A stretch of 64,000 nucleotides of DNA from contig NC_005027.1 in NCBI RefSeq assembly GCF_000196115.1, positions 4,960,001 through 5,024,000 on the forward strand. The letters run 5' to 3'. The notes under the pieces were generated by a model that saw nothing but the letters and a program-made list of their open reading frames with translations, did not search any database and was not told the origin of the DNA. Of the stretch, positions 1 through 64,000 are shown in pieces. The stretch's first letter is position 1. Each line of letters opens with the position of its first letter. The stretch is from Rhodopirellula baltica SH 1. Its GTDB lineage: Bacteria > Planctomycetota > Planctomycetia > Pirellulales > Pirellulaceae. Position numbers and translations under genes: made by a program.

Positions 1-1644
1 GACCAACCCCTGTTGGATCCAACTCCTCACGTGTCTGGCGAATCGATCATCACGAACGGTGAAGTACTGAGCTCCATGGTCGAATCCCCCACCCGAATCG
101 CTACGTCGCGTCGCCAATCGGCCGCCAACGCCGCGTGATTTTTCAAACACCTGAACGTCCAATCCATGATCCTGCAGGGTGCGTGCGGCGACCAGCCCGG
201 CCAACCCCGCACCCACGATCGCAACTCGCGGCAATCCTGCTGCGACCGGACGGTTGATCCATTCGGCAACCTGAGGCTGATCGATGCGTTTGCCCTGCTC
301 TTCGATGGTACGTGAACGCACCTTGCCATAAATCGGTTGTTCTGGTTCAGAAGGACGATCGAACTGACCAAAGGACCACAGAATTCCGCTGTAGCTGATT
401 GGGCTTCGCCCATCGATCGCATACCGATGGTTCAAGTCAATGCACTGAGCGAGTGCCTGACAGGGTTGCGATGTCATTGCCAAAAAAGCTTTGCCCCAAG
501 TCATCCGCAGATTGTGATGCAACTCTCCGTGTCTCAGCAGACTCCTCTGCGCCAGGTTCCACAACGATTGCGACGACTTCCCGCGTGCAAGTGTCTCCCA
601 ATCCAAGACTTCGTCTCGAGAATCCTCAGCATGTTTCTCGAGCGTCTCGCGTGACCATTTCGGCAGCACGGCCATGGTGTCGAGGTCTTCCACATGCTCC
701 AGACAAAATCGGAACACCATTTCACGCCATACAACGAGTTCGTCGACGTACTTCCTCGCTCCCATCGCAGCGGCTTCTCGTGCGATGCGAAATGGGCTGA
801 TCATCCCGTAATGCAAGTAACCGCTTAAACGACTGACACCCAACGGATCGTCGGGATGATTGCGTTGCCTGGAGTACTGAGTCAAAGACTTTTCACGAAA
901 ACGATCCCAACGAGCGTAGCCAGCCCGCATGCCCCCGGGCGTATCCGCGACCGGGCCGACCGAATGATCGACTTTGCACTGGCTGATCAATTCAGCCAAG
1001 TCGACATCCTGCAGATCAATCGGGGCGAACCCCAATGGCCCGGTGAACTTCGCTGGCAGCAGGTTAGCTGGCAATTCTTCGTACGGACGAGACAGACGAT
1101 TCTCGAGCTCACTTTGAATCAATCGTCGAAACTCAAACGCTCGCGTCGGGACGGCATCGACAGACTGAGATGGCACAATGCAACTCGTGTCGACCAACAT
1201 GATCGGTGTTGTCACCAAACTACGCAGCCGCTCGACCCAACATGCTATTGGTGCAACAGGCATTTCCTCACTGACCAACACCGCAGCCCGGCGGCACAAA
1301 TCCCTCAGGTGTGGCCCACGCTGCCCATGACGCTCCAAGTGAAACGCGTAGGTAATCCCCCGTGCCTGCAATTCTCGCTGAACGTCTCGGGCACCCTGCA
1401 TGATAAACGCGTGATGGCGATCTGACGCGTAGGGATATTTTTCAGACAACCCGTGATAAACCAACAGTGGCAAACCGGTTTTGTGAGCCATCCAAATCGC
1501 CGCGTCCAATGCTGGATTTTCATGCCCCCGCAAAGCGTTATGCATCCAGTACAGCACCATCTCACCTGGCGGGTGATCGGTTTGATTGGGTGCAACCACC
1601 CAACGCCGGCGCTCAGCCAAAGATGCGGGGATCATTTGATCCAC
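1..1644 (-). CDS. Class II photolyase fused to a renalase-like FAD oxidoreductase (partial, runs off left edge)
   Basis: The reading frame is open from a GTG at 1644 to base 1 (548 codons, no stop). GGAG lies 9 nt before the GTG, and an in-frame TAA sits just upstream; an ATG at 1635 is the alternative. Residues about 1-455 look like a class II cyclobutane pyrimidine dimer photolyase: an early VLYWMHNALRG stretch, then SLWNLAQRSLLRHGELHHN, LRMTWGK, YAIDGRSPISYSGILWSFG and QPIYGKVR, the usual FAD-binding C-terminal blocks. After a short linker a Rossmann dinucleotide motif begins (RVAIVGAGLAGLVAAR, residues 473 on), followed by VFEKSRGVGGRLATRR and FDHGAQYFTVRD, typical of renalase/NAD-FAD oxidoreductases. 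The first domain repairs UV lesions using light; the second presumably oxidises a small substrate with FAD. It lies 87 nt after hpnE on the same strand. The C-terminal end of the second domain is outside the window. Confidence 0.85.
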   Translation of the reverse strand, partial: MDQMIPASLAERRRWVVAPNQTDHPPGEMVLYWMHNALRGHENPALDAAIWMAHKTGLPLLVYHGLSEKYPYASDRHHAFIMQGARDVQRELQARGITYAFHLERHGQRGPHLRDLCRRAAVLVSEEMPVAPIACWVERLRSLVTTPIMLVDTSCIVPSQSVDAVPTRAFEFRRLIQSELENRLSRPYEELPANLLPAKFTGPLGFAPIDLQDVDLAELISQCKVDHSVGPVADTPGGMRAGYARWDRFREKSLTQYSRQRNHPDDPLGVSRLSGYLHYGMISPFRIAREAAAMGARKYVDELVVWREMVFRFCLEHVEDLDTMAVLPKWSRETLEKHAEDSRDEVLDWETLARGKSSQSLWNLAQRSLLRHGELHHNLRMTWGKAFLAMTSQPCQALAQCIDLNHRYAIDGRSPISYSGILWSFGQFDRPSEPEQPIYGKVRSRTIEEQGKRIDQPQVAEWINRPVAAGLPRVAIVGAGLAGLVAARTLQDHGLDVQVFEKSRGVGGRLATRRSDSGGGFDHGAQYFTVRDDRFARHVRSWIQQGLV

Positions 1645-1731
1645 AATGGTTTACTCCAGAAAAAATGGGTCGGTCGATTCAATACGGTAGACGCACGGCA
1701 AACGAAGGCACTCAGCCTCCAATCACCCTGG

Positions 1732-3150
1732 CTACCGGATCATTTGACGGGCCAGCCAACCTCGCTTCAATTCCTTTGGAACGCTCAGCTCCTCTGTCCC
1801 CCTCGCGACCAATGATTCCAACACTGAGTTGGCTGCCAATTGCCCACTGATCGCCGCTCCTTCCATCGTCGCCGGCCATCCCGTCGCAACTGCATCTCCC
1901 GCCAAATGAAGCCCCGGACAAGACGTCTTCGATGCGGGCCGCCGCACCTGAGTCTCTGGACTAACGGAAAAAACGGCATGCGGATCGGTCACAACACGGC
2001 TCTTCAACACTTTCGGCATTCCCGCTTTGGGAAACGCCTCGGACAGTTCCCGCACCACTTGAGAAACCAATTTCTCTTTCGGCCAATCACTCCTGGCATG
2101 CTGACCGCTGATCACCACTTGATGATAGACACCTTCCGTAGGCGACGCATTTCCGATCGTTTGGATCGGGTCTTGAAAGAACCATTGGGCCAACGTTCCC
2201 ACCATCACCACATGAGGCATGGGTGTCAATGAACGGTCGAGCCAAAGGTGCAACCCGGTGATTGGCGAGGATGAGAATGATGTCGATTGCTCACCCCAAA
2301 TCTCCGGAAACCATCGGCGACTGACATGCCAGGGCGTTGCCACGATCACATGGTCAGCAAGCAGAGATTCGGCACCAGAGCGTTCGATGGTCCACCGGTT
2401 GGATTCGGCATTCCAGTTCAATTCACGAACAGCATGCCCAAGCTCAAACGCGACCCCGCGCTGATCCAATGGTTTTCGAAACCCATCGCCAAAGATTTCA
2501 GACAAAGGACGCCGAGGCACCCAAACATCACTCGCATGCCTCGCACCCGCAAATCCATCGATCATCACTTTCCTGGCAGCGGCCATGGAGACTCGTTTTG
2601 GAATGTCGCCCAGAGCGCTGATCAAAATCACGTCCCAAAATCTTTCAAGCGTGTCTTCGGATTGCCCATTGGCTTGCAACCAAACCGAAGCGGTGACATC
2701 GATCAACTCGGACTCAGGCGTCCTCATCAGACGCCACAAGGCAGCCCGAATCTCGCGTTGGTTCTTTCGCGACAAATGTTTCAATGAAGAGAGCGCTGAT
2801 GAAAGATGCAACGGCGGGGGCAACCAACGACTTGGACGGAACCGGCTGAATCCATGCTGCGGATGATAGAACGTCAACTCGCTGTAACACTGAAAGCGAT
2901 CCAGCAGCCCCATCCGCTGGAGCAGATCCAACAAAGTCGTGCAGCACCCCATCGCAACGTGCTGGCAATAGTCGACCGTTTGACCGGAGCGAGACTCAAC
3001 AAATGATCCCGCTCTGCCTCCCGTATTGCGTCGCGATTCTGCCACCACAACCTGCATTTCACCACGATGAAAAACACCGGTCCGCGAAAGTGCTTCGGCG
3101 GCAGATAGTCCAGCGATTCCTCCACCGACAATGACGACTCGACTCGTCAT
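1732..3150 (-). CDS. hpnE: Hydroxysqualene dehydroxylase HpnE (squalene-associated FAD desaturase)
   Basis: A 472-residue flavoprotein of the phytoene desaturase/amine oxidase superfamily. The N-terminus has the FAD-binding dinucleotide fold (VVIVGGGIAGLSAAEAL, residues 5-21) and NTGGRAGSF soon after; the C-terminus has the family signature LHLAGDAVATGWPATMEGA. HpnE reduces hydroxysqualene to squalene, the last step of the bacterial HpnCDE route. The start overlaps the end of hpnD by 4 nt (ATGA), so the genes are translationally coupled. It is somewhat longer than the roughly 420 residues usual for HpnE, with no obvious extra domain. A carotenoid desaturase is the main alternative, but the adjacent hpnC and hpnD make HpnE the better call. 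Confidence 0.88.
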   Translation of the reverse strand: MTSRVVIVGGGIAGLSAAEALSRTGVFHRGEMQVVVAESRRNTGGRAGSFVESRSGQTVDYCQHVAMGCCTTLLDLLQRMGLLDRFQCYSELTFYHPQHGFSRFRPSRWLPPPLHLSSALSSLKHLSRKNQREIRAALWRLMRTPESELIDVTASVWLQANGQSEDTLERFWDVILISALGDIPKRVSMAAARKVMIDGFAGARHASDVWVPRRPLSEIFGDGFRKPLDQRGVAFELGHAVRELNWNAESNRWTIERSGAESLLADHVIVATPWHVSRRWFPEIWGEQSTSFSSSPITGLHLWLDRSLTPMPHVVMVGTLAQWFFQDPIQTIGNASPTEGVYHQVVISGQHARSDWPKEKLVSQVVRELSEAFPKAGMPKVLKSRVVTDPHAVFSVSPETQVRRPASKTSCPGLHLAGDAVATGWPATMEGAAISGQLAANSVLESLVARGTEELSVPKELKRGWLARQMIR

Positions 3151-4157
3151 ACCGGTTCATCACCACGAGTTGAAACTGGCTCTTCGACCGTCATCAACTC
3201 AAGCGGTGGAACGGGCAGACGTCGGTACAAAGGCCCCACAAAATGATGAGACACGATGCCAATTCGATCCCGCATCCCGAGCGAGACACGACGAGAGACC
3301 ACAGCATCCGGATCATCAATGATCCGCTGCAACAGTTTCCGATACGTCCGCCACATCATGCTGAACATTGGGCGACCATCGTCGTGCAACGAATCCCAAA
3401 CACGCCACCCTGAATCAAACAGCTCCGCCGCGCGACGGGTTTCGTCGAGCAACAAACAACGCAGCCTCGCGTCTTTTCGCGGATTCAACAGATCATCTTC
3501 TTCTAAACCATGTTGTTCATAGTGCTGACGAGGAAGATAAATCCGTCCCCGCGCGGCGTCTTCACTGACATCTCGCAAAATATTGGTCAACTGGAATGCC
3601 AAACCGCAGTCCACGGCGGCTTGCATCGGCAACGGCGAACGGAAGCCCCAAATATGCAAACACGCGATTCCAACCGCTGAAGCGACCAAGTAACAATAGT
3701 GTTCAAGTTGCTCAAACGTATCAAACCGGTTCTTCTGTTGATCCGCCATCACGCCATCGATAATCTCGAGTAGATATCGAGAGGGTATTTGATAGCGATC
3801 TGCCGCATGCCGCAGTGCTGGCATGATCTCCGTGGCATGTCGAACCAAATCGACGGACGAATTGGGAGGAATGTTCTCGACACCATCCGCCAATCGGATC
3901 GGCTGGCTTCCTTCTCCGATTAGATTCATCGCCGTGGTTTGACGCCACCATTGCAGCCAACTTCTACGCAAAGCAAGCGGTTCGTCGCAGTCACCCAAAT
4001 CATCGGTCACGCGCGCGAAGGCATACAGCGCCGACATCGCGTCGCGTTTCGCTCGCGGCAACAACCAAAACGAGCGATAAAAGCTGCTTCCCGACCGACG
4101 CGAAATTCTTCGCACCGCCGCGTAGCTGGACATCAGTTGTTTGTGGTCAGATGTCAT
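3147..4157 (-). CDS. hpnD: Presqualene diphosphate synthase HpnD
   Basis: A 336-residue all-helical prenyl synthase of the squalene/phytoene synthase family. The first aspartate-rich motif is at residues 52-56 (DDLGD, in YAFARVTDDLGD) and the second at about 192-200 (NILRDVSED), followed by GRIYLPRQ. HpnD condenses two farnesyl diphosphates to presqualene diphosphate. It is distinguished from HpnC by its position, by the IDGVMADQ and HYCYLVASAVG stretches, and by the pairing with a second, clearly HpnC-like paralogue immediately upstream. It overlaps hpnC and hpnE by 4 nt on either side. The first motif reads DDLGDCDE rather than the more usual DDxxDE, a mild oddity. Confidence 0.87.
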   Translation of the reverse strand: MTSDHKQLMSSYAAVRRISRRSGSSFYRSFWLLPRAKRDAMSALYAFARVTDDLGDCDEPLALRRSWLQWWRQTTAMNLIGEGSQPIRLADGVENIPPNSSVDLVRHATEIMPALRHAADRYQIPSRYLLEIIDGVMADQQKNRFDTFEQLEHYCYLVASAVGIACLHIWGFRSPLPMQAAVDCGLAFQLTNILRDVSEDAARGRIYLPRQHYEQHGLEEDDLLNPRKDARLRCLLLDETRRAAELFDSGWRVWDSLHDDGRPMFSMMWRTYRKLLQRIIDDPDAVVSRRVSLGMRDRIGIVSHHFVGPLYRRLPVPPLELMTVEEPVSTRGDEPV

Positions 4158-5233
4158 CGCGATGTTTCTCCACGAACACGTCCTGACCTAAACCGTTGCC
4201 ACATCGCTTGACCGAGCAATCGCAGTTGCGTTGAACGACGAACGACCGGACGAACTCTTAACACGTCAAAATCAATCGCTTCAATCGCGTCGACGGTTGC
4301 GAGACCGCCCTCGACGAATAACTTTAGGTCCGCACTCAACCAACCCGGAACCAGATCCACCAAGGGCACCCCGCGGTGAAAGCGTTCTCGTGTTCGTTCG
4401 CACAGGAACTTGATCGCCTCGCGAACTTCGCTCGGAGTGGTTTGCCCCGAATCCAAACCCCGGCGAATGGTTTCTTCTTCAAACCCGAACCGGTGCATGA
4501 TCGACTGCGGGAGATACACCCGACCGATCAAGCGGTCCCGCGAAACATCTTGCCAAAAATTCACCAACTGAAGCGCCGTGCAAATTTCGTCGGACAACAA
4601 CACATTTTCATCGCTATCCGCATCCGCGAGTCGCAGGATCATTCGCCCGACCGGATTGGCCGACCGGCGACAGTAATCAAGCAATTGTTCTTCGTCGCGG
4701 TAACGCACGACCGATTGATCCTGGACAAATGCGTCCAAGAGATCATCCAGCAATTGCCTAGGAATCGAGAATCGATGCACCGTGTCCGCCAACGCCACAA
4801 AAATGCCGGCGATTTGGCCGTCTTGCCGTTTAGCCGAATACATCGCCGCAACCGCCTGCCGATACTCCGCCAACGCTTGGACGGCTTTTTCTGGCGTTCC
4901 CGACTCATCGGCGAGATCATCTGCCGTGCGGCAAAAGGCATACAAATCGTAGAAAGGCTGCCTTACAGCGCGCGGCAACAAACAAGTCGCCACGAGAAAA
5001 TTCTCCCGGCTCGCTTTCGCAATCGCCCGGCATTCGGCTCGCGAATCCGCCAAACCGTCGCGAAAGCATCCGCGTCCGTCTTCTCCGTGAATGATCGAGG
5101 TGCTCTTTGCCGCCGAACGCCCCGACCCAGTGTTTTCCGATTCGGTGCCCCCAGACTCTGAGCGTCCCGAATCGGCGCACCCCGAACCTCGATTGGGCTC
5201 ATCCGTGCGATCGAAGGTGGTGGCTGGGGGCAA
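4154..5233 (-). CDS. hpnC: Hydroxysqualene synthase HpnC
   Basis: A squalene/phytoene synthase paralogue of 359 residues as annotated. It shows ENFLVATCLLPRAVR, the aspartate motif DDLADE (105-110), the DYCRRSANPVGR signature and NFWQDVSRD (225-233), all characteristic of HpnC. HpnC converts presqualene diphosphate to hydroxysqualene. It is first in the hpnC-hpnD-hpnE order, each pair overlapping by 4 nt. The first 60 or so residues are low-complexity (Ser, Gly, Glu rich) and absent from typical HpnC proteins, so the true start may lie further in, about residue 60-70; no strong ribosome-binding site settles it. Confidence 0.88.
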   Translation of the reverse strand: MPPATTFDRTDEPNRGSGCADSGRSESGGTESENTGSGRSAAKSTSIIHGEDGRGCFRDGLADSRAECRAIAKASRENFLVATCLLPRAVRQPFYDLYAFCRTADDLADESGTPEKAVQALAEYRQAVAAMYSAKRQDGQIAGIFVALADTVHRFSIPRQLLDDLLDAFVQDQSVVRYRDEEQLLDYCRRSANPVGRMILRLADADSDENVLLSDEICTALQLVNFWQDVSRDRLIGRVYLPQSIMHRFGFEEETIRRGLDSGQTTPSEVREAIKFLCERTRERFHRGVPLVDLVPGWLSADLKLFVEGGLATVDAIEAIDFDVLRVRPVVRRSTQLRLLGQAMWQRFRSGRVRGETSR

Positions 5234-5381
5234 CGAGATACCTGGCTGAGGTCAACGTGAAATTGGGCCGTTGGACGTTTTGGGGCTTCTGCGGTTATTC
5301 TAGCGGATGACCAACTCATCAAGAACAAACAGGCTGATGCCCCCGTTTTGACGCCATCAGCGACCTCAAAAATTGACACCC

Positions 5382-6332
5382 ATGAAAATCATTTTGGCGG
5401 CTCCCCGAGGTTTCTGTGCCGGGGTCAACATGGCAATTGATTCGCTGGATCTGACGCTGCAGAAATTTGGGCCGCCGGTCTACGTTTACCACGAGATCGT
5501 CCACAACCAATTCGTGGTCAAGACTTTTCGCGAAAAAGGAGCGGTCTTTGTCGATACCATCGACGAAGTTCCTGAGGGCGGCGTGTTGCTGTTCTCCGCT
5601 CACGGAGTGTCGCCCGAGATACGCAAGGCTGCCCAAGCCCGCAAGTTGCACGCACTCGATGCCACCTGTCCATTGGTCACCAAAGTGCACTTGGAGGCAA
5701 TCAAGTACGCCAAAGCCGGTTACACAATCATCTTGATCGGCCACGAAGGCCACGATGAAGTGCTCGGCACGATGGGTGAAGCTCCCGAAGCGATTGTGTT
5801 GGTTGAAGACGAAGCCGATGTTGATCGCTTGGAATTCGAACCGGGCACCCAACTGGCCTACCTCACCCAAACAACTCTGTCTGTCGATGATGCCGGCCGA
5901 GTCATCCGCCGTCTTCGCGAACGCTTCCCTGAAATTCATTCGCCACCGAAGGACGACATTTGTTACGCGACACAAAACCGGCAGGAGGCCGTCAAACTGC
6001 TTCGAGAGGACGCCGATGTCATCGTTGTCCTCGGCAGCCAAAACAGCAGCAACAGTCAACGACTTAAGGAACTCGCGGCTGAACAAGGCAAACGAGCAAT
6101 GCTGGTCGACGGCCCACAAGACCTCGCGGTCGATCAATTTTCTGATGACGACCGAGTGCTGATCACCGCGGGTGCCAGTGCTCCCGAATCAGTGGTTCAG
6201 TCAACCATCGATTGGCTGAAAGAGAACTTCGATGCGTCAGTGGACACACAAGTCGTCCGGGAAGAAGACGTGCAATTCCCACTGCCCAAACCCCTGCGAG
6301 CTTTCGCGGCCGAACAAGCCGCAGCGAAATGA
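5382..6332 (+). CDS. ispH: 4-hydroxy-3-methylbut-2-enyl diphosphate reductase IspH
   Basis: The last enzyme of the MEP isoprenoid pathway, making IPP and DMAPP from HMBPP with a [4Fe-4S] cluster. Cluster cysteines are visible at residues 12 (APRGFCAGV), 96 (DATCPLV) and 194 (DDICYATQNRQ); the substrate-site GHEGHDEVLGT and GSQNSSNSQRL motifs are intact. The 316-residue length is normal. The ATG at 5382 is chosen because MKIILAAPRGFCAGV begins exactly as the family does; a TTG three codons upstream is possible but unneeded. It is divergent from hpnCDE across a 148-nt gap, so the supply of C5 units and the squalene branch are physically linked. Confidence 0.96.
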   Translation: MKIILAAPRGFCAGVNMAIDSLDLTLQKFGPPVYVYHEIVHNQFVVKTFREKGAVFVDTIDEVPEGGVLLFSAHGVSPEIRKAAQARKLHALDATCPLVTKVHLEAIKYAKAGYTIILIGHEGHDEVLGTMGEAPEAIVLVEDEADVDRLEFEPGTQLAYLTQTTLSVDDAGRVIRRLRERFPEIHSPPKDDICYATQNRQEAVKLLREDADVIVVLGSQNSSNSQRLKELAAEQGKRAMLVDGPQDLAVDQFSDDDRVLITAGASAPESVVQSTIDWLKENFDASVDTQVVREEDVQFPLPKPLRAFAAEQAAAK

Positions 6333-6349
6333 GTGCCTGAATCAGTGGC

Positions 6350-6365
6350 ATAGGCTTCCAGCCTG
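6350..6365. repeat. Short palindromic repeat, copy 1
   Basis: ATAGGCTTCCAGCCTG contains an AGGCT/AGCCT palindrome and lies 17 nt after the ispH stop. The same 16 bases recur at 57372-57387, 7 nt after the rtcR stop. It may act as a weak terminator or be a small dispersed intergenic repeat; two copies cannot decide this. Confidence 0.5.
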
Positions 6366-6455
6366 TGATGGATCCCCACAATCTAGAAGCCTGAGCCAGA
6401 CTTTACTCAAACGGCCCCACTCTTCACCAAACGATCGAAACCGTTGAGCTCTCTC

Positions 6456-9400
6456 TCACCGATCTTCGAACGGTTCCTTCAAACCTTCCACGATGCCGAC
6501 ACGTCGATTGACATCAATGGGCTTGCTGTTGATCGTGTCCCAGCGCTGAACTTCCCCGCTTGGCCATTGCACGGCAATGGAATCTAGCGTGGCAACATCA
6601 CCCAAGCCAAAATGCAAAATGGCTTCGTTGCGACAGGCGTAGCCATCTCCCGCCGTGACCACACTTGTCCAAACTTGGTCCCCCGCGGTCAACTCGATGT
6701 GAGCCCCAATGGCATCCCGCTCGGATCGTGTGCCAATCAGTCGCAATTGGATGTAGTTGCCAACGGCCTCCGTTTCGTTTCGCAACAGTTCCGCTGCGGA
6801 ATCCGCGTAAGTCACAACCGCGTCCAGACGCCCATCGCGATCGAAGTCGCATGTTGCCACTCCGCGACCAAGACGTTCACGTTCCCATTGGCCGTCGGGA
6901 TCGTCCATTTTTGCAAGCTCAAAGCGTTTGCCTTGATTGACCAACAACTGCGTCTTCATCCGGAAGGGTGTCCCACGGTCGGTCAAATCCTCGACGTGCC
7001 CGTTGGCAACTAACAAATCAATCCAGCCATTGTTGTCGTAGTCCAAACCCTGCACGCCGAACCCAGTCGTGCGTGACGTCAATTGATCGATTCCAAACGC
7101 AACGGCGCGATCAGCAAACATGCCCGCGCTGGTTTGGCAAAAATGATTGGCCCATTCGTCGTAGAAATTACTGACATGCAAATCCAGCTTCTGATCGCGA
7201 TTGAAGTCCGCCATCGCAATGCCCATGCAAGCGTTCTTGTCTCCACCAGGCCCAACCGCGACGCCTCGTATCGCGGCTTGGTTTCGCCATTCTTGCTCCT
7301 CGTTTGCATCGCCAGCTTGAAACCAAAAGTGGTTGGCTCGTTGATCATTCGCGACAAAGATTTCGTTCCCTGGCTGCTGGTCCATGTCGGCGATCATCAC
7401 GCCCATGCCAGTGCTGCGAGATTGCGCTGAATCGCCCAATGATTGTCGCCGTCCTGCACCCTTTCCGTTAGAAACCAACACCTCACTCAATGCCGGTTGG
7501 AAATGCAAAGGCCCCGGCAACTTGACCGGCGTCCCATCCGGAGTTCTTTCGATCGGCTTTCGGACCGCAGAATCATCGACGTAATTGACCTCGACAATAT
7601 CCGGCAATTGATCACCGGTCACATCAGCAATCGCTGCGGAAAGGGTGAACGATTCGGATGACACCGATTCTGTTTCGCTTAGTTCCGAAAGCAGGTGTTT
7701 TTCAAACGTCCCGTCGGCTTGATTGATCAACAATGCGTTTTCACCAAAGTTGGCCAGCAAAAGATCCGGCCAACCGTCTTGGTTCCAGTCGCCGGCGGTC
7801 ACCCCATGCCCGTACCCGCGATCATCACTCATCGATACATCGACGATGTTCGTGAACTTTCCGTCCAATTGACGATACAAGGCATTGGGCTTCACACCCG
7901 AACGCGTGGTCGCCTCGCCGGCGGCTTGATTGAAGTAAAAATCAACTCGTCCATCCGCGTCGAAATCCAAACAAGCCACCCCGCCACCCAAAGGCTCATG
8001 CAGTCGAAATTCCGACTCGACTGGATCAACCGCATTGAACCACTGAAAGTGGATGCCCACCTCTGACGCCACATCCACCAAGCGAGCCTGGGGCGATTCG
8101 ATGCTGGTTGGCGGTGGATTGCCGGTCGCAGTTTCGCTGCGTGTTCGCCTGGCGAGTGCTTCCATCCATACGGAACTTTGATCCGCAAACTGCTCGAGAT
8201 CCAATCCCACCAACAAGACTCGTTCGTCGATTCCTTTGGGGTGTTTCGTGAACGTTTCCTGCGTTGTTCGCCTGAGGGTGCTCCAGTCCCTGATCGGATG
8301 CATGGACGCCAGAAGCGATTGCCAACCCAGCGATTCCCCGAGACAACCTTGCTTCCAAAGCAAGTCCGCCAAACGGTCGAACATCTCTGCTTGCTCCTCT
8401 CGCGACACTGGGCTGGATTGTGCGTTCCAAAGTTGATTCGCGAGCCACTGAGTCTCGTCCAATTGCAGCAATCGCTCGCTAAGACGTTCGCGAGCATCCT
8501 TGAGCGAACCTTCCCTCGCAGAAACGACCTTCGACTCGGCGTCCAAAACTTCCAACGTGGCGGAAAGGCTATCCCAGGCGACTTGGCTGTGCGGTTCGCG
8601 ACGGATCGCTTCTAAGAAACAGCGAGCCGCAAAGTCGTTTCGGCGGCTGAGAGTTGCTGGCTTCACGTCCGTTTGCGATGCGAGCACTCCATCGCGCAGT
8701 GCGATGCCCCATGACAACCAATAGGCCGGGTAACGACGAAGCCGCTTAGCGTCCGTCTCAATCGCCCAATCAATCCACTGGGATTCTTGCTGAGCCGACG
8801 CATACAACCAACCGAGCATCGCGACGGCGGCGGGATCATTGCGTTTGATTTCGTCACTGGTCGCCAACACATCGATGGCTTCCTGCAAATCGCCACGACT
8901 GCGAAGCGCGGCGACAACGCTCAGCACTCCTTTGCGATCCACCGCGTCTCGGTCTTTGATATCCGGCTTGGATTCAAAATTGACCTGAGGCCGATGCGGG
9001 TAGATCAACCCGATCAATTCCGGTGGGCTCAAGCCAACTCGTCCGGCCAGCAATCGGTATTGCACGTTGGCATCAAAGCGGTAACCGCGTTGAGCCAGCA
9101 AACCGGCGTAGTCTCGTCGCAATTCTACATTCTGCGGATGAGCCTGAATCAACTCCCGTAGCCGCCTCATCGCTTCGCTCGCATCGCCAGCTTCAAAAGC
9201 CAAGCTGGCGGCCTGCGATGCGAGTGCGACTTCTTCGGCTGGTTTGGTAGCGATCAACTCATCCAACAACTTGATCGCTTCCGCTGGTCGACCATCTCGA
9301 ACCTGCTGAGCAATCTGTTCTCGTAGGCTGAAAGGTTCGTTGACGACGGGCTTGGGTTCCTCGTTCGGAACGACCGAATTGGCCGGTGCAGATGGCTTGC

Positions 9401-9539
9401 AACCGATCCAACAACACAGACACAACAGCCCCAAACACCAACCAAACAGCCAGCACCAACCATCATTGCGATGAGCAAACGTCGTCGGACGCGTGAAAGT
9501 CGCCTTGGCAAAGTTCGTCAAAAGGATCAATGGCTGCAT
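6456..9539 (-). CDS. CRTAC/ASPIC-type FG-GAP repeat lipoprotein with N-terminal TPR-like region
   Basis: About 1027 residues from the ATG at 9539; the frame is open to 9701, but the ATG at 9539 puts a hydrophobic segment and a lipobox-like WIGC (Cys 47) at the N-terminus. The next 450 or so residues are helical and TPR-like (residue pairs such as EAIKLLDELIA and EAMRRLRELIQ). The second half carries repeated FG-GAP/VCBS units with calcium-binding-like Asp ladders (DFDADGRVD, DWNQDGWPDLL, DYDNNGWIDLL, DFDRDGRLD). The C-terminus ends in an ASPIC/UnbV domain (TAGDGYACRNEAILHFGLG, IAVQWPSG). It is probably an extracytoplasmic beta-propeller protein anchored by lipid. Function is unknown; such proteins are expanded in planctomycetes. 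Confidence 0.8.
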   Translation of the reverse strand: MQPLILLTNFAKATFTRPTTFAHRNDGWCWLFGWCLGLLCLCCWIGCKPSAPANSVVPNEEPKPVVNEPFSLREQIAQQVRDGRPAEAIKLLDELIATKPAEEVALASQAASLAFEAGDASEAMRRLRELIQAHPQNVELRRDYAGLLAQRGYRFDANVQYRLLAGRVGLSPPELIGLIYPHRPQVNFESKPDIKDRDAVDRKGVLSVVAALRSRGDLQEAIDVLATSDEIKRNDPAAVAMLGWLYASAQQESQWIDWAIETDAKRLRRYPAYWLSWGIALRDGVLASQTDVKPATLSRRNDFAARCFLEAIRREPHSQVAWDSLSATLEVLDAESKVVSAREGSLKDARERLSERLLQLDETQWLANQLWNAQSSPVSREEQAEMFDRLADLLWKQGCLGESLGWQSLLASMHPIRDWSTLRRTTQETFTKHPKGIDERVLLVGLDLEQFADQSSVWMEALARRTRSETATGNPPPTSIESPQARLVDVASEVGIHFQWFNAVDPVESEFRLHEPLGGGVACLDFDADGRVDFYFNQAAGEATTRSGVKPNALYRQLDGKFTNIVDVSMSDDRGYGHGVTAGDWNQDGWPDLLLANFGENALLINQADGTFEKHLLSELSETESVSSESFTLSAAIADVTGDQLPDIVEVNYVDDSAVRKPIERTPDGTPVKLPGPLHFQPALSEVLVSNGKGAGRRQSLGDSAQSRSTGMGVMIADMDQQPGNEIFVANDQRANHFWFQAGDANEEQEWRNQAAIRGVAVGPGGDKNACMGIAMADFNRDQKLDLHVSNFYDEWANHFCQTSAGMFADRAVAFGIDQLTSRTTGFGVQGLDYDNNGWIDLLVANGHVEDLTDRGTPFRMKTQLLVNQGKRFELAKMDDPDGQWERERLGRGVATCDFDRDGRLDAVVTYADSAAELLRNETEAVGNYIQLRLIGTRSERDAIGAHIELTAGDQVWTSVVTAGDGYACRNEAILHFGLGDVATLDSIAVQWPSGEVQRWDTINSKPIDVNRRVGIVEGLKEPFEDR

Positions 9540-9726
9540 GCCTTGATCATAGCCGAATGGCCACAAACGAAGCGATCCGCGACGGGTTTTCTCCCGCCGC
9601 GGATCATTGAGAAGCTTGCGATAAGCATCGAAGAAAAGTGCAGCCAACTGGCGGCCAATCCTCCAACCTTCCCGGCACTCAACCGCGGAAGGTGGATTCA
9701 AATTTCACCCTGAGTTCTTGACCGGA

Positions 9727-11817
9727 TTACTTTGGCGGCGCGTTACAGACATAGATCCGCATTGAATGACGCCCAACTTCGACGATTCGATTGTTCGGAG
9801 GCATTGGACCATCGACATCAGGGTAGATGTCTTCTGGCGGTGCTGCCGCGGTGTCGACAAACAGATTCCACTGAGTTCCACGAGCAATCGCCGGGAAGTG
9901 GAATTCGCGGTGATCGCCGGTGCTGTTGAACATCAAGATCACGTCTCGTCCCAAACCTTCCGGATCATCGATTCGGCTCGGGGCAGCAATGTATGCCGCC
10001 ATCGCCAATTCACCTTGATCCCAATTCAACGGGTCGCCCGATGGACCGTACCAAGACACGTCCGGCACCTTCCGACCATCAACCGGTTGACCAGTCAAGT
10101 ATTCGCGACGACGGATCGTTGGTTGGTTCTTTCGGAAATCAATCAATGCACTGACAAAGCGGACCAAGTCAGCGTTCTTTTCGACGAGTCGCCAATCGAA
10201 CCACGAGATATCAGTGTCTTGGCAGTAGGCGTTGTTGTTACCCTTCTGCGTTCGGCGAGCCTCGTCACCGCTGACGATCATTGGCACGCCTTGGCTGGTC
10301 AACAACGTCGCCAACATGTTGCGAACTTGCTGGCTGCGGATCGTGCTGATCGCCTTCTTTCGCGTCGGGCCTTCCACACCATAGTTGTCACTGATGTTGT
10401 GGTTGTCACCGTCGTTGTTGTCTTCACCGTTGGCTTCGTTGTGCTTGTCCTTGTACGAAACCAAATCGTTCATGGTGAAACCATCATGCGTGGTCACCAA
10501 GTTCACACTGCAAGACGGCGGACGTCCGGCGTGTTGATACAAATCGCTGCTGCCTGCCAATCGAGTTGCCAGCGGGCCGAGAGTTCCAGCATCACCACGC
10601 CAAAAACCTCGCACATCGTCACGGTATCGACCGTTCCATTCCGCCCAGCGGTGATTGCCAAAGCTACCGACTTGGTAGGCACCCGCTGCGTCCCAGGCTT
10701 CAGCAATGATCTTGGTGTCGGCCAACATCGGATCTTCCGCGATCAGTTCCACCATCGGTGGGTTGGGAATCAAGTTCCCGCTCCTATCGCGGCTCAAAAT
10801 ACTGGCCAGGTCGAACCGGAAGCCATCGATGTGGTAGTTGTGGACCCAGTGTCGCAAGCAATGAAAAATCATCTCGCGAACGACGGGGTGATTCCCATTG
10901 ATCGTGTTGCCGCAACCGCTGTAGTTGCAGTAATGCTGGCCTTCCGAAAGGATGTAATAGACTTGGTTTTCAAGTCCTTTGAATGACAGCGTCGGACCTT
11001 GTTCGTTGCCTTCGCAGGTGTGGTTGAACACAACGTCAAGAATGACTTCGATCCCCGCGGAGTGCAGAGCCTTGACCATCTGCTTGAACTCGTTGACCTG
11101 AGCACCAGGAGCCGAGTCGTGTGCATAACCGCGATGAGGCGCGAAGAACGCCATCGGGTCATACCCCCAATAGTTTGGTCGCGAGAGCTTTTTGCCCTGC
11201 GGGTCCCGAATGGGGAACTCGTGCACCGGCATCAATTCAACCGAAGTGACGCCCAATGACTTCAGATATGGAATCTTTTCAATCACACCGAGGTAACTGC
11301 CAGGAGCTTTGACTTTGGCGGTCTTGCTCTTGGTGAAACCACGAACGTGCATTTCATAAATGATCGATTCGCTGACGTCACGACGAACGTGACGATCGCC
11401 TTCCCAATCAAACGTGCCATCGACGACCACGCACTTTGGCGGACGCACGACACCATCGGTTTGCTTTTGGTAGGTTCCCGCCAACGCCTGAGCATAAGGA
11501 TCGATCAACCGAGCCGTGGAATCGAACCGGTGACCATTTTCAGGTTCCCAGGGTCCGCTGGCTTGGAAATGATAAAGTTGGCCTGCTTCGAGGCCCGGTA
11601 CGTGCAAGCTCCAAACGTCACCCCAACGGTCGGTTCCCCGATCGAAGTCAATGACTTGAGCTGGTTCGCGATCGGTCACCTTGTTGTACAGCAACAACCG
11701 CATTTCGGTTGCGGAACGGCTGAAGACCGAAAACTGCACTCCCTTCTCCGTGAGCGTCGCTCCGAATGGCGGGGAGTAGGCGAACTGAAGATCGGGGCAC
11801 GGTTGTCGCATCAGCAT
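9727..11817 (-). CDS. glgX: Glycogen debranching enzyme GlgX (isoamylase type)
   Basis: A GH13 glycogen debranching enzyme that cleaves alpha-1,6 branches. An N-terminal CBM48-like domain (SPPFGATLTEKGVQFSVFS) precedes the TIM barrel. Catalytic motifs are DGFRFDLASIL (nucleophile Asp near residue 335), IIAEAWDAAG (acid/base Glu near 371) and TTHDGFTMNDL (transition-state Asp); VVFNHTCEGNEQGPTLSF is also typical of GlgX. The start is set at the ATG at 11817, which has AAGGAG 10 nt upstream; the open frame extends to 11928 but the added residues do not look like the family. Length from 11817 is 696 residues, normal for GlgX/TreX. No other glycogen gene is nearby. Confidence 0.92.
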   Translation of the reverse strand: MLMRQPCPDLQFAYSPPFGATLTEKGVQFSVFSRSATEMRLLLYNKVTDREPAQVIDFDRGTDRWGDVWSLHVPGLEAGQLYHFQASGPWEPENGHRFDSTARLIDPYAQALAGTYQKQTDGVVRPPKCVVVDGTFDWEGDRHVRRDVSESIIYEMHVRGFTKSKTAKVKAPGSYLGVIEKIPYLKSLGVTSVELMPVHEFPIRDPQGKKLSRPNYWGYDPMAFFAPHRGYAHDSAPGAQVNEFKQMVKALHSAGIEVILDVVFNHTCEGNEQGPTLSFKGLENQVYYILSEGQHYCNYSGCGNTINGNHPVVREMIFHCLRHWVHNYHIDGFRFDLASILSRDRSGNLIPNPPMVELIAEDPMLADTKIIAEAWDAAGAYQVGSFGNHRWAEWNGRYRDDVRGFWRGDAGTLGPLATRLAGSSDLYQHAGRPPSCSVNLVTTHDGFTMNDLVSYKDKHNEANGEDNNDGDNHNISDNYGVEGPTRKKAISTIRSQQVRNMLATLLTSQGVPMIVSGDEARRTQKGNNNAYCQDTDISWFDWRLVEKNADLVRFVSALIDFRKNQPTIRRREYLTGQPVDGRKVPDVSWYGPSGDPLNWDQGELAMAAYIAAPSRIDDPEGLGRDVILMFNSTGDHREFHFPAIARGTQWNLFVDTAAAPPEDIYPDVDGPMPPNNRIVEVGRHSMRIYVCNAPPK

Positions 11818-12318
11818 GTAGAGATCGCTCCTTGAGTCGCTGGCCTGATTCGGCTGTCGTGGTCCTTCGAGACCATCGTGTGCTCGGCGAAGTTCGCTGA
11901 ACCCACATGTGACGAACCGGTCAGGCATTTTCCAGTTGTCCGCTCAACCCTAGCACTCGATCACGGATCGGCAGGCGAAACCCACCACCACGGATCAAAT
12001 CTGACCATGGACGAAACTCCCTGCATCAAACGAATCGATCGATTCATCAAGGCAAGCTGTTCCGGCACCACTTATGATGCAGATCAGAACACTATTCCGG
12101 GCTCAGCCAAAAGGATTGGATGAATCCGACAACCTTTCATTTCAGTCGCTCTCAAACGTCTCCCAAAGAGGAAATTTAGAATCGTGTGACTGCACCATGA
12201 TATCGTGCATCCAAGCGTCAGAGTTACAAACACGACCACCCGCAGGCGGCCCTGTCGTGCATCTCCCCTTGCAAACAAATACAGGTCCAGATTCCGCCCT
12301 GACACATTGAACAGGTCT
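11818..12318. other. Intergenic region between divergent genes, nothing recognised
   Basis: About 500 bases between glgX (minus) and the small membrane protein gene (plus). Open frames here are short and show no recognisable protein. It should hold two divergent promoters, but no convincing -35/-10 pair was picked out. Confidence 0.5.
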
Positions 12319-12768
12319 ATGAACGAACAAAACCCGTACCAAACAACCATTGAAATTGCCGAAGACTCGTACAGCACCGCAGGCATGCGGTACGGCGGGA
12401 TCGGCCGCCTGGCTTTTGCACTCGGCTATTTTGGGATCACGGCCATGCAGTGGATTCTCGCCGCAGTGGCATATTCGGTGACCGAAGCCGGAGTGGTTGC
12501 GGTTGATGTCCCGCTGGCGCTGATTGCGGGAGTGGCCACGATTGCTCTGTCTTGGTACCGAATGATCAATCAGGGCAGCAGCGGTTTTTGGGGCTTCGCG
12601 ACGATCATCCCGCTGGTCAACCTTTTTGTCTTCCTGCGCTGCATGGTCTGTCCGGAAGGCTACGCAGACACCAAAACACTTGACACCGCGGGCAAGGTCA
12701 TTGGCCTGGTGCTGTTTATCATGTTGCTAGGCTTCATCGGAATGTTTTTCTTCGTCTTCTCGATGTGA
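12319..12768 (+). CDS. Small integral membrane protein, DUF805-like
   Basis: A 149-residue protein beginning MNEQNPYQTT at the ATG at 12319. After a polar N-terminus of about 30 residues it has four hydrophobic segments: LAFALGYFGITAMQWILAA, then one centred on VPLALIAGVATIAL, one on FWGFATIIPLVNLFVFL and one on VIGLVLFIMLLGFIGMFFF. The arrangement YRMINQGSSGFWGFATIIP between segments two and three resembles the R-x-D-x-G-x-S-G-W-W stretch of DUF805 proteins, though it is not a strict match. The frame is open upstream to 12205, but that extension is hydrophilic and unlike the rest. Function unknown. Confidence 0.65.
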   Translation: MNEQNPYQTTIEIAEDSYSTAGMRYGGIGRLAFALGYFGITAMQWILAAVAYSVTEAGVVAVDVPLALIAGVATIALSWYRMINQGSSGFWGFATIIPLVNLFVFLRCMVCPEGYADTKTLDTAGKVIGLVLFIMLLGFIGMFFFVFSM

Positions 12769-12815
12769 TGCCTCACCGCTTAGCCACCTTGCCTCCATTG
12801 ATGCAAACGACCATT

Positions 12816-12832
12816 CCAGGCAGAAAGCCTGG
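12816..12832. terminator. Possible hairpin between convergent genes
   Basis: CCAGGC-AGAAA-GCCTGG forms a 6-bp stem with a 5-nt loop, located between the convergent membrane protein gene and the DUF1559 gene. No U-run follows, so termination is only a guess from position and shape. Confidence 0.3.
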
Positions 12833-12885
12833 GAACTTTCGCCCATCCTCTGCCTGACCGAGTGAAGCGAACCCATTCTCGACGA

Positions 12886-13941
12886 TCAAGGAATTTGAAT
12901 CACTTCGTGCCCTGCTCGTGTCGACATGGACTGCCAAAGCTCAAGTTCAACAGAATCCGTGATGAAGCGAACCGAACCATCCAGCAACGACACGTGAACA
13001 CCACCCTGGTGATAACTTCGAGAAGTGACCGCTGCGTAGGTGCGAACACCTGCCGGAGGCGACTTGCCTTCCCGCATGTTGGTGAAGTCAATGTCGTATT
13101 CCACGCCAGAGATCTCGCACAGAACTTTTTTGTTCGGTGAAAAGACTGTCGTCACACCGGCCTGGTGCACACGGCCATCAATCCATTCGGTGTGTCCCGT
13201 CTCAGTTTTGAAATCACCACCCAGAGCACAAATCTCGTCCGTGTTGATCGGCATCGTCATCGTTCCGCTGTGCTTCGCGTCACGAGCATACGGTGTCCAA
13301 CCCTTGACTTCCGCCAGAGCCATTGTGTTGCTGGTCCCGTCCAAACAATCGCGAAATCCAAGGTAGCGACCGGGAACGAACATCCCATCGCCCACCTGAT
13401 TCGTGGCTTCATCCAGCACAAACCAAACACCCTCGTTGGTGGCGTAATTCAGTTTGTAATACTGTGGGCCGGACGATCCAAAGCGAGGGTTATCCCGCGG
13501 ATCGCTGGGGCACTGATATGCAGCGACCCGAAACGACGATGTGGGAACTTGAACGCCGTCAATCGTCAAATAGGACTCTCCGTAATCACGGCTGAAGTCG
13601 ACCCCTTCGGACAAAGCGGCTTCCTCGAGAAACGGAAGAATGCGAGCCTGCATTGACCACCCCGATCCCTGCCCCGGGTTCGTCCAAGCCGGCGGCAGCT
13701 TTTTGTAGGCCGACTCGTAGTTGTGGATTGCGAGAGAGACTTGTTTGAGATTGTTGCCACAGCTCATCCGCCGGGCGGCCTCGCGGGCGGCTTGAACGGC
13801 GGGCAGCAACAATCCGACCAGAACGCCAATGATGGCGATCACAACCAACAGTTCCACCAAAGTGAACCCAGGCCGCATCGTCGCGGGGGATTGATTCGTC
13901 GAAGGGGCGGTGATGAGTTTCGATGGTGCGAGCGAGCGCAT
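12886..13941 (-). CDS. DUF1559 protein with type IV pilin-like N-terminus
   Basis: A 351-residue protein of the large planctomycete DUF1559 family. The prepilin signature is GFTLVELLVVIAIIGVLVG with cleavage expected after Gly 25 and the conserved Glu at 30; it is followed by LLPAVQAAREAARRMSCGNN, the family's standard stretch. The C-terminus has HQGGVHVSLLDGSVRF, the H-x-G-x-DG motif shared by these proteins. It is probably processed by a prepilin peptidase and displayed outside the inner membrane; its partner is unknown. The ATG at 13941 (GGGA 7 nt upstream) is preferred over 14025 and over the internal ATG at 13881. It is convergent with the small membrane protein gene. Confidence 0.85.
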   Translation of the reverse strand: MRSLAPSKLITAPSTNQSPATMRPGFTLVELLVVIAIIGVLVGLLLPAVQAAREAARRMSCGNNLKQVSLAIHNYESAYKKLPPAWTNPGQGSGWSMQARILPFLEEAALSEGVDFSRDYGESYLTIDGVQVPTSSFRVAAYQCPSDPRDNPRFGSSGPQYYKLNYATNEGVWFVLDEATNQVGDGMFVPGRYLGFRDCLDGTSNTMALAEVKGWTPYARDAKHSGTMTMPINTDEICALGGDFKTETGHTEWIDGRVHQAGVTTVFSPNKKVLCEISGVEYDIDFTNMREGKSPPAGVRTYAAVTSRSYHQGGVHVSLLDGSVRFITDSVELELWQSMSTRAGHEVIQIP

Positions 13942-14257
13942 GCAATTGTCCCGAAAACAGGTTTTCGTTGAAGAACAAGCATGGCTGGCGAGAAGTCGCG
14001 GCCGATGAAAGGGGCAATCTGGCAAACGAACGCGATTTCGTTTGCTTGTCAGATACGTGAGGCATCGGGGCGTTCTTCGATGGCTGGCTAGCTTTTGAAG
14101 GTGATCCGGGGGACTCTAATGCGATCGACTCGCATTATCAAACCCTTCATGGCCAGAAGGCTCAAAACACATCCCCCTCTTTCGGTTCTCAGCTGGCAAT
14201 GCCGACTGGCCGCCAACTGGTAGGAGGGGATTTCGCCAGCGTTTGAGCCCCTCGCCC

Positions 14258-14287
14258 TTGAACATTCCACCTGGTTTAACGTAATAT
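14258..14287 (+). promoter_or_regulatory. Sigma70-like promoter for rpmE-prfA-prmC
   Basis: TTGAAC (14258-14263) and TAATAT (14282-14287) are separated by 18 nt, close to the housekeeping consensus, and lie about 90 nt before the rpmE start. Transcription would begin near 14294. Assigned by eye only. Confidence 0.45.
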
Positions 14288-14377
14288 CTGGGATTCGACC
14301 GACAGCGAATTCACTTGACCGACGGTTCTGTCGAAAACCACCGTCGTAACACCCTCATTGGCTCGAGTTTGAACGTC

Positions 14378-14623
14378 ATGCAAGACGGCATTCACCCCAA
14401 CTACCAAGAAACGTCCGTCACCTGCGGTTGCGGCAACACTTTCACCACCCGCAGCACGCGTCCCGAGCTGAAAATCGACATTTGCAGCGAGTGCCATCCG
14501 TTCTACACCGGCAAACTGAAATACGTTGACACCGCCGGTCGTATCGACAAGTTCCAGAAGAAATTTGCTGCTGGTACCTACGGATCGTTGCAAAAGAAGA
14601 AGGCTAAGAAAGCCACCAAATGA
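14378..14623 (+). CDS. rpmE: 50S ribosomal protein L31
   Basis: An 81-residue L31 beginning [10 protein letters not shown]. It has the zinc-binding cysteines of the C+ form (VTCGCGNTF and [13 protein letters not shown]), which are lost under zinc limitation in paralogues. The basic tail KKKAKKATK is longer than in E. coli. The open frame begins further upstream, but the ATG at 14378 matches the family start exactly. Its stop overlaps the prfA start by 4 nt, giving a translation-factor operon; the rpmE-prfA-prmC order is known in several bacteria. Confidence 0.95.
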
Positions 14624-15702
14624 GCGGATCTATCCGCGACATCCTCGAGGAAAAACTGGCGCGTTTCGAGAAACTCGAAAACGACATGTCCGACCCGGAA
14701 GTTCTCTCCGACGGTGCTCGCATGAGCGCGACGGCCCGAGAACACGGTGGACTGAACCGCTTGGCCAACCAATACCGGACCTTCAAACGCCTGACGGACG
14801 AAATCCATCAGTGCGTGGCGATGGTCGCGGACGCTGAGGATGTCGATGAACGAGAAATGGCGGAATCCGAGATGGAATCGCTCCGGAAGGAACGCGAAAC
14901 CGTTTGGGAAGATCTGCTTTCACTGACCGTTGGCGGCGAAGACTCTCACCGCACGCGGTGCGTGATGGAAATCCGCGCCGGCACGGGCGGCGATGAAGCA
15001 GCCCTGTTCGCACGTGACTTGTTCGAAATGTACACCCGCTACGCCGAAAAAGTGGGTTGGAAGACCGAACTGATGGACGCCAGCCCCACCGAAATGGGCG
15101 GCTTCAAAGATGTCACGTTGACCCTCGAAGGCGACAATGTCTTTCGTGACCTGCAGTACGAATCCGGTGGTCACCGTGTCCAACGCGTTCCTGAAACGGA
15201 AACACAAGGTCGCGTGCACACCTCCGCCGCAACTGTCGCGGTGATGCCCGAACCGGAAGATGTCGAAATCGATCTGAAACCAGACGATTACCGCAAAGAC
15301 TTCTTCGGTGCTTCCGGCCCCGGCGGCCAGCACGTCAACAAAACCGACTCGGCCGTGCGACTGACTCACCATGAAACAGGCATCGTCGTGCAATGCCAGG
15401 ACGAGAAAAGCCAGCACAAAAACCTGGCGAAAGCCCTCCGCGTTTTGAAGGCTCGGATCTACGAGAAAAAGCGTGAAGAAGAAGCTGCCAAGCAAGCTGA
15501 GGCACGCAAAGGATTGATCGGTTCCGGCGACCGAAGCCAACGCATCCGAACGTACAACTTCCCGCAAAATCGGTTGACCGATCACCGCATCAACCTAACG
15601 ATTTACAAACTCGATCAAATCATCGCGGGCGATCTCAATCCTGTTACCGAAGCGTTGATCGAATATGATCGCGATCAACTCCGCGGCGACATGATTGACT
15701 AA
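14620..15702 (+). CDS. prfA: Peptide chain release factor 1
   Basis: A 360-residue class I release factor. The GGQ motif that triggers peptidyl-tRNA hydrolysis is at residues 235-237 ([20 protein letters not shown]). The stop-codon reading tripeptide occupies 191-193 as PET, fitting the P-x-T pattern of RF1 rather than SPF of RF2, followed by QGRVHTS. It recognises UAA and UAG. The start overlaps rpmE (ATGA), and prmC, which methylates the GGQ glutamine, follows after 3 nt. PET in place of the common PAT is within the family's tolerance. Confidence 0.96.
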
Positions 15703-15705
15703 TTT

Positions 15706-16596
15706 ATGGCTGAAACCAGCAACGACACCCCGTGGACCGTCATGCGTCTGCTGGAATGGACCACGGACTTCTTCCGGAAAAAGGGTAGCGAATCGCCGCG
15801 ATTGGATGCGGAAATCCTGCTCGCCCATGCGCGTGGTTGCCAACGCATTGAGCTCTACACGTCGTTCGATAAAGTCCCCGAAGAAGAACAACGCGTCGCC
15901 TTTCGCGAACTCGTTCGACGACGCGGTGAAGGCGCCCCCGTCGCCCAACTGGTCGGCTACCGTGAGTTCTACTCGATCTCCATTCGCGTCGACGAGAACG
16001 TGTTGGTGCCCCGGCCCGAAACTGAGCACTTGGTCATCGAAGCCATCGACCAAATCAAAGGTCGTCTGTCAGACCGCCCCAGCCCAACGGTGCTGGACAT
16101 CGGAACCGGCAGCGGAGCGATCGCGGTTGCAATCGCCAAGTCGCTGCCCAAGACGCAAGTCACCGCCGTCGACATCAGCTTGACCGCTCTCGACATCGCC
16201 AAATGGAACGTCGAGAACCTGAAGCTCTCCGATCGAGTCACGCTGTTGCAAAGCGATTTGTTCGATGGGCTGGAACCCGACCAAACCTTCGACGTGATCT
16301 GCAGCAACCCACCTTACATCAGCCAATCCGAGTACGACGAATTGCCAACCACCGTCCGTGAATTCGAACCTCGCGGCGCGTTGCTATCGGGTCCCGATGG
16401 AACCGAGATCATCGCTCGGTTGCTCAACGATTCCGTCCAGCGTCTGAATGATGGCGGCCAACTGATCATCGAGCTCAGCCCCATGATCGCGGGCGTCAGC
16501 AAGACGTTGGCCGAGCAAAACGGTGGCTACAAAGAGATCCACCTGATCAAAGACCTCGCCGGCCACGAACGCATTCTCTCGATGCAAAAAGCCTGA
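15706..16596 (+). CDS. prmC: Release factor N5-glutamine methyltransferase PrmC
   Basis: A 296-residue SAM-dependent methyltransferase that modifies the glutamine of the GGQ motif in release factors. The SAM-binding motif I is DIGTGSGAIAVAI (131 on) and the substrate-amide motif NPPY is at 201-204. The N-terminal helical domain contains PRLDAEILLAHA, typical of PrmC/HemK. It starts 3 nt after prfA, its substrate's gene, and closes the operon. Confidence 0.95.
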   Translation: MAETSNDTPWTVMRLLEWTTDFFRKKGSESPRLDAEILLAHARGCQRIELYTSFDKVPEEEQRVAFRELVRRRGEGAPVAQLVGYREFYSISIRVDENVLVPRPETEHLVIEAIDQIKGRLSDRPSPTVLDIGTGSGAIAVAIAKSLPKTQVTAVDISLTALDIAKWNVENLKLSDRVTLLQSDLFDGLEPDQTFDVICSNPPYISQSEYDELPTTVREFEPRGALLSGPDGTEIIARLLNDSVQRLNDGGQLIIELSPMIAGVSKTLAEQNGGYKEIHLIKDLAGHERILSMQKA

Positions 16597-16626
16597 ACCG
16601 GTCCGCGCTGAGGCTCTCTGATCATG

Positions 16627-16815
16627 TTGCCGACAGAGGCCCTCTGTCGGCAAAACACGCCAGCAAAGCAGCAGACATCGGCAAACTCATCATCCCCGAC
16701 CTGCGGGGAAACCAAACGCTTCCGCGTTGGGTTGCGCTCATGCCGACGCAGGGCCTCCGTCGGCTACAGGTAGTACGGCAATCGTGTACCCGACAGAGGC
16801 CTTCTGTCGGGTACA
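16627..16815. repeat. Three palindromes with a shared core
   Basis: A cluster of three related palindromes sits in the 363-base gap after prmC. Copy 1, 16627-16653, has perfect 13-bp arms around one base (TTGCCGACAGAGG and its complement). Copy 2, 16743-16763, is imperfect (CCGACGCAGGGCCTCCGTCGG). Copy 3, 16785-16815, has perfect 13-bp arms around GGCCT. All share a CCGAC...GTCGG core with GGCC at the centre. They could form strong hairpins between the convergent prmC and tolC-like genes. No gene was seen in the rest of the gap (16597-16959). Confidence 0.7.
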
Positions 16816-16959
16816 AGTGTTGCAAAGGCGCTGGCCGCGAATGATGAGAAGTTGGCTGCCACCTTATGGCGTCCGTCTGTCACCGCTCCGCGGTGATTCC
16901 GTGGCGCCGACCCTGAACGGGGTCGAAGATCTTCCGCTCACCTGACAGCCACGAACCGG

Positions 16960-18849
16960 CTACTCAGAAGCAACCGGCACTGCTTTGACCGTGTCGCCGA
17001 TGATTCCGACGTGGCAGTTTTCGAGCAAGGTCCCGGATTCGAAGTACACGTTTTTGGCCGCGATCATGTACTCGGTCATCGCCAAGTGATAGCGAGACTG
17101 TGACTCGTTGAGCCGTCGCTGGGCGTCAAGCAATTGCTCCAAACTGATCGGCAACCCCGCCTTGCGGTTGGCCTCGAGAGCATCCAGTGCATCCTTCGAG
17201 GCCAGGTAGCGATTCAAGTTGGTTTCCATCTGGGCGTATGCTCGATCCGTCTCCGCGACCACCGCTAGCAAGTCATGGGTGATCTGCCGCTCTTGCTCTC
17301 GCAACACCGCCCGTTCACGCGCCACCTGAATCTTGGCATGCTGCACCGCCGCGTGTGCTTGGCGAAAACCAACCGGCATACGGAATTCAACTCCGGCTTC
17401 ATACTCTTGGTAGTCGCCGGTCCCAAGTTCGTTGAACGCGGAATCGCTGCCCGCCAAATCCTTGCCGAGACCGCGCAGTCGATACGTGGTGACAAGGTCC
17501 AAAGTTGGCAGTTGAAAGTTCTTCGCCGCGATGACTTCTAACTCGCGACGTTTGACCAGCAACCGCTGTTGCTGCAATTCGCTCCGCATTCGCAACGCGT
17601 CAACCGCCAACGATTGAGAGTCAAAGATCAACGGAGCCGACAAGGGTTCGTCGACAGGACGCAGCAGTTGCCCATCGGCGATCGGCAAACCAATCAACAA
17701 ACGCAAACGACGCTCCGCCGCTTGAACTCCCGTGACGCCCGCGAAGGTGCCGCCAGAGGTGGAGTTGTTGGTTTGGGTTCGCTGAATCAGTTTGCCCGCG
17801 ATCGCGTCTTGCAGCTCTGACACAAATCGGTAGTACTGCTCTCTTGCCAAAGCTTCCGCCGATCCGCCGCGTCGGTTGGACGACTTCTGTGCGTCATAGC
17901 TTCGCCATGTTTCTAAGCTGCGAGCGACTGCTTCTTGCTTGGCGTCGACATCGCGATAAGCAAAGTACAAATCCCAGTACGCATTGATCACGTTGCTGAG
18001 ATAGTTGCGGGCGTCTTCGCGAAACTGAGCGTTGGAGATGTCGCTATTCGTCTTCGCAATCAAGACACCGTTGTACACACCCGGCAAAGCCGCTGGCCCG
18101 GCGATCCGGTTGAATGCCAACCCGCCGCCCTGCAGCAATGGTTGTCGCAATTCAGCGTGCAATTGCGTTTGCCAGGCACTAGGCGTCAGGTTGCCCGTCG
18201 CATTGTTCGCGTCGTAATCCGTGATGCTTCGCAGACTGATCTCCGCACCCGTTGCCGTTCGCTTGGACAACTGCAATACGTAGTCATGCACATCTTGCTT
18301 GAACGCGTTAGCACCACCGCCAAAGAATCGGTTGTTGAACCGACGGTCGTTGTTTTGCCAAGTGCCGACCGCAGTGAGCTGCGCATCAAACGCCGAGAGT
18401 GCGGCTTCCATTCCAAGTTGTGGATCCGTTTGGACCAATCCGGGGCTCTCATCGGTCGTCACCGTCTCAGGTGCCCGCAGCACGGTTGCATTGAGATCCC
18501 GCAAGACCTCACTGTTGCTCATCGCTTGATTGAGAGCTTGCTGCAGCGTCAGGTCTCGGTAATCCGCTTTGGCCAATGCCTCGGGATCTCGTAATGTCAG
18601 CGGTGCAATCACCGGTGTCGTGAGCGTTTCCGGCGGTGCCCCGGCGTCAACGCGAGACATGATCTGATCGACATGAGCCGTGCGATTGCCAATCGTTTCA
18701 GGCAATGCCCTTGACGCACGGCAACCCAACGAACTGATGGCCGGTGCCATCGTCAGAACCATTCCGCCGGCGCACAAAATCCGCCGAGCTCGATGACCCA
18801 ATGCCCATCGAACCATCGAACGACCTGCACTGGGTCGACCTTTGGTCAC
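16960..18849 (-). CDS. TolC-like outer membrane factor lipoprotein
   Basis: A 629-residue outer membrane efflux protein. It starts at a GTG with GAGGGG 5 nt upstream. A basic, hydrophobic N-terminus ends in SSLGC (Cys 43), a plausible lipobox as in OprM-type factors. The body is helical with the two-fold repeat of the TolC family; long amphipathic stretches such as RSELQQQRLLVKRRELEVIA and SLEQLLDAQRRLNESQSRY belong to the alpha-barrel. It would form the outer membrane exit duct. It is divergent, across 227 nt, from two HlyD-type adaptors and an M50/HlyD protein, its likely partners. Confidence 0.85.
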   Translation of the reverse strand: MTKGRPSAGRSMVRWALGHRARRILCAGGMVLTMAPAISSLGCRASRALPETIGNRTAHVDQIMSRVDAGAPPETLTTPVIAPLTLRDPEALAKADYRDLTLQQALNQAMSNSEVLRDLNATVLRAPETVTTDESPGLVQTDPQLGMEAALSAFDAQLTAVGTWQNNDRRFNNRFFGGGANAFKQDVHDYVLQLSKRTATGAEISLRSITDYDANNATGNLTPSAWQTQLHAELRQPLLQGGGLAFNRIAGPAALPGVYNGVLIAKTNSDISNAQFREDARNYLSNVINAYWDLYFAYRDVDAKQEAVARSLETWRSYDAQKSSNRRGGSAEALAREQYYRFVSELQDAIAGKLIQRTQTNNSTSGGTFAGVTGVQAAERRLRLLIGLPIADGQLLRPVDEPLSAPLIFDSQSLAVDALRMRSELQQQRLLVKRRELEVIAAKNFQLPTLDLVTTYRLRGLGKDLAGSDSAFNELGTGDYQEYEAGVEFRMPVGFRQAHAAVQHAKIQVARERAVLREQERQITHDLLAVVAETDRAYAQMETNLNRYLASKDALDALEANRKAGLPISLEQLLDAQRRLNESQSRYHLAMTEYMIAAKNVYFESGTLLENCHVGIIGDTVKAVPVASE

Positions 18850-19076
18850 ACTTTCCCCTCGATGAATCCGCTAAATGAGGGCGCAGGAGGCACAACTGAT
18901 GCAACCCGCACTATCCGGATTCTTCGACTGATCGATGCATCGAGATTGAGCGAATCTCAATCAAATGGAGCAGCGAGGGTTTCCAAGTACACCCAAACAA
19001 CGACGCAGAGACTTTGCGACGGCTGGTTAAACTAGGCAACTGGTTTCAACCGTGAAACCGGCTCCCAATCGCAACC

Positions 19077-20462
19077 ATGACAGCCACCATTCCATCTCAA
19101 TCCGCCGCGCCGACCGATGAACTGACACCGTATCAACTGTGTCACGACATCGTCGCTCGCACTCGCGCTGACCGAGCGTTGTGGTTCGCGCGGCGAGAGA
19201 ACCAATGGGTTCCGATGGGTTCCTCCGTGCAATCCGAGACCGCGGTGGATTCGCCCGTCGCTCGCGATTGGTCCTCGATCCTTTCGCATATTCAGGAATC
19301 GACCGAGCCCCGAACTGACACGTTCTTTCAAAACCAGCTGGATCGTTATCGCGAGAACTCCGGTGCGCAAACGATATTGATTCTGCCGCTTCGTGCGAAA
19401 GAGGCAACCGAAGCGACGTCGTTCTTAATTCTTGAAACGTTCGACTCGTCAGCACAACAAGTCGACTCGGCAGATCTAAGAGCGGACTGGGAATCGATCA
19501 GCAGCACACTTGCCCCCGCGCTCCAGCGTGCAGTCGACCAATTTCAAACATCGCCGCCACGCCCCAAACGTCGATTCTCGAGAGCAATTTGGGCGACCGT
19601 CCTCGCCGCCGTCACGTTGGTCCTGGCTTTTGTCCAGGTTCCCTTGCGACTCCCCGTGGCAGGCAGCCTGGAACCGATCCACCAACAACGTCTCTTTGCA
19701 CCGACTGCGGCCCGAGTGGTCACGGTACACGTCGAAGATGGACAACAAGTCGAACCGGGCACACTCCTTCTCGAACTGCGAAGCGACGAACTCGACCTGC
19801 AAACCCAAATGGTCGCGGGAAACTTGGCGACAGCGAAAGCAGAACTGGCCGGGCGTCGCACGATTCGATCCGGCCGATCGAACCAATCGAGTTCGTCCGA
19901 CACATCAACCGAGTCGAGCGGGCTGCAATCTTCGACGAACGAATTGGTTCTTCGAGAACGTATTCGATCGTATGAGAAACAACTTGAGCTACTGCAGGCC
20001 GTGCAAGAATCGATGTCGATTCGCTCGACAGTCCGAGGCCAAATCCGACGCTGGGATGAAAAAGAAACCTTGGTGGGACGTGACGTCTTCCAAGGTCAAT
20101 GGCTTTTTGACGTGGTGGATTCATCCGCCGGAATGATCGCCGACCTGGAACTGGCCGAGCAACACATTGGACATGTCCTGCAGGCCCAATCAGAAAGCCA
20201 GCCTTTGATCTGCCGCTTGCGTCTGCGGGCTCAGCCTGATGTCAGCTGGACCGGTGAAGTTCAAGATATCGCATCTGCGGTGCATCCCAATGCCGAACAA
20301 CAACCTGTCATCCGACTCGGCGCCACCGTACCGTCGACTCTAAAAGGTGTCACCGACCAGTCGATGGGCTCGACGGTCGTTGGCGATGTAGCAGCAGGAC
20401 GACGCAGTCTCGCATTCGTCCTCTTTCGTCCCTTCTTCGATTCCCTTCGGGAGATTTGGTAA
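19077..20462 (+). CDS. HlyD-family membrane fusion protein with cytoplasmic GAF-like N-terminus
   Basis: A 461-residue protein. Residues 1-165 are soluble and, by the spacing of strands (TILILPLRAKEA, TSFLILETFDS), could be a small GAF-like sensor; this is weak. One membrane segment follows (AIWATVLAAVTLVLAFVQVP, about 169-188), then a periplasmic adaptor: VAGSLEPIHQQRLFAPTAA, the lipoyl half-motif VEDGQQVEPGTLLLEL, a hairpin and a second half near STVRGQIRRWDEKETL. It is first of a three-gene operon; its TAA shares one base with the next ATG. The cytoplasmic domain distinguishes it from ordinary RND adaptors. Confidence 0.78.
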   Translation: MTATIPSQSAAPTDELTPYQLCHDIVARTRADRALWFARRENQWVPMGSSVQSETAVDSPVARDWSSILSHIQESTEPRTDTFFQNQLDRYRENSGAQTILILPLRAKEATEATSFLILETFDSSAQQVDSADLRADWESISSTLAPALQRAVDQFQTSPPRPKRRFSRAIWATVLAAVTLVLAFVQVPLRLPVAGSLEPIHQQRLFAPTAARVVTVHVEDGQQVEPGTLLLELRSDELDLQTQMVAGNLATAKAELAGRRTIRSGRSNQSSSSDTSTESSGLQSSTNELVLRERIRSYEKQLELLQAVQESMSIRSTVRGQIRRWDEKETLVGRDVFQGQWLFDVVDSSAGMIADLELAEQHIGHVLQAQSESQPLICRLRLRAQPDVSWTGEVQDIASAVHPNAEQQPVIRLGATVPSTLKGVTDQSMGSTVVGDVAAGRRSLAFVLFRPFFDSLREIW

Positions 20463-21586
20463 TGCACCGAGCAATGATCGCAGCGGGACTTTCACTTGTC
20501 GTCGCCTTCCCCGTATTCGCCCAAGACTCGCAACGGACAGTTTCGAACGACTCGCAACAAACAACTTGGATCGGCGATCTGATTGTCACGGCTGCGCAGT
20601 CAGGATCGGCCGTCGCCGTGCATCCCGGACGGTTGGTCAAAATTCATGTGACCGAAGGTGACGCTGTTGATCTCGGTGAATTGCTGGCCAGCCTCGATGA
20701 TGTGGTAGCCAGCCTACAACATCAGTCCGCTGAACAAGATCTCGCGATCATCCAATTTCAAAGTGACCAAACCTTGGATCTCGACGCCGCTCTCGCATTC
20801 CTTGAAGAACAGAAGAGTGCGGCAAGGGAACACGACGCCGGCGCAGCGATTCAAAAACGTCTCGCCGAAAACGACATCCGTGTGCAGGCTGCCCAAAAAG
20901 CCGAAGCGGTTGCCAAGAGCGAATGGACGCGTGCGGTCAACGCGAAGAAAGATTTCGACGACGCGGTTTCGCAATCCGAGATCGATCAATTCCGCCTTGC
21001 TTATGAACAACGAAGTCTGGAAACCCAGCAAGCCATCTTTGAACAAGAGAACGCTCGCTTGGAACAATCGGTCGACCAGGCCACCGCGGCATCTCTGCAA
21101 ACCAAAATCCGATCGGCCGACGTCGCAGTTCGACAAGCTAAGGCAGCGGCGAACGTAGTCCAGCTTAAAAAAAAGCTCAAGGAGCAACAACTCGAACTGG
21201 CACGGGTAAACGTCGAACAACACTCATTGAAGTCGCCGATCGATGGAATCGTGGTTGAGGTTTCGCACCGAGTGGGTGACTGGGTCCAACCCGGAGAATC
21301 GATCGCACGTGTGGTGCGACTGGATCGCCTGCGAGTGGAAGGCTACCTGCCCGCCAAATGGATCCATTGGCTTCGTGACGAATCCGAACCCAAGCTGATC
21401 GTCGAGCTTGCGACAGGTGAGACAACCGAACGAACCGGCGAAGCAAAATTCATCAGCCCCGAAGTCGATCCACTGACCCGAGAAACTCGCTTCTGGATTG
21501 AAGTTGACAACGCCGACGGAAAATTGCTCCCCGGGTCACCGGCTCGACTGTTGCTTCCCAATATTGATCACGGAACAACACGATGA
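20462..21586 (+). CDS. Periplasmic adaptor, HlyD/RND membrane fusion family
   Basis: A 374-residue protein starting at the ATG at 20462, which overlaps the previous stop (TAATG). A signal peptide ends near FPVFAQD. The first lipoyl half is GRLVKIHVTEGDAVDLGELL, then a long alpha-helical hairpin (about residues 80-230, many Gln, Glu and Ala), then the second half SPIDGIVVEVSHRVGDWVQP and a beta-barrel. This is the standard periplasmic adaptor layout linking an inner membrane component to TolC. Its stop overlaps the next start by 4 nt. Confidence 0.85.
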   Translation: MHRAMIAAGLSLVVAFPVFAQDSQRTVSNDSQQTTWIGDLIVTAAQSGSAVAVHPGRLVKIHVTEGDAVDLGELLASLDDVVASLQHQSAEQDLAIIQFQSDQTLDLDAALAFLEEQKSAAREHDAGAAIQKRLAENDIRVQAAQKAEAVAKSEWTRAVNAKKDFDDAVSQSEIDQFRLAYEQRSLETQQAIFEQENARLEQSVDQATAASLQTKIRSADVAVRQAKAAANVVQLKKKLKEQQLELARVNVEQHSLKSPIDGIVVEVSHRVGDWVQPGESIARVVRLDRLRVEGYLPAKWIHWLRDESEPKLIVELATGETTERTGEAKFISPEVDPLTRETRFWIEVDNADGKLLPGSPARLLLPNIDHGTTR

Positions 21587-23793
21587 ATTCCGTGGCCATC
21601 CAACCTCGATTGCGTCCGGATTTGATCTGCCGGATCATCCGCGTTGGGAAAACCTTTCAGTGGGTCATCCGAGATCCCGTGGTATCCACGCGAGGCTCCC
21701 ACGATCGCTCCTCAGCGCAGTGGATGGTCAATGAGCAAGAATTTGCGGTTCTGCAAAGCCTGGATGGACGAAGAACGTTCGAGCAAGCTCACCTTCATTG
21801 CCAACGTCTGCTCGCACCAATCAAACTTTCGCGAGAAGACTTTGCGGCATTCATCAACCAAGCCAATCAAAACACTTGGCTCACCACCGCGTCAGCTGTC
21901 GCCACTCAAGCCATCTCGCAAAGTGAAGCGAGAACCCAGCAATGCGAATTGAAAAAGTCTTTTTGGCAACGTGCGATTAAGAATCCTTTGGCAATTCGAA
22001 TCCCGTTGGTGGATCCCGATCGATGGCTTGATCGACCGGTTCAATTCGTTCGAAACTTTGTTGCAAGGAATCGACCTGCCTGCGTGATCTTTGGCTCAGC
22101 GTGGACCGTGTTCGCAGGAGCCATTCTTCTCAAGCACTGGGAGCAATTGATTCCGGCGATCGGTCAGAGCACCGAGGCGTTGCAATCCCCATCCACTTGG
22201 ATCGTTTTGGCGATTGTGATTTCGGGAGTCAAGCTGATCCATGAACTCGCCCACGCGATCGCCTGCAAATGGTTCGGAGGAAGCTGTCACGAAATGGGCG
22301 TCATGCTGTTATTCGGCATACCTTGTTTGTATTGCGATGTCAGTGACTCTTGGTTGATGCAGCAACCTTGGAAACGAATGTTCGTCTCCGCCGCAGGAAT
22401 CCTGGCTGAATGCGTGATTGGATCACTCGCACTGGTCGCCTGGACTCATTCGATGCCAGGACTGCCGCAAAACATATTGCTGTTTGTATTGATGGTCACA
22501 TCGGTCAACACGTTGATCCTCAACGGCAATCCATTGATGCGTTATGACGGCTACTACCTGTTGTCCGACGCGGCTTCCGTTCCCAATCTAGCAACACGTT
22601 CGCGCAGCGTTTTACAAATGCGATTGCGGTCATGGTTTTGGGGTCTATCTTCGGTTCAAACGGAATTACAGTCCCAACCAACCACGGTGCAAGACGATCG
22701 CGACTCTATCGGATTGCTCGCCTACGCACTTGCAAGCACTGCTTATCGCTTGGTGGTCTTCGGAGCCATCGGTTGGCTTCTACTCAACCATCTCGCGTCG
22801 ATCGGTGCGACCGCCATTGGCATTGTCGCAATCGTGATTCTCCTTTATCGCGTGATGCGAGCTTGGACCGCTCCCATCGTGCGAACTCCATCCGATCTCG
22901 CTCCTGGGAAAGCTCGTCGCCGTTCTCGGTTGATGATTGGCATGGTTGCCGTCTTGTTGCTGGCGATTCTCTTCACACCGATTCCTCACCGCGTGAAGGC
23001 AACGGCGAAGGTTCAACCGATCCAGCAATCAAAGATCTTTGCATTGACCACGGGTCGCCTGGAATCAATTGCCTCAACGGGACAGTTGGTGCGAGTCAAC
23101 GAACCACTCGTCAGGCTGTCAGACTGGAAAACCACCCTCCAAATCGAACGCCTCGAGGGCGAGATTGCTGAGTTGGAAGCTCGCCTGAAGGGCACTCGCA
23201 TGAGCCGCATCCAATCGGACGCCGGAACTACCACTTTGGCCAATATCCCGACCAATGAATTCGCTTTGCAAGCCAAACGCGAAGAACTGCTGACGATCCA
23301 AAAGGAATCGGAGCACCTTGAGATTCGTTCACCTCACGCGGGTCAGATCGTTGCGGTTTCGGCCAATCCCATCACACCCTGGCAGCGATCAAGATCCCAA
23401 ATCGGATGGAGTGGCCAGCCAACTGAAGCGATCAACCGAGGAGCTTGGATCAGCAGCGGAACTCCCATTTGCAACGTCGTATCAAACGATCAACACAAGG
23501 TTTCTGTGTCCGTTGACGCATCGCAGATCGGATGGATACGAGAGGGCCAATCAGCCGTCACGTCGTTCCCTTCAGGCACCACATGGACGGGAAATGTCAC
23601 AGAAGTGGGCACGCGTCCGTCCGAGAATGATGGGACTTACAAAGTCACTGTTGCACTGGATTCAGACAAGCGACCGTTTAATTTTGCTCCACCATCCAAT
23701 TGGACAACCAGCGTGAGCGTGCACGTTGAGCCTTCTTCGCTGTGGAAACGAACCAAGCACTGGCTGGCCACCCACTTCCGTGCGGATAGCTGA
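21583..23793 (+). CDS. M50 metalloprotease-HlyD fusion (peptide zinc metalloprotease type)
   Basis: A 736-residue membrane protein. Residues 1-105 resemble a PqqD-like winged helix (NEQEFAVLQSLDGRRTFEQA). Then comes a site-2-protease-like core: HELAH at 220-224 with glycine-rich KWFGGSCHEMGV after it, and NPLMRYDGYYLL at 316-327 carrying the third metal ligand (Asp 322). Several membrane segments surround these. After the last (LMIGMVAVLLLAILFTPIP) a HlyD-type lipoyl/barrel-sandwich region follows (RVKATAKVQPIQQSKIFALT, then LEIRSPHAGQIVAV). The family is known from peptide export and processing loci. It may process or export a substrate through the TolC-like duct; no candidate precursor peptide is adjacent. 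Confidence 0.82.
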   Translation: MNSVAIQPRLRPDLICRIIRVGKTFQWVIRDPVVSTRGSHDRSSAQWMVNEQEFAVLQSLDGRRTFEQAHLHCQRLLAPIKLSREDFAAFINQANQNTWLTTASAVATQAISQSEARTQQCELKKSFWQRAIKNPLAIRIPLVDPDRWLDRPVQFVRNFVARNRPACVIFGSAWTVFAGAILLKHWEQLIPAIGQSTEALQSPSTWIVLAIVISGVKLIHELAHAIACKWFGGSCHEMGVMLLFGIPCLYCDVSDSWLMQQPWKRMFVSAAGILAECVIGSLALVAWTHSMPGLPQNILLFVLMVTSVNTLILNGNPLMRYDGYYLLSDAASVPNLATRSRSVLQMRLRSWFWGLSSVQTELQSQPTTVQDDRDSIGLLAYALASTAYRLVVFGAIGWLLLNHLASIGATAIGIVAIVILLYRVMRAWTAPIVRTPSDLAPGKARRRSRLMIGMVAVLLLAILFTPIPHRVKATAKVQPIQQSKIFALTTGRLESIASTGQLVRVNEPLVRLSDWKTTLQIERLEGEIAELEARLKGTRMSRIQSDAGTTTLANIPTNEFALQAKREELLTIQKESEHLEIRSPHAGQIVAVSANPITPWQRSRSQIGWSGQPTEAINRGAWISSGTPICNVVSNDQHKVSVSVDASQIGWIREGQSAVTSFPSGTTWTGNVTEVGTRPSENDGTYKVTVALDSDKRPFNFAPPSNWTTSVSVHVEPSSLWKRTKHWLATHFRADS

Positions 23794-23810
23794 CAACACT
23801 AACTTGGTCA

Positions 23811-26800
23811 TCAGTCAGGATCCACCATCGCCGGCCACAACCGCACGGTGCCGTCTTCGGATGCCGTCATCATCAGATCACCCTTGTCGGTCAAATCCAA
23901 CGCGGACAATGCATTTTTGTGACCACGCAGCTCTAGCAGCTCTCGTCCGAATCTCGCTTGCTCGTCATGATTCGCTCCTTGAGCAATCGGATCCCAAACT
24001 CTCACCGATCGATCTTCGCTAGCTGTAAACAACCGAAGCGGATTGGACAGCACGGCTAAATCGGCAATCGGTTCCGCATGCCCAATTAGCTGGATCGGCG
24101 CCTTCATATCAGCCCCTCCCAGCCTCGGGTTTTTGAACCACTTCGACACATCCCACATCCTCGCGACGTTGTCGGATCCACCGACCGCGACCCATCTTGA
24201 ATCATTGGAAAAGCGACCGACGTTCAGTTTACCCAGCGACGGATCCGCCACCAGATTGAGCGTCGCCTTCCCGTCCATCCGCATCAACGTTGCCGCACCT
24301 TGATTGGTCGTCGCCAGCAAGCACGAACCATCCGGGCTGAAATCCAACGAAGCGATCCCACCTTGCAAGATCGGATCGTTCCACTGACGAACGGACTGGA
24401 ATGATCCGGTTTCTTCATCGAAGTCCCAAACACGAACTCGCGAATCGTCGCCGCCGGTCACCAAGCGAAACGTTTCCTTCGGTGAAATTGCAATCGCACG
24501 AACGGTGCCCTCATGAGGCGACTCCAATTTGCCGACTGTCTTTCCCGACTCCGCGTCCCAAACTTTGACACTGCGACTGGCTGTGATTACCCGGCGATCA
24601 CCCCCGGCAAATGTGGCTCGCGTGACCGCACCGTGAGCTCGATAGCTCATTAAATGGGTGTTGGAGTCCCCGTCCCATCGAAACGCCGCATTGCCATGCA
24701 TGGTCACAAAACGGGCACCTTGCAGCGACGCCACCGCCGTGCACTCCCCAATGCGTTCTGGCAACTCAACTGCCGCGACTCGCTTCGCCGTCCCAACGTT
24801 ACCGGACAGATCCCAAGTCTCAACGCGACTGGATCGTCCGCCAGCCGGAGTCACGACCAAACGAGCTAATCGACCATCAGTGGAGAAAGCCGCTCCGCCA
24901 AAGTTGGGACGACCACCAAAGGCACTGGTCTGATCATTCGAGAATGTTTCCGAAAGCAACCGCTGTTGTTTGCCATTGGAAAGATCCCACCAGGTCACAT
25001 TGGAAATCGTTCGGTCGGTTCGCTTCGATTGATCGATTGTGATCGCCTGCCGCCCATCGGGTGAGACGACAAGATTCATCACGAAACCATTGGTGTCATG
25101 GCGGTCCACCCAAGTCCTGTCAGACCAACGCCAACGCATCAACGACTGATTGTCTGATCCAACCCAAACACTTTTTGAATCACCGGCGAACGAAGCCGTG
25201 TTGATGCGAAAGCCAAGAAGATCGTCGATTGGTTCGCCAACCGGCTCACCTGTTTGCAAATCCCATACACGGCCTCGGCCCGCTCGATCACCGCTGAACA
25301 ACCACTGGCTATCAGGAGAAATCGCCAATGCGGCGACGGATTCTTCATGCCCATTCAAACGATGCAGTAACCGAGGAGAGACTTGCTTGGACGGGTCCAA
25401 CTTCCAGACCAAAACATCCGATTCGGCGGAACTGGAACCGGTAGCAAGAAGACTTCCATCTTTCGAAACCGCCAACACATCGTTCAGCCCCGTGCCACGA
25501 ACGCTGCCGAGTTCTGTCCCACGATCGATGTCCCAAATGCGGACCGTCGCGTCGGCATTGCCGAGGAACAACCGGCGATGCACAGGGTCCATTCGCATGG
25601 ACATTGCACCGAACGCGCTGCCTTCTTCCAGTGTTCCACCATCTTCCTCCGACGACGACTGATCCGATGAGATCGTCAGTCGCGTGTCGAAGCGGGAGGT
25701 GCCGGGATCTATCGACAACACTCGCGCCGTGTGATCGCGACTGGATGTCACGACCTTCGTTCCATCGGGGCTGAATCGGGCCGACCAAATTTCATCGTCA
25801 TGAGCGGCCGTTTCGAAGGCGTCCAAACCATCCGCCGCTAAATCTTGATTGCTCGATGCCCGAGCGGAAGTGAGATCCTCTTCCAATCTGCTGTCCAACC
25901 GACCCGTTTCCGATTCCCAATATCGAAGCGTTTGATCGTCGCCCAAAGACAGCACGTCCCCACCTGATGCAGGAACAAACACAGCTGCCTTCACCGCACC
26001 CCCGTGACCTCGCAAAGATCGTTCGCGAGCCCATGGCCCGAGTTCAGCCTCGTGCGGAATGTCTGCGAGCTTCCAAGTTCGCACCACGTAATCCTTGCCA
26101 GCGGTGATCAGGCGATCGATCGTTTTGTCATAACGAATGGCCTGCACCCCGCCACGATGAATTGGTGCGGGTTCGGCTGACGCTTTGGGTTCATCAATGC
26201 GGGTATTAGATGCATCAACCGAAGCCAAATCCTGAACCGCACTTTCAATGCTTTTTTTCGGATCCGCATCAACCAAATCGCCTTGCCCCCAAACGAAAAC
26301 ATTCCCATCGGTGTCACCGCTTGCGAACACGGGAGAGTCATCCTCCATCCAAGCCGACAACGCAGAGACCTCCGAATCATGCTGCATGAAACGGCCAACC
26401 CGCGTCCCCGCTCCGTCTCGATTGACACCGATGTTCCAAACCGCCACACGGCCACGTGCCGAATCGTTTACCGCCGCAGAAACCCAAACCGTTTCACCAT
26501 CGCGAACAGCAGCGACCTGCGTGACCGGACCGACGTGCCAGTGTTCGCTGTAAGCAGGAATGTCGCTTTCATTTCTCGAATTCAAGTTCCAAAGCCGAAT
26601 GGTGCGATCTGTGGATGACGAAACCAAAGTATTCGAGTCGGCAAAACCAAGATCGCTAACCGGTCCGTCGTGCGCCGGCAATCGTGAAACGCGAACGGAC
26701 AAATCCTCGTTCCAAATTTCGATTTTTCCGTCGAGCATTCCGAGTGCAACTTGTTCACCTGATTCATTCATCGCCGCAGCCGTGACGAATCCACCATTGG

Positions 26801-29579
26801 GATCGCTCCATGCTTCCGCCATCGCCAATCGACCAGTATTGGCAAGAGAAAACGTCGCAATCTTCCCATTATCTTGAACAATCAAACCACGCCGAGACTC
26901 ACTCGTTGGAGCCTGAGCCAACAACAATTGATCCGCGATCACAGGTAGCGAAGCGACTGTTTTGGATTGATGAACGGTCGCTGACAACCAGCGCAGTTCC
27001 CACGGTAATGGATCGTTGGGAAACCGCTGTCGATAGTCTTCGGTCAACTCCGAAAGAATCCGTCGAGCGTCGGAGAACTCGTTCCGATCCACACGCGCTT
27101 TGGCCAGCCCGATCTGCGAAACATACGACTCATATTCCGCCTCGGCTCGAGCGATCTCGGCCTTCTCCTGAGCAACCAGGGCGGCGTTTGCACTGATGCG
27201 AGCCTCCTCTGCATTTAACTCGGCGCGTTTTTCGTTGCGTTCCGCTTCCTTCGCATTCTTAACAGCGAGCTTCGCGTTTTCGACGGCTTCCTTTGCATTC
27301 GCGTCCGCCTTCTCCGCGTTTTTTTTCGCTAACTCTTCCCCAGCCAGAGCGCGATCCAAGTTATCCTCGGCCAATTGCAAATTGTTTCTCGCTTGTTTGG
27401 TCGCACCTTCTGCGATTTTCCTTTGCTCCTCAGCTTCCTTGCGTCTCAGCTCCGCATTCTCTGCAAATTGCCGTGCCTCTTGTTCTTTCGCGTTGATCGT
27501 CACCAATGCGAACGCACCGCCGACAAAGATGAACAACAACATCGCAGCGACGGCACGCTTCAAGAACTTGAACCGCGACTCACGAGCCTTGCGATCCTGA
27601 ATGGATTGTTCCAGCTTCGTCGCCAGGGTTTCGTGCTCGGGCGAATCATGCAGCAACAAGCCATCCGGTTTCAGCAACGACAAACCAAGATCAAAGTCTT
27701 TGTTGTCATGAGCTGCGGAAGCGTGAGCCAACCGCGCCCGAGCGATGCCCTCTCGCGCTGTTTGGTTTCCATCCCACAGATGAAGTGCTTCCTCAAACCC
27801 AAACGTCGCTCGTGAGAACAACGTGTACGAAAGCGTCTGCTCGGCCTTGTTCAGATCATCTGTCGCCCTGGCCGCCAACGAGATGCTTTCGGAGTGCGAT
27901 CGGTATTCGCGAATGGCTTCTTGGAACTCGATCACGCTCGAATAGCGGTCTTCGATGCGAGTCGCCATCGCTTTGCGAGCAATGTTGAGCAGTTCGCCTT
28001 CGTGCCGTGGGTCCACTTCGCGAATTTCGTTGGTCGCGACCGCTCGCAAACACTCTCGAACATTCTTTGCGTGGTGCGGCGCCTTGCCGGTGACGATCAT
28101 GAACAGCGTTGCGCCGAGCAAATAGATATCCGCCGCTGGACCGATCGCCTCTAACGGTCCCGTCGCCATTTCAGGCGCCATGAACGATGGTGTGCCACCC
28201 AATCCTTTCGCGGGTGTGATTGAATTGAGTTTTTCAAACTGAGGCATCGCCAACGCGATTCCCCAATCCATCACCATCACGACACCAAAGTCACCTAACA
28301 TCACGTTTTCTGGTTTGATGTCTCGGTGAATGATCCCTCGCGTGTGAGCGAACGCGATTGCGTCGGCCACTTTGATGAGAATCTCGAGATTCTCATCCCG
28401 CGACTTCTCGCCGATGATTTTGTTCCAAGGCGTGCCGACGACACGTTTCATGGCGTAGAACAAAGTGTTCTCACCAGTCACCGCAACGTCGTGAATGGGA
28501 ACGATGTTGGGGTGATCCAAGTCGCCGGTGATCACCGCTTCGGTCAAGAACTGCTGACGCCGGCTGTTCTCAGTGGACTCCAATCTCCCCTGTTTCCGAA
28601 GTGCGTCGCGTTTGTCTTCTTCCAACGGCTTGATGATCTTGACCGCGATCAATCGATCCAAAGATCCTTGCCGAGCAACGAAAACATTGCCCATCCCACC
28701 TTTGCCAAGCAACCGAACCAATCGGTAGTCCGACGCTTCGGTTTCGCTTTCCTGCGGAGTCGTGACTTGCCGCCCACGCAGAGGCAACGACGAACCGGCA
28801 ACCGCCGATCCAAACTCACTAAACGACGCAACCGTCGCCGCACCGGTGTGAAATTCCTGCGACAGTTTGGACCAATAACTCACGTCCTCGGATGTCAATT
28901 CGCGAGGGTTGATGGTTTGACCAATGTCTTCGTCGGTCAGGATGGTTCCCTCGGTCGCCTCGTTCGCATCCTCTCGAGTCTTGGAATTGGCGTGGATGGT
29001 GGGGATCGTTTTTTCCGCCGTTTCATCCAACGTCGCATTGAGATCAACGGTGGCCTCTGTTTCCACCACGGTCAGGTCCGACTCTTGGACGGTTGCGTCG
29101 ACATCGTTCAATGTTTCGTCGACAACCGTGACATTGGAGTCCGATACCGTTTGGTCCGCCTCAAGCAGCGTTTCATCTGGGTCAAAGTCAGCGTCTTCCG
29201 CGACCGTTTCATTCACATCTGAAACCGTCGAAGACGCATCCGCAATCGTTGCATCGGCGTCCGTTACGGTCAGGGAATTTTCAATGATGGTTTGATCGGT
29301 ATCTTGCACCGTCTGGTCGGTTTCCTCGACGGTTTTGTCCAAATCAGCGACCGTCGCATCCGGATCGTTTGAAGGAGCGACCGGAATGATATTGCCTTCG
29401 TCCAAGGTTGCATACAAGTCGACATGATCGACCGTTTCGCTCAGCCCGCGATGATCGTTTCGTTCAATCGAATCGGTTTCCTCAACCGTCTCATCCAAAC
29501 TGAAATGGTTTTCGGTCGCATTCTCATCCTCCGGTAAACCGTGATCTGGTTCGCCTTGTCGATCTTTATCATTCGTCAC
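23811..29579 (-). CDS. Ser/Thr protein kinase with N-terminal Thr heptad repeat and C-terminal WD40 repeats
   Basis: A 1922-residue Hanks-type kinase with a GTG start at 29579 (GGAG 7 nt upstream). Residues 76-177 hold an acidic repeat with Thr-Val/Ile every 7 residues. The kinase domain (about 285-560) has the glycine loop GKGGMGNVF, Lys 314 (AVKIIK), HRDIKPEN with Asp 420, a DWG triplet (438-440) instead of DFG, and APE. A single membrane segment near residue 680 (AVAAMLLFIFVGGAFALVTI) is followed by an Ala/Glu/Lys-rich coiled coil of about 140 residues, then about seventeen WD40-like blades (for example VRLWNLN-, VWDAE- and VRVWDPI-type strands). The kinase is thus cytoplasmic and the WD40 part outside. 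Its start lies within the end of the upstream surface protein gene. Confidence 0.9.
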   Translation of the reverse strand: MTNDKDRQGEPDHGLPEDENATENHFSLDETVEETDSIERNDHRGLSETVDHVDLYATLDEGNIIPVAPSNDPDATVADLDKTVEETDQTVQDTDQTIIENSLTVTDADATIADASSTVSDVNETVAEDADFDPDETLLEADQTVSDSNVTVVDETLNDVDATVQESDLTVVETEATVDLNATLDETAEKTIPTIHANSKTREDANEATEGTILTDEDIGQTINPRELTSEDVSYWSKLSQEFHTGAATVASFSEFGSAVAGSSLPLRGRQVTTPQESETEASDYRLVRLLGKGGMGNVFVARQGSLDRLIAVKIIKPLEEDKRDALRKQGRLESTENSRRQQFLTEAVITGDLDHPNIVPIHDVAVTGENTLFYAMKRVVGTPWNKIIGEKSRDENLEILIKVADAIAFAHTRGIIHRDIKPENVMLGDFGVVMVMDWGIALAMPQFEKLNSITPAKGLGGTPSFMAPEMATGPLEAIGPAADIYLLGATLFMIVTGKAPHHAKNVRECLRAVATNEIREVDPRHEGELLNIARKAMATRIEDRYSSVIEFQEAIREYRSHSESISLAARATDDLNKAEQTLSYTLFSRATFGFEEALHLWDGNQTAREGIARARLAHASAAHDNKDFDLGLSLLKPDGLLLHDSPEHETLATKLEQSIQDRKARESRFKFLKRAVAAMLLFIFVGGAFALVTINAKEQEARQFAENAELRRKEAEEQRKIAEGATKQARNNLQLAEDNLDRALAGEELAKKNAEKADANAKEAVENAKLAVKNAKEAERNEKRAELNAEEARISANAALVAQEKAEIARAEAEYESYVSQIGLAKARVDRNEFSDARRILSELTEDYRQRFPNDPLPWELRWLSATVHQSKTVASLPVIADQLLLAQAPTSESRRGLIVQDNGKIATFSLANTGRLAMAEAWSDPNGGFVTAAAMNESGEQVALGMLDGKIEIWNEDLSVRVSRLPAHDGPVSDLGFADSNTLVSSSTDRTIRLWNLNSRNESDIPAYSEHWHVGPVTQVAAVRDGETVWVSAAVNDSARGRVAVWNIGVNRDGAGTRVGRFMQHDSEVSALSAWMEDDSPVFASGDTDGNVFVWGQGDLVDADPKKSIESAVQDLASVDASNTRIDEPKASAEPAPIHRGGVQAIRYDKTIDRLITAGKDYVVRTWKLADIPHEAELGPWARERSLRGHGGAVKAAVFVPASGGDVLSLGDDQTLRYWESETGRLDSRLEEDLTSARASSNQDLAADGLDAFETAAHDDEIWSARFSPDGTKVVTSSRDHTARVLSIDPGTSRFDTRLTISSDQSSSEEDGGTLEEGSAFGAMSMRMDPVHRRLFLGNADATVRIWDIDRGTELGSVRGTGLNDVLAVSKDGSLLATGSSSAESDVLVWKLDPSKQVSPRLLHRLNGHEESVAALAISPDSQWLFSGDRAGRGRVWDLQTGEPVGEPIDDLLGFRINTASFAGDSKSVWVGSDNQSLMRWRWSDRTWVDRHDTNGFVMNLVVSPDGRQAITIDQSKRTDRTISNVTWWDLSNGKQQRLLSETFSNDQTSAFGGRPNFGGAAFSTDGRLARLVVTPAGGRSSRVETWDLSGNVGTAKRVAAVELPERIGECTAVASLQGARFVTMHGNAAFRWDGDSNTHLMSYRAHGAVTRATFAGGDRRVITASRSVKVWDAESGKTVGKLESPHEGTVRAIAISPKETFRLVTGGDDSRVRVWDFDEETGSFQSVRQWNDPILQGGIASLDFSPDGSCLLATTNQGAATLMRMDGKATLNLVADPSLGKLNVGRFSNDSRWVAVGGSDNVARMWDVSKWFKNPRLGGADMKAPIQLIGHAEPIADLAVLSNPLRLFTASEDRSVRVWDPIAQGANHDEQARFGRELLELRGHKNALSALDLTDKGDLMMTASEDGTVRLWPAMVDPD

Positions 29580-32178
29580 GATCAGGCTCCTTGTTTGGGA
29601 GTTGATCCGAATCCAACTCTTCTAAGTCGAGCGGAATCAAACGCAGCGTTCCCGCTTCCAAGTCATCACCGGTTTGAATCGGACGTCCATCTCTCAGTTC
29701 AACCTGCAGAATCGTGCGTTCATCCGACTCGCCAATCACATATTGAATTTCGTACTCGCCATCGGGAAGTTTCGAAAAGAGTCGGTTCAAGGAATCACTT
29801 TCCAAGGATCGGTCCGGCAAACGCACCGGTTCGATCAGATCCGCCGCTTCGGGATCGGGCGAAAGAGCACGAAGCTGAAAGAACTCCTCCCGAATCGCTG
29901 TTGGACTGGACGAAGCTTCGGACGTTTCAAACGTCACGCTCGTGAGCGTTGTGGTGGTCGTTATCACGACGGGGGTCACCGGATCAACCGGCTCGGGAAT
30001 CACATCTCGGACAGGCAAAAAAGCAAGCGGAACATTCACGCGTGGAATGACAAAGAACGCTGCCCCTGATTCCAGAATCGGACCAGCTGAGGTTTGTGTC
30101 AAAGGATTGTCCGTTGATGAAATCACGCTTCCGGGAACATCCAACGAAACGAGAAGTCCGTCCGTGTTGGGTTGCGTGATGGATTCGCCGATCAACTGGA
30201 TCGATTCATGATGCTCCACCGCAAACAAAACGTTCAACGGGTCGGTGGCACTTCCGCGTCCATTCAATGTCGATTCGAGAATATCGTTTTCTAAATACAC
30301 ATGGCTGACACTGGTCGTTTGAAACGATCCAGGAAGATTTTCGACACGTTGGAACCGTTCCGTTTCGGCTCCCCAGTCAACAATCAATGTCAAACCGTTT
30401 TCACCTTCGGTTCCGAGATTGACCGACAGAATTCCCTCGGCGTCATTGACATCAAACTGTGACAGGATGTTCGTGCGAATGGAGTCATGCTGATAGAACG
30501 CTTCGGTCAATTCACCAGGTTCCGGCGCAACCGGAGGAGCAGCCGGACGGGGCGGCAAATCGGGATTGGGTGGAACAAGGTCTTCGGGATCGAGTACCGG
30601 TCGCGGTGTGAATTGTCTCGCGATTCCGACGCCATCCCCGGTATTGATTTCGAATTGCCGACCGAGTTCGATCGCGGGTGCAGAAAGTGTCACCGCGCCG
30701 GCTTCAATGGATGCCGCTTGGATCTGCACATCATCCAACGCCACAATCCGTTGTGAGGATGACAACCGCACTCGGCCGTCGGTCCCAAGTGCCACGACTT
30801 CGGGATCCAACTTGCGATCGGGTCCATCCTCGACGGATTCATCATCCATCAAAATCAAATCGCCCTCAGCGTGCACGTCAACGAACCCATCGCCGGCCAT
30901 CACGTCTTTGATGATCACATCACCATCGTTGCGAACCCAGATGGAACCTTGGTGAACGATTACTTTTTCGAGAGTCAGATCAAGTCCACCGAATTGTTCC
31001 AAACGAAAGTCGCCCGCGCCAAACTCGACGCGCGCAACCACCGGTTCGTCCACCGCCAACCAAACCAAGTCCACGTTTCCATCACCGGCATCAACGTCCA
31101 ATTGAGTCACCGATTGCAACTCCAACTCTCGTATGTTGCCGATGCCGTCGTTTGCTTCAAGAAGAAGATCGTCTGCAATAAAATCAGCCAAATTGTCCAC
31201 GGCGGAATCGTTGATTGAATTCGCAAACACCTCGACTCGCGCGTCGCCGGCATCGATCTGCTCCACAATCAAATCAGACTGGCTGACCAATTGCACATCT
31301 GCATTGGTCGTGAGTATTCGGACGTTGGAAATTTGGTTGCCGGATTGATTCAACGTCACTTCCGCATCCGCGGTTACATCTAAGTCGTCGACCACCAAAG
31401 TACTGGTCGCCAACTGACGAACCGCACCTTGACCAGTGACTTCCAACACCGGCGTGGTCAAATGCGATTCCAAAACCAGATCGTCTTGCAGCCCGATCAA
31501 TTGCACTCGGTCCTGAACCGTGGTGGTTGCTTCTCCCAAGTCGACGCGTCCGACATCCTCGGTGGTCAGTTCGTTGATGTTGACGACCGACATCCCCAAC
31601 TCAGGCAACAACGCGAATGATGTCGTTGCGTTCCCGCGGACCGAGATCATCTCCGCCGATACGTCGACATTGTTTCCTATGGTTGATGGCGAAAGCACTT
31701 CGACATCCACGCTGTCGTTTCCGAGCCCGCCGCGAACGGTCGCATCCAAACCATCAGGCAATCGCAAGAGCAACGAATCGTTGCCAGCCCCCAAGTTCAC
31801 TCGAACGCGGCCACCGGTGATAGCGTCGACGCCGATTGAATCGACCTGAATCGGATTGCCAATCACGTCTTGGCCAATCGTGATGGGGATGATGCCGGTT
31901 ACCGAATCTGTGAACTGAAGTTCGCCGCCCGGAGTGAGCGATGATTCGATGGTGTCAAACCCCGCGTCCCCTTGAACCAACAATTCACCCAACGCGGTCA
32001 ACTCGGCAGTCGCATTGAGAACCAATCGTTTCTCAAGCGGACGAATGCTGGGAACAAACCGGGCCGGCGGCCTGACTTCGGCGGCATCGGCTCGAGTCCA
32101 TTTTGCCCACGAACGCGACCAAATTCGCGACGCCTTCGGCCTCCAATCGCGAGCCAATTTGGACTGGAGAAATCGCAT
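29569..32178 (-). CDS. Large surface protein with LEPR-XLL-like N-terminus
   Basis: An 869-residue protein of unknown function. Residues 48-56 read LEKRLVLNA, a variant of the LEPR-XLL motif at the N-terminus of many giant planctomycete secreted proteins. The rest is acidic and beta-rich with short parallel-strand-like repeats (DVDAGDGNVDLVWL, DVHAEGDLILMDDES, TVRGGLGNDSVDVEV), suggesting a beta-helix or filament. A proline-rich stretch lies near residue 540 (NPDLPPRPAAPPVAPEP). It is followed without a gap by the kinase-WD40 gene, whose start overlaps its stop by 11 nt, so the two are probably co-translated. No clear ribosome-binding site was seen for the ATG at 32178. Confidence 0.75.
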   Translation of the reverse strand: MRFLQSKLARDWRPKASRIWSRSWAKWTRADAAEVRPPARFVPSIRPLEKRLVLNATAELTALGELLVQGDAGFDTIESSLTPGGELQFTDSVTGIIPITIGQDVIGNPIQVDSIGVDAITGGRVRVNLGAGNDSLLLRLPDGLDATVRGGLGNDSVDVEVLSPSTIGNNVDVSAEMISVRGNATTSFALLPELGMSVVNINELTTEDVGRVDLGEATTTVQDRVQLIGLQDDLVLESHLTTPVLEVTGQGAVRQLATSTLVVDDLDVTADAEVTLNQSGNQISNVRILTTNADVQLVSQSDLIVEQIDAGDARVEVFANSINDSAVDNLADFIADDLLLEANDGIGNIRELELQSVTQLDVDAGDGNVDLVWLAVDEPVVARVEFGAGDFRLEQFGGLDLTLEKVIVHQGSIWVRNDGDVIIKDVMAGDGFVDVHAEGDLILMDDESVEDGPDRKLDPEVVALGTDGRVRLSSSQRIVALDDVQIQAASIEAGAVTLSAPAIELGRQFEINTGDGVGIARQFTPRPVLDPEDLVPPNPDLPPRPAAPPVAPEPGELTEAFYQHDSIRTNILSQFDVNDAEGILSVNLGTEGENGLTLIVDWGAETERFQRVENLPGSFQTTSVSHVYLENDILESTLNGRGSATDPLNVLFAVEHHESIQLIGESITQPNTDGLLVSLDVPGSVISSTDNPLTQTSAGPILESGAAFFVIPRVNVPLAFLPVRDVIPEPVDPVTPVVITTTTTLTSVTFETSEASSSPTAIREEFFQLRALSPDPEAADLIEPVRLPDRSLESDSLNRLFSKLPDGEYEIQYVIGESDERTILQVELRDGRPIQTGDDLEAGTLRLIPLDLEELDSDQLPNKEPDRDE

Positions 32179-32473
32179 GATTCAGGAGGCTTTGGTGACC
32201 GAGTGACGAACGTGTATCGAGACGATTTCGCGAAGAAATATTCTAATCCGCACTTGCTTCAGGAACATTCAAAAGCCTCGTCCCCACCGAAGAACTGGTT
32301 CTGGTGGAAGAAACCGCCCAAATCGCAACGTTAAGGTGTTCCGATTGCAACGATTCTCCCCGGTTTAGCGGTTGTTGCGATCAAAATGGGGAAAGGAACG
32401 GGTTCCGCCGATTCAGACCATGAGGGACCTGCGTGAGTTCCCTCCGGAACTGGACGCAAATTGAAGCGAAGCT

Positions 32474-33277
32474 ATGAACTTCACCCAAGCAATGATGGCT
32501 CAATCGCGATCGACCGCAATCATCTTCGCCGATGTTTCTCGACCACTCTGGATCGGTCGTGCCTGGCGAATCGCGCTGCTGGTGCTCGGTTGTTCTGCTT
32601 TCGTCTCAGCGACAGCGAACGCCCAACAATCGCACTCGGTGTCATTGGCACCCGCAACACAGTCCGCCACGTTTCGAACCATGCTGCAGGGCGATTCAAG
32701 CCACACGCAAGCCGCCCAAACGGTCTCGCACCAATTGACCGACCGAGCATCCTCATCAGACGCCACCCAAACGGACCCGCAGCAACGCGCCGCGAAAAGG
32801 CTGCAGTCGCGATTTGCGGCACTCGAAAAACCCATTCGCGAAATTCGCGTGGTTCAGGCGGATGTCGCGGGGGCGTTTCCGGAAAACCACGCAGCGGAAT
32901 TGCTCACACCAATGGCATCGCACGTGATCGAAAGCGATTGGTATGAAATCCCAACTTACGATCGTTACCCGGTTTGTTTCTTCCATCAACCATTGCACTT
33001 TGAAGAACGAAATTTGGAACGCTGCGGAAATGGACACGGCTGTTTGACCAACGCGGTCTCCACGTTCTGGTTCCTCACCAACACCGCCGTTTGGCCGTAT
33101 CGAATGGGTAGCGAACCGCATTGTCAGTGCGTCAACTCAGCAGGCGACTGCAAGACTTGCCAACGTTACGCATGCCCGATCGAACCATTGCATACCGATG
33201 GCACCCGGCATGAATTCGCGAAAGGTGTGCTGGCCGAAGCCGCCGTGATCGCCGGTTTCACCTTTTTAGTGCTCTGA
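32474..33277 (+). CDS. Secreted Cys-containing planctomycete protein of unknown function
   Basis: A 267-residue protein. A signal peptide-like stretch (RIALLVLGCSAFVSATANAQ) ends near residue 50. After a Ser/Thr/Gln-rich linker comes a conserved-looking core with WYEIPTYDRYPVCFFHQPLH, FEERNLERCGNGHGC and HCQCVNSAGDCKTCQRYACP, giving at least nine cysteines. The FHQPLxFEExNLERCG pattern is familiar from uncharacterised planctomycete proteins. The C-terminal 20 residues are hydrophobic (AEAAVIAGFTFLVL) and may be a membrane anchor. Nothing in the neighbourhood explains its role. Confidence 0.7.
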   Translation: MNFTQAMMAQSRSTAIIFADVSRPLWIGRAWRIALLVLGCSAFVSATANAQQSHSVSLAPATQSATFRTMLQGDSSHTQAAQTVSHQLTDRASSSDATQTDPQQRAAKRLQSRFAALEKPIREIRVVQADVAGAFPENHAAELLTPMASHVIESDWYEIPTYDRYPVCFFHQPLHFEERNLERCGNGHGCLTNAVSTFWFLTNTAVWPYRMGSEPHCQCVNSAGDCKTCQRYACPIEPLHTDGTRHEFAKGVLAEAAVIAGFTFLVL

Positions 33278-33425
33278 ATTCGCCTCGATCGATGCGATTC
33301 ATCCACAGCTGGAAACACCCAATCTCGGTGAGTCTGTGGTAGTTTGTTTGCACCGATCAAAATGTCCCGCGACGAAGGCAATCTCGGCCCATCCGGTCAC
33401 GGGCAATCGTTGAAAAGGAAGCACC

Positions 33426-34358
33426 ATGAGTGACTCAGTCTCACACCTGATCTTTGACGTCGAAAGCATCGCCGATGGCGATCTCATCTCGCGCGTCCGC
33501 TACTCGGGTGAAGACTTGTCCCCGGACGAGGCCATTGCGAAGTATCAAGCCGAACGATTGGAACAAACCGGATCGACGTTTATCCCCCACACTTTTCAGG
33601 TTCCCATCGCGGTTGTGGTCGCCAAAGTCACATCCGACTTTCGTTTGGTGGACATCAAATCGCTGGACGAACCCGAGTTTCGCCCACATGTCATCACCAA
33701 GTACTTCTGGCAAGGCTGGGAGATGTACAACATGCCCCAGTGGGTGACGTTCAACGGCCGATCGTTTGACATCCCAATCATGGAACTGTCAGCGTTCCGG
33801 TATGGAATTTCGATTCCCAAATGGTTTGACGACAGCGGCTACAAATCGCGTCGCAACCGGTTCAGCACGCATGCCCACTTGGATTTGCAGGAACTGCTGA
33901 CCAACTTCGGTGCCGCTCGCTTCAACGGAGGGCTCAACTTGGCCGCCCAAACGTTGAACAAACCCGGCAAAATGGGACTCAGTGGCGATCAGGTCCAAGC
34001 GTCTTACGATGCCGGCAATCAGAAGGAGATCAGTGACTACTGCCGCTGCGATGTGTTGGACACGTACTTCGTGTTCCTGCGGTGCATGGTGCTGACGGGC
34101 AAACTGGAATTGGAACGAGAGATCGAACTGGTCCAGCAGACACGTGATTGGATCGAAAAGGAAAGCGAAACATGCCAGGCCTGCGCTGATTACATGACGC
34201 AAATTGGCGATTGGGACAATCCTTGGTTAGCCGAATCGGAAGAAGTCGACGCCGAAGAAGCGGAAAGCAAAGACGCCGCCGCGGATAACGGTTCGAACAG
34301 CAAGGCATCATCGGACGGCGATCGCGAAACGGCCGATTCGGACGAATCCAAAGCATGA
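33426..34358 (+). CDS. Predicted 3'-5' exonuclease, PolB-like exonuclease family
   Basis: A 310-residue protein with the DnaQ-like exonuclease pattern: ExoI IFDVESIADGDL (Asp and Glu at about residues 10-12), ExoII in WVTFNGRSFDIPIMELSAF, and ExoIII in ISDYCRCDVLDTYFVFLR. These motifs match the predicted 3'-5' exonuclease related to the PolB proofreading domain. The substrate is unknown. The last 40 residues are acidic and low in complexity. The next gene starts 16 nt downstream, so the two may be co-transcribed. Confidence 0.8.
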   Translation: MSDSVSHLIFDVESIADGDLISRVRYSGEDLSPDEAIAKYQAERLEQTGSTFIPHTFQVPIAVVVAKVTSDFRLVDIKSLDEPEFRPHVITKYFWQGWEMYNMPQWVTFNGRSFDIPIMELSAFRYGISIPKWFDDSGYKSRRNRFSTHAHLDLQELLTNFGAARFNGGLNLAAQTLNKPGKMGLSGDQVQASYDAGNQKEISDYCRCDVLDTYFVFLRCMVLTGKLELEREIELVQQTRDWIEKESETCQACADYMTQIGDWDNPWLAESEEVDAEEAESKDAAADNGSNSKASSDGDRETADSDESKA

Positions 34359-34374
34359 ATGCTGAGAATTCCTG

Positions 34375-35406
34375 ATGAGCGACCAAGCACTGCGAGTGAC
34401 CTGCCCCAATTGTGTGGCATTGATCGAATTCCCCGTTGTTTCACGCAACGACGAACCGAACAACCAAACGCTCCACAGCGGCTCATGCGCTGCTTGTTCG
34501 CATTTGATCGACTTGCAGTTTGCCGGCAACCAGGTCCCCGCCGACCCGCATTCGTTTGCCAACCGGCAACGAGCCGTCTCATTGTTGAAGCCTAACGAAT
34601 CCTCGGTTGAGAGTGTTTTGTTTGAGGCCCTTCAGTTGTTTCGCTGCAATTGGAAAGTCCTTTTGAGCGTGTCTTGCCTGACAACGTTGATCTGGTTTGT
34701 TTTGGTTGCATGGCCTTGCAGCAAACTGAGCGATCTCTGGACCGTGGCTCAACAAGACGCGACTCAGATACCGACCTTTGTTCTCGCGACGTTGATGGTG
34801 GTCTGTGTCGGTATTTTGACCACCGCCTACACAACGTCCGTGATGGCTAGGATGACGTTGGCCGTGGCTCGCTATGGCCGTGGCCGAAACCAGACCCCCG
34901 TTCGATTCGCTCCCGGATCGGACGCGATGCCGTCTCGTGGAAGTCTGTCCGTTCCCCCGCGTGTGCTGTTTCACATGACTTTGTTCATGTTGTTCGTTGC
35001 CGTGATGATGGGAATGCTGCTGGTGGTGGGAGTGGGCGTCATGATCGCATTCATGTTGGTCCTTCCCTTTCCTCGTGAAACTGCGACGCTGGTTGGTACG
35101 TTTTCCGTCGGCTGTGTTTATTTCGTTCTGATCTTCGCGTTGCAGTGGCTACTTTGGCCAAGCGTTTGCTTGATCGCCGACGGCCGATCCTCTTTCGGGC
35201 AAAGTCTGCAACAAAGTTTTGCATTGTCGTGGGTGCATCGGCGGGTGAGCCTGAAAGTCGTCACGTTCTACTTTTTGCTGTCCACGGTTGGTGCTTTGTT
35301 GCTCTACATCGGCCAAGCGATCACCACTCCGATCGCGAGTCTGCCGTTGGCGGTGGCGTATCTCCGAATGACAGGTGGCCAAACGGCTCTTGACCCGACC
35401 GAGTGA
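34375..35406 (+). CDS. Membrane protein with N-terminal zinc ribbon
   Basis: A 343-residue protein. The N-terminus has two Cys pairs, CPNC and CAAC, about 28 residues apart, forming a likely zinc ribbon on the cytoplasmic side. Five or six hydrophobic segments follow, among them one around VSCLTTLIWFVLVAWP, a long one around LFHMTLFMLFVAVMMGMLLV and one around FVLIFALQWLLWPSVCLI. No family was recognised with certainty; the arrangement recalls DUF4013-like or glycerophosphoryl diester phosphodiesterase-type membrane domains. It follows the exonuclease gene by 16 nt. Confidence 0.65.
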   Translation: MSDQALRVTCPNCVALIEFPVVSRNDEPNNQTLHSGSCAACSHLIDLQFAGNQVPADPHSFANRQRAVSLLKPNESSVESVLFEALQLFRCNWKVLLSVSCLTTLIWFVLVAWPCSKLSDLWTVAQQDATQIPTFVLATLMVVCVGILTTAYTTSVMARMTLAVARYGRGRNQTPVRFAPGSDAMPSRGSLSVPPRVLFHMTLFMLFVAVMMGMLLVVGVGVMIAFMLVLPFPRETATLVGTFSVGCVYFVLIFALQWLLWPSVCLIADGRSSFGQSLQQSFALSWVHRRVSLKVVTFYFLLSTVGALLLYIGQAITTPIASLPLAVAYLRMTGGQTALDPTE

Positions 35407-35568
35407 ATACGGACTCGATCCCTTCCCCCCACCTGATTCCGATCTCGAAACACGCTGCGCGCGGATTTCGGTTCACGACCTGGACGGATCATGCCGATCC
35501 TTCCGATTGGAGTGCGTACGCAAGGAACGCGTCGCCTCACCCTGGTTCGTCATGCGGGGGCATACGAA

Positions 35569-36729
35569 ATGAGAAACACAATCAATCGACGTCAACTCTT
35601 GGTCGCACTGGCAACCGCATCCATGGCCTCACCGGCTTGGAATGCGTTGGCGGAACCGCCGTTGGGCGTCAATGGCGTTCAGTTGGTGGGCGAGCCCACT
35701 CAATTGATCACCGCCAACGACCTGCCCGCGGCGCGTGTGGTTCGTCTTCCACCGGTCGATGACCGCGTGAAACAGGTGGTTGTGACCGCACTGGCGATTG
35801 ACCCTCGTGGCGAATGGTTGGCTGTCGCGGGCGACGACCATGTGATTCGTTTGCTTCGTCAGGAAACGTTGCAAGTCGTCCGCACTTTGGGCGACGGACA
35901 GCGTTCTGGCGAATCACCGATCGGCCACAGCGACATGATTCGCACGTTGGCCTTTGATGCGACGGGAAGCAGATTAGCATCCGCTGGAAACGATGGTCGC
36001 TTGGTGATCTGGGACCGGAACGAACAATTCACCGTGTTGCAAGAAATCGGATCCGCGCCCGCGTTGGCGTGTGTCAATTTCTCACCGACCGGCCACCAAA
36101 TGGTTGCGGTTGGATTCGATAAAGAAGTCTTCTTGATTTCAAACGAACCAAGCCAAAACGATCGACTGTTGTGCGATTGCAACGATCTGCGTTGCTGTGT
36201 TTACCGCCACGATGCCGAAGCACTTGCGATCGCTGGTCGCGACGGGCACCTGCACCTGTTCAATCCCAAGACGGGCAAACTGATCGCGGACCAGCACGTA
36301 CACGAACGACGTGTTCGCGACTTGGCGTTCATGCCAAACTCAGACGTGCTGGTAAGTGTCGATGAAGACGGGGTGATCCTACGCTGGGACACGCGGACCA
36401 ACGAAGTGCTTTCGCGACAAAAGATCACCTCGGGACGCTTGTTCTCGTTGGCGATCGTCGACAGTCATCGCATTGCGGCGGCCGGCAGCGACGATGTGAT
36501 TCACTTGGTCGACTTGGCCGACGACGGTCGATCGCTTTATGTGTCCGGGCAACTCAGAGGCCATGTCGGATCAGTGGCAACGCTTGCCGCAGTCGATGGC
36601 ATGGTGTTCTCCGGCGGATTTGACGCGACTTTGCGGCGTTGGGATTTGAATCGAAACGCAATGGCGGACAGCAAGATTGCACTCGGCAACGACGGGTCGA
36701 CCCCGGCCAGCGAACCGACACCTCGCTGA
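35569..36729 (+). CDS. Exported WD40 repeat protein
   Basis: A 386-residue beta-propeller protein from the ATG at 35569. The N-terminus (NRRQLLVALATASMASPAW) has a twin-arginine and a hydrophobic core, like a Tat-type signal. WD40-like blades follow, with endings such as RLVIWDRNE, VILRWDTRT and LRRWDLNRN. It probably acts outside the cytoplasmic membrane as a binding scaffold. The frame is open to 35491, but the longer form hides the signal. It precedes the giant SdrD-B protein gene by 95 nt and may share a function with it; that is a guess from position. Confidence 0.75.
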   Translation: MRNTINRRQLLVALATASMASPAWNALAEPPLGVNGVQLVGEPTQLITANDLPAARVVRLPPVDDRVKQVVVTALAIDPRGEWLAVAGDDHVIRLLRQETLQVVRTLGDGQRSGESPIGHSDMIRTLAFDATGSRLASAGNDGRLVIWDRNEQFTVLQEIGSAPALACVNFSPTGHQMVAVGFDKEVFLISNEPSQNDRLLCDCNDLRCCVYRHDAEALAIAGRDGHLHLFNPKTGKLIADQHVHERRVRDLAFMPNSDVLVSVDEDGVILRWDTRTNEVLSRQKITSGRLFSLAIVDSHRIAAAGSDDVIHLVDLADDGRSLYVSGQLRGHVGSVATLAAVDGMVFSGGFDATLRRWDLNRNAMADSKIALGNDGSTPASEPTPR

Positions 36730-36809
36730 CCCATCGACCCCATCACATCCTTCCATTCCTTCAGCTGACCTGAACTCCCTCGCGTCCAACTGAAATCAAT
36801 GTGCGGTAC

Positions 36810-36816
36810 AAGGAGG
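36810..36816 (+). promoter_or_regulatory. Ribosome-binding site fixing the start of the SdrD-B protein
   Basis: AAGGAGG, a full Shine-Dalgarno sequence, lies 8 nt before the GTG at 36825. It decides against the GTG at 36801, which would place this site inside the coding region. Confidence 0.85.
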
Positions 36817-36824
36817 TACCAAAC

Positions 36825-39800
36825 GTGATCTGGAAACGTCTCGAACGATTGCTAACACCCAACACTTCTGCTTCGACCGGGCGGAAGATGCGCATCGAGT
36901 CGCTGGAGAATCGTCGTTTGATGGTGGCGGATCCGATCCATGTGGGATTGGTCTATCTGGAAACGGACTACTTGGAATCCGACCAAGACGTCGGCAGCGA
37001 CTCCAAAGGTGACCGGTTTCTGCTTTCGTTCACCGGCGGAGCCCCCGGCACCGAGCTGACGGAATTGATCATCCGCACGGACAAAGACGGCGACGGAATT
37101 TCGGTTGGTGACCCGATCTTTGATACCGAAGTGGGCGGCCGCGGTAAAAACGGTGCGCATCCATTCACGGTGCAAAAAATCGAGACCCTTGATGGGACTC
37201 CCGCCGATGTGACCGCAACGGTGGACGATGGTGGACAAGTTTTGAAGCTGAACTTTCGTGGCTTCAGCGCTGGCGATCGCTTGGAGTTCACGATCGACGT
37301 GGACGAAGTGCTGCGCAACCTTCCCGACCTGGAAGAGTTCAACCAACGACTCGACGTGATCACGTCGGGGCAAGAGTTTCAAGATTCAATTTTGGAAGCC
37401 CTCTTCGAAGCTCCGGACTACTACGCTGCCGAAGCCGACGCGATCTTCTTGAACGACTTCGGGGATCCAGCCCGAGACTACGGTTTGGATTTGCCGCCGG
37501 ACGAAGGCACCGACATCGACAGTCGCCCCAACCGATCCGCCGCCGCGGTCGGAACTGCGACGCAAACCCCAATCCCCGCCTCGATCGGGGGTTTTGTCTA
37601 CCGAGATGACAACGACTCCGGAACCAAAGACGCCGGCGAAGTGGGCCTCGGTGGCGTCACCGTTCGATTGATCCCCGTCGACACGATCGCGCCACAGAAC
37701 CAGCTCGAGACCAAAACCAACGCGGACGGTTCGTACCAATTCACGAACTTGATGCCGGGTCGCTATCGCATCGTCGAAGTCGACCAGCCCGCCGATTTAG
37801 AAGACGGTAAAGACGCCGCCGGTACCATCGATGGCCAAGTCGTTGGTTCGGCGATCAACCCCGGCGACGAAATTCGCGACATCGTTCTCGGTGGCGGTGA
37901 TGTCGGGGTGGAGTACAACTTTGGCGAAGTCCCGCTGGGATCGATCGGCGGCTTTGTCTACTTGGCCGCTCCGGGTGCCGACTGCGATGGCGATCATGAC
38001 GAAGGCGACAGCACGCCTTTGCAAAATGTCGAAGTTCGTTTGATCGACGAACAAGGCAAATTGGTCGCGACGACGCGAACCGGTGCGGACGGCAGCTACC
38101 TCTTCGATGATCTTCGCACAGGTGTTTACGAGATCGTCGAAATCACTCCCGATGGCTTGCTGGACGGCGGGTCACATCCTGGAGAAATTCGCACGATCGC
38201 TTCGAACATCTTCGTGCCCGTGGGTGGATCCGTCGACGGCGGCCGAATCACCAACGTCGCGTTGCCACCCGGCGGCGAAGGTCACGAGTACAACTTCTGC
38301 GAAGCCGCACCAGGATCACTGTCCGGTGAGGTCTATCATGACCGCGACAACGATGGAACTCGAGACGCCGGTGAAGAAGCCATCCCCGGCACCCAATTGG
38401 TGCTGGTGGGTTCGGACGGAAACGTTGTCGCCACCACCGTCACCGGTCCCGATGGCGCGTACAAATTCAGCGGTTTGGCGGCGGACACCTACCGCATCAT
38501 CGAAACACAGCCGCTCGGCTACATCGACGGCATTGACTCGGTCGGTCAAATCAACGGAACCACCGTTGGTGGTTTGGGGTCAGATTCAGACAGCTTCGTC
38601 AGCATCACGCTGCGTCAGGGGCTGCACGGCGTCAACTATGATTTCGGTGAGCGCCAACTCGCTTCACTGAGTGGACGCGTGCACGTTGACTTCGACGAAG
38701 ACTGTTTCAAGGACGATGACGAACCAGTCCTAGAAGGCGTGACCATCACGTTGGTCGACGATAGCGGCAATCAAGTCGCGCAAACGACAACGGACGCCGA
38801 CGGTCGCTACTACTTCACCGATCTGATTCCCGGCAACTACTCCGTCATCGAAACGCAACCGGAAGGCTACTTCGAAGGTGGAGCCAAACCCGGATCGGCT
38901 GGCGGCGTCAGCGAAAACGGCAGCCGCATTGGTTCGATCACGTTGACGTCGGGCGAAGTCGCGGTGGACTACGACTTCTGCGAACGACCACCCTCGGAAA
39001 TCTCCGGGATCGTGTATGTCGATCGTGACGCCGACTGTTTCCGCGATCCTGGCGAAGAAGGTCTATCGGGCGTTCGCATCGAATTGGTCAACGAAGCTGG
39101 CGACGTCATTGCCACCACGCTGACCGATGCCTCGGGATCCTACAAATTCACTTTCTTGCCAGCGGGCTTCTATACCGTTCGTGAAATCCAGCCGAGCGGC
39201 TATTTCCACGGCGGCCAGAAAGCAGGCAGCCACGGTGGCAACGACTCGCAAGCCGATGTGATTTCGACCATCGACATGGGCTGGGGAGAAACCCTGACCC
39301 AGTACAACTTCTGCGAACTGTTGCCATCCGAATTATCCGGCATCGTGTATGTCGACAAAGATGCGGATTGCTTCCGCGACGCGGATGAAATCGGTCTGGC
39401 CGGCGTGATCGTCGAACTGTTCGATGAAAACGGTGCCTTGGTCGGCAGCACAACCACCGACGCCAACGGTGCCTATCACTTTGGCAACTTGAAATCGGGC
39501 GTCTACACCGTTCGCGAAACGCAACCCGAAGGCTACTTCCACGGTGGCCAGATGGCGGGATCGGGCGGTGGCGATGATAGCGTCGCCGACGTGATCTCAA
39601 CCATCGACATCGGCTGGGGTGTAACGCTCACCGATTACGACTTCTGCGAGCGTTTGCCATCGGAGCTGTCTGGTGTTGTCTATGTCGACAAAGATGCCGA
39701 CTGCTTCCAAGACCACGACGAACCCGGTCTGGGTGGCGTCTTGATCGAGCTGTTCAACTCGGCCGATGAACTGGTTGCGACGACCACGACCAGCGCAGAC

Positions 39801-42071
39801 GGCTCCTATCACTTTGGAAACCTGCAAGCCGGTTCTTACACCGTTCGCGAAACGCAGCCCGAAGGCTACTACCAAGGCAGCCAGATGGCCGGCAGCGCGG
39901 GCGGCGACGACAGCATTGACGATGTGATCTCAACGATCCCGATTGGTTGGGGCCAGACACTGACCGACTACGACTTCTGCGAAGTCCTGCCCAGCACAAT
40001 CTCCGGGATGGTTTGGGCGGACACCGTTCGCAACAGTGTCTTTGACGATGGTGAGACTCCGCTTGCCAACGTGATCATTGAATTGCGTGACGAGACCGAT
40101 CAGGTCATCGCGACGACACAAACCGACAACGAAGGTCGCTACACGTTTGATTCCTTGCCACCGGGAACCTACTCGGTGCATGAATCACAACCCGATGGGT
40201 ATTTCCAAGGCGGCCAGGTTGTCGGCGACTTCGGTGGCCGCATCCTTCGCAATGACGTGATCGGCGAGATCACCATTCCAGGTGGAATCAACGCGATCGG
40301 TTATGACTTCCCGGAACTGCCGCCGGCAACGATTTCAGGTTACGTCTTCCAAGACGGCGAAAACTTGGTGCTCGTTGCGGCCCCCAGCCCGGAAGATTTG
40401 CGAAAGTACCGCGACGGTGAACTGACCGACGACGACACCCGTTTGTCCGGCGTCACGCTCGAATTGCGAAACGTGTTGGGGCGCCCCGTTGATAGCTCGA
40501 CCGGAGCCTTGGCGGGAACGTATGGAACCGAAACCATTCGCGTCACCACCGACGAAAATGGTTATTACATCTTCAGCGGCTTACGTCCTGAAACGGTTTA
40601 CTCGGTCTATCAAGTCCAACCGGCGGGCTTCATCGATTCGCTCGATACCCCAGGAACACTCGGTGGTTTGGCGATCAATGTTGCTGACTTTGTGTCCAAC
40701 GGTGGTGAAGGAACGCTGACGTTCCCAACATCCGTTCAGAACTTGATGGCTGATGCATCAACCGATCCAAAGTTCGACGCGATTTTGCAACTGTTTGTGG
40801 GTGCGGGGCAAACCAGCGCCAACAACAACTTCAGCGAGATTGCAATCGAAGATCCGCCAGTCTTCCCACCGCCAGAATACCCAACGCCGGATCCAGTCAC
40901 TCGCCCTTTGGCGCCCATCGAGACGTTCGAGACTCCAATCCGACCGATGGCATTTGGAATCCACTTGGATCCCAATCAGCAATTTTTCTTCGCCGATGAA
41001 TGGCAGGTCAGTTGGCACCTCAGCGTGATCAACGGTGGCTTCCCTCGCGGCGATGGTGCCGATTCGGCAATCGTCCAAGCAGATGAGTTTTCGGGCGACG
41101 GTGATCTGATTCGACCTGCCAATTATCGATTGGGGATCGACGGCGATGCCGAAGAAGATGGCGATCGAAAAGGCAAGCTGCCCAGTTCTTTGTTGCGAAA
41201 CGATTTGATGGCGGGGCTTTGGCACATCCAAACTCCGACGATTCGAACGCTGGCATCGCAACCTGAAACGGGTTCCCACATCCAAATGGGACACCCCGAC
41301 GCCACGGCGCTCACCGGTGACTTCAATGGTGACGGCGTTGACGAAGCCGTCCTTTACATCGGTGGTCAATGGTTCGTTGATCTCAACGGCAATGGACAGT
41401 GGGACGCTGGCGACATGTGGGTCCGCCTGGGAACCGAACTCGATCGTCCCGTGGTGGGTGACTGGGACGGAGACGGCAAAGACGACATCGGGATTTTCGG
41501 GCGTCGTTGGGAAAACGACTGGGCTCGGATTCGACGTGACCCCGGTTTGCCCGACCCTGCCAACATCCGCCGACGTGGCCTGACTCGCGAAGAATTGGTA
41601 CCACGCGAAACGACCGCAAACGAAGACCAACAACGGATGTTGATGCGTGGTGAAGACGGCGGACTACTAGCGGATGCGGTGGACCACGTCTTCCAGTACG
41701 GCGAACAAGTCGACACACCCATCGCGGGTGACTGGAACGGCGATGGCATCGACCAAATCGGTGTTTTCCGCGGCGGCCAATGGTTGCTGGATGATGATGC
41801 CGATGGCCGTTGGACGGGCAAAACCAAACCTCACAACTTTGGTCGCCCCGGTGACGAACCCATCGTCGGTGACTTCGATGGCGATGGAATCGATGAAATC
41901 GGTGTGGTCCGAGGTGATGTGTGGATCATCGACAGCGATGGCGACCGCAAGCTGACAGCCAATGACAAACGCATCGTCGTGATGCGAGAGTCCGCTGATT
42001 CGCAACCGATCGTCGGAGACTTCGACGGCGACAACAAGGACGACCCTGGCTACTACACCAACGCCGGCTGA
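36825..42071 (+). CDS. Giant LEPR-type surface protein with nine SdrD-B repeats and C-terminal FG-GAP-like repeats
   Basis: A 1748-residue protein with a GTG start behind AAGGAGG. LENRRLMVA at 27-35 is the LEPR-XLL-type motif. Nine SdrD-B/Cna-B-like Ig-fold repeats of about 105-111 residues follow, each with an opening (I/L)SGxVYxDxDxD strand, an ADGSYxFxNLxxGxYxVxETQP middle and a YDF(C/G)E end. Five repeats carry a Cys at both ends and four at neither. The C-terminal third has five units of GDxxGDGxDEIGVFRGGxW type, calcium-binding FG-GAP-like blades (GDFNGDGVDEAVLYIGGQW is one). It is expected to be an extracellular stalk carrying a propeller, possibly an adhesin. No sortase motif or C-terminal membrane segment is seen. 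Confidence 0.88.
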   Translation: MIWKRLERLLTPNTSASTGRKMRIESLENRRLMVADPIHVGLVYLETDYLESDQDVGSDSKGDRFLLSFTGGAPGTELTELIIRTDKDGDGISVGDPIFDTEVGGRGKNGAHPFTVQKIETLDGTPADVTATVDDGGQVLKLNFRGFSAGDRLEFTIDVDEVLRNLPDLEEFNQRLDVITSGQEFQDSILEALFEAPDYYAAEADAIFLNDFGDPARDYGLDLPPDEGTDIDSRPNRSAAAVGTATQTPIPASIGGFVYRDDNDSGTKDAGEVGLGGVTVRLIPVDTIAPQNQLETKTNADGSYQFTNLMPGRYRIVEVDQPADLEDGKDAAGTIDGQVVGSAINPGDEIRDIVLGGGDVGVEYNFGEVPLGSIGGFVYLAAPGADCDGDHDEGDSTPLQNVEVRLIDEQGKLVATTRTGADGSYLFDDLRTGVYEIVEITPDGLLDGGSHPGEIRTIASNIFVPVGGSVDGGRITNVALPPGGEGHEYNFCEAAPGSLSGEVYHDRDNDGTRDAGEEAIPGTQLVLVGSDGNVVATTVTGPDGAYKFSGLAADTYRIIETQPLGYIDGIDSVGQINGTTVGGLGSDSDSFVSITLRQGLHGVNYDFGERQLASLSGRVHVDFDEDCFKDDDEPVLEGVTITLVDDSGNQVAQTTTDADGRYYFTDLIPGNYSVIETQPEGYFEGGAKPGSAGGVSENGSRIGSITLTSGEVAVDYDFCERPPSEISGIVYVDRDADCFRDPGEEGLSGVRIELVNEAGDVIATTLTDASGSYKFTFLPAGFYTVREIQPSGYFHGGQKAGSHGGNDSQADVISTIDMGWGETLTQYNFCELLPSELSGIVYVDKDADCFRDADEIGLAGVIVELFDENGALVGSTTTDANGAYHFGNLKSGVYTVRETQPEGYFHGGQMAGSGGGDDSVADVISTIDIGWGVTLTDYDFCERLPSELSGVVYVDKDADCFQDHDEPGLGGVLIELFNSADELVATTTTSADGSYHFGNLQAGSYTVRETQPEGYYQGSQMAGSAGGDDSIDDVISTIPIGWGQTLTDYDFCEVLPSTISGMVWADTVRNSVFDDGETPLANVIIELRDETDQVIATTQTDNEGRYTFDSLPPGTYSVHESQPDGYFQGGQVVGDFGGRILRNDVIGEITIPGGINAIGYDFPELPPATISGYVFQDGENLVLVAAPSPEDLRKYRDGELTDDDTRLSGVTLELRNVLGRPVDSSTGALAGTYGTETIRVTTDENGYYIFSGLRPETVYSVYQVQPAGFIDSLDTPGTLGGLAINVADFVSNGGEGTLTFPTSVQNLMADASTDPKFDAILQLFVGAGQTSANNNFSEIAIEDPPVFPPPEYPTPDPVTRPLAPIETFETPIRPMAFGIHLDPNQQFFFADEWQVSWHLSVINGGFPRGDGADSAIVQADEFSGDGDLIRPANYRLGIDGDAEEDGDRKGKLPSSLLRNDLMAGLWHIQTPTIRTLASQPETGSHIQMGHPDATALTGDFNGDGVDEAVLYIGGQWFVDLNGNGQWDAGDMWVRLGTELDRPVVGDWDGDGKDDIGIFGRRWENDWARIRRDPGLPDPANIRRRGLTREELVPRETTANEDQQRMLMRGEDGGLLADAVDHVFQYGEQVDTPIAGDWNGDGIDQIGVFRGGQWLLDDDADGRWTGKTKPHNFGRPGDEPIVGDFDGDGIDEIGVVRGDVWIIDSDGDRKLTANDKRIVVMRESADSQPIVGDFDGDNKDDPGYYTNAG
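38995..39990 (+). repeat. Three near-identical 333-bp tandem repeats inside the SdrD-B gene
   Basis: Repeats 5, 6 and 7 of the surface protein recur at a constant 333-nt spacing (111 residues): the matching strand codons begin at 39011, 39344 and 39677. They share ADCF, ETQPEGY and YDFCE or YNFCE blocks and are more alike than the others, suggesting recent duplication. Confidence 0.75.
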
Positions 42072-42097
42072 TCTCCAAAGAAGTCGGCCAACCGTAC

Positions 42098-42153
42098 GAT
42101 GGACTTCCAAGTCCGTCGGTGGCGGCTGCTTTGGACGGACTTGGAAGTCCATC
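42098..42153. terminator. Long perfect hairpin after the SdrD-B gene
   Basis: Two perfect 20-bp arms (42098-42117, GATGGACTTCCAAGTCCGTC, and its complement 42134-42153) flank a 16-nt loop. It begins 27 nt after the stop of the surface protein gene. Each arm also holds the partial palindrome GGACTTCCAAGTCC. It could terminate or stabilise the long transcript, or be a dispersed planctomycete repeat. The rest of 42072-42304 shows nothing else. Confidence 0.55.
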
Positions 42154-42304
42154 CTACATTCACTCACACAAATGGGCGTTTGGTGTTCGCATCAATCGCC
42201 GCCTTCATTGTCTGGAACAGGAGCACGGATTCGCTTACCCTGCTGTCCGTTTGAACGAGACTTCGAAAGAAGCCTCACTCCTCCTCAATGATTGAGCTGA
42301 TTGA

Positions 42305-42853
42305 ATGTCGGATCGCATCATCCTTCGCACTGGTGAATCTCTCGTCGCCGGTGGTCCACCCTTCACCGCCGCAGAACCCGAAGTCGTCATCGGCGAACTC
42401 GATGGCCCCGTTGGCACCGCCCTGGCCACGTTGACCGGTGACCAATCGATGGGTCACTCAAAAGTCTTCGCGATTCTGAACACGGACATCCAAGTCCGGC
42501 CGGTGACTCTGTGCGTCAGCAAGGTGACGGTCAAAAACAGTCGCTACACCAATATCCTGATGGGCACCGTTCAAGCCGCGATCGCCAACGGCGTTTTGGA
42601 TGCGGTTCGCGCCGGCGACATCCCCAAGGAAAAAGCCAACGACCTCGGAATCATCTGCAGCGTGTGGTTGAACCCTGGTGTCATCGATGACGACAACTTG
42701 GACCACAAGGCGTTGTTCGACATCCATCGCAAAGCGATGACGCAGGCGATTCACAAAGCCATGAACAACGAGCCATCGATCGATTGGTTGCTCGAGAACC
42801 AAGACAAGATCACCCACAAGTATTACCAGATGGGTCTCGACCGCAAAATTTGA
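42305..42853 (+). CDS. Formaldehyde-activating enzyme (Fae) homologue
   Basis: A 182-residue protein of the Fae family, which condenses formaldehyde with tetrahydromethanopterin. Shared features are GESLVAGG near the start, VTLCVSKVTVKNSRYTNILM in the middle (family: NTLMFNKVTI...) and GTVQAAIANGVLDAVRAGDI followed by ICSVWLNP. By manual alignment the catalytic His 17 of Fae (EVAHIDL in Methylorubrum) is Glu here, in AEPEVVIGELDGP; no nearby His replaces it. Fae paralogues without full activity are known in bacteria with tetrahydromethanopterin genes, planctomycetes among them. No other C1 gene is adjacent. It may bind the cofactor or an aldehyde without being a true Fae. Confidence 0.82.
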   Translation: MSDRIILRTGESLVAGGPPFTAAEPEVVIGELDGPVGTALATLTGDQSMGHSKVFAILNTDIQVRPVTLCVSKVTVKNSRYTNILMGTVQAAIANGVLDAVRAGDIPKEKANDLGIICSVWLNPGVIDDDNLDHKALFDIHRKAMTQAIHKAMNNEPSIDWLLENQDKITHKYYQMGLDRKI

Positions 42854-42927
42854 TTCGTCCGTGTACTTGTCGCCGATCGGCTCCGCCCGTTCGAAGCCCC
42901 TCGAGAGTTTGAACTCTCGTCCGGCCG

Positions 42928-43644
42928 TTAGCGGAACAACGATCCGCTGGCTGGTTCTTCACTCGACTGACCGTCTAGGGCGGCGATCCATTCAGCAGGA
43001 TCGTTGCCCAAATCTTTTCCGGTGCTCTCGCGAAGCGTTTCAATCACCAAGTCCTGCGTCGCAGGATCTCGATCTTGAAGAGCGAGTCTGAGTGAATTGG
43101 TTGAGATTTCACCGGGATGTTTTCCCAAAGCCGCAATCGCGGCATGCCGGACGTCTTGGTCTTGCGATTCACCAGCGACCGAAGCCAGCAACTGAGCCGC
43201 TCGATCTTCGGAACGCTCACCCAAAGCACGACACGCTTCCATGCGAACCTTCAGGTTATCGTCTTTCAAACCTTTCGCGACCAAATCGATGGTGGTTGCG
43301 TCTTTGGAACGCCCCGCGGCCAAGATTGCCAATCGACGCATCTCAGCGCTAGGATCGTTCTCGTAGATCTGTTCCAAGTGCGGTGTCCACGTTTGTTGCC
43401 GCTCGGCGGGCATGGCGTACATCGAATTCGCCAGCGACTGCAATTCTTCGCGACGTTTGTGATCCGTCACACCGATCGCCTCATCCGCCTTCCACTGCCG
43501 CATCGTGAAGTACGGATTAGCGTGCTTGAGCGCGTACATGGGACCATCGTGACAGCCCCCGGACAGCACCAAGACGGGTGCTAACACGACGACAGGCATC
43601 AACGGAACGATCGACTGGAAAAGGCGACTCGCCATGCGGTTCAT
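42928..43644 (-). CDS. HEAT-repeat lipoprotein
   Basis: A 238-residue protein with a lipoprotein signal (VVVLAPVLVLSGGC, lipobox Cys 31). The remainder consists of HEAT-like helical pairs: AEMRRLAILAAGRSKD, LKVRMEACRALGERSED and DVRHAAIAALGKHPGE are three of them. It is probably a periplasm-facing scaffold or lyase-like repeat protein. It is convergent with the Fae-like gene. Function unknown. Confidence 0.8.
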   Translation of the reverse strand: MNRMASRLFQSIVPLMPVVVLAPVLVLSGGCHDGPMYALKHANPYFTMRQWKADEAIGVTDHKRREELQSLANSMYAMPAERQQTWTPHLEQIYENDPSAEMRRLAILAAGRSKDATTIDLVAKGLKDDNLKVRMEACRALGERSEDRAAQLLASVAGESQDQDVRHAAIAALGKHPGEISTNSLRLALQDRDPATQDLVIETLRESTGKDLGNDPAEWIAALDGQSSEEPASGSLFR

Positions 43645-43978
43645 CCGAGACGGGAAGATTCATTGAACATTTCAACCTTCGACGTAACAAAACCAAGCGG
43701 ATGAGAAAAACCCCAATTCACCCCCGAAACGTTTCACGCAAGTGTTTCACGAAAGAGTTCCCCTGTTGCAGAGCCTATCACCAAAAAGGTGAAAGCAGGA
43801 ACGGTTAGGAAATGTCCTGTGGGAACGTTATTCTCTTTCCGCTTGGGGATATCTTCAGCGAGCCTAAGTTTCGATTCTCGATCTCTGTTCCCCCATCTCC
43901 CCATCGTTGTGCCGTTTTGGCAACAGGCACTTAACACTTCATTCCTAACCGATCCTAGATTGAATTAGAGCCCTACCT
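43645..43978. other. Intergenic region with a small direct repeat
   Basis: A 334-base gap between divergent genes, richer in A and T than its surroundings. It contains a direct repeat of GTTTCACG (about 43732 and 43744). Promoters for the lipoprotein and helicase genes should lie here, but none could be assigned. No gene was seen. Confidence 0.4.
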
Positions 43979-46900
43979 TTGTCATTCCACGATTTGAAAA
44001 CAAAGTTTGAGTCTCTCGATGGGCTGGAACAGTTGTCGTGTCAGCTTCTTGCCATCGCCTTTGACACCGTCGACCTTTCGGATTTAACGAAAATGGTGCG
44101 GCACGCGTTGCCTTGCTTGACCAAAGTCGGGAAACCGACGCCCCCCAAGGTTACCCAGGCAATCATCAAGCCGGCACTGAAACACCTGCAAAACATCGGT
44201 TGCATCCAGTCTCAATCCAACCTGCGGTTCCACATTCAGCCGTCCGTGGCCGATGCGATACTGAGATCATCCATCCACGAGGGAACATTCTCGGATCTGG
44301 TATTCATCGTGAACAACCTGGCGACTCAAAACCGATTCCCGTGGAGACAAATTCACCAGTCAGAACAACAGAAAAGGCAACGACTGGCTTTCTATCAAGG
44401 CGATGTGGAGAGCTATTTCAACCTTGCCCCTGAAGAAGCGATCCACACACGAAAACTAGGCTTACTAACTCCCTTTGACGAAACCGTCTACGAAGGCCTG
44501 CCTATCGAACTTCAAGACGCCTACTGGCCGGTCTTCGGACCTTCCCTGTTGCACACGGCGAATGGCTCGACGGGGATGATGGATCACGTCGAAGCTTGGT
44601 TGAAACGTTCGTCACCCGACGACGAAGTCGCCATTTCCGTGGGCACCGATTTATTGTTTGCCGCGGGTCGTTGTTCGACGTTGCAACCGTTGGCGGAACT
44701 GCTGAAAAACCAACGCCCCGAAATTCTCGGGCTGGTCTGCCTTCTGCAAGGTGACCGAGATCAAGCGACCCAACACTTTGCCACCGCAATGCCAGCTACA
44801 TCGCTTGGAAAAAGCTCGTCCTTGACTGCATGTCAAACCTTCGCCGGATTGTATTACCCGCTGCTATTGCTCCGGCAGTCCGACCCCCAGGCGACCGCGA
44901 CGGCCCAAAAGATCATCCAACGACGCATCAAGAAATTGGATCAGGATCTGCTGCTGGGATGCGACGCCGTTTTGAGCGGGTGCGACTTTCTAGAAGACCC
45001 AGGACTGGCTCAGCACATCCAAGCCAGTTGGACCGATGATGTGTCTCGCCCGTTAGCAACATTGCTCAGCGGCTATGTACGTGAAATTTGTTCTAGCTCC
45101 GAAACTGCTTCTCGTGAACTGAACAACCTCGCGCAAATCGGCAAGTTGTATCTCGCCTCGGGGCTGGACTGGCTGGCTGCCGAAGCGATGACGCTAGTCA
45201 ACGAACACAAGCCGAATCAGTCGACTGCGAAAACGATCAAAAAAATCTACAACACCACCGGCACGTCACCGATGGCCGGTCAGTTCGAGCGATCACCCAT
45301 TTGGAAAAAACAGCTCGGCGCCTTGCAAGCTTTTGCTGCCAGCTTTCAACCCGCGTCATCCCCCGCCCAGCAAGCTGGCCAAGCAACGCCGCAAGAGAGC
45401 GACCGCCTGGCGTGGTTGGTGAACATCGCTGCCAGTGGCCGCAGTCTCGGTTGTCGGCCGGTTCACCAAAGCTATAGCAAGAAGGGCTGGTCCAAAGGTC
45501 GCCCCATTGCTTTGGAGCGAATCTATGACCCAAGTCGACTCGCCGAGTTTGATTTCCTAAAGCCAGAGGATCAAAAAATTTGCGGTTCGCTTCGTTGCGA
45601 GACTTCACGTGATCACTACGGATACACCGAATATCACTACTACTTTGAAACCGCGTTGCTAGTCGATGCCCTGATTGGTCACCCCTGCCTGTTCATGGAC
45701 GACGACGCCCGATCGCCAATTGAAATCGAAAAGAATCACGCTCGCCTAGTCGTCGAGCGATCGCCCGAGGGTGGCGCAACGATTTCCTTGTCACCTCGAC
45801 CAACGTCCCGTGAAAGTCATCTGCTCGTTCATCGAGAAAGCACATCGAAGTTTTCGATCGTTCAGTTCAGCGACGCGCAATTGAAACTGGCGTCGATGTT
45901 AGCCGACGGTCTGACGGTGCCCGACTCCGCAGTCGATCAGTTACTCGACGCGGTGCGGCCACTGGCACCGATCGCGCCATTGCATTCGGAGATCGAAGTC
46001 ACCGCCGACGGTGCAGAGCAAGTCGTCGCCGACAACACCATTCACGCTCACTTGACACCTTACGATCATGGCTTGCAAATCGCATTCTTCACTCGTCCCT
46101 TTGGTGACAGTGGCGGTTTCTTCGTTCCAGGTCAGGGCAGTCGAACGGTTGTTACCAAGATTAACGGTCAGGTGCGATCGACTCGCCGGGACCTGGAGGC
46201 GGAATCAGAAAGCCTTCGTGCGGTGCAAAACGATTGCGACTTCTTGGGTCAGCAGGCCGATGCCGAAGTCATCGATCTGCCCACCGCAGCGGAGGCTCTC
46301 GAAGCGCTCTTGGAGCTAAATTCGCTCGTTGAGGAATCACGTTTGACATTGCACTGGCCCAAGGGGCAAGCCTTTCAGATCGCTGGGTCCGCAGATGAGT
46401 CGGACTGGAAAATCAAGATCAACGGGGGCCAAGACTGGTTCGCCGCTTCAGGGAAGCTGCATGTCGATAGCAATTTGGCCATCGAGATGATGGACCTGCT
46501 GGAGATGGCTAGCGCCAGCACCTCCCGATTCGTGCAACTCAACGATGGACGATTTGTGGCGTTGACCGAACACTTTCGCAAGCGACTGGAAACCATGGCG
46601 GCGTACACCGATCGCCGCCAGGACCAAGTCCGGTTCCCCACCATTCGCGCCACCGCGATCGCCGAACTGACCGGCAACTCTGACCTGACCGCCGACCAAC
46701 AATGGAAGTCGCAGATCAAGCGAATCGAATCGGCCGACCGAGTCCGGCCGAAATTGCCCAAAACGCTGAATGCCGACCTGCGTGACTACCAAGTCGATGG
46801 CTTCAAATGGATGTCCCGCTTGGCTCACCTGGGGGCGGGTGCCTGCCTGGCCGATGACATGGGATTGGGGAAAACGCTGCAGTGCCTCGCCGTTCTGCTC

Positions 46901-48139
46901 AACCGGGGTAAGTCAGGTCCGGCATTGGTGGTCGCGCCGACTTCGGTGGCCGCCAACTGGGTTTCCGAAATCGCACGCTTTGCCCCCTCGCTTCGTCCAA
47001 TCCTGTTCAGCGAAGCGGATCGCGAGACGGTCATTGAGTCCTTGGGAAAACGAGACCTGCTGATATGCAGTTATGGTTTGTTGGCGAACGAAGCAGAAAA
47101 ATTGCAATCCCGACGTTGGCAGACACTGGTTCTCGACGAAGCCCAAGCGATCAAGAACGCAGACACCAAACGCAGCGAAGCGGCAATGGGACTCGAAGCG
47201 GATTTCCGAGTCGTGCTCACCGGCACGCCCATGGAAAACCATTTGGGCGAACTGTGGAACCTGTTTCAATTCATCAACCCAGGCCTACTTGGCTCCTCCG
47301 AATCGTTTCAAGAACGCTTTGCGATTCCGATTGAACGCGACCATCGCCGCGACGTTCAGCGGCAACTCAAGCAATTGATCGCGCCCTTCATTCTGCGGCG
47401 AACAAAGTCTCAGGTGCTGGATGAACTTCCCCCGCGAACCGAAATCACCGTGCCAATCGAATTGGGCGAAGACGAAGCCGCGATGTACGAAGCCATGCGT
47501 CGAAAGGCACTCCAAAACTTGGAAGACAGTGACGACGACCGCCCCGTGCACATCAAGATCCTCGCGGAACTGATGCGTCTGCGCCGGTTCTGTTGTCATC
47601 CCGATTTAGTCGACCCCGATGCTGGCTTGAAAGCGGCAAAGCTCGAACGCTTCACTGATACCGTGACGGATTTGATCGAGGGTGGCCACAAAGTGTTGGT
47701 GTTCAGCCAGTTCGTTGGCCACCTGCATCTCTTGAGAGACCGGCTCGATGAACGAAAGATTTCATATCAGTACCTGGACGGCAGCACGCCAGCGAAGAAA
47801 CGCAAGACCAGTGTGGATGCCTTCCAGGACGGCGAAGGCGATGTGTTCTTGATCAGCTTGAAAGCCGGGGGCGTGGGGTTGAACCTGACGGCGGCCGACT
47901 ACGTGATCCACATGGACCCGTGGTGGAATCCCGCCGTGGAAGACCAAGCGTCCGACCGCGCCCACCGCATGGGACAACAGCGGCCCGTCACGGTGTACCG
48001 ATTCATCACCACAGGGACCATTGAAGAACGAATCCTGCAACTCCATGAAAGCAAACGCGACCTCGCCGATAGCCTGCTTGAGGGCACCGAATCATCCGCG
48101 AAACTCTCCGCCGAAGAACTCATGAAGTTGATTCTGTAG
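43979..48139 (+). CDS. SNF2-family helicase/ATPase with long N-terminal region
   Basis: A 1386-residue protein. The C-terminal 450 residues form an SNF2 motor: LRDYQVDGFKWMSRLAHLGA, Walker A DDMGLGKTLQCLA (Lys 965), DEAQ box (Asp 1053 in VLDEAQAIKN), LTGTPMENHLGELWNLFQFI, and lobe 2 with VLVFSQFVGHL, ISLKAGGVGLNLTAADYVI and DRAHRMGQ. Such proteins translocate on double-stranded DNA and remodel protein-DNA complexes. The N-terminal 900 residues have no recognised domain; its first part has helical, repeat-like character. The TTG at 43979 is a tentative start, with no good Shine-Dalgarno. It borders the accessory island that begins at about 48140. Confidence 0.87.
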   Translation: MSFHDLKTKFESLDGLEQLSCQLLAIAFDTVDLSDLTKMVRHALPCLTKVGKPTPPKVTQAIIKPALKHLQNIGCIQSQSNLRFHIQPSVADAILRSSIHEGTFSDLVFIVNNLATQNRFPWRQIHQSEQQKRQRLAFYQGDVESYFNLAPEEAIHTRKLGLLTPFDETVYEGLPIELQDAYWPVFGPSLLHTANGSTGMMDHVEAWLKRSSPDDEVAISVGTDLLFAAGRCSTLQPLAELLKNQRPEILGLVCLLQGDRDQATQHFATAMPATSLGKSSSLTACQTFAGLYYPLLLLRQSDPQATATAQKIIQRRIKKLDQDLLLGCDAVLSGCDFLEDPGLAQHIQASWTDDVSRPLATLLSGYVREICSSSETASRELNNLAQIGKLYLASGLDWLAAEAMTLVNEHKPNQSTAKTIKKIYNTTGTSPMAGQFERSPIWKKQLGALQAFAASFQPASSPAQQAGQATPQESDRLAWLVNIAASGRSLGCRPVHQSYSKKGWSKGRPIALERIYDPSRLAEFDFLKPEDQKICGSLRCETSRDHYGYTEYHYYFETALLVDALIGHPCLFMDDDARSPIEIEKNHARLVVERSPEGGATISLSPRPTSRESHLLVHRESTSKFSIVQFSDAQLKLASMLADGLTVPDSAVDQLLDAVRPLAPIAPLHSEIEVTADGAEQVVADNTIHAHLTPYDHGLQIAFFTRPFGDSGGFFVPGQGSRTVVTKINGQVRSTRRDLEAESESLRAVQNDCDFLGQQADAEVIDLPTAAEALEALLELNSLVEESRLTLHWPKGQAFQIAGSADESDWKIKINGGQDWFAASGKLHVDSNLAIEMMDLLEMASASTSRFVQLNDGRFVALTEHFRKRLETMAAYTDRRQDQVRFPTIRATAIAELTGNSDLTADQQWKSQIKRIESADRVRPKLPKTLNADLRDYQVDGFKWMSRLAHLGAGACLADDMGLGKTLQCLAVLLNRGKSGPALVVAPTSVAANWVSEIARFAPSLRPILFSEADRETVIESLGKRDLLICSYGLLANEAEKLQSRRWQTLVLDEAQAIKNADTKRSEAAMGLEADFRVVLTGTPMENHLGELWNLFQFINPGLLGSSESFQERFAIPIERDHRRDVQRQLKQLIAPFILRRTKSQVLDELPPRTEITVPIELGEDEAAMYEAMRRKALQNLEDSDDDRPVHIKILAELMRLRRFCCHPDLVDPDAGLKAAKLERFTDTVTDLIEGGHKVLVFSQFVGHLHLLRDRLDERKISYQYLDGSTPAKKRKTSVDAFQDGEGDVFLISLKAGGVGLNLTAADYVIHMDPWWNPAVEDQASDRAHRMGQQRPVTVYRFITTGTIEERILQLHESKRDLADSLLEGTESSAKLSAEELMKLIL

Positions 48140-48258
48140 AGAGAACGCCGGTCGCCAAAAGACGCCTGCCAACCTGACTCGAATCAATCCGCCACCTCTT
48201 TCCCAGCGTCGAGGTCGTGCAGTTTTCTGACACCGCATTTCGGCAGATTTTAAAATGA

Positions 48259-48335
48259 CGCACCTCTCCCGAACCGAAGTTTGGGGAGAGCTCGAGCGAC
48301 GCCGTTCAGCCGTACGCGAGGGTGAGGGCCGAGCA
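48259..48335. repeat. CTCTCCC/GGGAGAG hairpin repeat, variant copy
   Basis: CTCTCCC (48264-48270) pairs with GGGAGAG (48284-48290), followed by a GAGGGTGAGGGCC stretch. The layout matches the element at 57535-57722. The next 250 bases (to about 48600) are pyrimidine-rich with a CTCTGCCTCTCTGCCTC repetition and hold no gene. Confidence 0.5.
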
Positions 48336-48615
48336 TGAGAAGTAACGCGTGTTCCCCTCCCCCAGAAAGCCCGCACAATTTGAACCTTACAATTTACAAT
48401 TTCACTTTTTCAATCACCTCCCCGCCTCTCTGCCTCTCTGCCTCCCCGCCACCAACTCCCCACCGTCCACCAGCGAAGCCTCTCTTCGCCAACCCATTCG
48501 CGGCCCGCTTCCGTTGCGGCTTGTCGATTGAGTCGTCAACAAGGTTTTGACGCATGTAGTAGGGGCACTCTTGTCCGTCCAAGTTGCGGATGTCGGCCAA
48601 GAGTGGCCAACCAGA

Positions 48616-48723
48616 CTGTTGATTGAATCAGCCGCACCGCGTTAGCGGCGGTTAACCAGACGTCCACTGGGGCGCACGCCCATCGGCCAATCGTTGTCAT
48701 TTGGTATGCGACTGAATCAACAG
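48616..48723. repeat. MITE-like element with terminal inverted repeats, copy A
   Basis: A 108-bp element bounded by CTGTTGATTGAATCA and its near complement (ACTGAATCAACAG). The interior contains GCCGCACCGCGTTAGCGGCGGTT and TCATTTGGTATGCGACT, closely matching the element at 57791-57906. It has no coding capacity. Confidence 0.75.
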
Positions 48724-49219
48724 CGCGCAACGGGCGCGCTCCCGTCCGCTCGAAAGCAAAGCGACCACGCTCGGCACGCAGATCGACGCTGCCGAGCAAA
48801 CCCTCGAAGCGTTGACGGCAAAGCACGAATCAGAAATGTCGCAACTCTACATCCGGCGAAACGAGATCAATGCGATCCGCAAACGAGCGTCCCCGGCCCG
48901 CATGGAACTACGCAACACCCGCGAGGACCGAGAACTGGTCGCTGAATACGATTCGGTCGTCGATGAGCTCAGTGCGGCCGACCACACGCGAGCTTCCCTC
49001 GCCGAGGAAATGGACAAGCGAGAAGGCTGGATGCGGCAAGACCAAGAAAAAGCCGAGGCGACGCCGTTCAAGAACGAAGCGAACCGCTCCACCGAGCAAG
49101 CCAAAACGCACGAAGCCATCCTGACCGACCTACGAGCCAAGTTTGAGCCCGCAGATGCCGCGGTCAACGCCTTGCAAGAACGCCTGTCGGAAATCGAAGA
49201 CCGACTGCTCGAACTGTAA
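48722..49219 (+). pseudogene. Truncated coiled-coil gene (C-terminal remnant)
   Basis: An open frame enters directly from the repeat at 48722 and runs to the stop at 49219, so no native N-terminus is present. Translation is charged and almost entirely coiled coil (QIDAAEQTLEALTAKHESEM, ... LQERLSEIEDRLLEL). A start could be used at TTG 48812 or ATG 48836, giving 135 or 127 residues. It is best read as the end of a longer gene, cut at the MITE-like element; an intact small coiled-coil protein is the alternative. Confidence 0.5.
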
Positions 49220-49311
49220 ACGCCAGCCCGCTGGCCGACTCAGATCTTTGACAATTTGGTTGTGGCCATATTTGCGCCGTCGGGGTTGGCGATCCCGACG
49301 GCTTCAAGCAG

Positions 49312-51477
49312 TTACGTCGAGCTTTCGTCGTCAAGCTCAGACTTCTTAAAGTAGATCTCTCTAGCCTCGTCTCGGATTCTACTGCGTCGGTGACCGTCAA
49401 CGACCTCCTTCAGCACAAGTCCCTGTTGCTGTAGTTTGCCGGTTCGGCTTCCGACCAATTGATAGGTTGCATCGACAAGTAGCGAGATTTCGCCCGCTCG
49501 CATCCATTGATCAGATTCCTCAAGTGCAGCCAAAATCTCGAGCTCAACCTCTTCGAGCATCAATGCCTCATCAAGTTGCGCGACCTCGGTTTCAAACTCA
49601 TCGCTTAGTTGCACCACCGAGCAGACTCCGCTCTGGCAATTTGGGCATTTCCACTTGTAAAAGGAAATCTTGTCTTCGTCTTCCATGGAAAAACACGAAC
49701 CGCATTCGTTGCAGCGAATCGTGCTGGTCTTAGAAAGAAACTGGTGGATCACCCGGTTGTAGTCGAAGCAGCGTTGAACAAAATAGTTTCGGTATTCACG
49801 TCCTGCGGGATACCCCCACGCAAAATTCTCGGCTTCGGCAAGGCCATACAGAAAAGCGTATACCGAAACGTCACGCCCATTCTTGTCTCTGGTGTCAGAA
49901 TACTTCGTAACCAAGAAATTGAACTCAAGAGACGAAAGAACGCTCTCCAACTTCGGATCAATGTAAAAGTGACTAACCGGCGGATTGTGGCCAAGTTCGT
50001 CGAAATATGTCCCACCAACTTCACCGCGGTTGATGCGTTTCTTCAATTCGATTGATTCTGCTAACAACGCGCGAAGTAGGTTTTGCTGATTGTGTCGGTC
50101 AAGCTTTTGCTCGAATGGTTCAAGGGCGAAACGTCCTGCGCGATCGAAGTACTGGGAAACAACGGTTGAGAAATACTTACTGGATGCAAGTCGAATACTT
50201 GACGGGGTAATTCCAAGCCCACGGGAAACACGGTCCAGATAGCAGTAGTGAAGTATGTATCCGAGCAAACGAGGCGAGTTCGTTGAGACAAAGAAAAGAA
50301 GTCGGAACAGTTCTGCGGGATCCGCTGAGGGGTCGAAGTAATCCGAAATACTCTGCCCAAAAGCACTAAATCGTTTTTCAAGCAAACGGCGTGTGTAATC
50401 GATTGCACTAGCTTCGGCAGTTTGCAACTCGTTCGATTTATAAAGTTGAGAAAAGTCCAAGCAGACCGTGTCCACTTTGCCGGGATCTATTCGTCCGTAG
50501 TAGACACGACCAGGATATCCAGCGACCTTTAGTTTGATGCGTTCATTCGTTGCATTGTTGAGTGGTGACAAAATCACGTCGACAAAGAGACGTTGGCTTA
50601 CCCACTCAAGTTCCGAGAAGTCATCGAAGAATACGACCAGTCGGAGAAGCTTTGATTCATCAAGTAAATCCGTTACCTGCTCGATTAGTGATGCAAACGG
50701 AAACGATTTCAGTACGACATTGGAGTACTCCTCGTACAGTTCGCGGTCGTCCAGTGTTTTTGAATAGTCGGATCCGGCAACTTCGCCTGAAGCGGTTCCT
50801 GATAGGCCAAGAGCAGAAGCCGATCCACTTGCCGTCGCTTTCGCGGACGCAGTGCGTTGTTTCTCATTCTCACTTCGATTGCGGGCTTTAATTGTGATCT
50901 GGCGAAGAACAGGGAGTTCTTCCTCACGCAATTTACAACTTGAAACAGATTTTTCAATTTTCTGCAACGAGCTGATCAGTTCTTGATAGCCTCGCTTACG
51001 ACCGCTGAATCGTTCAATGATGCCCATCGATTCGCACGCAAGATTTAGCTCCTTCAACAACTGCCGAAGCACCTCGCCGAGAAAATGCTTTCGCAACATG
51101 TGGGCGCGAAAGATTCCGGGGTCGACGTCTCCCAGGGTTCGCTCGGTTGTGACGGGCTGACTTCCGTCTGCAAGTTCATGAAGGCTTTTGACATCGATAT
51201 AGATCGAGATCAGATCCTTCCTTTTCCTGATCTCTGATTGCGCACGAGCGAACACTGTGCTTTTCCCGGTTCCCTTTCGACCGGTGAGAAAGGTGGTGTT
51301 GCTCGACAGAACGGTCGTAAGAACCGCGTCGCTTGGAAGCGGGTCGACGTAAAGGTCATCGATCGGACTCCCGCCCAATTCAATTGCGAACTCCTTGAGT
51401 TCGGCTCGTCGATATTGACGCAGAGACTCTGCGATGCGATTGAAAGTTGCTGGATCGTTCTTCGTCTTCTTGCCCAT
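49312..51477 (-). CDS. Orphan AAA/STAND-like ATPase with zinc ribbon and winged helix
   Basis: A 721-residue P-loop NTPase from the ATG at 51477 (AGAGAAA 5 nt upstream; a GTG at 51513 is also possible). Walker A is GRKGTGKST (67-75), Walker B VVFFDD (281-286). A Gly/Ala/Ser-rich insertion (around ASAKATASGSASALGLSG) separates them. A zinc ribbon follows at about 589-619 (CNECGSC ... CPNCQSGVC), then a C-terminal winged-helix-like region (GEISLLVDATYQLVGSRTGK). The layout recalls ORC/Cdc6-like or STAND ATPases. It lies directly after the remains of a type I restriction-modification operon on the same strand, so a defence role is plausible but unproven. Its base composition looks more AT-rich than neighbours. 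Confidence 0.72.
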   Translation of the reverse strand: MGKKTKNDPATFNRIAESLRQYRRAELKEFAIELGGSPIDDLYVDPLPSDAVLTTVLSSNTTFLTGRKGTGKSTVFARAQSEIRKRKDLISIYIDVKSLHELADGSQPVTTERTLGDVDPGIFRAHMLRKHFLGEVLRQLLKELNLACESMGIIERFSGRKRGYQELISSLQKIEKSVSSCKLREEELPVLRQITIKARNRSENEKQRTASAKATASGSASALGLSGTASGEVAGSDYSKTLDDRELYEEYSNVVLKSFPFASLIEQVTDLLDESKLLRLVVFFDDFSELEWVSQRLFVDVILSPLNNATNERIKLKVAGYPGRVYYGRIDPGKVDTVCLDFSQLYKSNELQTAEASAIDYTRRLLEKRFSAFGQSISDYFDPSADPAELFRLLFFVSTNSPRLLGYILHYCYLDRVSRGLGITPSSIRLASSKYFSTVVSQYFDRAGRFALEPFEQKLDRHNQQNLLRALLAESIELKKRINRGEVGGTYFDELGHNPPVSHFYIDPKLESVLSSLEFNFLVTKYSDTRDKNGRDVSVYAFLYGLAEAENFAWGYPAGREYRNYFVQRCFDYNRVIHQFLSKTSTIRCNECGSCFSMEDEDKISFYKWKCPNCQSGVCSVVQLSDEFETEVAQLDEALMLEEVELEILAALEESDQWMRAGEISLLVDATYQLVGSRTGKLQQQGLVLKEVVDGHRRSRIRDEAREIYFKKSELDDESST

Positions 51478-51515
51478 TGAATTTCTCTGTTGAAGTTGGA
51501 TCAAACTTCCCACGC

Positions 51516-51721
51516 CTATTTGGCCTTTGCTTTCCGCTTCGCAGGCTTCTTCTTGGCGGCCGGCTTGGCTGCTTGAGTGCGTTTACACAACTCGCTAGCC
51601 GGTTTGTCGCTGGGGTCTTGCGGGACGAGCGTTCCGCAAGTAGTCCGAGGCGAACAAGTTACTCGCCGTGCTCCGCTAACTGCGTAAAGTTGCTTTGGAT
51701 TGGCTTGGCCGGCTTGTTCAT
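51516..51721 (-). pseudogene. Deletion scar of a type I restriction-modification operon: HsdR start joined to HsdS end
   Basis: The ATG at 51721 begins MNKPAKPIQSNFTQLAEHGE and then meets TAA (51659-51661). If that TAA were CAA, the frame would go on as QLVRLGLLAER, which matches the N-terminus of many HsdR proteins (FxxLxEHDEQLxRLGxLAER). A few bases on, a different frame reads GTLVPQDPSDKPASELCKR and then a Lys/Ala-rich tail to the stop at 51516, the usual C-terminus of HsdS specificity subunits. A deletion therefore seems to have removed most of hsdR, hsdM and most of hsdS, leaving the two ends. Family assignments rest on short stretches. Confidence 0.6.
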
Positions 51722-51917
51722 GATTTTGGTTTGTCCGCTCGCTCAAGCTGTTTCAAAATCTCTCCAAATCGCTTCGTTTGAATAGTCGGTAGCCGTTTGC
51801 TGGGTTTCGCGGAACCGGAATCTGTCCTTCCTCTGCCCACTTGCGCAGCGTGTTTTGGGCACCACCCAGAAACTCGGCGGCTTCTGCTGTTTTGACGTAG
51901 TCACTGAGCTTGGTCAT
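51718..51917 (-). pseudogene. Excisionase/MerR-like HTH gene with a frameshift
   Basis: From the ATG at 51917 it encodes 54 residues, KTAEAAEFLGGAQNTLRKWA and then a YRLFKRSDLERF end, typical of excisionase-type HTH proteins. It stops early at TGA 51753-51755. One additional T in the run at 51755-51758 would restore LKQLERADKPKS and end in TGA overlapping the HsdR-start ATG by 4 nt. So this was probably the coupled first gene of the restriction-modification operon. The indel could be real decay, slippage or a sequencing error. Confidence 0.6.
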
Positions 51918-52025
51918 GGAACCATCCCGTTTGCCCCGCGGATCTTTTTCATAGGCTTACGCAGTCTATCAAAGTCTGCAGCGAAAAGATGTCATGGGTG
52001 GGCTGGCCAACCCTTGGAGCAATCG

Positions 52026-52406
52026 ATGGCAACCGCTACTGCGAAAACAATTCAAATCTACTTGCCAACCGGTGAGCCACGCGGCATTCGTATCGCTGAA
52101 ATCACGACGCGTATTGTGCAAGCGGTTTTGATCACTCGTAGCGATCTGGCTCAAGGCAAGCTTCGCAAGGAACTGGATCTACCCGGCATCTACTTTTTGT
52201 TCGGCGAGGGTGAAGACGAAGCGAAGCCGATCGTTTACATCGGCCAGACGGAAGGCCTACGACCGCGAAGTCAGCGTCTCCCTTCGCCTTCCAGACTTGA
52301 ATGCCCAGGAAGTCTGCGGCCACCAAATCCCGGAACTTCTTCACCACGACAACGAATTGCTTCCCGCTCGGTCCTAACCAGCTACTTGCCCGCTGCTCGC
52401 TGGTAG
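52026..52406 (+). pseudogene. Truncated GIY-YIG nuclease gene
   Basis: The ATG at 52026 has TTGGAG 6 nt upstream. Residues 1-79 match the N-terminus of a GIY-YIG nuclease family: KTIQIYLPTGEPRGIRIAEI, then GIYFLFGEGED and IVYIGQTEGLR. After residue 79 (52262) the frame turns into low-quality sequence (PRSQRLPSPSRLECPG) and ends at 52406; the catalytic Arg and Glu regions are missing. The bases from 52262 to 52380 instead have an open minus-strand frame (KQFVVVVKKFRDLVAADFLG) from an unidentified gene, so a rearrangement has cut the nuclease. Confidence 0.6.
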
Positions 52407-52905
52407 ACGATTTCCATCACCTTGACCTTCTTGCCATCGATCATGCTGTGCATGGTTGTCGTGCGTTTGTCGGTGCCTTGGTAGACCGTTGTCATCGTGC
52501 CCGTTGATGGTTTGCCCTGCATGTCGACTCCCTTGGTCTGCAGCGTCATCGCCTTAGTCTTGGGGTCGTAAGTGCCCTTCATCTGCGTGGCCACGGGCGT
52601 CATCGAATCGATCCAACTGCCAACGTACTGCTTCGATGCAGGGTCGTAGCCAACATGGCCCCGTCCTTCGAACACTTCCCCGCCGAATTCGCCCTTGAAA
52701 CTGCTGACCAGCCAAACCTGGCCCAGCATCTTGTTCTCTTCCGTGCCTTCGGAAACCATTTCCTGTCCCATGACGACATCGTCACTTTGGCATCCCAGGT
52801 CCCCGCGTCCATTTGAAGAACATCCTTGGGCAACATCTCCTGAGCCAATGCCGACGTCCCTTGCCAGCCAACCAAAACCATCAAGCAAACACTTAACATT
52901 CGCAT
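52382..52905 (-). pseudogene. Frameshifted DUF1579 protein gene
   Basis: The ATG at 52905 (AAGAGG 8 nt upstream) opens a signal peptide ending SALAQEM, then DAGTWDAKVTM, the start of DUF1579 proteins. The rest of the family (MLGQVWLVSSFKGEFGGEVF, GHVGYDPASKQYVGSWIDSM, ending YQRAAGK at 52382) lies in another frame. The switch falls in about 52755-52779 and amounts to one base lost or two gained. Without it the protein would be about 174 residues, a normal length. Function of the family is unknown. A sequencing error would give the same picture. Confidence 0.7.
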
Positions 52906-52955
52906 CGCAACCACCTCTTGAGAAGAAATTAAACCGCGTTCAACAACGCCTGTTT

Positions 52956-54038
52956 TTATACTCGCTTCGCTTCCCGCAATGGAGAGCTGCAACCAATGCA
53001 GTCGTTGCCTCCTTCAACGATCACGTGGACGGAACCATTTTCATTGGAGACACACTGAATGTTGACCTCCAGAAAATTCCGTAGCACGTCGATGTGGGTT
53101 TGGCTGTGCAGCGACAAGGGTCCGGTGCGAAACTCACTGCGGTGTCCATTGCGTGCCGCCAAACCCATTGGCAACAACAATTGATCGGCTAGGTAAACGC
53201 CAACCGGTACATCGCTGGCCAAGTACGCACGGGCTTCGCGAAGTGCCGCACGAGCGACCTGTTCCGCTTTGACTCCGACCTTGCCAAATCCAATGATCAG
53301 TTCGCTGATATTGTCAAACCCCAGCTCGATCATCACGACGTTGCCGGGACCGCCGGACTGCTGAACATCGACCACCTGGAATGCCTTCTGTCCCCATCCG
53401 GTTTTCCTCGCGATCACATCACACTCCCGCTGGCCAACCGTTTCTGGAATCCTGGAAACCAATGCGGTGACTTTCGGTTGCAGGCTACCGGCTCGGTCCG
53501 TCAGTGCCAGTCCCGTGATCCCTGTGGAGGGCTCAACCTTCATCACGATTCTACCGCCGCCGGCTGGATAGAACCCATGAGATTCAATCTCAGCCTCGAC
53601 TTTCGCGTTCATCCCAGCCAGCAATGGCAAGTAGCAACGCAAGAAGAAATCAAATGGTGGTGCCCAAGAGGCGTGAGTCCCGCCACCGATCGTGATCGTG
53701 GAAGGAGCATCGGCGTGCAGAAGAACCGGCAAGATGGTTTGAGCCACCAAGACAGCGCTGCCCGCCGACCCCACTTCAAAGTGATGGTCACCGCCGGACA
53801 ATTGACCGGGCACCAAAGTCAATTCGCCCGAACCAAGCTGGTCTCCGCTGACTTCGCCAGAACATACCTGTTGGATCGCGCGAACACCTGCCAGATGTTG
53901 ACGAAGCAAACCTGGTTTCTTGCGACCGCCGCGAATGTTGGTGAGTCGGATGGGTTGCCCCGTCACCGCCGCAAGGGCGAGCGAAGAGCGAACAATCTGC
54001 CCGCCTCCCTCGCCCTCGCTTCCGTTGATTTCAATCAT
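52956..54038 (-). CDS. rtcA: RNA 3'-terminal phosphate cyclase RtcA
   Basis: A 360-residue enzyme that converts RNA 3'-phosphate ends to 2',3'-cyclic phosphates using ATP. The start is the ATG at 54038, giving MIEINGSEGEGGGQIVRSSL, the family N-terminus with its Gly-rich loop. RGGRKKPGLLRQHLAGV and GGGTHASWAPPFDF are further signature regions. The C-terminal SLHSQTHIDVLRNFL carries the His expected to be adenylylated. The start overlaps the rtcB stop by 8 nt, so the two are translationally coupled. The rtcB-rtcA order is as in many RNA-repair operons. Confidence 0.93.
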   Translation of the reverse strand: MIEINGSEGEGGGQIVRSSLALAAVTGQPIRLTNIRGGRKKPGLLRQHLAGVRAIQQVCSGEVSGDQLGSGELTLVPGQLSGGDHHFEVGSAGSAVLVAQTILPVLLHADAPSTITIGGGTHASWAPPFDFFLRCYLPLLAGMNAKVEAEIESHGFYPAGGGRIVMKVEPSTGITGLALTDRAGSLQPKVTALVSRIPETVGQRECDVIARKTGWGQKAFQVVDVQQSGGPGNVVMIELGFDNISELIIGFGKVGVKAEQVARAALREARAYLASDVPVGVYLADQLLLPMGLAARNGHRSEFRTGPLSLHSQTHIDVLRNFLEVNIQCVSNENGSVHVIVEGGNDCIGCSSPLREAKRV

Positions 54039-55563
54039 CCGCTTTGCTCGCATCCTTGATCACGAACCGTGCTTTCAAACGAGCCACCTCGCTTGCCAAT
54101 CCAGCCGACTTCACCGACCGCAGGACTTCATTGAAGTCTTTGTATGCCGCAGGCGCTTCGTCGATCGGGTACTTGCGACAATTGCTCAAGATATCGTTGG
54201 AATCGAATTCCGAATCCACCGTCGCTTGATCCAACACACGTTTGGCGTGACGACGTCCGAGCGTCCGTCCCGCACCATGATTGACGCTGTAACAAGATGC
54301 CGACGCACCTTCATCGGCCACCATCACGGCTGACCCATCGCGTGGATTTCCCGGCAACAAAATCGGGTGTCCGGATTTTGCAAACGGAGTGTTGGCAAGC
54401 GAGTGATGCCCACCTGGCATCGCTCGCGTGGCTCCCTTTCGATGCACCCATGCCGGTTGATTGTCCACGATTTCCTTTCGAGCAATGTTGTGACTGATGA
54501 AGTAAACCAGGTTCCCGCGTGTTCCCGGAATCACTTCCTGGAACGCTTCCAATACGAGGGCATTGATCAGCAAATGGTTCACGGTCGCGAAGTTCGCTCC
54601 CAATGCCATGTCATCGAGGTAGTCATTCGCTTCATCTGTTCCCAAAGGAGCGTAGACCAATTGGCGATCGCCCGCAGGAAGCGGAATCCCCCACCGGTCA
54701 AACTTGTCCTGCAAGGTACGGAATTGCCCCGACGCCAAGTTGTGCCCGAACCCTCGCGATCCACAATGCGACAAGAACGCCACGTTGCCATCACGCAACC
54801 CAAACGTTTGAGCCACTTCGCGAGCACGGTCGTTGTCGCCAACTTCCACCACTTCACATTCCCCGAAGTGGTTCCCGCCTCCATACGAACCCAATTGCTG
54901 CATCTTGTCACTGAAGTTACTCATGTGACGATGGCTTAGGATCGTGTCGAGGCGATTCTCCAGCGCCAACTGCGTGTCATCATGTCCAACATGGTACGAG
55001 TCTTCACATCGGTGTGACCAACTGGTTGGAATCCCAAGAGCGTGACACACATCGTCACTCGCACCTTCGGTCACCAATTGCTTTCCGAGTGTTCGGTTGA
55101 CGTGCCGTGCTTTGGTCACGCTGCGTTGTCCCTTGCCCGCACCCGTCGGTGTGCGTTGGCAGATCGCCGAGATCAACGCTCGACGAACCTTGCGGTCCTC
55201 GATCGCTTCGGCGGGAAGATCCAATTGCAGCAAACTCATCGAACACTTGATGTCGACACCAACCGGACCGGGATAGATGTGTGTGGGCGAAACCATCACG
55301 CAACCGACCGGTGCTCCATAACCACAGTGCGCGTCTGGATTCAAAACCAAATCAGTCACACCGGGAGCCAACCGTGAGTTGACCGCTTGCTGCAAACACA
55401 AGTCGTCAAAGGTTTCGCGAATCGACTCGGTTCCGAAGACGCGAATGGGTGGAGTCGTTTCCGTCCGAAGCAACGCGGTCGCTTCGCCGGTCGCAACCAT
55501 TCCAGGACCGGAGTACAGGTTCCGCGAGTCCGTGTTCGGACGGGTCTTGGTCGAAGTCGTCAT
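54031..55563 (-). CDS. rtcB: RNA-splicing ligase RtcB
   Basis: A 510-residue 3'-phosphate RNA ligase (GTP and Mn2+ dependent). Metal and active-site motifs are intact: NPDAHCGYGAPVGCVM, GPVGVDIKCSM, SYGGGNHFGE, SHCGSRGFGHN, SHNIARKE, and VNHGAGRTLGR, whose His accepts the guanylyl group. It joins broken RNA ends, for instance tRNA halves made by toxins or stress nucleases. It is first gene of the rtcB-rtcA unit behind a sigma54-type promoter at 55610-55625, with the activator gene rtcR divergent 184 nt away. Confidence 0.95.
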   Translation of the reverse strand: MTTSTKTRPNTDSRNLYSGPGMVATGEATALLRTETTPPIRVFGTESIRETFDDLCLQQAVNSRLAPGVTDLVLNPDAHCGYGAPVGCVMVSPTHIYPGPVGVDIKCSMSLLQLDLPAEAIEDRKVRRALISAICQRTPTGAGKGQRSVTKARHVNRTLGKQLVTEGASDDVCHALGIPTSWSHRCEDSYHVGHDDTQLALENRLDTILSHRHMSNFSDKMQQLGSYGGGNHFGECEVVEVGDNDRAREVAQTFGLRDGNVAFLSHCGSRGFGHNLASGQFRTLQDKFDRWGIPLPAGDRQLVYAPLGTDEANDYLDDMALGANFATVNHLLINALVLEAFQEVIPGTRGNLVYFISHNIARKEIVDNQPAWVHRKGATRAMPGGHHSLANTPFAKSGHPILLPGNPRDGSAVMVADEGASASCYSVNHGAGRTLGRRHAKRVLDQATVDSEFDSNDILSNCRKYPIDEAPAAYKDFNEVLRSVKSAGLASEVARLKARFVIKDASKADD

Positions 55564-55609
55564 GTGAATCTCGAATCAAAGAAAGATGCTTGTTGTTGCA
55601 CACAGCTAA

Positions 55610-55625
55610 AGCATCGCCTGTGCCA
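55610..55625 (-). promoter_or_regulatory. Sigma54-type promoter for rtcBA
   Basis: On the minus strand TGGCACAGGCGATGCT matches the -24/-12 consensus TGGCACGRNNNTTGCW at all but two positions, with GG and GC exactly 10 bp apart. It lies about 47 nt before the rtcB start, so transcription would begin near 55598. RtcR is a sigma54 activator, which fits. Confidence 0.72.
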
Positions 55626-55747
55626 AACCAACGACGATTCCACTAAGCAACTACTCATCAAGCACTTACGAACAACGAAGCTTTCCAACCCAGCAACCGA
55701 AATCAAAGAAACCCTATCCTGCCAGATCCCTGCTTATACTGTGATCT

Positions 55748-57364
55748 ATGAACAAAAAATGCGTCGTCATCGGTTTACTCGGAGTCCATTTGGATCAACC
55801 TCGGAAATCTCGTGATCGATGGGCCACGTGGCGTCCGACCGTTGCGATCTGCCAGCAAGAGGACTTGATCGTCGATCGATTCGAGCTGATCGTCGAACGC
55901 CGCTATTCCAAGCTTGCCAATCAGGTGATTCAGGACATCGAAACCGTCTCACCCGAGACGTCCGTGCGAGCCCATCCGGTCACCCTCAAAGACCCTTGGG
56001 ATTTGGAGGAGGTTTACGCGGGACTGCATCAGTTCTCTCGCGAGTACGCGTTTGATACCGACGCCGAAGACTATTTGATGCATATCACCACGGGGACGCA
56101 CGTCGCACAGATCTGCCTGTTCCTGCTGACGGAGTCCCGGCACTTGCCCGGGCGGCTGATTCAAACGTCGCCGCCACCGGGACGAGGCCGGTCAAAACAA
56201 GCCGAAGCCGCCTCGGTTCAGGGGACGTTCCAAATCATCGACTTGGATCTGTCCCGCTACGACGAACTGGCCAAGCGTTTTCGGCAGGAACACGATGAAG
56301 CACGCTCGATCCTGAAACGTGGTATCGAAACGAAAGACGAATCCTTCAATGCCTTGATTGATCGAATCGAGAAAGTCACGTTGGCGACCAAAGCTCCCAT
56401 CCTGATGTCGGGACCAACCGGTGCAGGCAAAACGCAACTCGCCAAACTGATCTACGAACTCAAGCACAGCCGGCGTCAAGTCAGCGGCCCATTCATCGAA
56501 GTCAACTGCGCAACGATCCGAGGCGAACAGGCCATGTCCGCCTTGTTCGGTCACACCAAAGGAGCTTTCACCGGGGCGAACTCCGCCCGTGCGGGACTGC
56601 TCAAATCCGCGGATGAAGGCATGCTGTTTCTCGACGAAATCGGCGAACTCGGACTCGATGAACAAGCCATGTTGTTGCGTGCGATCGAAGAGAAGGAGTT
56701 CACACCAGTTGGTTCCGACCAAAGCATCCACAGCGACTTTCAATTGATCGCGGGAACGAATCGCGATTTGATGGCCGAAGTCAGTGCAGGAAAATTTCGT
56801 GAAGACTTGTTGGCAAGGATCAACCTTTGGTCCTTTCGACTTCCCGGACTGAGCGAACGAAGAGCTGACATCGATCCCAACCTGGACTACGAACTGCAAC
56901 AATTCACTCGCAACAATGGCCAGAAGATCACGATCAGCAAAGAGGCTCGCAAAGCGTTCCTTGATTTTGCCATGGATCCAGCGACTCCTTGGAACGCGAA
57001 TTTTCGTGATCTCAATGCGGCTGTGACCCGAATGGGAACGCTGGCCGAAGGCGGGCGCATCACAATCGACTTGGTAACCGAAGAAATCGCCCGACTGCGA
57101 TCAAGCTGGCAAACAACGGACGCTCGCGGTGACGACGACGTCTTGACCAGTTGCTTGGATGATTCGCAAATCGCACAGCTCGATCATTTCGACCGCGTGC
57201 AGCTCGCCGAGGTCATCCGAGTTTGCCGCCAAAGCCGATCGCTATCACAAGCCGGCCGCACCTTGTTCGCGGTCTCAAGAAAAGCCAAGGCAAAACCCAA
57301 CGACGCCGACCGATTGCGAAAGTACCTGCAACGCTTCGGCTTGAGCTGGGATGAGCTGCTCTGA
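55748..57364 (+). CDS. rtcR: Sigma54-dependent RNA-repair activator RtcR
   Basis: A 538-residue bacterial enhancer-binding protein. Residues 1-180 are the RtcR regulatory domain (CARF-like; VVIGLLGVHLDQPRKSRDRW, HITTGTHVAQICLFLL), thought to bind an RNA-derived ligand. The AAA+ domain has Walker A GPTGAGKT (222-229), GAFTGA (272-277) for sigma54 contact and Walker B GMLFLDE (291-297). The C-terminal helices (SLSQAGRTLFAVSRKAKAKP) form the DNA-binding Fis-like domain. It is divergent from rtcB and should activate it upon RNA damage. Confidence 0.94.
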   Translation: MNKKCVVIGLLGVHLDQPRKSRDRWATWRPTVAICQQEDLIVDRFELIVERRYSKLANQVIQDIETVSPETSVRAHPVTLKDPWDLEEVYAGLHQFSREYAFDTDAEDYLMHITTGTHVAQICLFLLTESRHLPGRLIQTSPPPGRGRSKQAEAASVQGTFQIIDLDLSRYDELAKRFRQEHDEARSILKRGIETKDESFNALIDRIEKVTLATKAPILMSGPTGAGKTQLAKLIYELKHSRRQVSGPFIEVNCATIRGEQAMSALFGHTKGAFTGANSARAGLLKSADEGMLFLDEIGELGLDEQAMLLRAIEEKEFTPVGSDQSIHSDFQLIAGTNRDLMAEVSAGKFREDLLARINLWSFRLPGLSERRADIDPNLDYELQQFTRNNGQKITISKEARKAFLDFAMDPATPWNANFRDLNAAVTRMGTLAEGGRITIDLVTEEIARLRSSWQTTDARGDDDVLTSCLDDSQIAQLDHFDRVQLAEVIRVCRQSRSLSQAGRTLFAVSRKAKAKPNDADRLRKYLQRFGLSWDELL

Positions 57365-57371
57365 ACGTGGG

Positions 57372-57387
57372 ATAGGCTTCCAGCCTG
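57372..57387. repeat. Short palindromic repeat, copy 2
   Basis: ATAGGCTTCCAGCCTG, identical to 6350-6365, 7 nt after the rtcR stop. No gene was seen from here to 57534. Confidence 0.5.
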
Positions 57388-57534
57388 CCATCCCCGTCAA
57401 GACAGTGCGTGAGCCCTCCGGTTCCTCACCGGGTAGCTCGCGCCGCACCGCTAAGCGAGTCGCTTGCTGTTCTTGGCTCCCTTCGAGGTGCAATGATTCT
57501 GGCAGACGCAGATCTTGGTTTAAATCAATGCGTC

Positions 57535-57722
57535 ACCTCTCCCCCGGCGAAGCTGGGGGAGAGGTCGAACGGGCCGATCGAGGCCCTGTTCGGGTGAGGG
57601 GGCGATGCACAGCAAACTTGGCTTCACAAATCGCGAGACCCCCTCACCCGGATCTCGCTGAACGCTTGCTCCGACCTAGTATATCGCTGTTGCTCTCCCC
57701 CAACTTCGTCGGGGGAGAGGTG
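57535..57722. repeat. Nested palindromic element
   Basis: Hairpin 1 spans 57535-57565 with 11-bp arms (ACCTCTCCCCC and complement). A 12-bp pair, CGGGTGAGGGGG at 57591-57602 and its perfect complement at 57639-57650, encloses about 36 bp. Hairpin 2 at 57693-57719 has 9-bp arms (CTCTCCCCC). The whole stretch is nearly symmetrical about 57620. A degenerate relative lies at 48259-48335. No coding potential was recognised. Confidence 0.75.
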
Positions 57723-57790
57723 ACTGAAAATACACGCACTGCAGAAGGCGGTGGAGATCTCAAGTTTCGAACGGCTCACACAAGACCTAA

Positions 57791-57906
57791 CAGGCTGTTG
57801 AATTATTGAGCCGCACCGCGTTAGCGGCGGTTGATTAGACGCCAACCGGGGCTAACGCCCAACGGCTGATGATTGTCATTCGGTATGCGACTAAATCAAC
57901 AGCCTG
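57791..57906. repeat. MITE-like element with terminal inverted repeats, copy B
   Basis: A 116-bp element bounded by CAGGCTGTTGAATTA and TAAATCAACAGCCTG, which pair at 13 of 15 bases. The interior has GAGCCGCACCGCGTTAGCGG, a small palindrome, and CAACGGCTGATGATTGTCAT. It matches copies at 48616-48723 and, inverted, 61491-61588. It encodes nothing and ends just before the transporter gene. Confidence 0.78.
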
Positions 57907-57917
57907 CTAACCGTACA

Positions 57918-58946
57918 TCACTCGGCCGTATCCTTGTTCCCCTTCGCCAACCAAGCATCGGCGACCACCGTGTCCCAGACCAACTGAGTGATGTGGTAAA
58001 CGATCATTGGCAACACGCTGACTCCCAGGTCCATGGACGCTTGCAGGCCAATCGCAAGCGTTTTCTGACTGGCCGAGAAACCCACCGCGATTTGTGTCTC
58101 GCGCCCCCGGCCTAAGATCCAACGCGTGAACAGGATCCCAATCAACAAGCACACCAAGTGAATCACAGATGCGGCCGCAATCAGTTGAGCAAACACGGCC
58201 ACGCCGTCTTCCTCGGTGATGGAAACCAACTTGTCAGCGGTGGTCACGGCGCCGAACAGCACCATGATCAGGATGCCTCCCTGAGCTGCCCAGGACAAAG
58301 TCGGCTTGGCTCGATCGGCCCACTCGGCCCATCCCCAATGCCGCATGCACTGGGCCAATGTCAACGGTGCCACCACCACCAATCCTAGCTTGATCGCCTG
58401 GCTCGCCAGTGTCTGACCACCCGATCCGTCGCCACCAACGGCTGCCCCGATCTCCTGCAGCCCGCGAGTGAGCTCCGCCACCGCTTCGGTGTCCGAAACC
58501 AACCACCATCCCAGCGGGATCACACCGACGCAGGCGAGATTGGTCACGACCGTAGTCAACATCGGGATCGAATCGTCACCGCCAGCTCGACGCGTCCACA
58601 CCATCGCCGACGCGAGCGTGCATGGCACCAACGACGCCACATAGAACGACAACTTCCATTCTGGTGCGATCCATCCTGCAATCCACCATGCGGCCAAAGG
58701 GACCGCCACTGTGTTCAGGCTGACCGCTGCCAACACCGCGGTCGGTCTCCGCACCGCATCGGTCACCGAACGCAAAGGCAGCGTCATGCCCGAGGCCCAC
58801 ATCACGGCGAACACCACCGCACTGCGAAGCCAGTCCTGCTCCGCCACCGGTCGAAGGTAATCAGCGGCGGTGAATCCAATCGCGAACAAGACCGCCAACG
58901 TCAGAAGAAACCCGTGCCGTCGTCCCCAGGCCAAAAGTGGTTTCAT
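57918..58946 (-). CDS. BASS/SBF-type transporter
   Basis: A 342-residue membrane protein with about ten hydrophobic segments, of the bile acid:sodium symporter/SBF-like superfamily (CPA-like fold). Visible landmarks are SAVVFAVMWASGMTLPLRSV near the start, LVPCTLASAMVWTRRAGGDD in the middle and ASQKTLAIGLQASMD near the end, matching the family's two crossing-helix regions. The substrate is unknown. It starts 5 nt after the isomerase-like gene, so the two form an operon; the transporter may import what that enzyme uses. Confidence 0.8.
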   Translation of the reverse strand: MKPLLAWGRRHGFLLTLAVLFAIGFTAADYLRPVAEQDWLRSAVVFAVMWASGMTLPLRSVTDAVRRPTAVLAAVSLNTVAVPLAAWWIAGWIAPEWKLSFYVASLVPCTLASAMVWTRRAGGDDSIPMLTTVVTNLACVGVIPLGWWLVSDTEAVAELTRGLQEIGAAVGGDGSGGQTLASQAIKLGLVVVAPLTLAQCMRHWGWAEWADRAKPTLSWAAQGGILIMVLFGAVTTADKLVSITEEDGVAVFAQLIAAASVIHLVCLLIGILFTRWILGRGRETQIAVGFSASQKTLAIGLQASMDLGVSVLPMIVYHITQLVWDTVVADAWLAKGNKDTAE

Positions 58947-58951
58947 TCAGT

Positions 58952-59971
58952 TCAAGCCTGCGCGGCCGAGGCTTGCTGGGCCGCTTCGACCGCTTTCGCG
59001 ATCACGTCACGCGATTTCTGGCAACCTTCCGCGGCGACCTTTTCCGCGGGCAGCTTCCAATAAGTCGGATTGAACAACTCCAACGAAAACGTGCCAACAA
59101 ATCCGTTGCGAAGCAACATGGAAATGGTGCCGACCAAGTCACACACTCCATCGCCCGGGTACACGCGATCTTTGTCGGCGATCACATCGATGCCGGGCTG
59201 AGCGGGATAGTCATTGATGTGGAACAGCGGCATGCGTGAGGCTTCGATCATGCCCAGCGACGACATGTCATTGCCGCCTTTGTAAATGTGATAGAAATCC
59301 GGCAGCACCGCGGCGGACGGGTGAGCCGCCGCCGTCGAGACGTAAGCCAACTCTGCCAACCGATGCAGCACCGGCGAGAAACCCCAAAGCTCCAGCAACG
59401 GTGTCACTCCCATCGTGTCGCCAAGCTCCAAAATCGCCCGGTAACGTTCACCGATTGTCTCCAGCGACGGCGCACCACCATCACCAAGTTCTTCCTTTCG
59501 ATGAACGCCGATCGGAGGCGCGGCCATTTGCTTGCCGCCGAGCGAAGCGACCAACTCCATGTCCCGCTTGGCCTCCTCCAAACCAGCTTGGCGTGCCGCC
59601 GGATCGTCAACGATCCAACGAGCAAAACCGATCGCGCCGACAACATTCAATCCTGAATCGTCGAGTTGTTTCTTCAAATCAGAAACGCTGCCGCCACCAT
59701 CGACATAGCTTCGCAGATCGCGAATCCATGGTTCGATCCCATCAAACCCAGCTTTGGAAACGACCTCGATTTGCTGGGGCACGGTCAAGTTGTGTCCGCG
59801 AAGCGTGCTGGTGTTCATTGCCAGCGGTGGCGTCGGAATCGCGTCGACCGACGATTTCGCCGCCGTCAGCGTCGTGGGTGACTCGGACGCGAAAAGTTGC
59901 GAGGCGGGCAGTGCGGCGGCGACAGTTGAGGCCGCCAACAACGCTTGGCGACGAGGAAAGGTGTTCGACAT
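58952..59971 (-). CDS. Exported sugar phosphate isomerase/epimerase-like TIM-barrel protein
   Basis: A 339-residue xylose isomerase-like TIM barrel protein. The N-terminus (FPRRQALLAASTVAAALP) resembles a Tat signal, ending near FASES. GHNLTVPQQIEVVSKAGFDG and IEPW begin the barrel; ELWGFSPVLHRLAELAYV, DFYHIYKGG and FHINDYPAQPG supply likely metal-binding Glu, Asp and His. The C-terminal FVGTFSLELFNPTYW is also typical. Substrate unknown; secreted isomerases of this type are frequent in planctomycetes. It is followed by the transporter gene after 5 nt. Confidence 0.8.
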   Translation of the reverse strand: MSNTFPRRQALLAASTVAAALPASQLFASESPTTLTAAKSSVDAIPTPPLAMNTSTLRGHNLTVPQQIEVVSKAGFDGIEPWIRDLRSYVDGGGSVSDLKKQLDDSGLNVVGAIGFARWIVDDPAARQAGLEEAKRDMELVASLGGKQMAAPPIGVHRKEELGDGGAPSLETIGERYRAILELGDTMGVTPLLELWGFSPVLHRLAELAYVSTAAAHPSAAVLPDFYHIYKGGNDMSSLGMIEASRMPLFHINDYPAQPGIDVIADKDRVYPGDGVCDLVGTISMLLRNGFVGTFSLELFNPTYWKLPAEKVAAEGCQKSRDVIAKAVEAAQQASAAQA

Positions 59972-60155
59972 CGAGGCAGCATCCTGAGGAATGAAAACCC
60001 ACAGTGTATTTCAAATGAAGACCAAACGGTCGGTTGCTTTGCGTTCGCTCCCAGCGGAGCAGCGTGAGTCGCCCGGTCTTCCCCTCTTAGCGGAGCGGCG
60101 CGAGCCGCCCGGTTCCGCGTCACCGGAGAGCTCCCGCCCTTCCACTACAAAACCC

Positions 60156-60713
60156 CTAAGTCGCCCCGAGCAGATCGTAGCTCCACTGCCGCGTTGGACC
60201 ACCAGCGGATTGATCCGGCACGAACCGTATTCCACCATCAGAGTCCGAATCACGAACCGATTGGGTTTGCCCCAACAACGATGTCGCGAGCATGTTTTCC
60301 GCCGCGTACTGGGTTCCTAAATTGGCAACGGGATGCTCCTTGGCATCCGAGGCGGACATTCTCACTGCCCAATCGAATCGAACGCGGGGAGATTCTGAAT
60401 CGCTCTCCTCCGCATCCGCCTTTTCCAACACTTGCACGCTGACACTGAAGTGACTGCTGCCGGCACAGCCGACTCCCAGGATCGTCGGCACACCTTCGAT
60501 GGTTTCGGTCGACAACTGCTGAAGTGCTGGCGAGGCGGGCCAATCCTGATCGGATGAACCTTCCACGCTGCGAGCTTCGGCAACCTCGCCCGTTTCGGAC
60601 TGCCAGCGAACGATGTGGGCGTAGCGATCTTGTTGCCACTCAAACCGGATTTGCAAACTCCCATTTTCGGTTTGCAACTGGTGGGCGGGAGGCGTCGAGA
60701 TGGAAGAAGACAT
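60156..60713 (-). CDS. Hypothetical protein downstream of hisH
   Basis: A 185-residue protein from the ATG at 60713 (MSSSISTPPAHQ); the frame extends to 60863, but that part overlaps hisH. The sequence is soluble, with no signal peptide, no cysteine motif apart from GVGCAGSSHFSVSVQV, and no known domain. It is 32 nt after hisH and may be co-transcribed. Planctomycete genomes often carry such beta-rich small proteins. Function not recognised. Confidence 0.6.
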   Translation of the reverse strand: MSSSISTPPAHQLQTENGSLQIRFEWQQDRYAHIVRWQSETGEVAEARSVEGSSDQDWPASPALQQLSTETIEGVPTILGVGCAGSSHFSVSVQVLEKADAEESDSESPRVRFDWAVRMSASDAKEHPVANLGTQYAAENMLATSLLGQTQSVRDSDSDGGIRFVPDQSAGGPTRQWSYDLLGAT

Positions 60714-60745
60714 GCGAGTGTGCTCGTGGTTGGATGGCGAATGAA

Positions 60746-61363
60746 TCAGGCGACTTCGACCGGCGCGGTCGCGAAACGCTGCATCAATCGCAGTCCGTCT
60801 CCCTGGCTCTTCTCGGGGTGGAACTGGGTCGCCATCAAATTGCCACGACGCACGGCGGCACAAAACTCGCCACCGTAATCACATGTCAATGCGACCACCG
60901 ATGGATCGGCCGGGCGAACGAAATAGGAGTGGACAAAGTAGAAATGCGTTCCGGATTGAATCCCGAGGTCGGCACCGGCGTCCTTCACATCGACCGCGTT
61001 CCAACCCATGTGTGGGACCTTGAACTCGGCGGGCAATTCGAATGCGACCACATCGCCGCCCAACACGCCGAGCCCTTCGTGGGTGCCGCCCTCGAAGCCT
61101 TGCTCGAACAGCATCTGCAGCCCCAGGCAGATTCCCAAAAAGGGTTTGCCCGAAGCGATGAAATCTTTGATCGGCTTCTCCAGATCGCGGCGACGAATCT
61201 CGCCAATCGCATCCCCAAACGCTCCCACACCCGGCAGGATCAATCGCTCGGCCGCTGCGATCTGGCTAGCATCACTGGTGATCTCCGCCTCCACGCCCGA
61301 ACGTTCCACCGCCTTTTGGACACTGCGGAGGTTTCCCATTTGATAGTCAACGATGGTGATCAT
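60746..61363 (-). CDS. hisH: Imidazole glycerol phosphate synthase subunit HisH
   Basis: A 205-residue class I glutamine amidotransferase. The catalytic triad is visible: Cys 79 (FLGICLGLQMLFEQG), His 182 and Glu 184 (TQFHPEKSQ). The N-terminal IVDYQMGNLRSV and LPGVGAFGDAI are HisH signatures. It supplies ammonia to HisF for the fifth step of histidine synthesis. No hisF or other his gene lies in the window. The gene ends 32 nt before a hypothetical protein gene. Confidence 0.95.
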   Translation of the reverse strand: MITIVDYQMGNLRSVQKAVERSGVEAEITSDASQIAAAERLILPGVGAFGDAIGEIRRRDLEKPIKDFIASGKPFLGICLGLQMLFEQGFEGGTHEGLGVLGGDVVAFELPAEFKVPHMGWNAVDVKDAGADLGIQSGTHFYFVHSYFVRPADPSVVALTCDYGGEFCAAVRRGNLMATQFHPEKSQGDGLRLMQRFATAPVEVA

Positions 61364-61490
61364 GGGTGCCAGTCTTAAAAAAAAGCGGTTTCGCGGGAAT
61401 GTGGTGACGAGAGAACAAAGTCAAGAGAATCGTGTGCCATCGGTCGTTTTACAACATCAGCTTGCGAGTCCTAACCCGACGTGCGACGAC

Positions 61491-61588
61491 AGGTTGATTT
61501 ACTCAGTCTTTAGCCGACGGGCGTTAGCCCCGGTTTTTTGGTGATGGAACCAAGGGTACCTCCGCAACGGCTCAGTAAATCAACAGCC
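61491..61588. repeat. MITE-like element with terminal inverted repeats, copy C (opposite orientation)
   Basis: A 98-bp element bounded by AGGTTGATTTACTCAG and CTCAGTAAATCAACAGCC. The inner GCCGACGGGCGTTAGCCCCGG is the near complement of the same region in copy B, so this copy is inverted. It separates hisH from recQ; the rest of 61364-61611 has no gene. Confidence 0.72.
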
Positions 61589-61611
61589 GGCGAGCGGATG
61601 ACCGCCAAGAA

Positions 61612-63600
61612 TCAGTTCGCCCTCATCGCCGCCAAAACGGTGGTGAAGGGAACAGATTCACAGACACCAAAGCCAAAATGCCGGTTCACACGAAAACGCA
61701 TGAAAGCGGGCGTGTACAAGCCACACAGGAATTTGGCCTGATCGATCGGATCTGAAAAGAGGTCGGGATATTCCGCGATCGCATCGGTCATCGCTCTTTG
61801 GGCCGAATCTCCAATCGAATCAGGTGGATTCAACTGGGTATCCCACGGCCCCTCGCCGCGACAAGTCGAGCATTTCCCGCAGGGACGCGAACGGCGTGAA
61901 CCGAAATGAGCCGCCATCGCGACTGGCAAACACTCCTTGCAGGCAATGAATTCCATCATCGAATCGATGCGTTGCTGGGTTGCCTCCATCGACGCGTCAA
62001 AACGTTTCAACAAGTGCTTCACCGTCGCTGCGGGCCGAGCGATTCGTTCCACCCAGCGGTACCCATGCATCAGTTCGGACGATTCTAACTCGATGACTCC
62101 AGACAACGACAACTCTTCGAGCGCCGCCACTAAGCGGTTTCGAGGCACACGATACTGACGCGTCGCCACCACCAAATTGACCCGGTACGCACGCTTGGCT
62201 TTGACCAACGAGGCAACAATCGCGGAAACCGCCTCCGGATCGATCGCGTCACTTCGCGAAACGATTTCCGAAATGTCGCACCTTGGTTTGACGCGATAAA
62301 CGTCATACCGAGCCGGCAGCAACTCCAGGTGCCCACGCTGCCGCAACTGAATCATGAACGTGCCGACCACTCCAGAAGACAAGTTCACTTCCCAAGCCAG
62401 CTTGCCGAGCGACAGATAAAACGAATCCGGTTGGCCGATCAACCGATCCAACAAACGTTCCACGGACTCTTTCGTCGGCCAGTCACTGCACGGCAAATTG
62501 CGAATCGCGATTTGGTCTTCGGGAACCAACCATGTTTGACATTGGGTCGCTTTGCCATCCCGGCCGCCTCGTCCAATCTCTTGGCTGTACCCTTCCAACG
62601 ACGACGAAGGGTTGTAGTGAATCACTCGGCGAACATTGGGTTTGTCCACGCCCATGCCAAAGGCCACCGTGCCGACCAAGATGCCGTTGTTGGATTCCAA
62701 AAACCACTGCTGAATGGAATCACGCTGTTCGCTGGTCAACCCTGCGTGGTAGGCCATCGCAGAAAGGCCCTCTTCGTTGAGCGACTCGGCCAGTTGTTCG
62801 GCGGTCCGGCGACGAGTGACATAGACAATCGTGACACCCTTGCTGCGTGACTTCGCTGCCTTCCGAAGCTGTTCCAGCAACCGCTCGTCCCGCTCACGGG
62901 AAGTCACCTGTGTGCATTGCAGATGCAAATTCGATCGATGCGTGGGGACCTTCACAACATCAGTTCGTTCCAACCCAAACGCCGATCGAATTTCGCGAAC
63001 GACGCGTTGAGGTGCCGTCGCTGTCAGCGCCAACACTTGCGGGATGCTATGCTCCTCCACCACGTCCGGCAACCGAAGATAATCGGGCCGAAAGTGGTGC
63101 CCCCATTCGCTCATGCAGTGGGCTTCGTCGACCGCCAACATTGAAATCGGTGTCTCACCCAAGACCGCACGAAAACGCTCATTGAAAAAGCGTTCTGGGG
63201 AAACATACAGCAACTTGCAGTGGCCCGAACGAACCCGTTTCAAGTCCAAACGAAGTTCCTGCGGCGAGGCGGAATGGTCGAGCCTGGCGACCTCAATGCC
63301 CCGTCGTTTCAGCGAATCGCCTTGGTCCTTCATCAAAGCGACCAAGGGTGAAACAACCACTGTCAGGTGCGGCAAGCATTGGCTGACCAGTTGGTAGCAC
63401 AAACTTTTGCCACTTCCCGTCGGCATCACCGCGACCACGTTGCGACCGTCAAACAGTCGCTCGATGACCTTCTTCTGCGGCGGCAGCAAACGATCAAAAC
63501 CAAACGCATCACTCAACACCCGCTCAGCAATTGCCCAGCGGGTTGAAAGCATGCTTGGATCGATGGAAGCATTCTCGGCGTCCGTGCCCGTTTCTTCCAT
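61612..63600 (-). CDS. recQ: RecQ-family ATP-dependent DNA helicase
   Basis: A 662-residue DEAH helicase. Motif I is MPTGSGKSLCYQL, motif II LAVDEAHCMSEWGHHFRPDY, motif III LTATAPQRV, and motif VI EIGRGGRDGK in the second lobe. The RecQ zinc-binding region has CKECLPVAMAAHFGSRRSRP followed by CGKCSTCRG. A winged-helix region precedes it; a clear HRDC domain is not seen. RecQ unwinds DNA 3'-5' in recombination and fork repair. It starts 18 nt after the dockerin-like gene's stop. Confidence 0.93.
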   Translation of the reverse strand: MEETGTDAENASIDPSMLSTRWAIAERVLSDAFGFDRLLPPQKKVIERLFDGRNVVAVMPTGSGKSLCYQLVSQCLPHLTVVVSPLVALMKDQGDSLKRRGIEVARLDHSASPQELRLDLKRVRSGHCKLLYVSPERFFNERFRAVLGETPISMLAVDEAHCMSEWGHHFRPDYLRLPDVVEEHSIPQVLALTATAPQRVVREIRSAFGLERTDVVKVPTHRSNLHLQCTQVTSRERDERLLEQLRKAAKSRSKGVTIVYVTRRRTAEQLAESLNEEGLSAMAYHAGLTSEQRDSIQQWFLESNNGILVGTVAFGMGVDKPNVRRVIHYNPSSSLEGYSQEIGRGGRDGKATQCQTWLVPEDQIAIRNLPCSDWPTKESVERLLDRLIGQPDSFYLSLGKLAWEVNLSSGVVGTFMIQLRQRGHLELLPARYDVYRVKPRCDISEIVSRSDAIDPEAVSAIVASLVKAKRAYRVNLVVATRQYRVPRNRLVAALEELSLSGVIELESSELMHGYRWVERIARPAATVKHLLKRFDASMEATQQRIDSMMEFIACKECLPVAMAAHFGSRRSRPCGKCSTCRGEGPWDTQLNPPDSIGDSAQRAMTDAIAEYPDLFSDPIDQAKFLCGLYTPAFMRFRVNRHFGFGVCESVPFTTVLAAMRAN

Positions 63601-63618
63601 CGTGACCCGTTACTTCCT

Positions 63619-64000
63619 TCAGAACAGCGAGGGGGAATCGAATTCAGCCGCCAAAACTTCGTCTACCGCGTCTTCGCGACGCAAGAAGTCGTCAGCCGAA
63701 ATCTCGACCAAAACCGGTTCGGCCCCAGCGTTTTCTTCCTCCAGACGATTGATCTCGTTGATCACCATCAACGCGTCCAATGAGGTCACTTCACCGTTGC
63801 CCGAAACATCCAGGTACCCCGGGAACGACTGCATGTTTCCGGGCTCCAAACGACCGGGTCCGTTTGCTTCGAGGTAGTTGATGATCCGCAGTGCATCCAA
63901 AGGGGCGACCGATTGGTTTCGATCGACATCGTAACGGTTGCGAGCGTTTTGGAATGGTGTTTGTCCCAACCCGACCGTGTAAGTGAACTGCACATCCGTG
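63619..64000 (-). CDS. C-terminal end of a dockerin-like protein (partial, runs off right edge)
   Basis: The last 127 codons of a longer gene whose start is outside the window. Two dockerin-type repeats occur: DVDRNQSVAPLDALRIINYL and DVSGNGEVTSLDALMVINEI, each with Asp/Asn calcium ligands and a helix. NPxxxDVDxxGxV-type ends of this sort close many giant planctomycete secreted proteins. The acidic tail ends FDSPSLF. It is probably a surface protein. Confidence 0.8.
   Translation of the reverse strand, partial: TDVQFTYTVGLGQTPFQNARNRYDVDRNQSVAPLDALRIINYLEANGPGRLEPGNMQSFPGYLDVSGNGEVTSLDALMVINEINRLEEENAGAEPVLVEISADDFLRREDAVDEVLAAEFDSPSLF

Follow-up and report, generated by a model that had tools for sequence, protein, structure and literature searches.

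What does a long acidic tail studded with threonines do at the N-terminus of a bacterial membrane kinase? The question arises from one gene in the window, that is, the whole 64,000-nucleotide stretch of the Rhodopirellula baltica SH 1 genome analysed here. Its product runs from a Thr-motif tail through a kinase domain, a transmembrane segment and a coiled-coil-like stretch to WD40 repeats. An earlier note had read the tail as an exact seven-residue array that could act as a multivalent, phosphorylated segment on the cytoplasmic side.

The Thr-motif array and its kinase

The kinase gene and its parts are as follows.

23811..29579, minus strand: membrane Ser/Thr kinase, 1922 aa, GTG start
28911..29489, minus strand: whole T-[VIL] array, residues 31-223, supported by shuffles and by retention in relatives
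29046..29354, minus strand: heptad core, residues 76-178, comprising T76-T125 (8 units), T137-T151 (3) and T156-T177 (4)
28896..28919, minus strand: last and best conserved motif, QTINPREL, residues 221-228
28029..28727, minus strand: protein kinase domain (Pfam PF00069, 7e-31), residues 285-517
27495..27554, minus strand: hydrophobic segment AVAAMLLFIFVGGAFALVTI, residues 676-695, single predicted membrane span
23814..26882 (limits approximate), minus strand: WD40 repeat region, after about residue 900

The translation of 23811-29579 contains 24 Thr-[VIL] sites upstream of the kinase domain, with looser-spaced members (T31, T49, T58, T183, T191, T194, T212 and T222) outside the heptad core and a net charge of -50 over residues 20-230. 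Composition-preserving shuffling of residues 20-205 showed that the array is non-random: Thr pairs at distance 7 numbered 15 versus 4.2 +/- 1.8 expected, T[VIL] 21 versus 6.2 and T[VIL]x[DE] 17 versus 1.7, and 0 of 20,000 shuffles attained any of the three observed counts. All 14 threonines listed in the earlier note (76, 83, 90, 97, 104, 111, 118, 125; 137, 144, 151; 163, 170, 177) are correctly placed and each is followed by V, I or L; its limits, 29047-29352, fall within 1-2 bases of those computed for residues 76-178 (29354-29046). Its three period-7 blocks were also recovered, except that the third has four units, with T156 in register with 163/170/177, and its extent was underestimated, the real span being T31-T222. 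The closing QTINPREL can be aligned in most orthologues and lies just N-terminal to a conserved Trp segment.

With its catalytic Lys, HRD, metal-binding Asp and a confident AlphaFold2 kinase fold, the catalytic domain is of the Hanks Ser/Thr type. The catalytic Lys, HRDxKPEN and the D of DWG are invariant in 21 aligned orthologues; DWG takes the place of DFG in 21 of 21, a signature of the family. Kinase domain at 285-517, span at 676-695 and WD40 repeats after about residue 900 place the protein among the planctomycete membrane WD40 kinases, as judged from a sequence-inferred topology, and outside the PASTA kinases, its sensor part being WD40 and not extracellular PASTA repeats. Because a basic stretch precedes the hydrophobic segment at 676-695, the N-terminus is predicted to lie inside. 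The tail is thus predicted on the kinase's cytoplasmic side of the single membrane segment, where the earlier note had put it, and the WD40 part is predicted to be periplasmic.

Such a tail is not a general habit of kinases in this genome, a possibility we rejected: among its 60 kinase-domain matches, the N-termini of 43 other kinases were checked and carried no comparable tail. Two long, sensor-bearing kinases (L094, L099) have a mild excess of T-hydrophobic pairs, spread over folded domains. Four successive heptads, written as a DNA pattern (ACN-VTN), occur only inside the array in the 7.1-Mb genome, and the array used as a search query retrieves orthologues only.

We favour, at a probability of roughly one half, the reading that the tail is a disordered cytoplasmic platform for multivalent docking, whose approximately 20 Thr-specific motifs would be phosphorylated and bound by FHA domains. 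The periplasmic WD40 part would sense a signal, upon which the same kinase or a sister kinase would phosphorylate several tail threonines. FHA-domain proteins would then bind these, either recruiting or clustering effectors at the membrane or bringing in a phosphatase that resets the kinase. We propose that selection acts on the number of copies and on the local motif and not on exact spacing. The computed basis comprises the array itself, Thr-specific conservation, phylum-wide presence, period turnover, predicted disorder and FHA neighbours in some genera. Of the multivalent phospho-tail suggested earlier, the selection for Thr and not Ser, the hydrophobic +1 residue, the acidic flanks, the predicted disorder and cytoplasmic placement and these FHA neighbours speak for the idea; a role for the exact seven-residue period was not supported.

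FHA genes and other neighbours of the kinase

FHA domains are the best known bacterial phospho-Thr readers, and kinase and FHA genes are frequently neighbours in bacteria. The R. baltica genome holds 11 FHA matches; no FHA gene lies within the 64-kb window, and none adjoins the kinase in this genome or in near relatives. An FHA gene is present in 11 of the 75 orthologue loci inspected, which are up to 20 kb long. Six of these 11 (L058, L059, L292, L296, L297, L298), from three genera, have it directly downstream of the kinase on the same strand, at a gap of 100-210 bases by open-frame limits; all six may represent a single event, because they belong to one clade. Elsewhere, the FHA gene overlaps just upstream of the kinase on the same strand (L309), is its divergent neighbour (L313) or lies beyond the OEP gene (L066). 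Given about 10-20 FHA genes among several thousand, we estimate that well under one kinase-FHA adjacency would be expected by chance. Among 60 relatives, the full-length FHA protein of the L297 type is found only in two genomes, adjacent to the kinase in both. In the R. baltica genome itself, one FHA protein (L068, C1:3808654-3808839) is followed, by eye, by GAF-like and PP2C/SpoIIE-like sequence; by analogy with SLMAP-PP2A, this product is a candidate for a phosphatase that reads the tail.

These neighbours bear directly on the main rival, a tethered substrate or timing tail that works without a reader. Here the repeats would occupy the kinase's own active site, as substrate or pseudosubstrate, and multisite autophosphorylation would buffer or time activation. 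Motif and kinase do share one chain, Thr specificity and acidic flanks match a kinase consensus, and a high copy number suits a counting or buffering device. The Thr-over-Ser bias could come from kinase preference alone, a point against the docking platform. We nevertheless consider this explanation unlikely, since the array is predicted to be disordered and sits some 60-250 residues from the kinase domain, a pseudosubstrate needs one or two copies whereas up to 30 are kept in an array, and the adjacent FHA genes are left unexplained.

The other neighbouring genes are as follows.

29569..32178, minus strand: large predicted surface protein, weak DUF5649 match
21583-23793, plus strand: M50-peptidase/HlyD fusion, export neighbour
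19077-20462 and 20456-21586, plus strand: HlyD-type adaptors, export neighbours
16960-18849, minus strand: OEP/TolC-type gene, export neighbour

The stop of the surface-protein gene lies inside the start of the kinase gene, an overlap of 11 bases, and most of the genus retains the two genes together, as do L038, L043 and L045. The set of HlyD, HlyD, M50-HlyD and OEP genes flanks the kinase here, in L031-L035 and in L038; in L066, which belongs to a different family, an export set stands beside the kinase in another arrangement. That the kinase controls export or the cell surface is at most a reasonable guess. Literature searches returned nothing useful on planctomycete kinases with WD40 and HlyD, and no Rhodopirellula phosphoproteome was found. 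Two further observations concern these surroundings: the M50-peptidase/HlyD fusion shows sub-threshold similarity to a daptide HExxH protease model, and positions 36801-42071 encode a protein of 1756 aa that resembles SdrD-B repeat adhesins and begins with a planctomycete extracellular motif.

Conservation of the motif and turnover of its spacing

Alignment of the tail with four close orthologues (58-84% identity across the whole protein) revealed that motif threonines are retained at 66 of 72 aligned sites (92%), compared with 6 of 37 (16%) for serines of the same stretch and 193 of 367 for non-motif residues altogether. The Fisher p of 6e-11 for motif Thr versus non-motif residues is a guide only, because the four genomes are not independent. 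The +1 residue is V, I or L at 69/72 sites and an acidic +3 is still acidic at 56/63; the +2 residue is kept at 19/72. At the retained motif threonines, 37 of 66 codons differ synonymously, indicating that Thr is held by protein-level selection and not by recently shared DNA.

Related kinases are present in 36 of 60 relatives and in 59 of 292 genomes phylum-wide. In 64 orthologue N-termini, whose start codon was guessed as the first Met and which are related to each other, T-[VILM] occurs 799 times versus 277 expected (2.9-fold) and S-[VILM] 280 times versus 296 (0.95); the T-[VILM] excess is individually significant at p<0.05 in 59 of the 64. Pooled flanks are enriched for D/E at -4, -2, +2 and +3 and for Q/A at -1, and the conserved motif reads [DE]x[DEG][QA]-T-[VIL]-[DE]-[DE/S]. 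The +3 position is acidic in the near clade and often S, L or P in other orthologues; the classical FHA preference at +3 is therefore not uniform across orthologues, which we count against the FHA reading. In many orthologues outside the window's genus (L046, L048, L049, L053, L054, L257, L263 and others), a zinc-ribbon-like CxxC...CxxC module precedes the Thr-motif tail; it is absent from the window's clade.

The same conservation weighs on a second alternative, in which a partner would bind T-[VI]-acidic as a short beta strand, through avidity and without phosphorylation. T, V and I favour strand, the acidic flanks resemble those of other strand-addition motifs, and the motif is conserved independently of spacing. 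Strand propensity alone, however, does not explain why Ser-hydrophobic pairs are unenriched, and motif Thr changed to V or S at just 4 of the 72 sites in the close orthologues, making unphosphorylated docking a doubtful explanation.

The spacing of the motif, in turn, is anything but constant. Period 7 occurs in a clade of six genomes forming one supported branch, the sister clade has period 12 (13 consecutive units in L042), and other periods are 6 (L039), 8 (L277/L304) and 16-18 (L059, L063, L285), the rest being irregular; the motif is enriched even where spacing is irregular. We therefore rejected the idea that period 7 is functional per se, as one kinase family keeps its motif at periods of 7, 12, 6, 8 and 16-18, and with it the weight that the earlier note had given to an exact heptad. 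The note had also proposed the Thr positions of relatives as a test: the positions are kept in the nearest clade only, the motif phylum-wide.

Beneath the window's array, Tandem Repeats Finder detected no DNA repeat, and the pattern is thus held at the protein level; a DNA tandem repeat as its cause was rejected for the window. Repeat units of 18, 36, 102 or 180 bases do underlie some orthologue arrays, with DNA tandem repeats of 180 bp at 87% in L042, 102 bp at 92% in L063 and 18 bp at 95% in L039. The simplest reading of this history is that tandem duplication lengthens the arrays and that the motif is then retained. These recent repeats could suggest that the tail is merely a product of duplication, a low-constraint acidic linker whose pattern has no specific role. 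We regard this as very improbable: motif threonines in the window's protein are kept amid diverging neighbours with no DNA repeat to account for it, and irregularly spaced orthologues are enriched too.

Least credible of all is a repetitive structured element, such as a solenoid or a beta-roll in which each coil takes up 7 residues. Although the period is exact within blocks, it varies among orthologues, and AlphaFold2, from a shallow 13-row alignment, gave pLDDT <50 over residues 1-226 (near 30-40), one short helix and no repeat structure. The tail is accordingly predicted by this model to be intrinsically disordered.

Extending the favoured docking-platform reading beyond the window, we tentatively suggest, at somewhat less than even odds, a phylum-wide family of receptor kinases bearing a phospho-Thr array as scaffold, in which selection would act on valency and motif but not on spacing, and arrays would be repeatedly rebuilt by tandem duplication. 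In Candidatus Uabimicrobium amorphum, a remote kinase (L150) has its own short T-hydrophobic array before the kinase domain (TFS, TIF, TFS, TID, TFS, TLQ, TFS, TVA), so the device may extend beyond this kinase family.

Relation to known systems

Planctomycetes encode dozens to hundreds of Ser/Thr kinases with hardly any known wiring. A phylum-wide Thr motif with an FHA neighbour in some genera points to a kinase and a reader whose pairing can be tested, and supplies a consensus for screening phosphoproteomes. It also shows that bacteria can maintain multivalency through repeated short motifs, which is best known in eukaryotic signalling, despite a changing period. By analogy, such a phospho-scaffold could be a bacterial counterpart of the MST2 or MDC1 type, and might gather FHA effectors into clusters at the membrane.

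Planctomycete membrane Ser/Thr kinases with a cytoplasmic kinase and periplasmic WD40/TPR arrays have been described (PMC11032199), and our protein resembles them in domain order and topology; a text search of that paper turned up neither a Thr-motif tail nor a disordered one. In the PpkA-Fha system, type VI secretion is controlled by a phospho-Thr that the kinase makes and an FHA protein reads; this phospho-Thr is on TssL and not on a motif array of the kinase (PMC3953482). No type VI secretion genes were seen here; HlyD/TolC-type genes adjoin the kinase.

The closest parallels are the phosphorylated juxtamembrane segments of StkP and PknB and, in human MST2, a linker whose pT-M motifs the SLMAP FHA domain reads. 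The StkP segment carries seven phospho-Thr, and that of PknB interacts with the FHA protein FhaA (PMC12077195). Like StkP, PknB and PrkC, our protein is a membrane Ser/Thr kinase with a multi-Thr cytoplasmic segment; theirs are phosphorylated, and ours is a candidate for it. In those kinases just 2-7 sites occupy the stretch joining the kinase domain to the membrane, and homologues do not share its sequence; here, approximately 20 copies of one motif stand at a free N-terminus. In MST2, T-M motifs are autophosphorylated and read redundantly by the SLMAP FHA domain and MOB1 (PMC5663475). MST1/2 of the Hippo pathway thus share several T-hydrophobic motifs in a flexible kinase segment, but they are eukaryotic, with seven motifs in a C-terminal linker, and their phosphorylation is established, whereas that of our tail is a proposal. 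With precedents both in bacteria and in human MST2, the mode of action suggested for this tail would not be without parallel.
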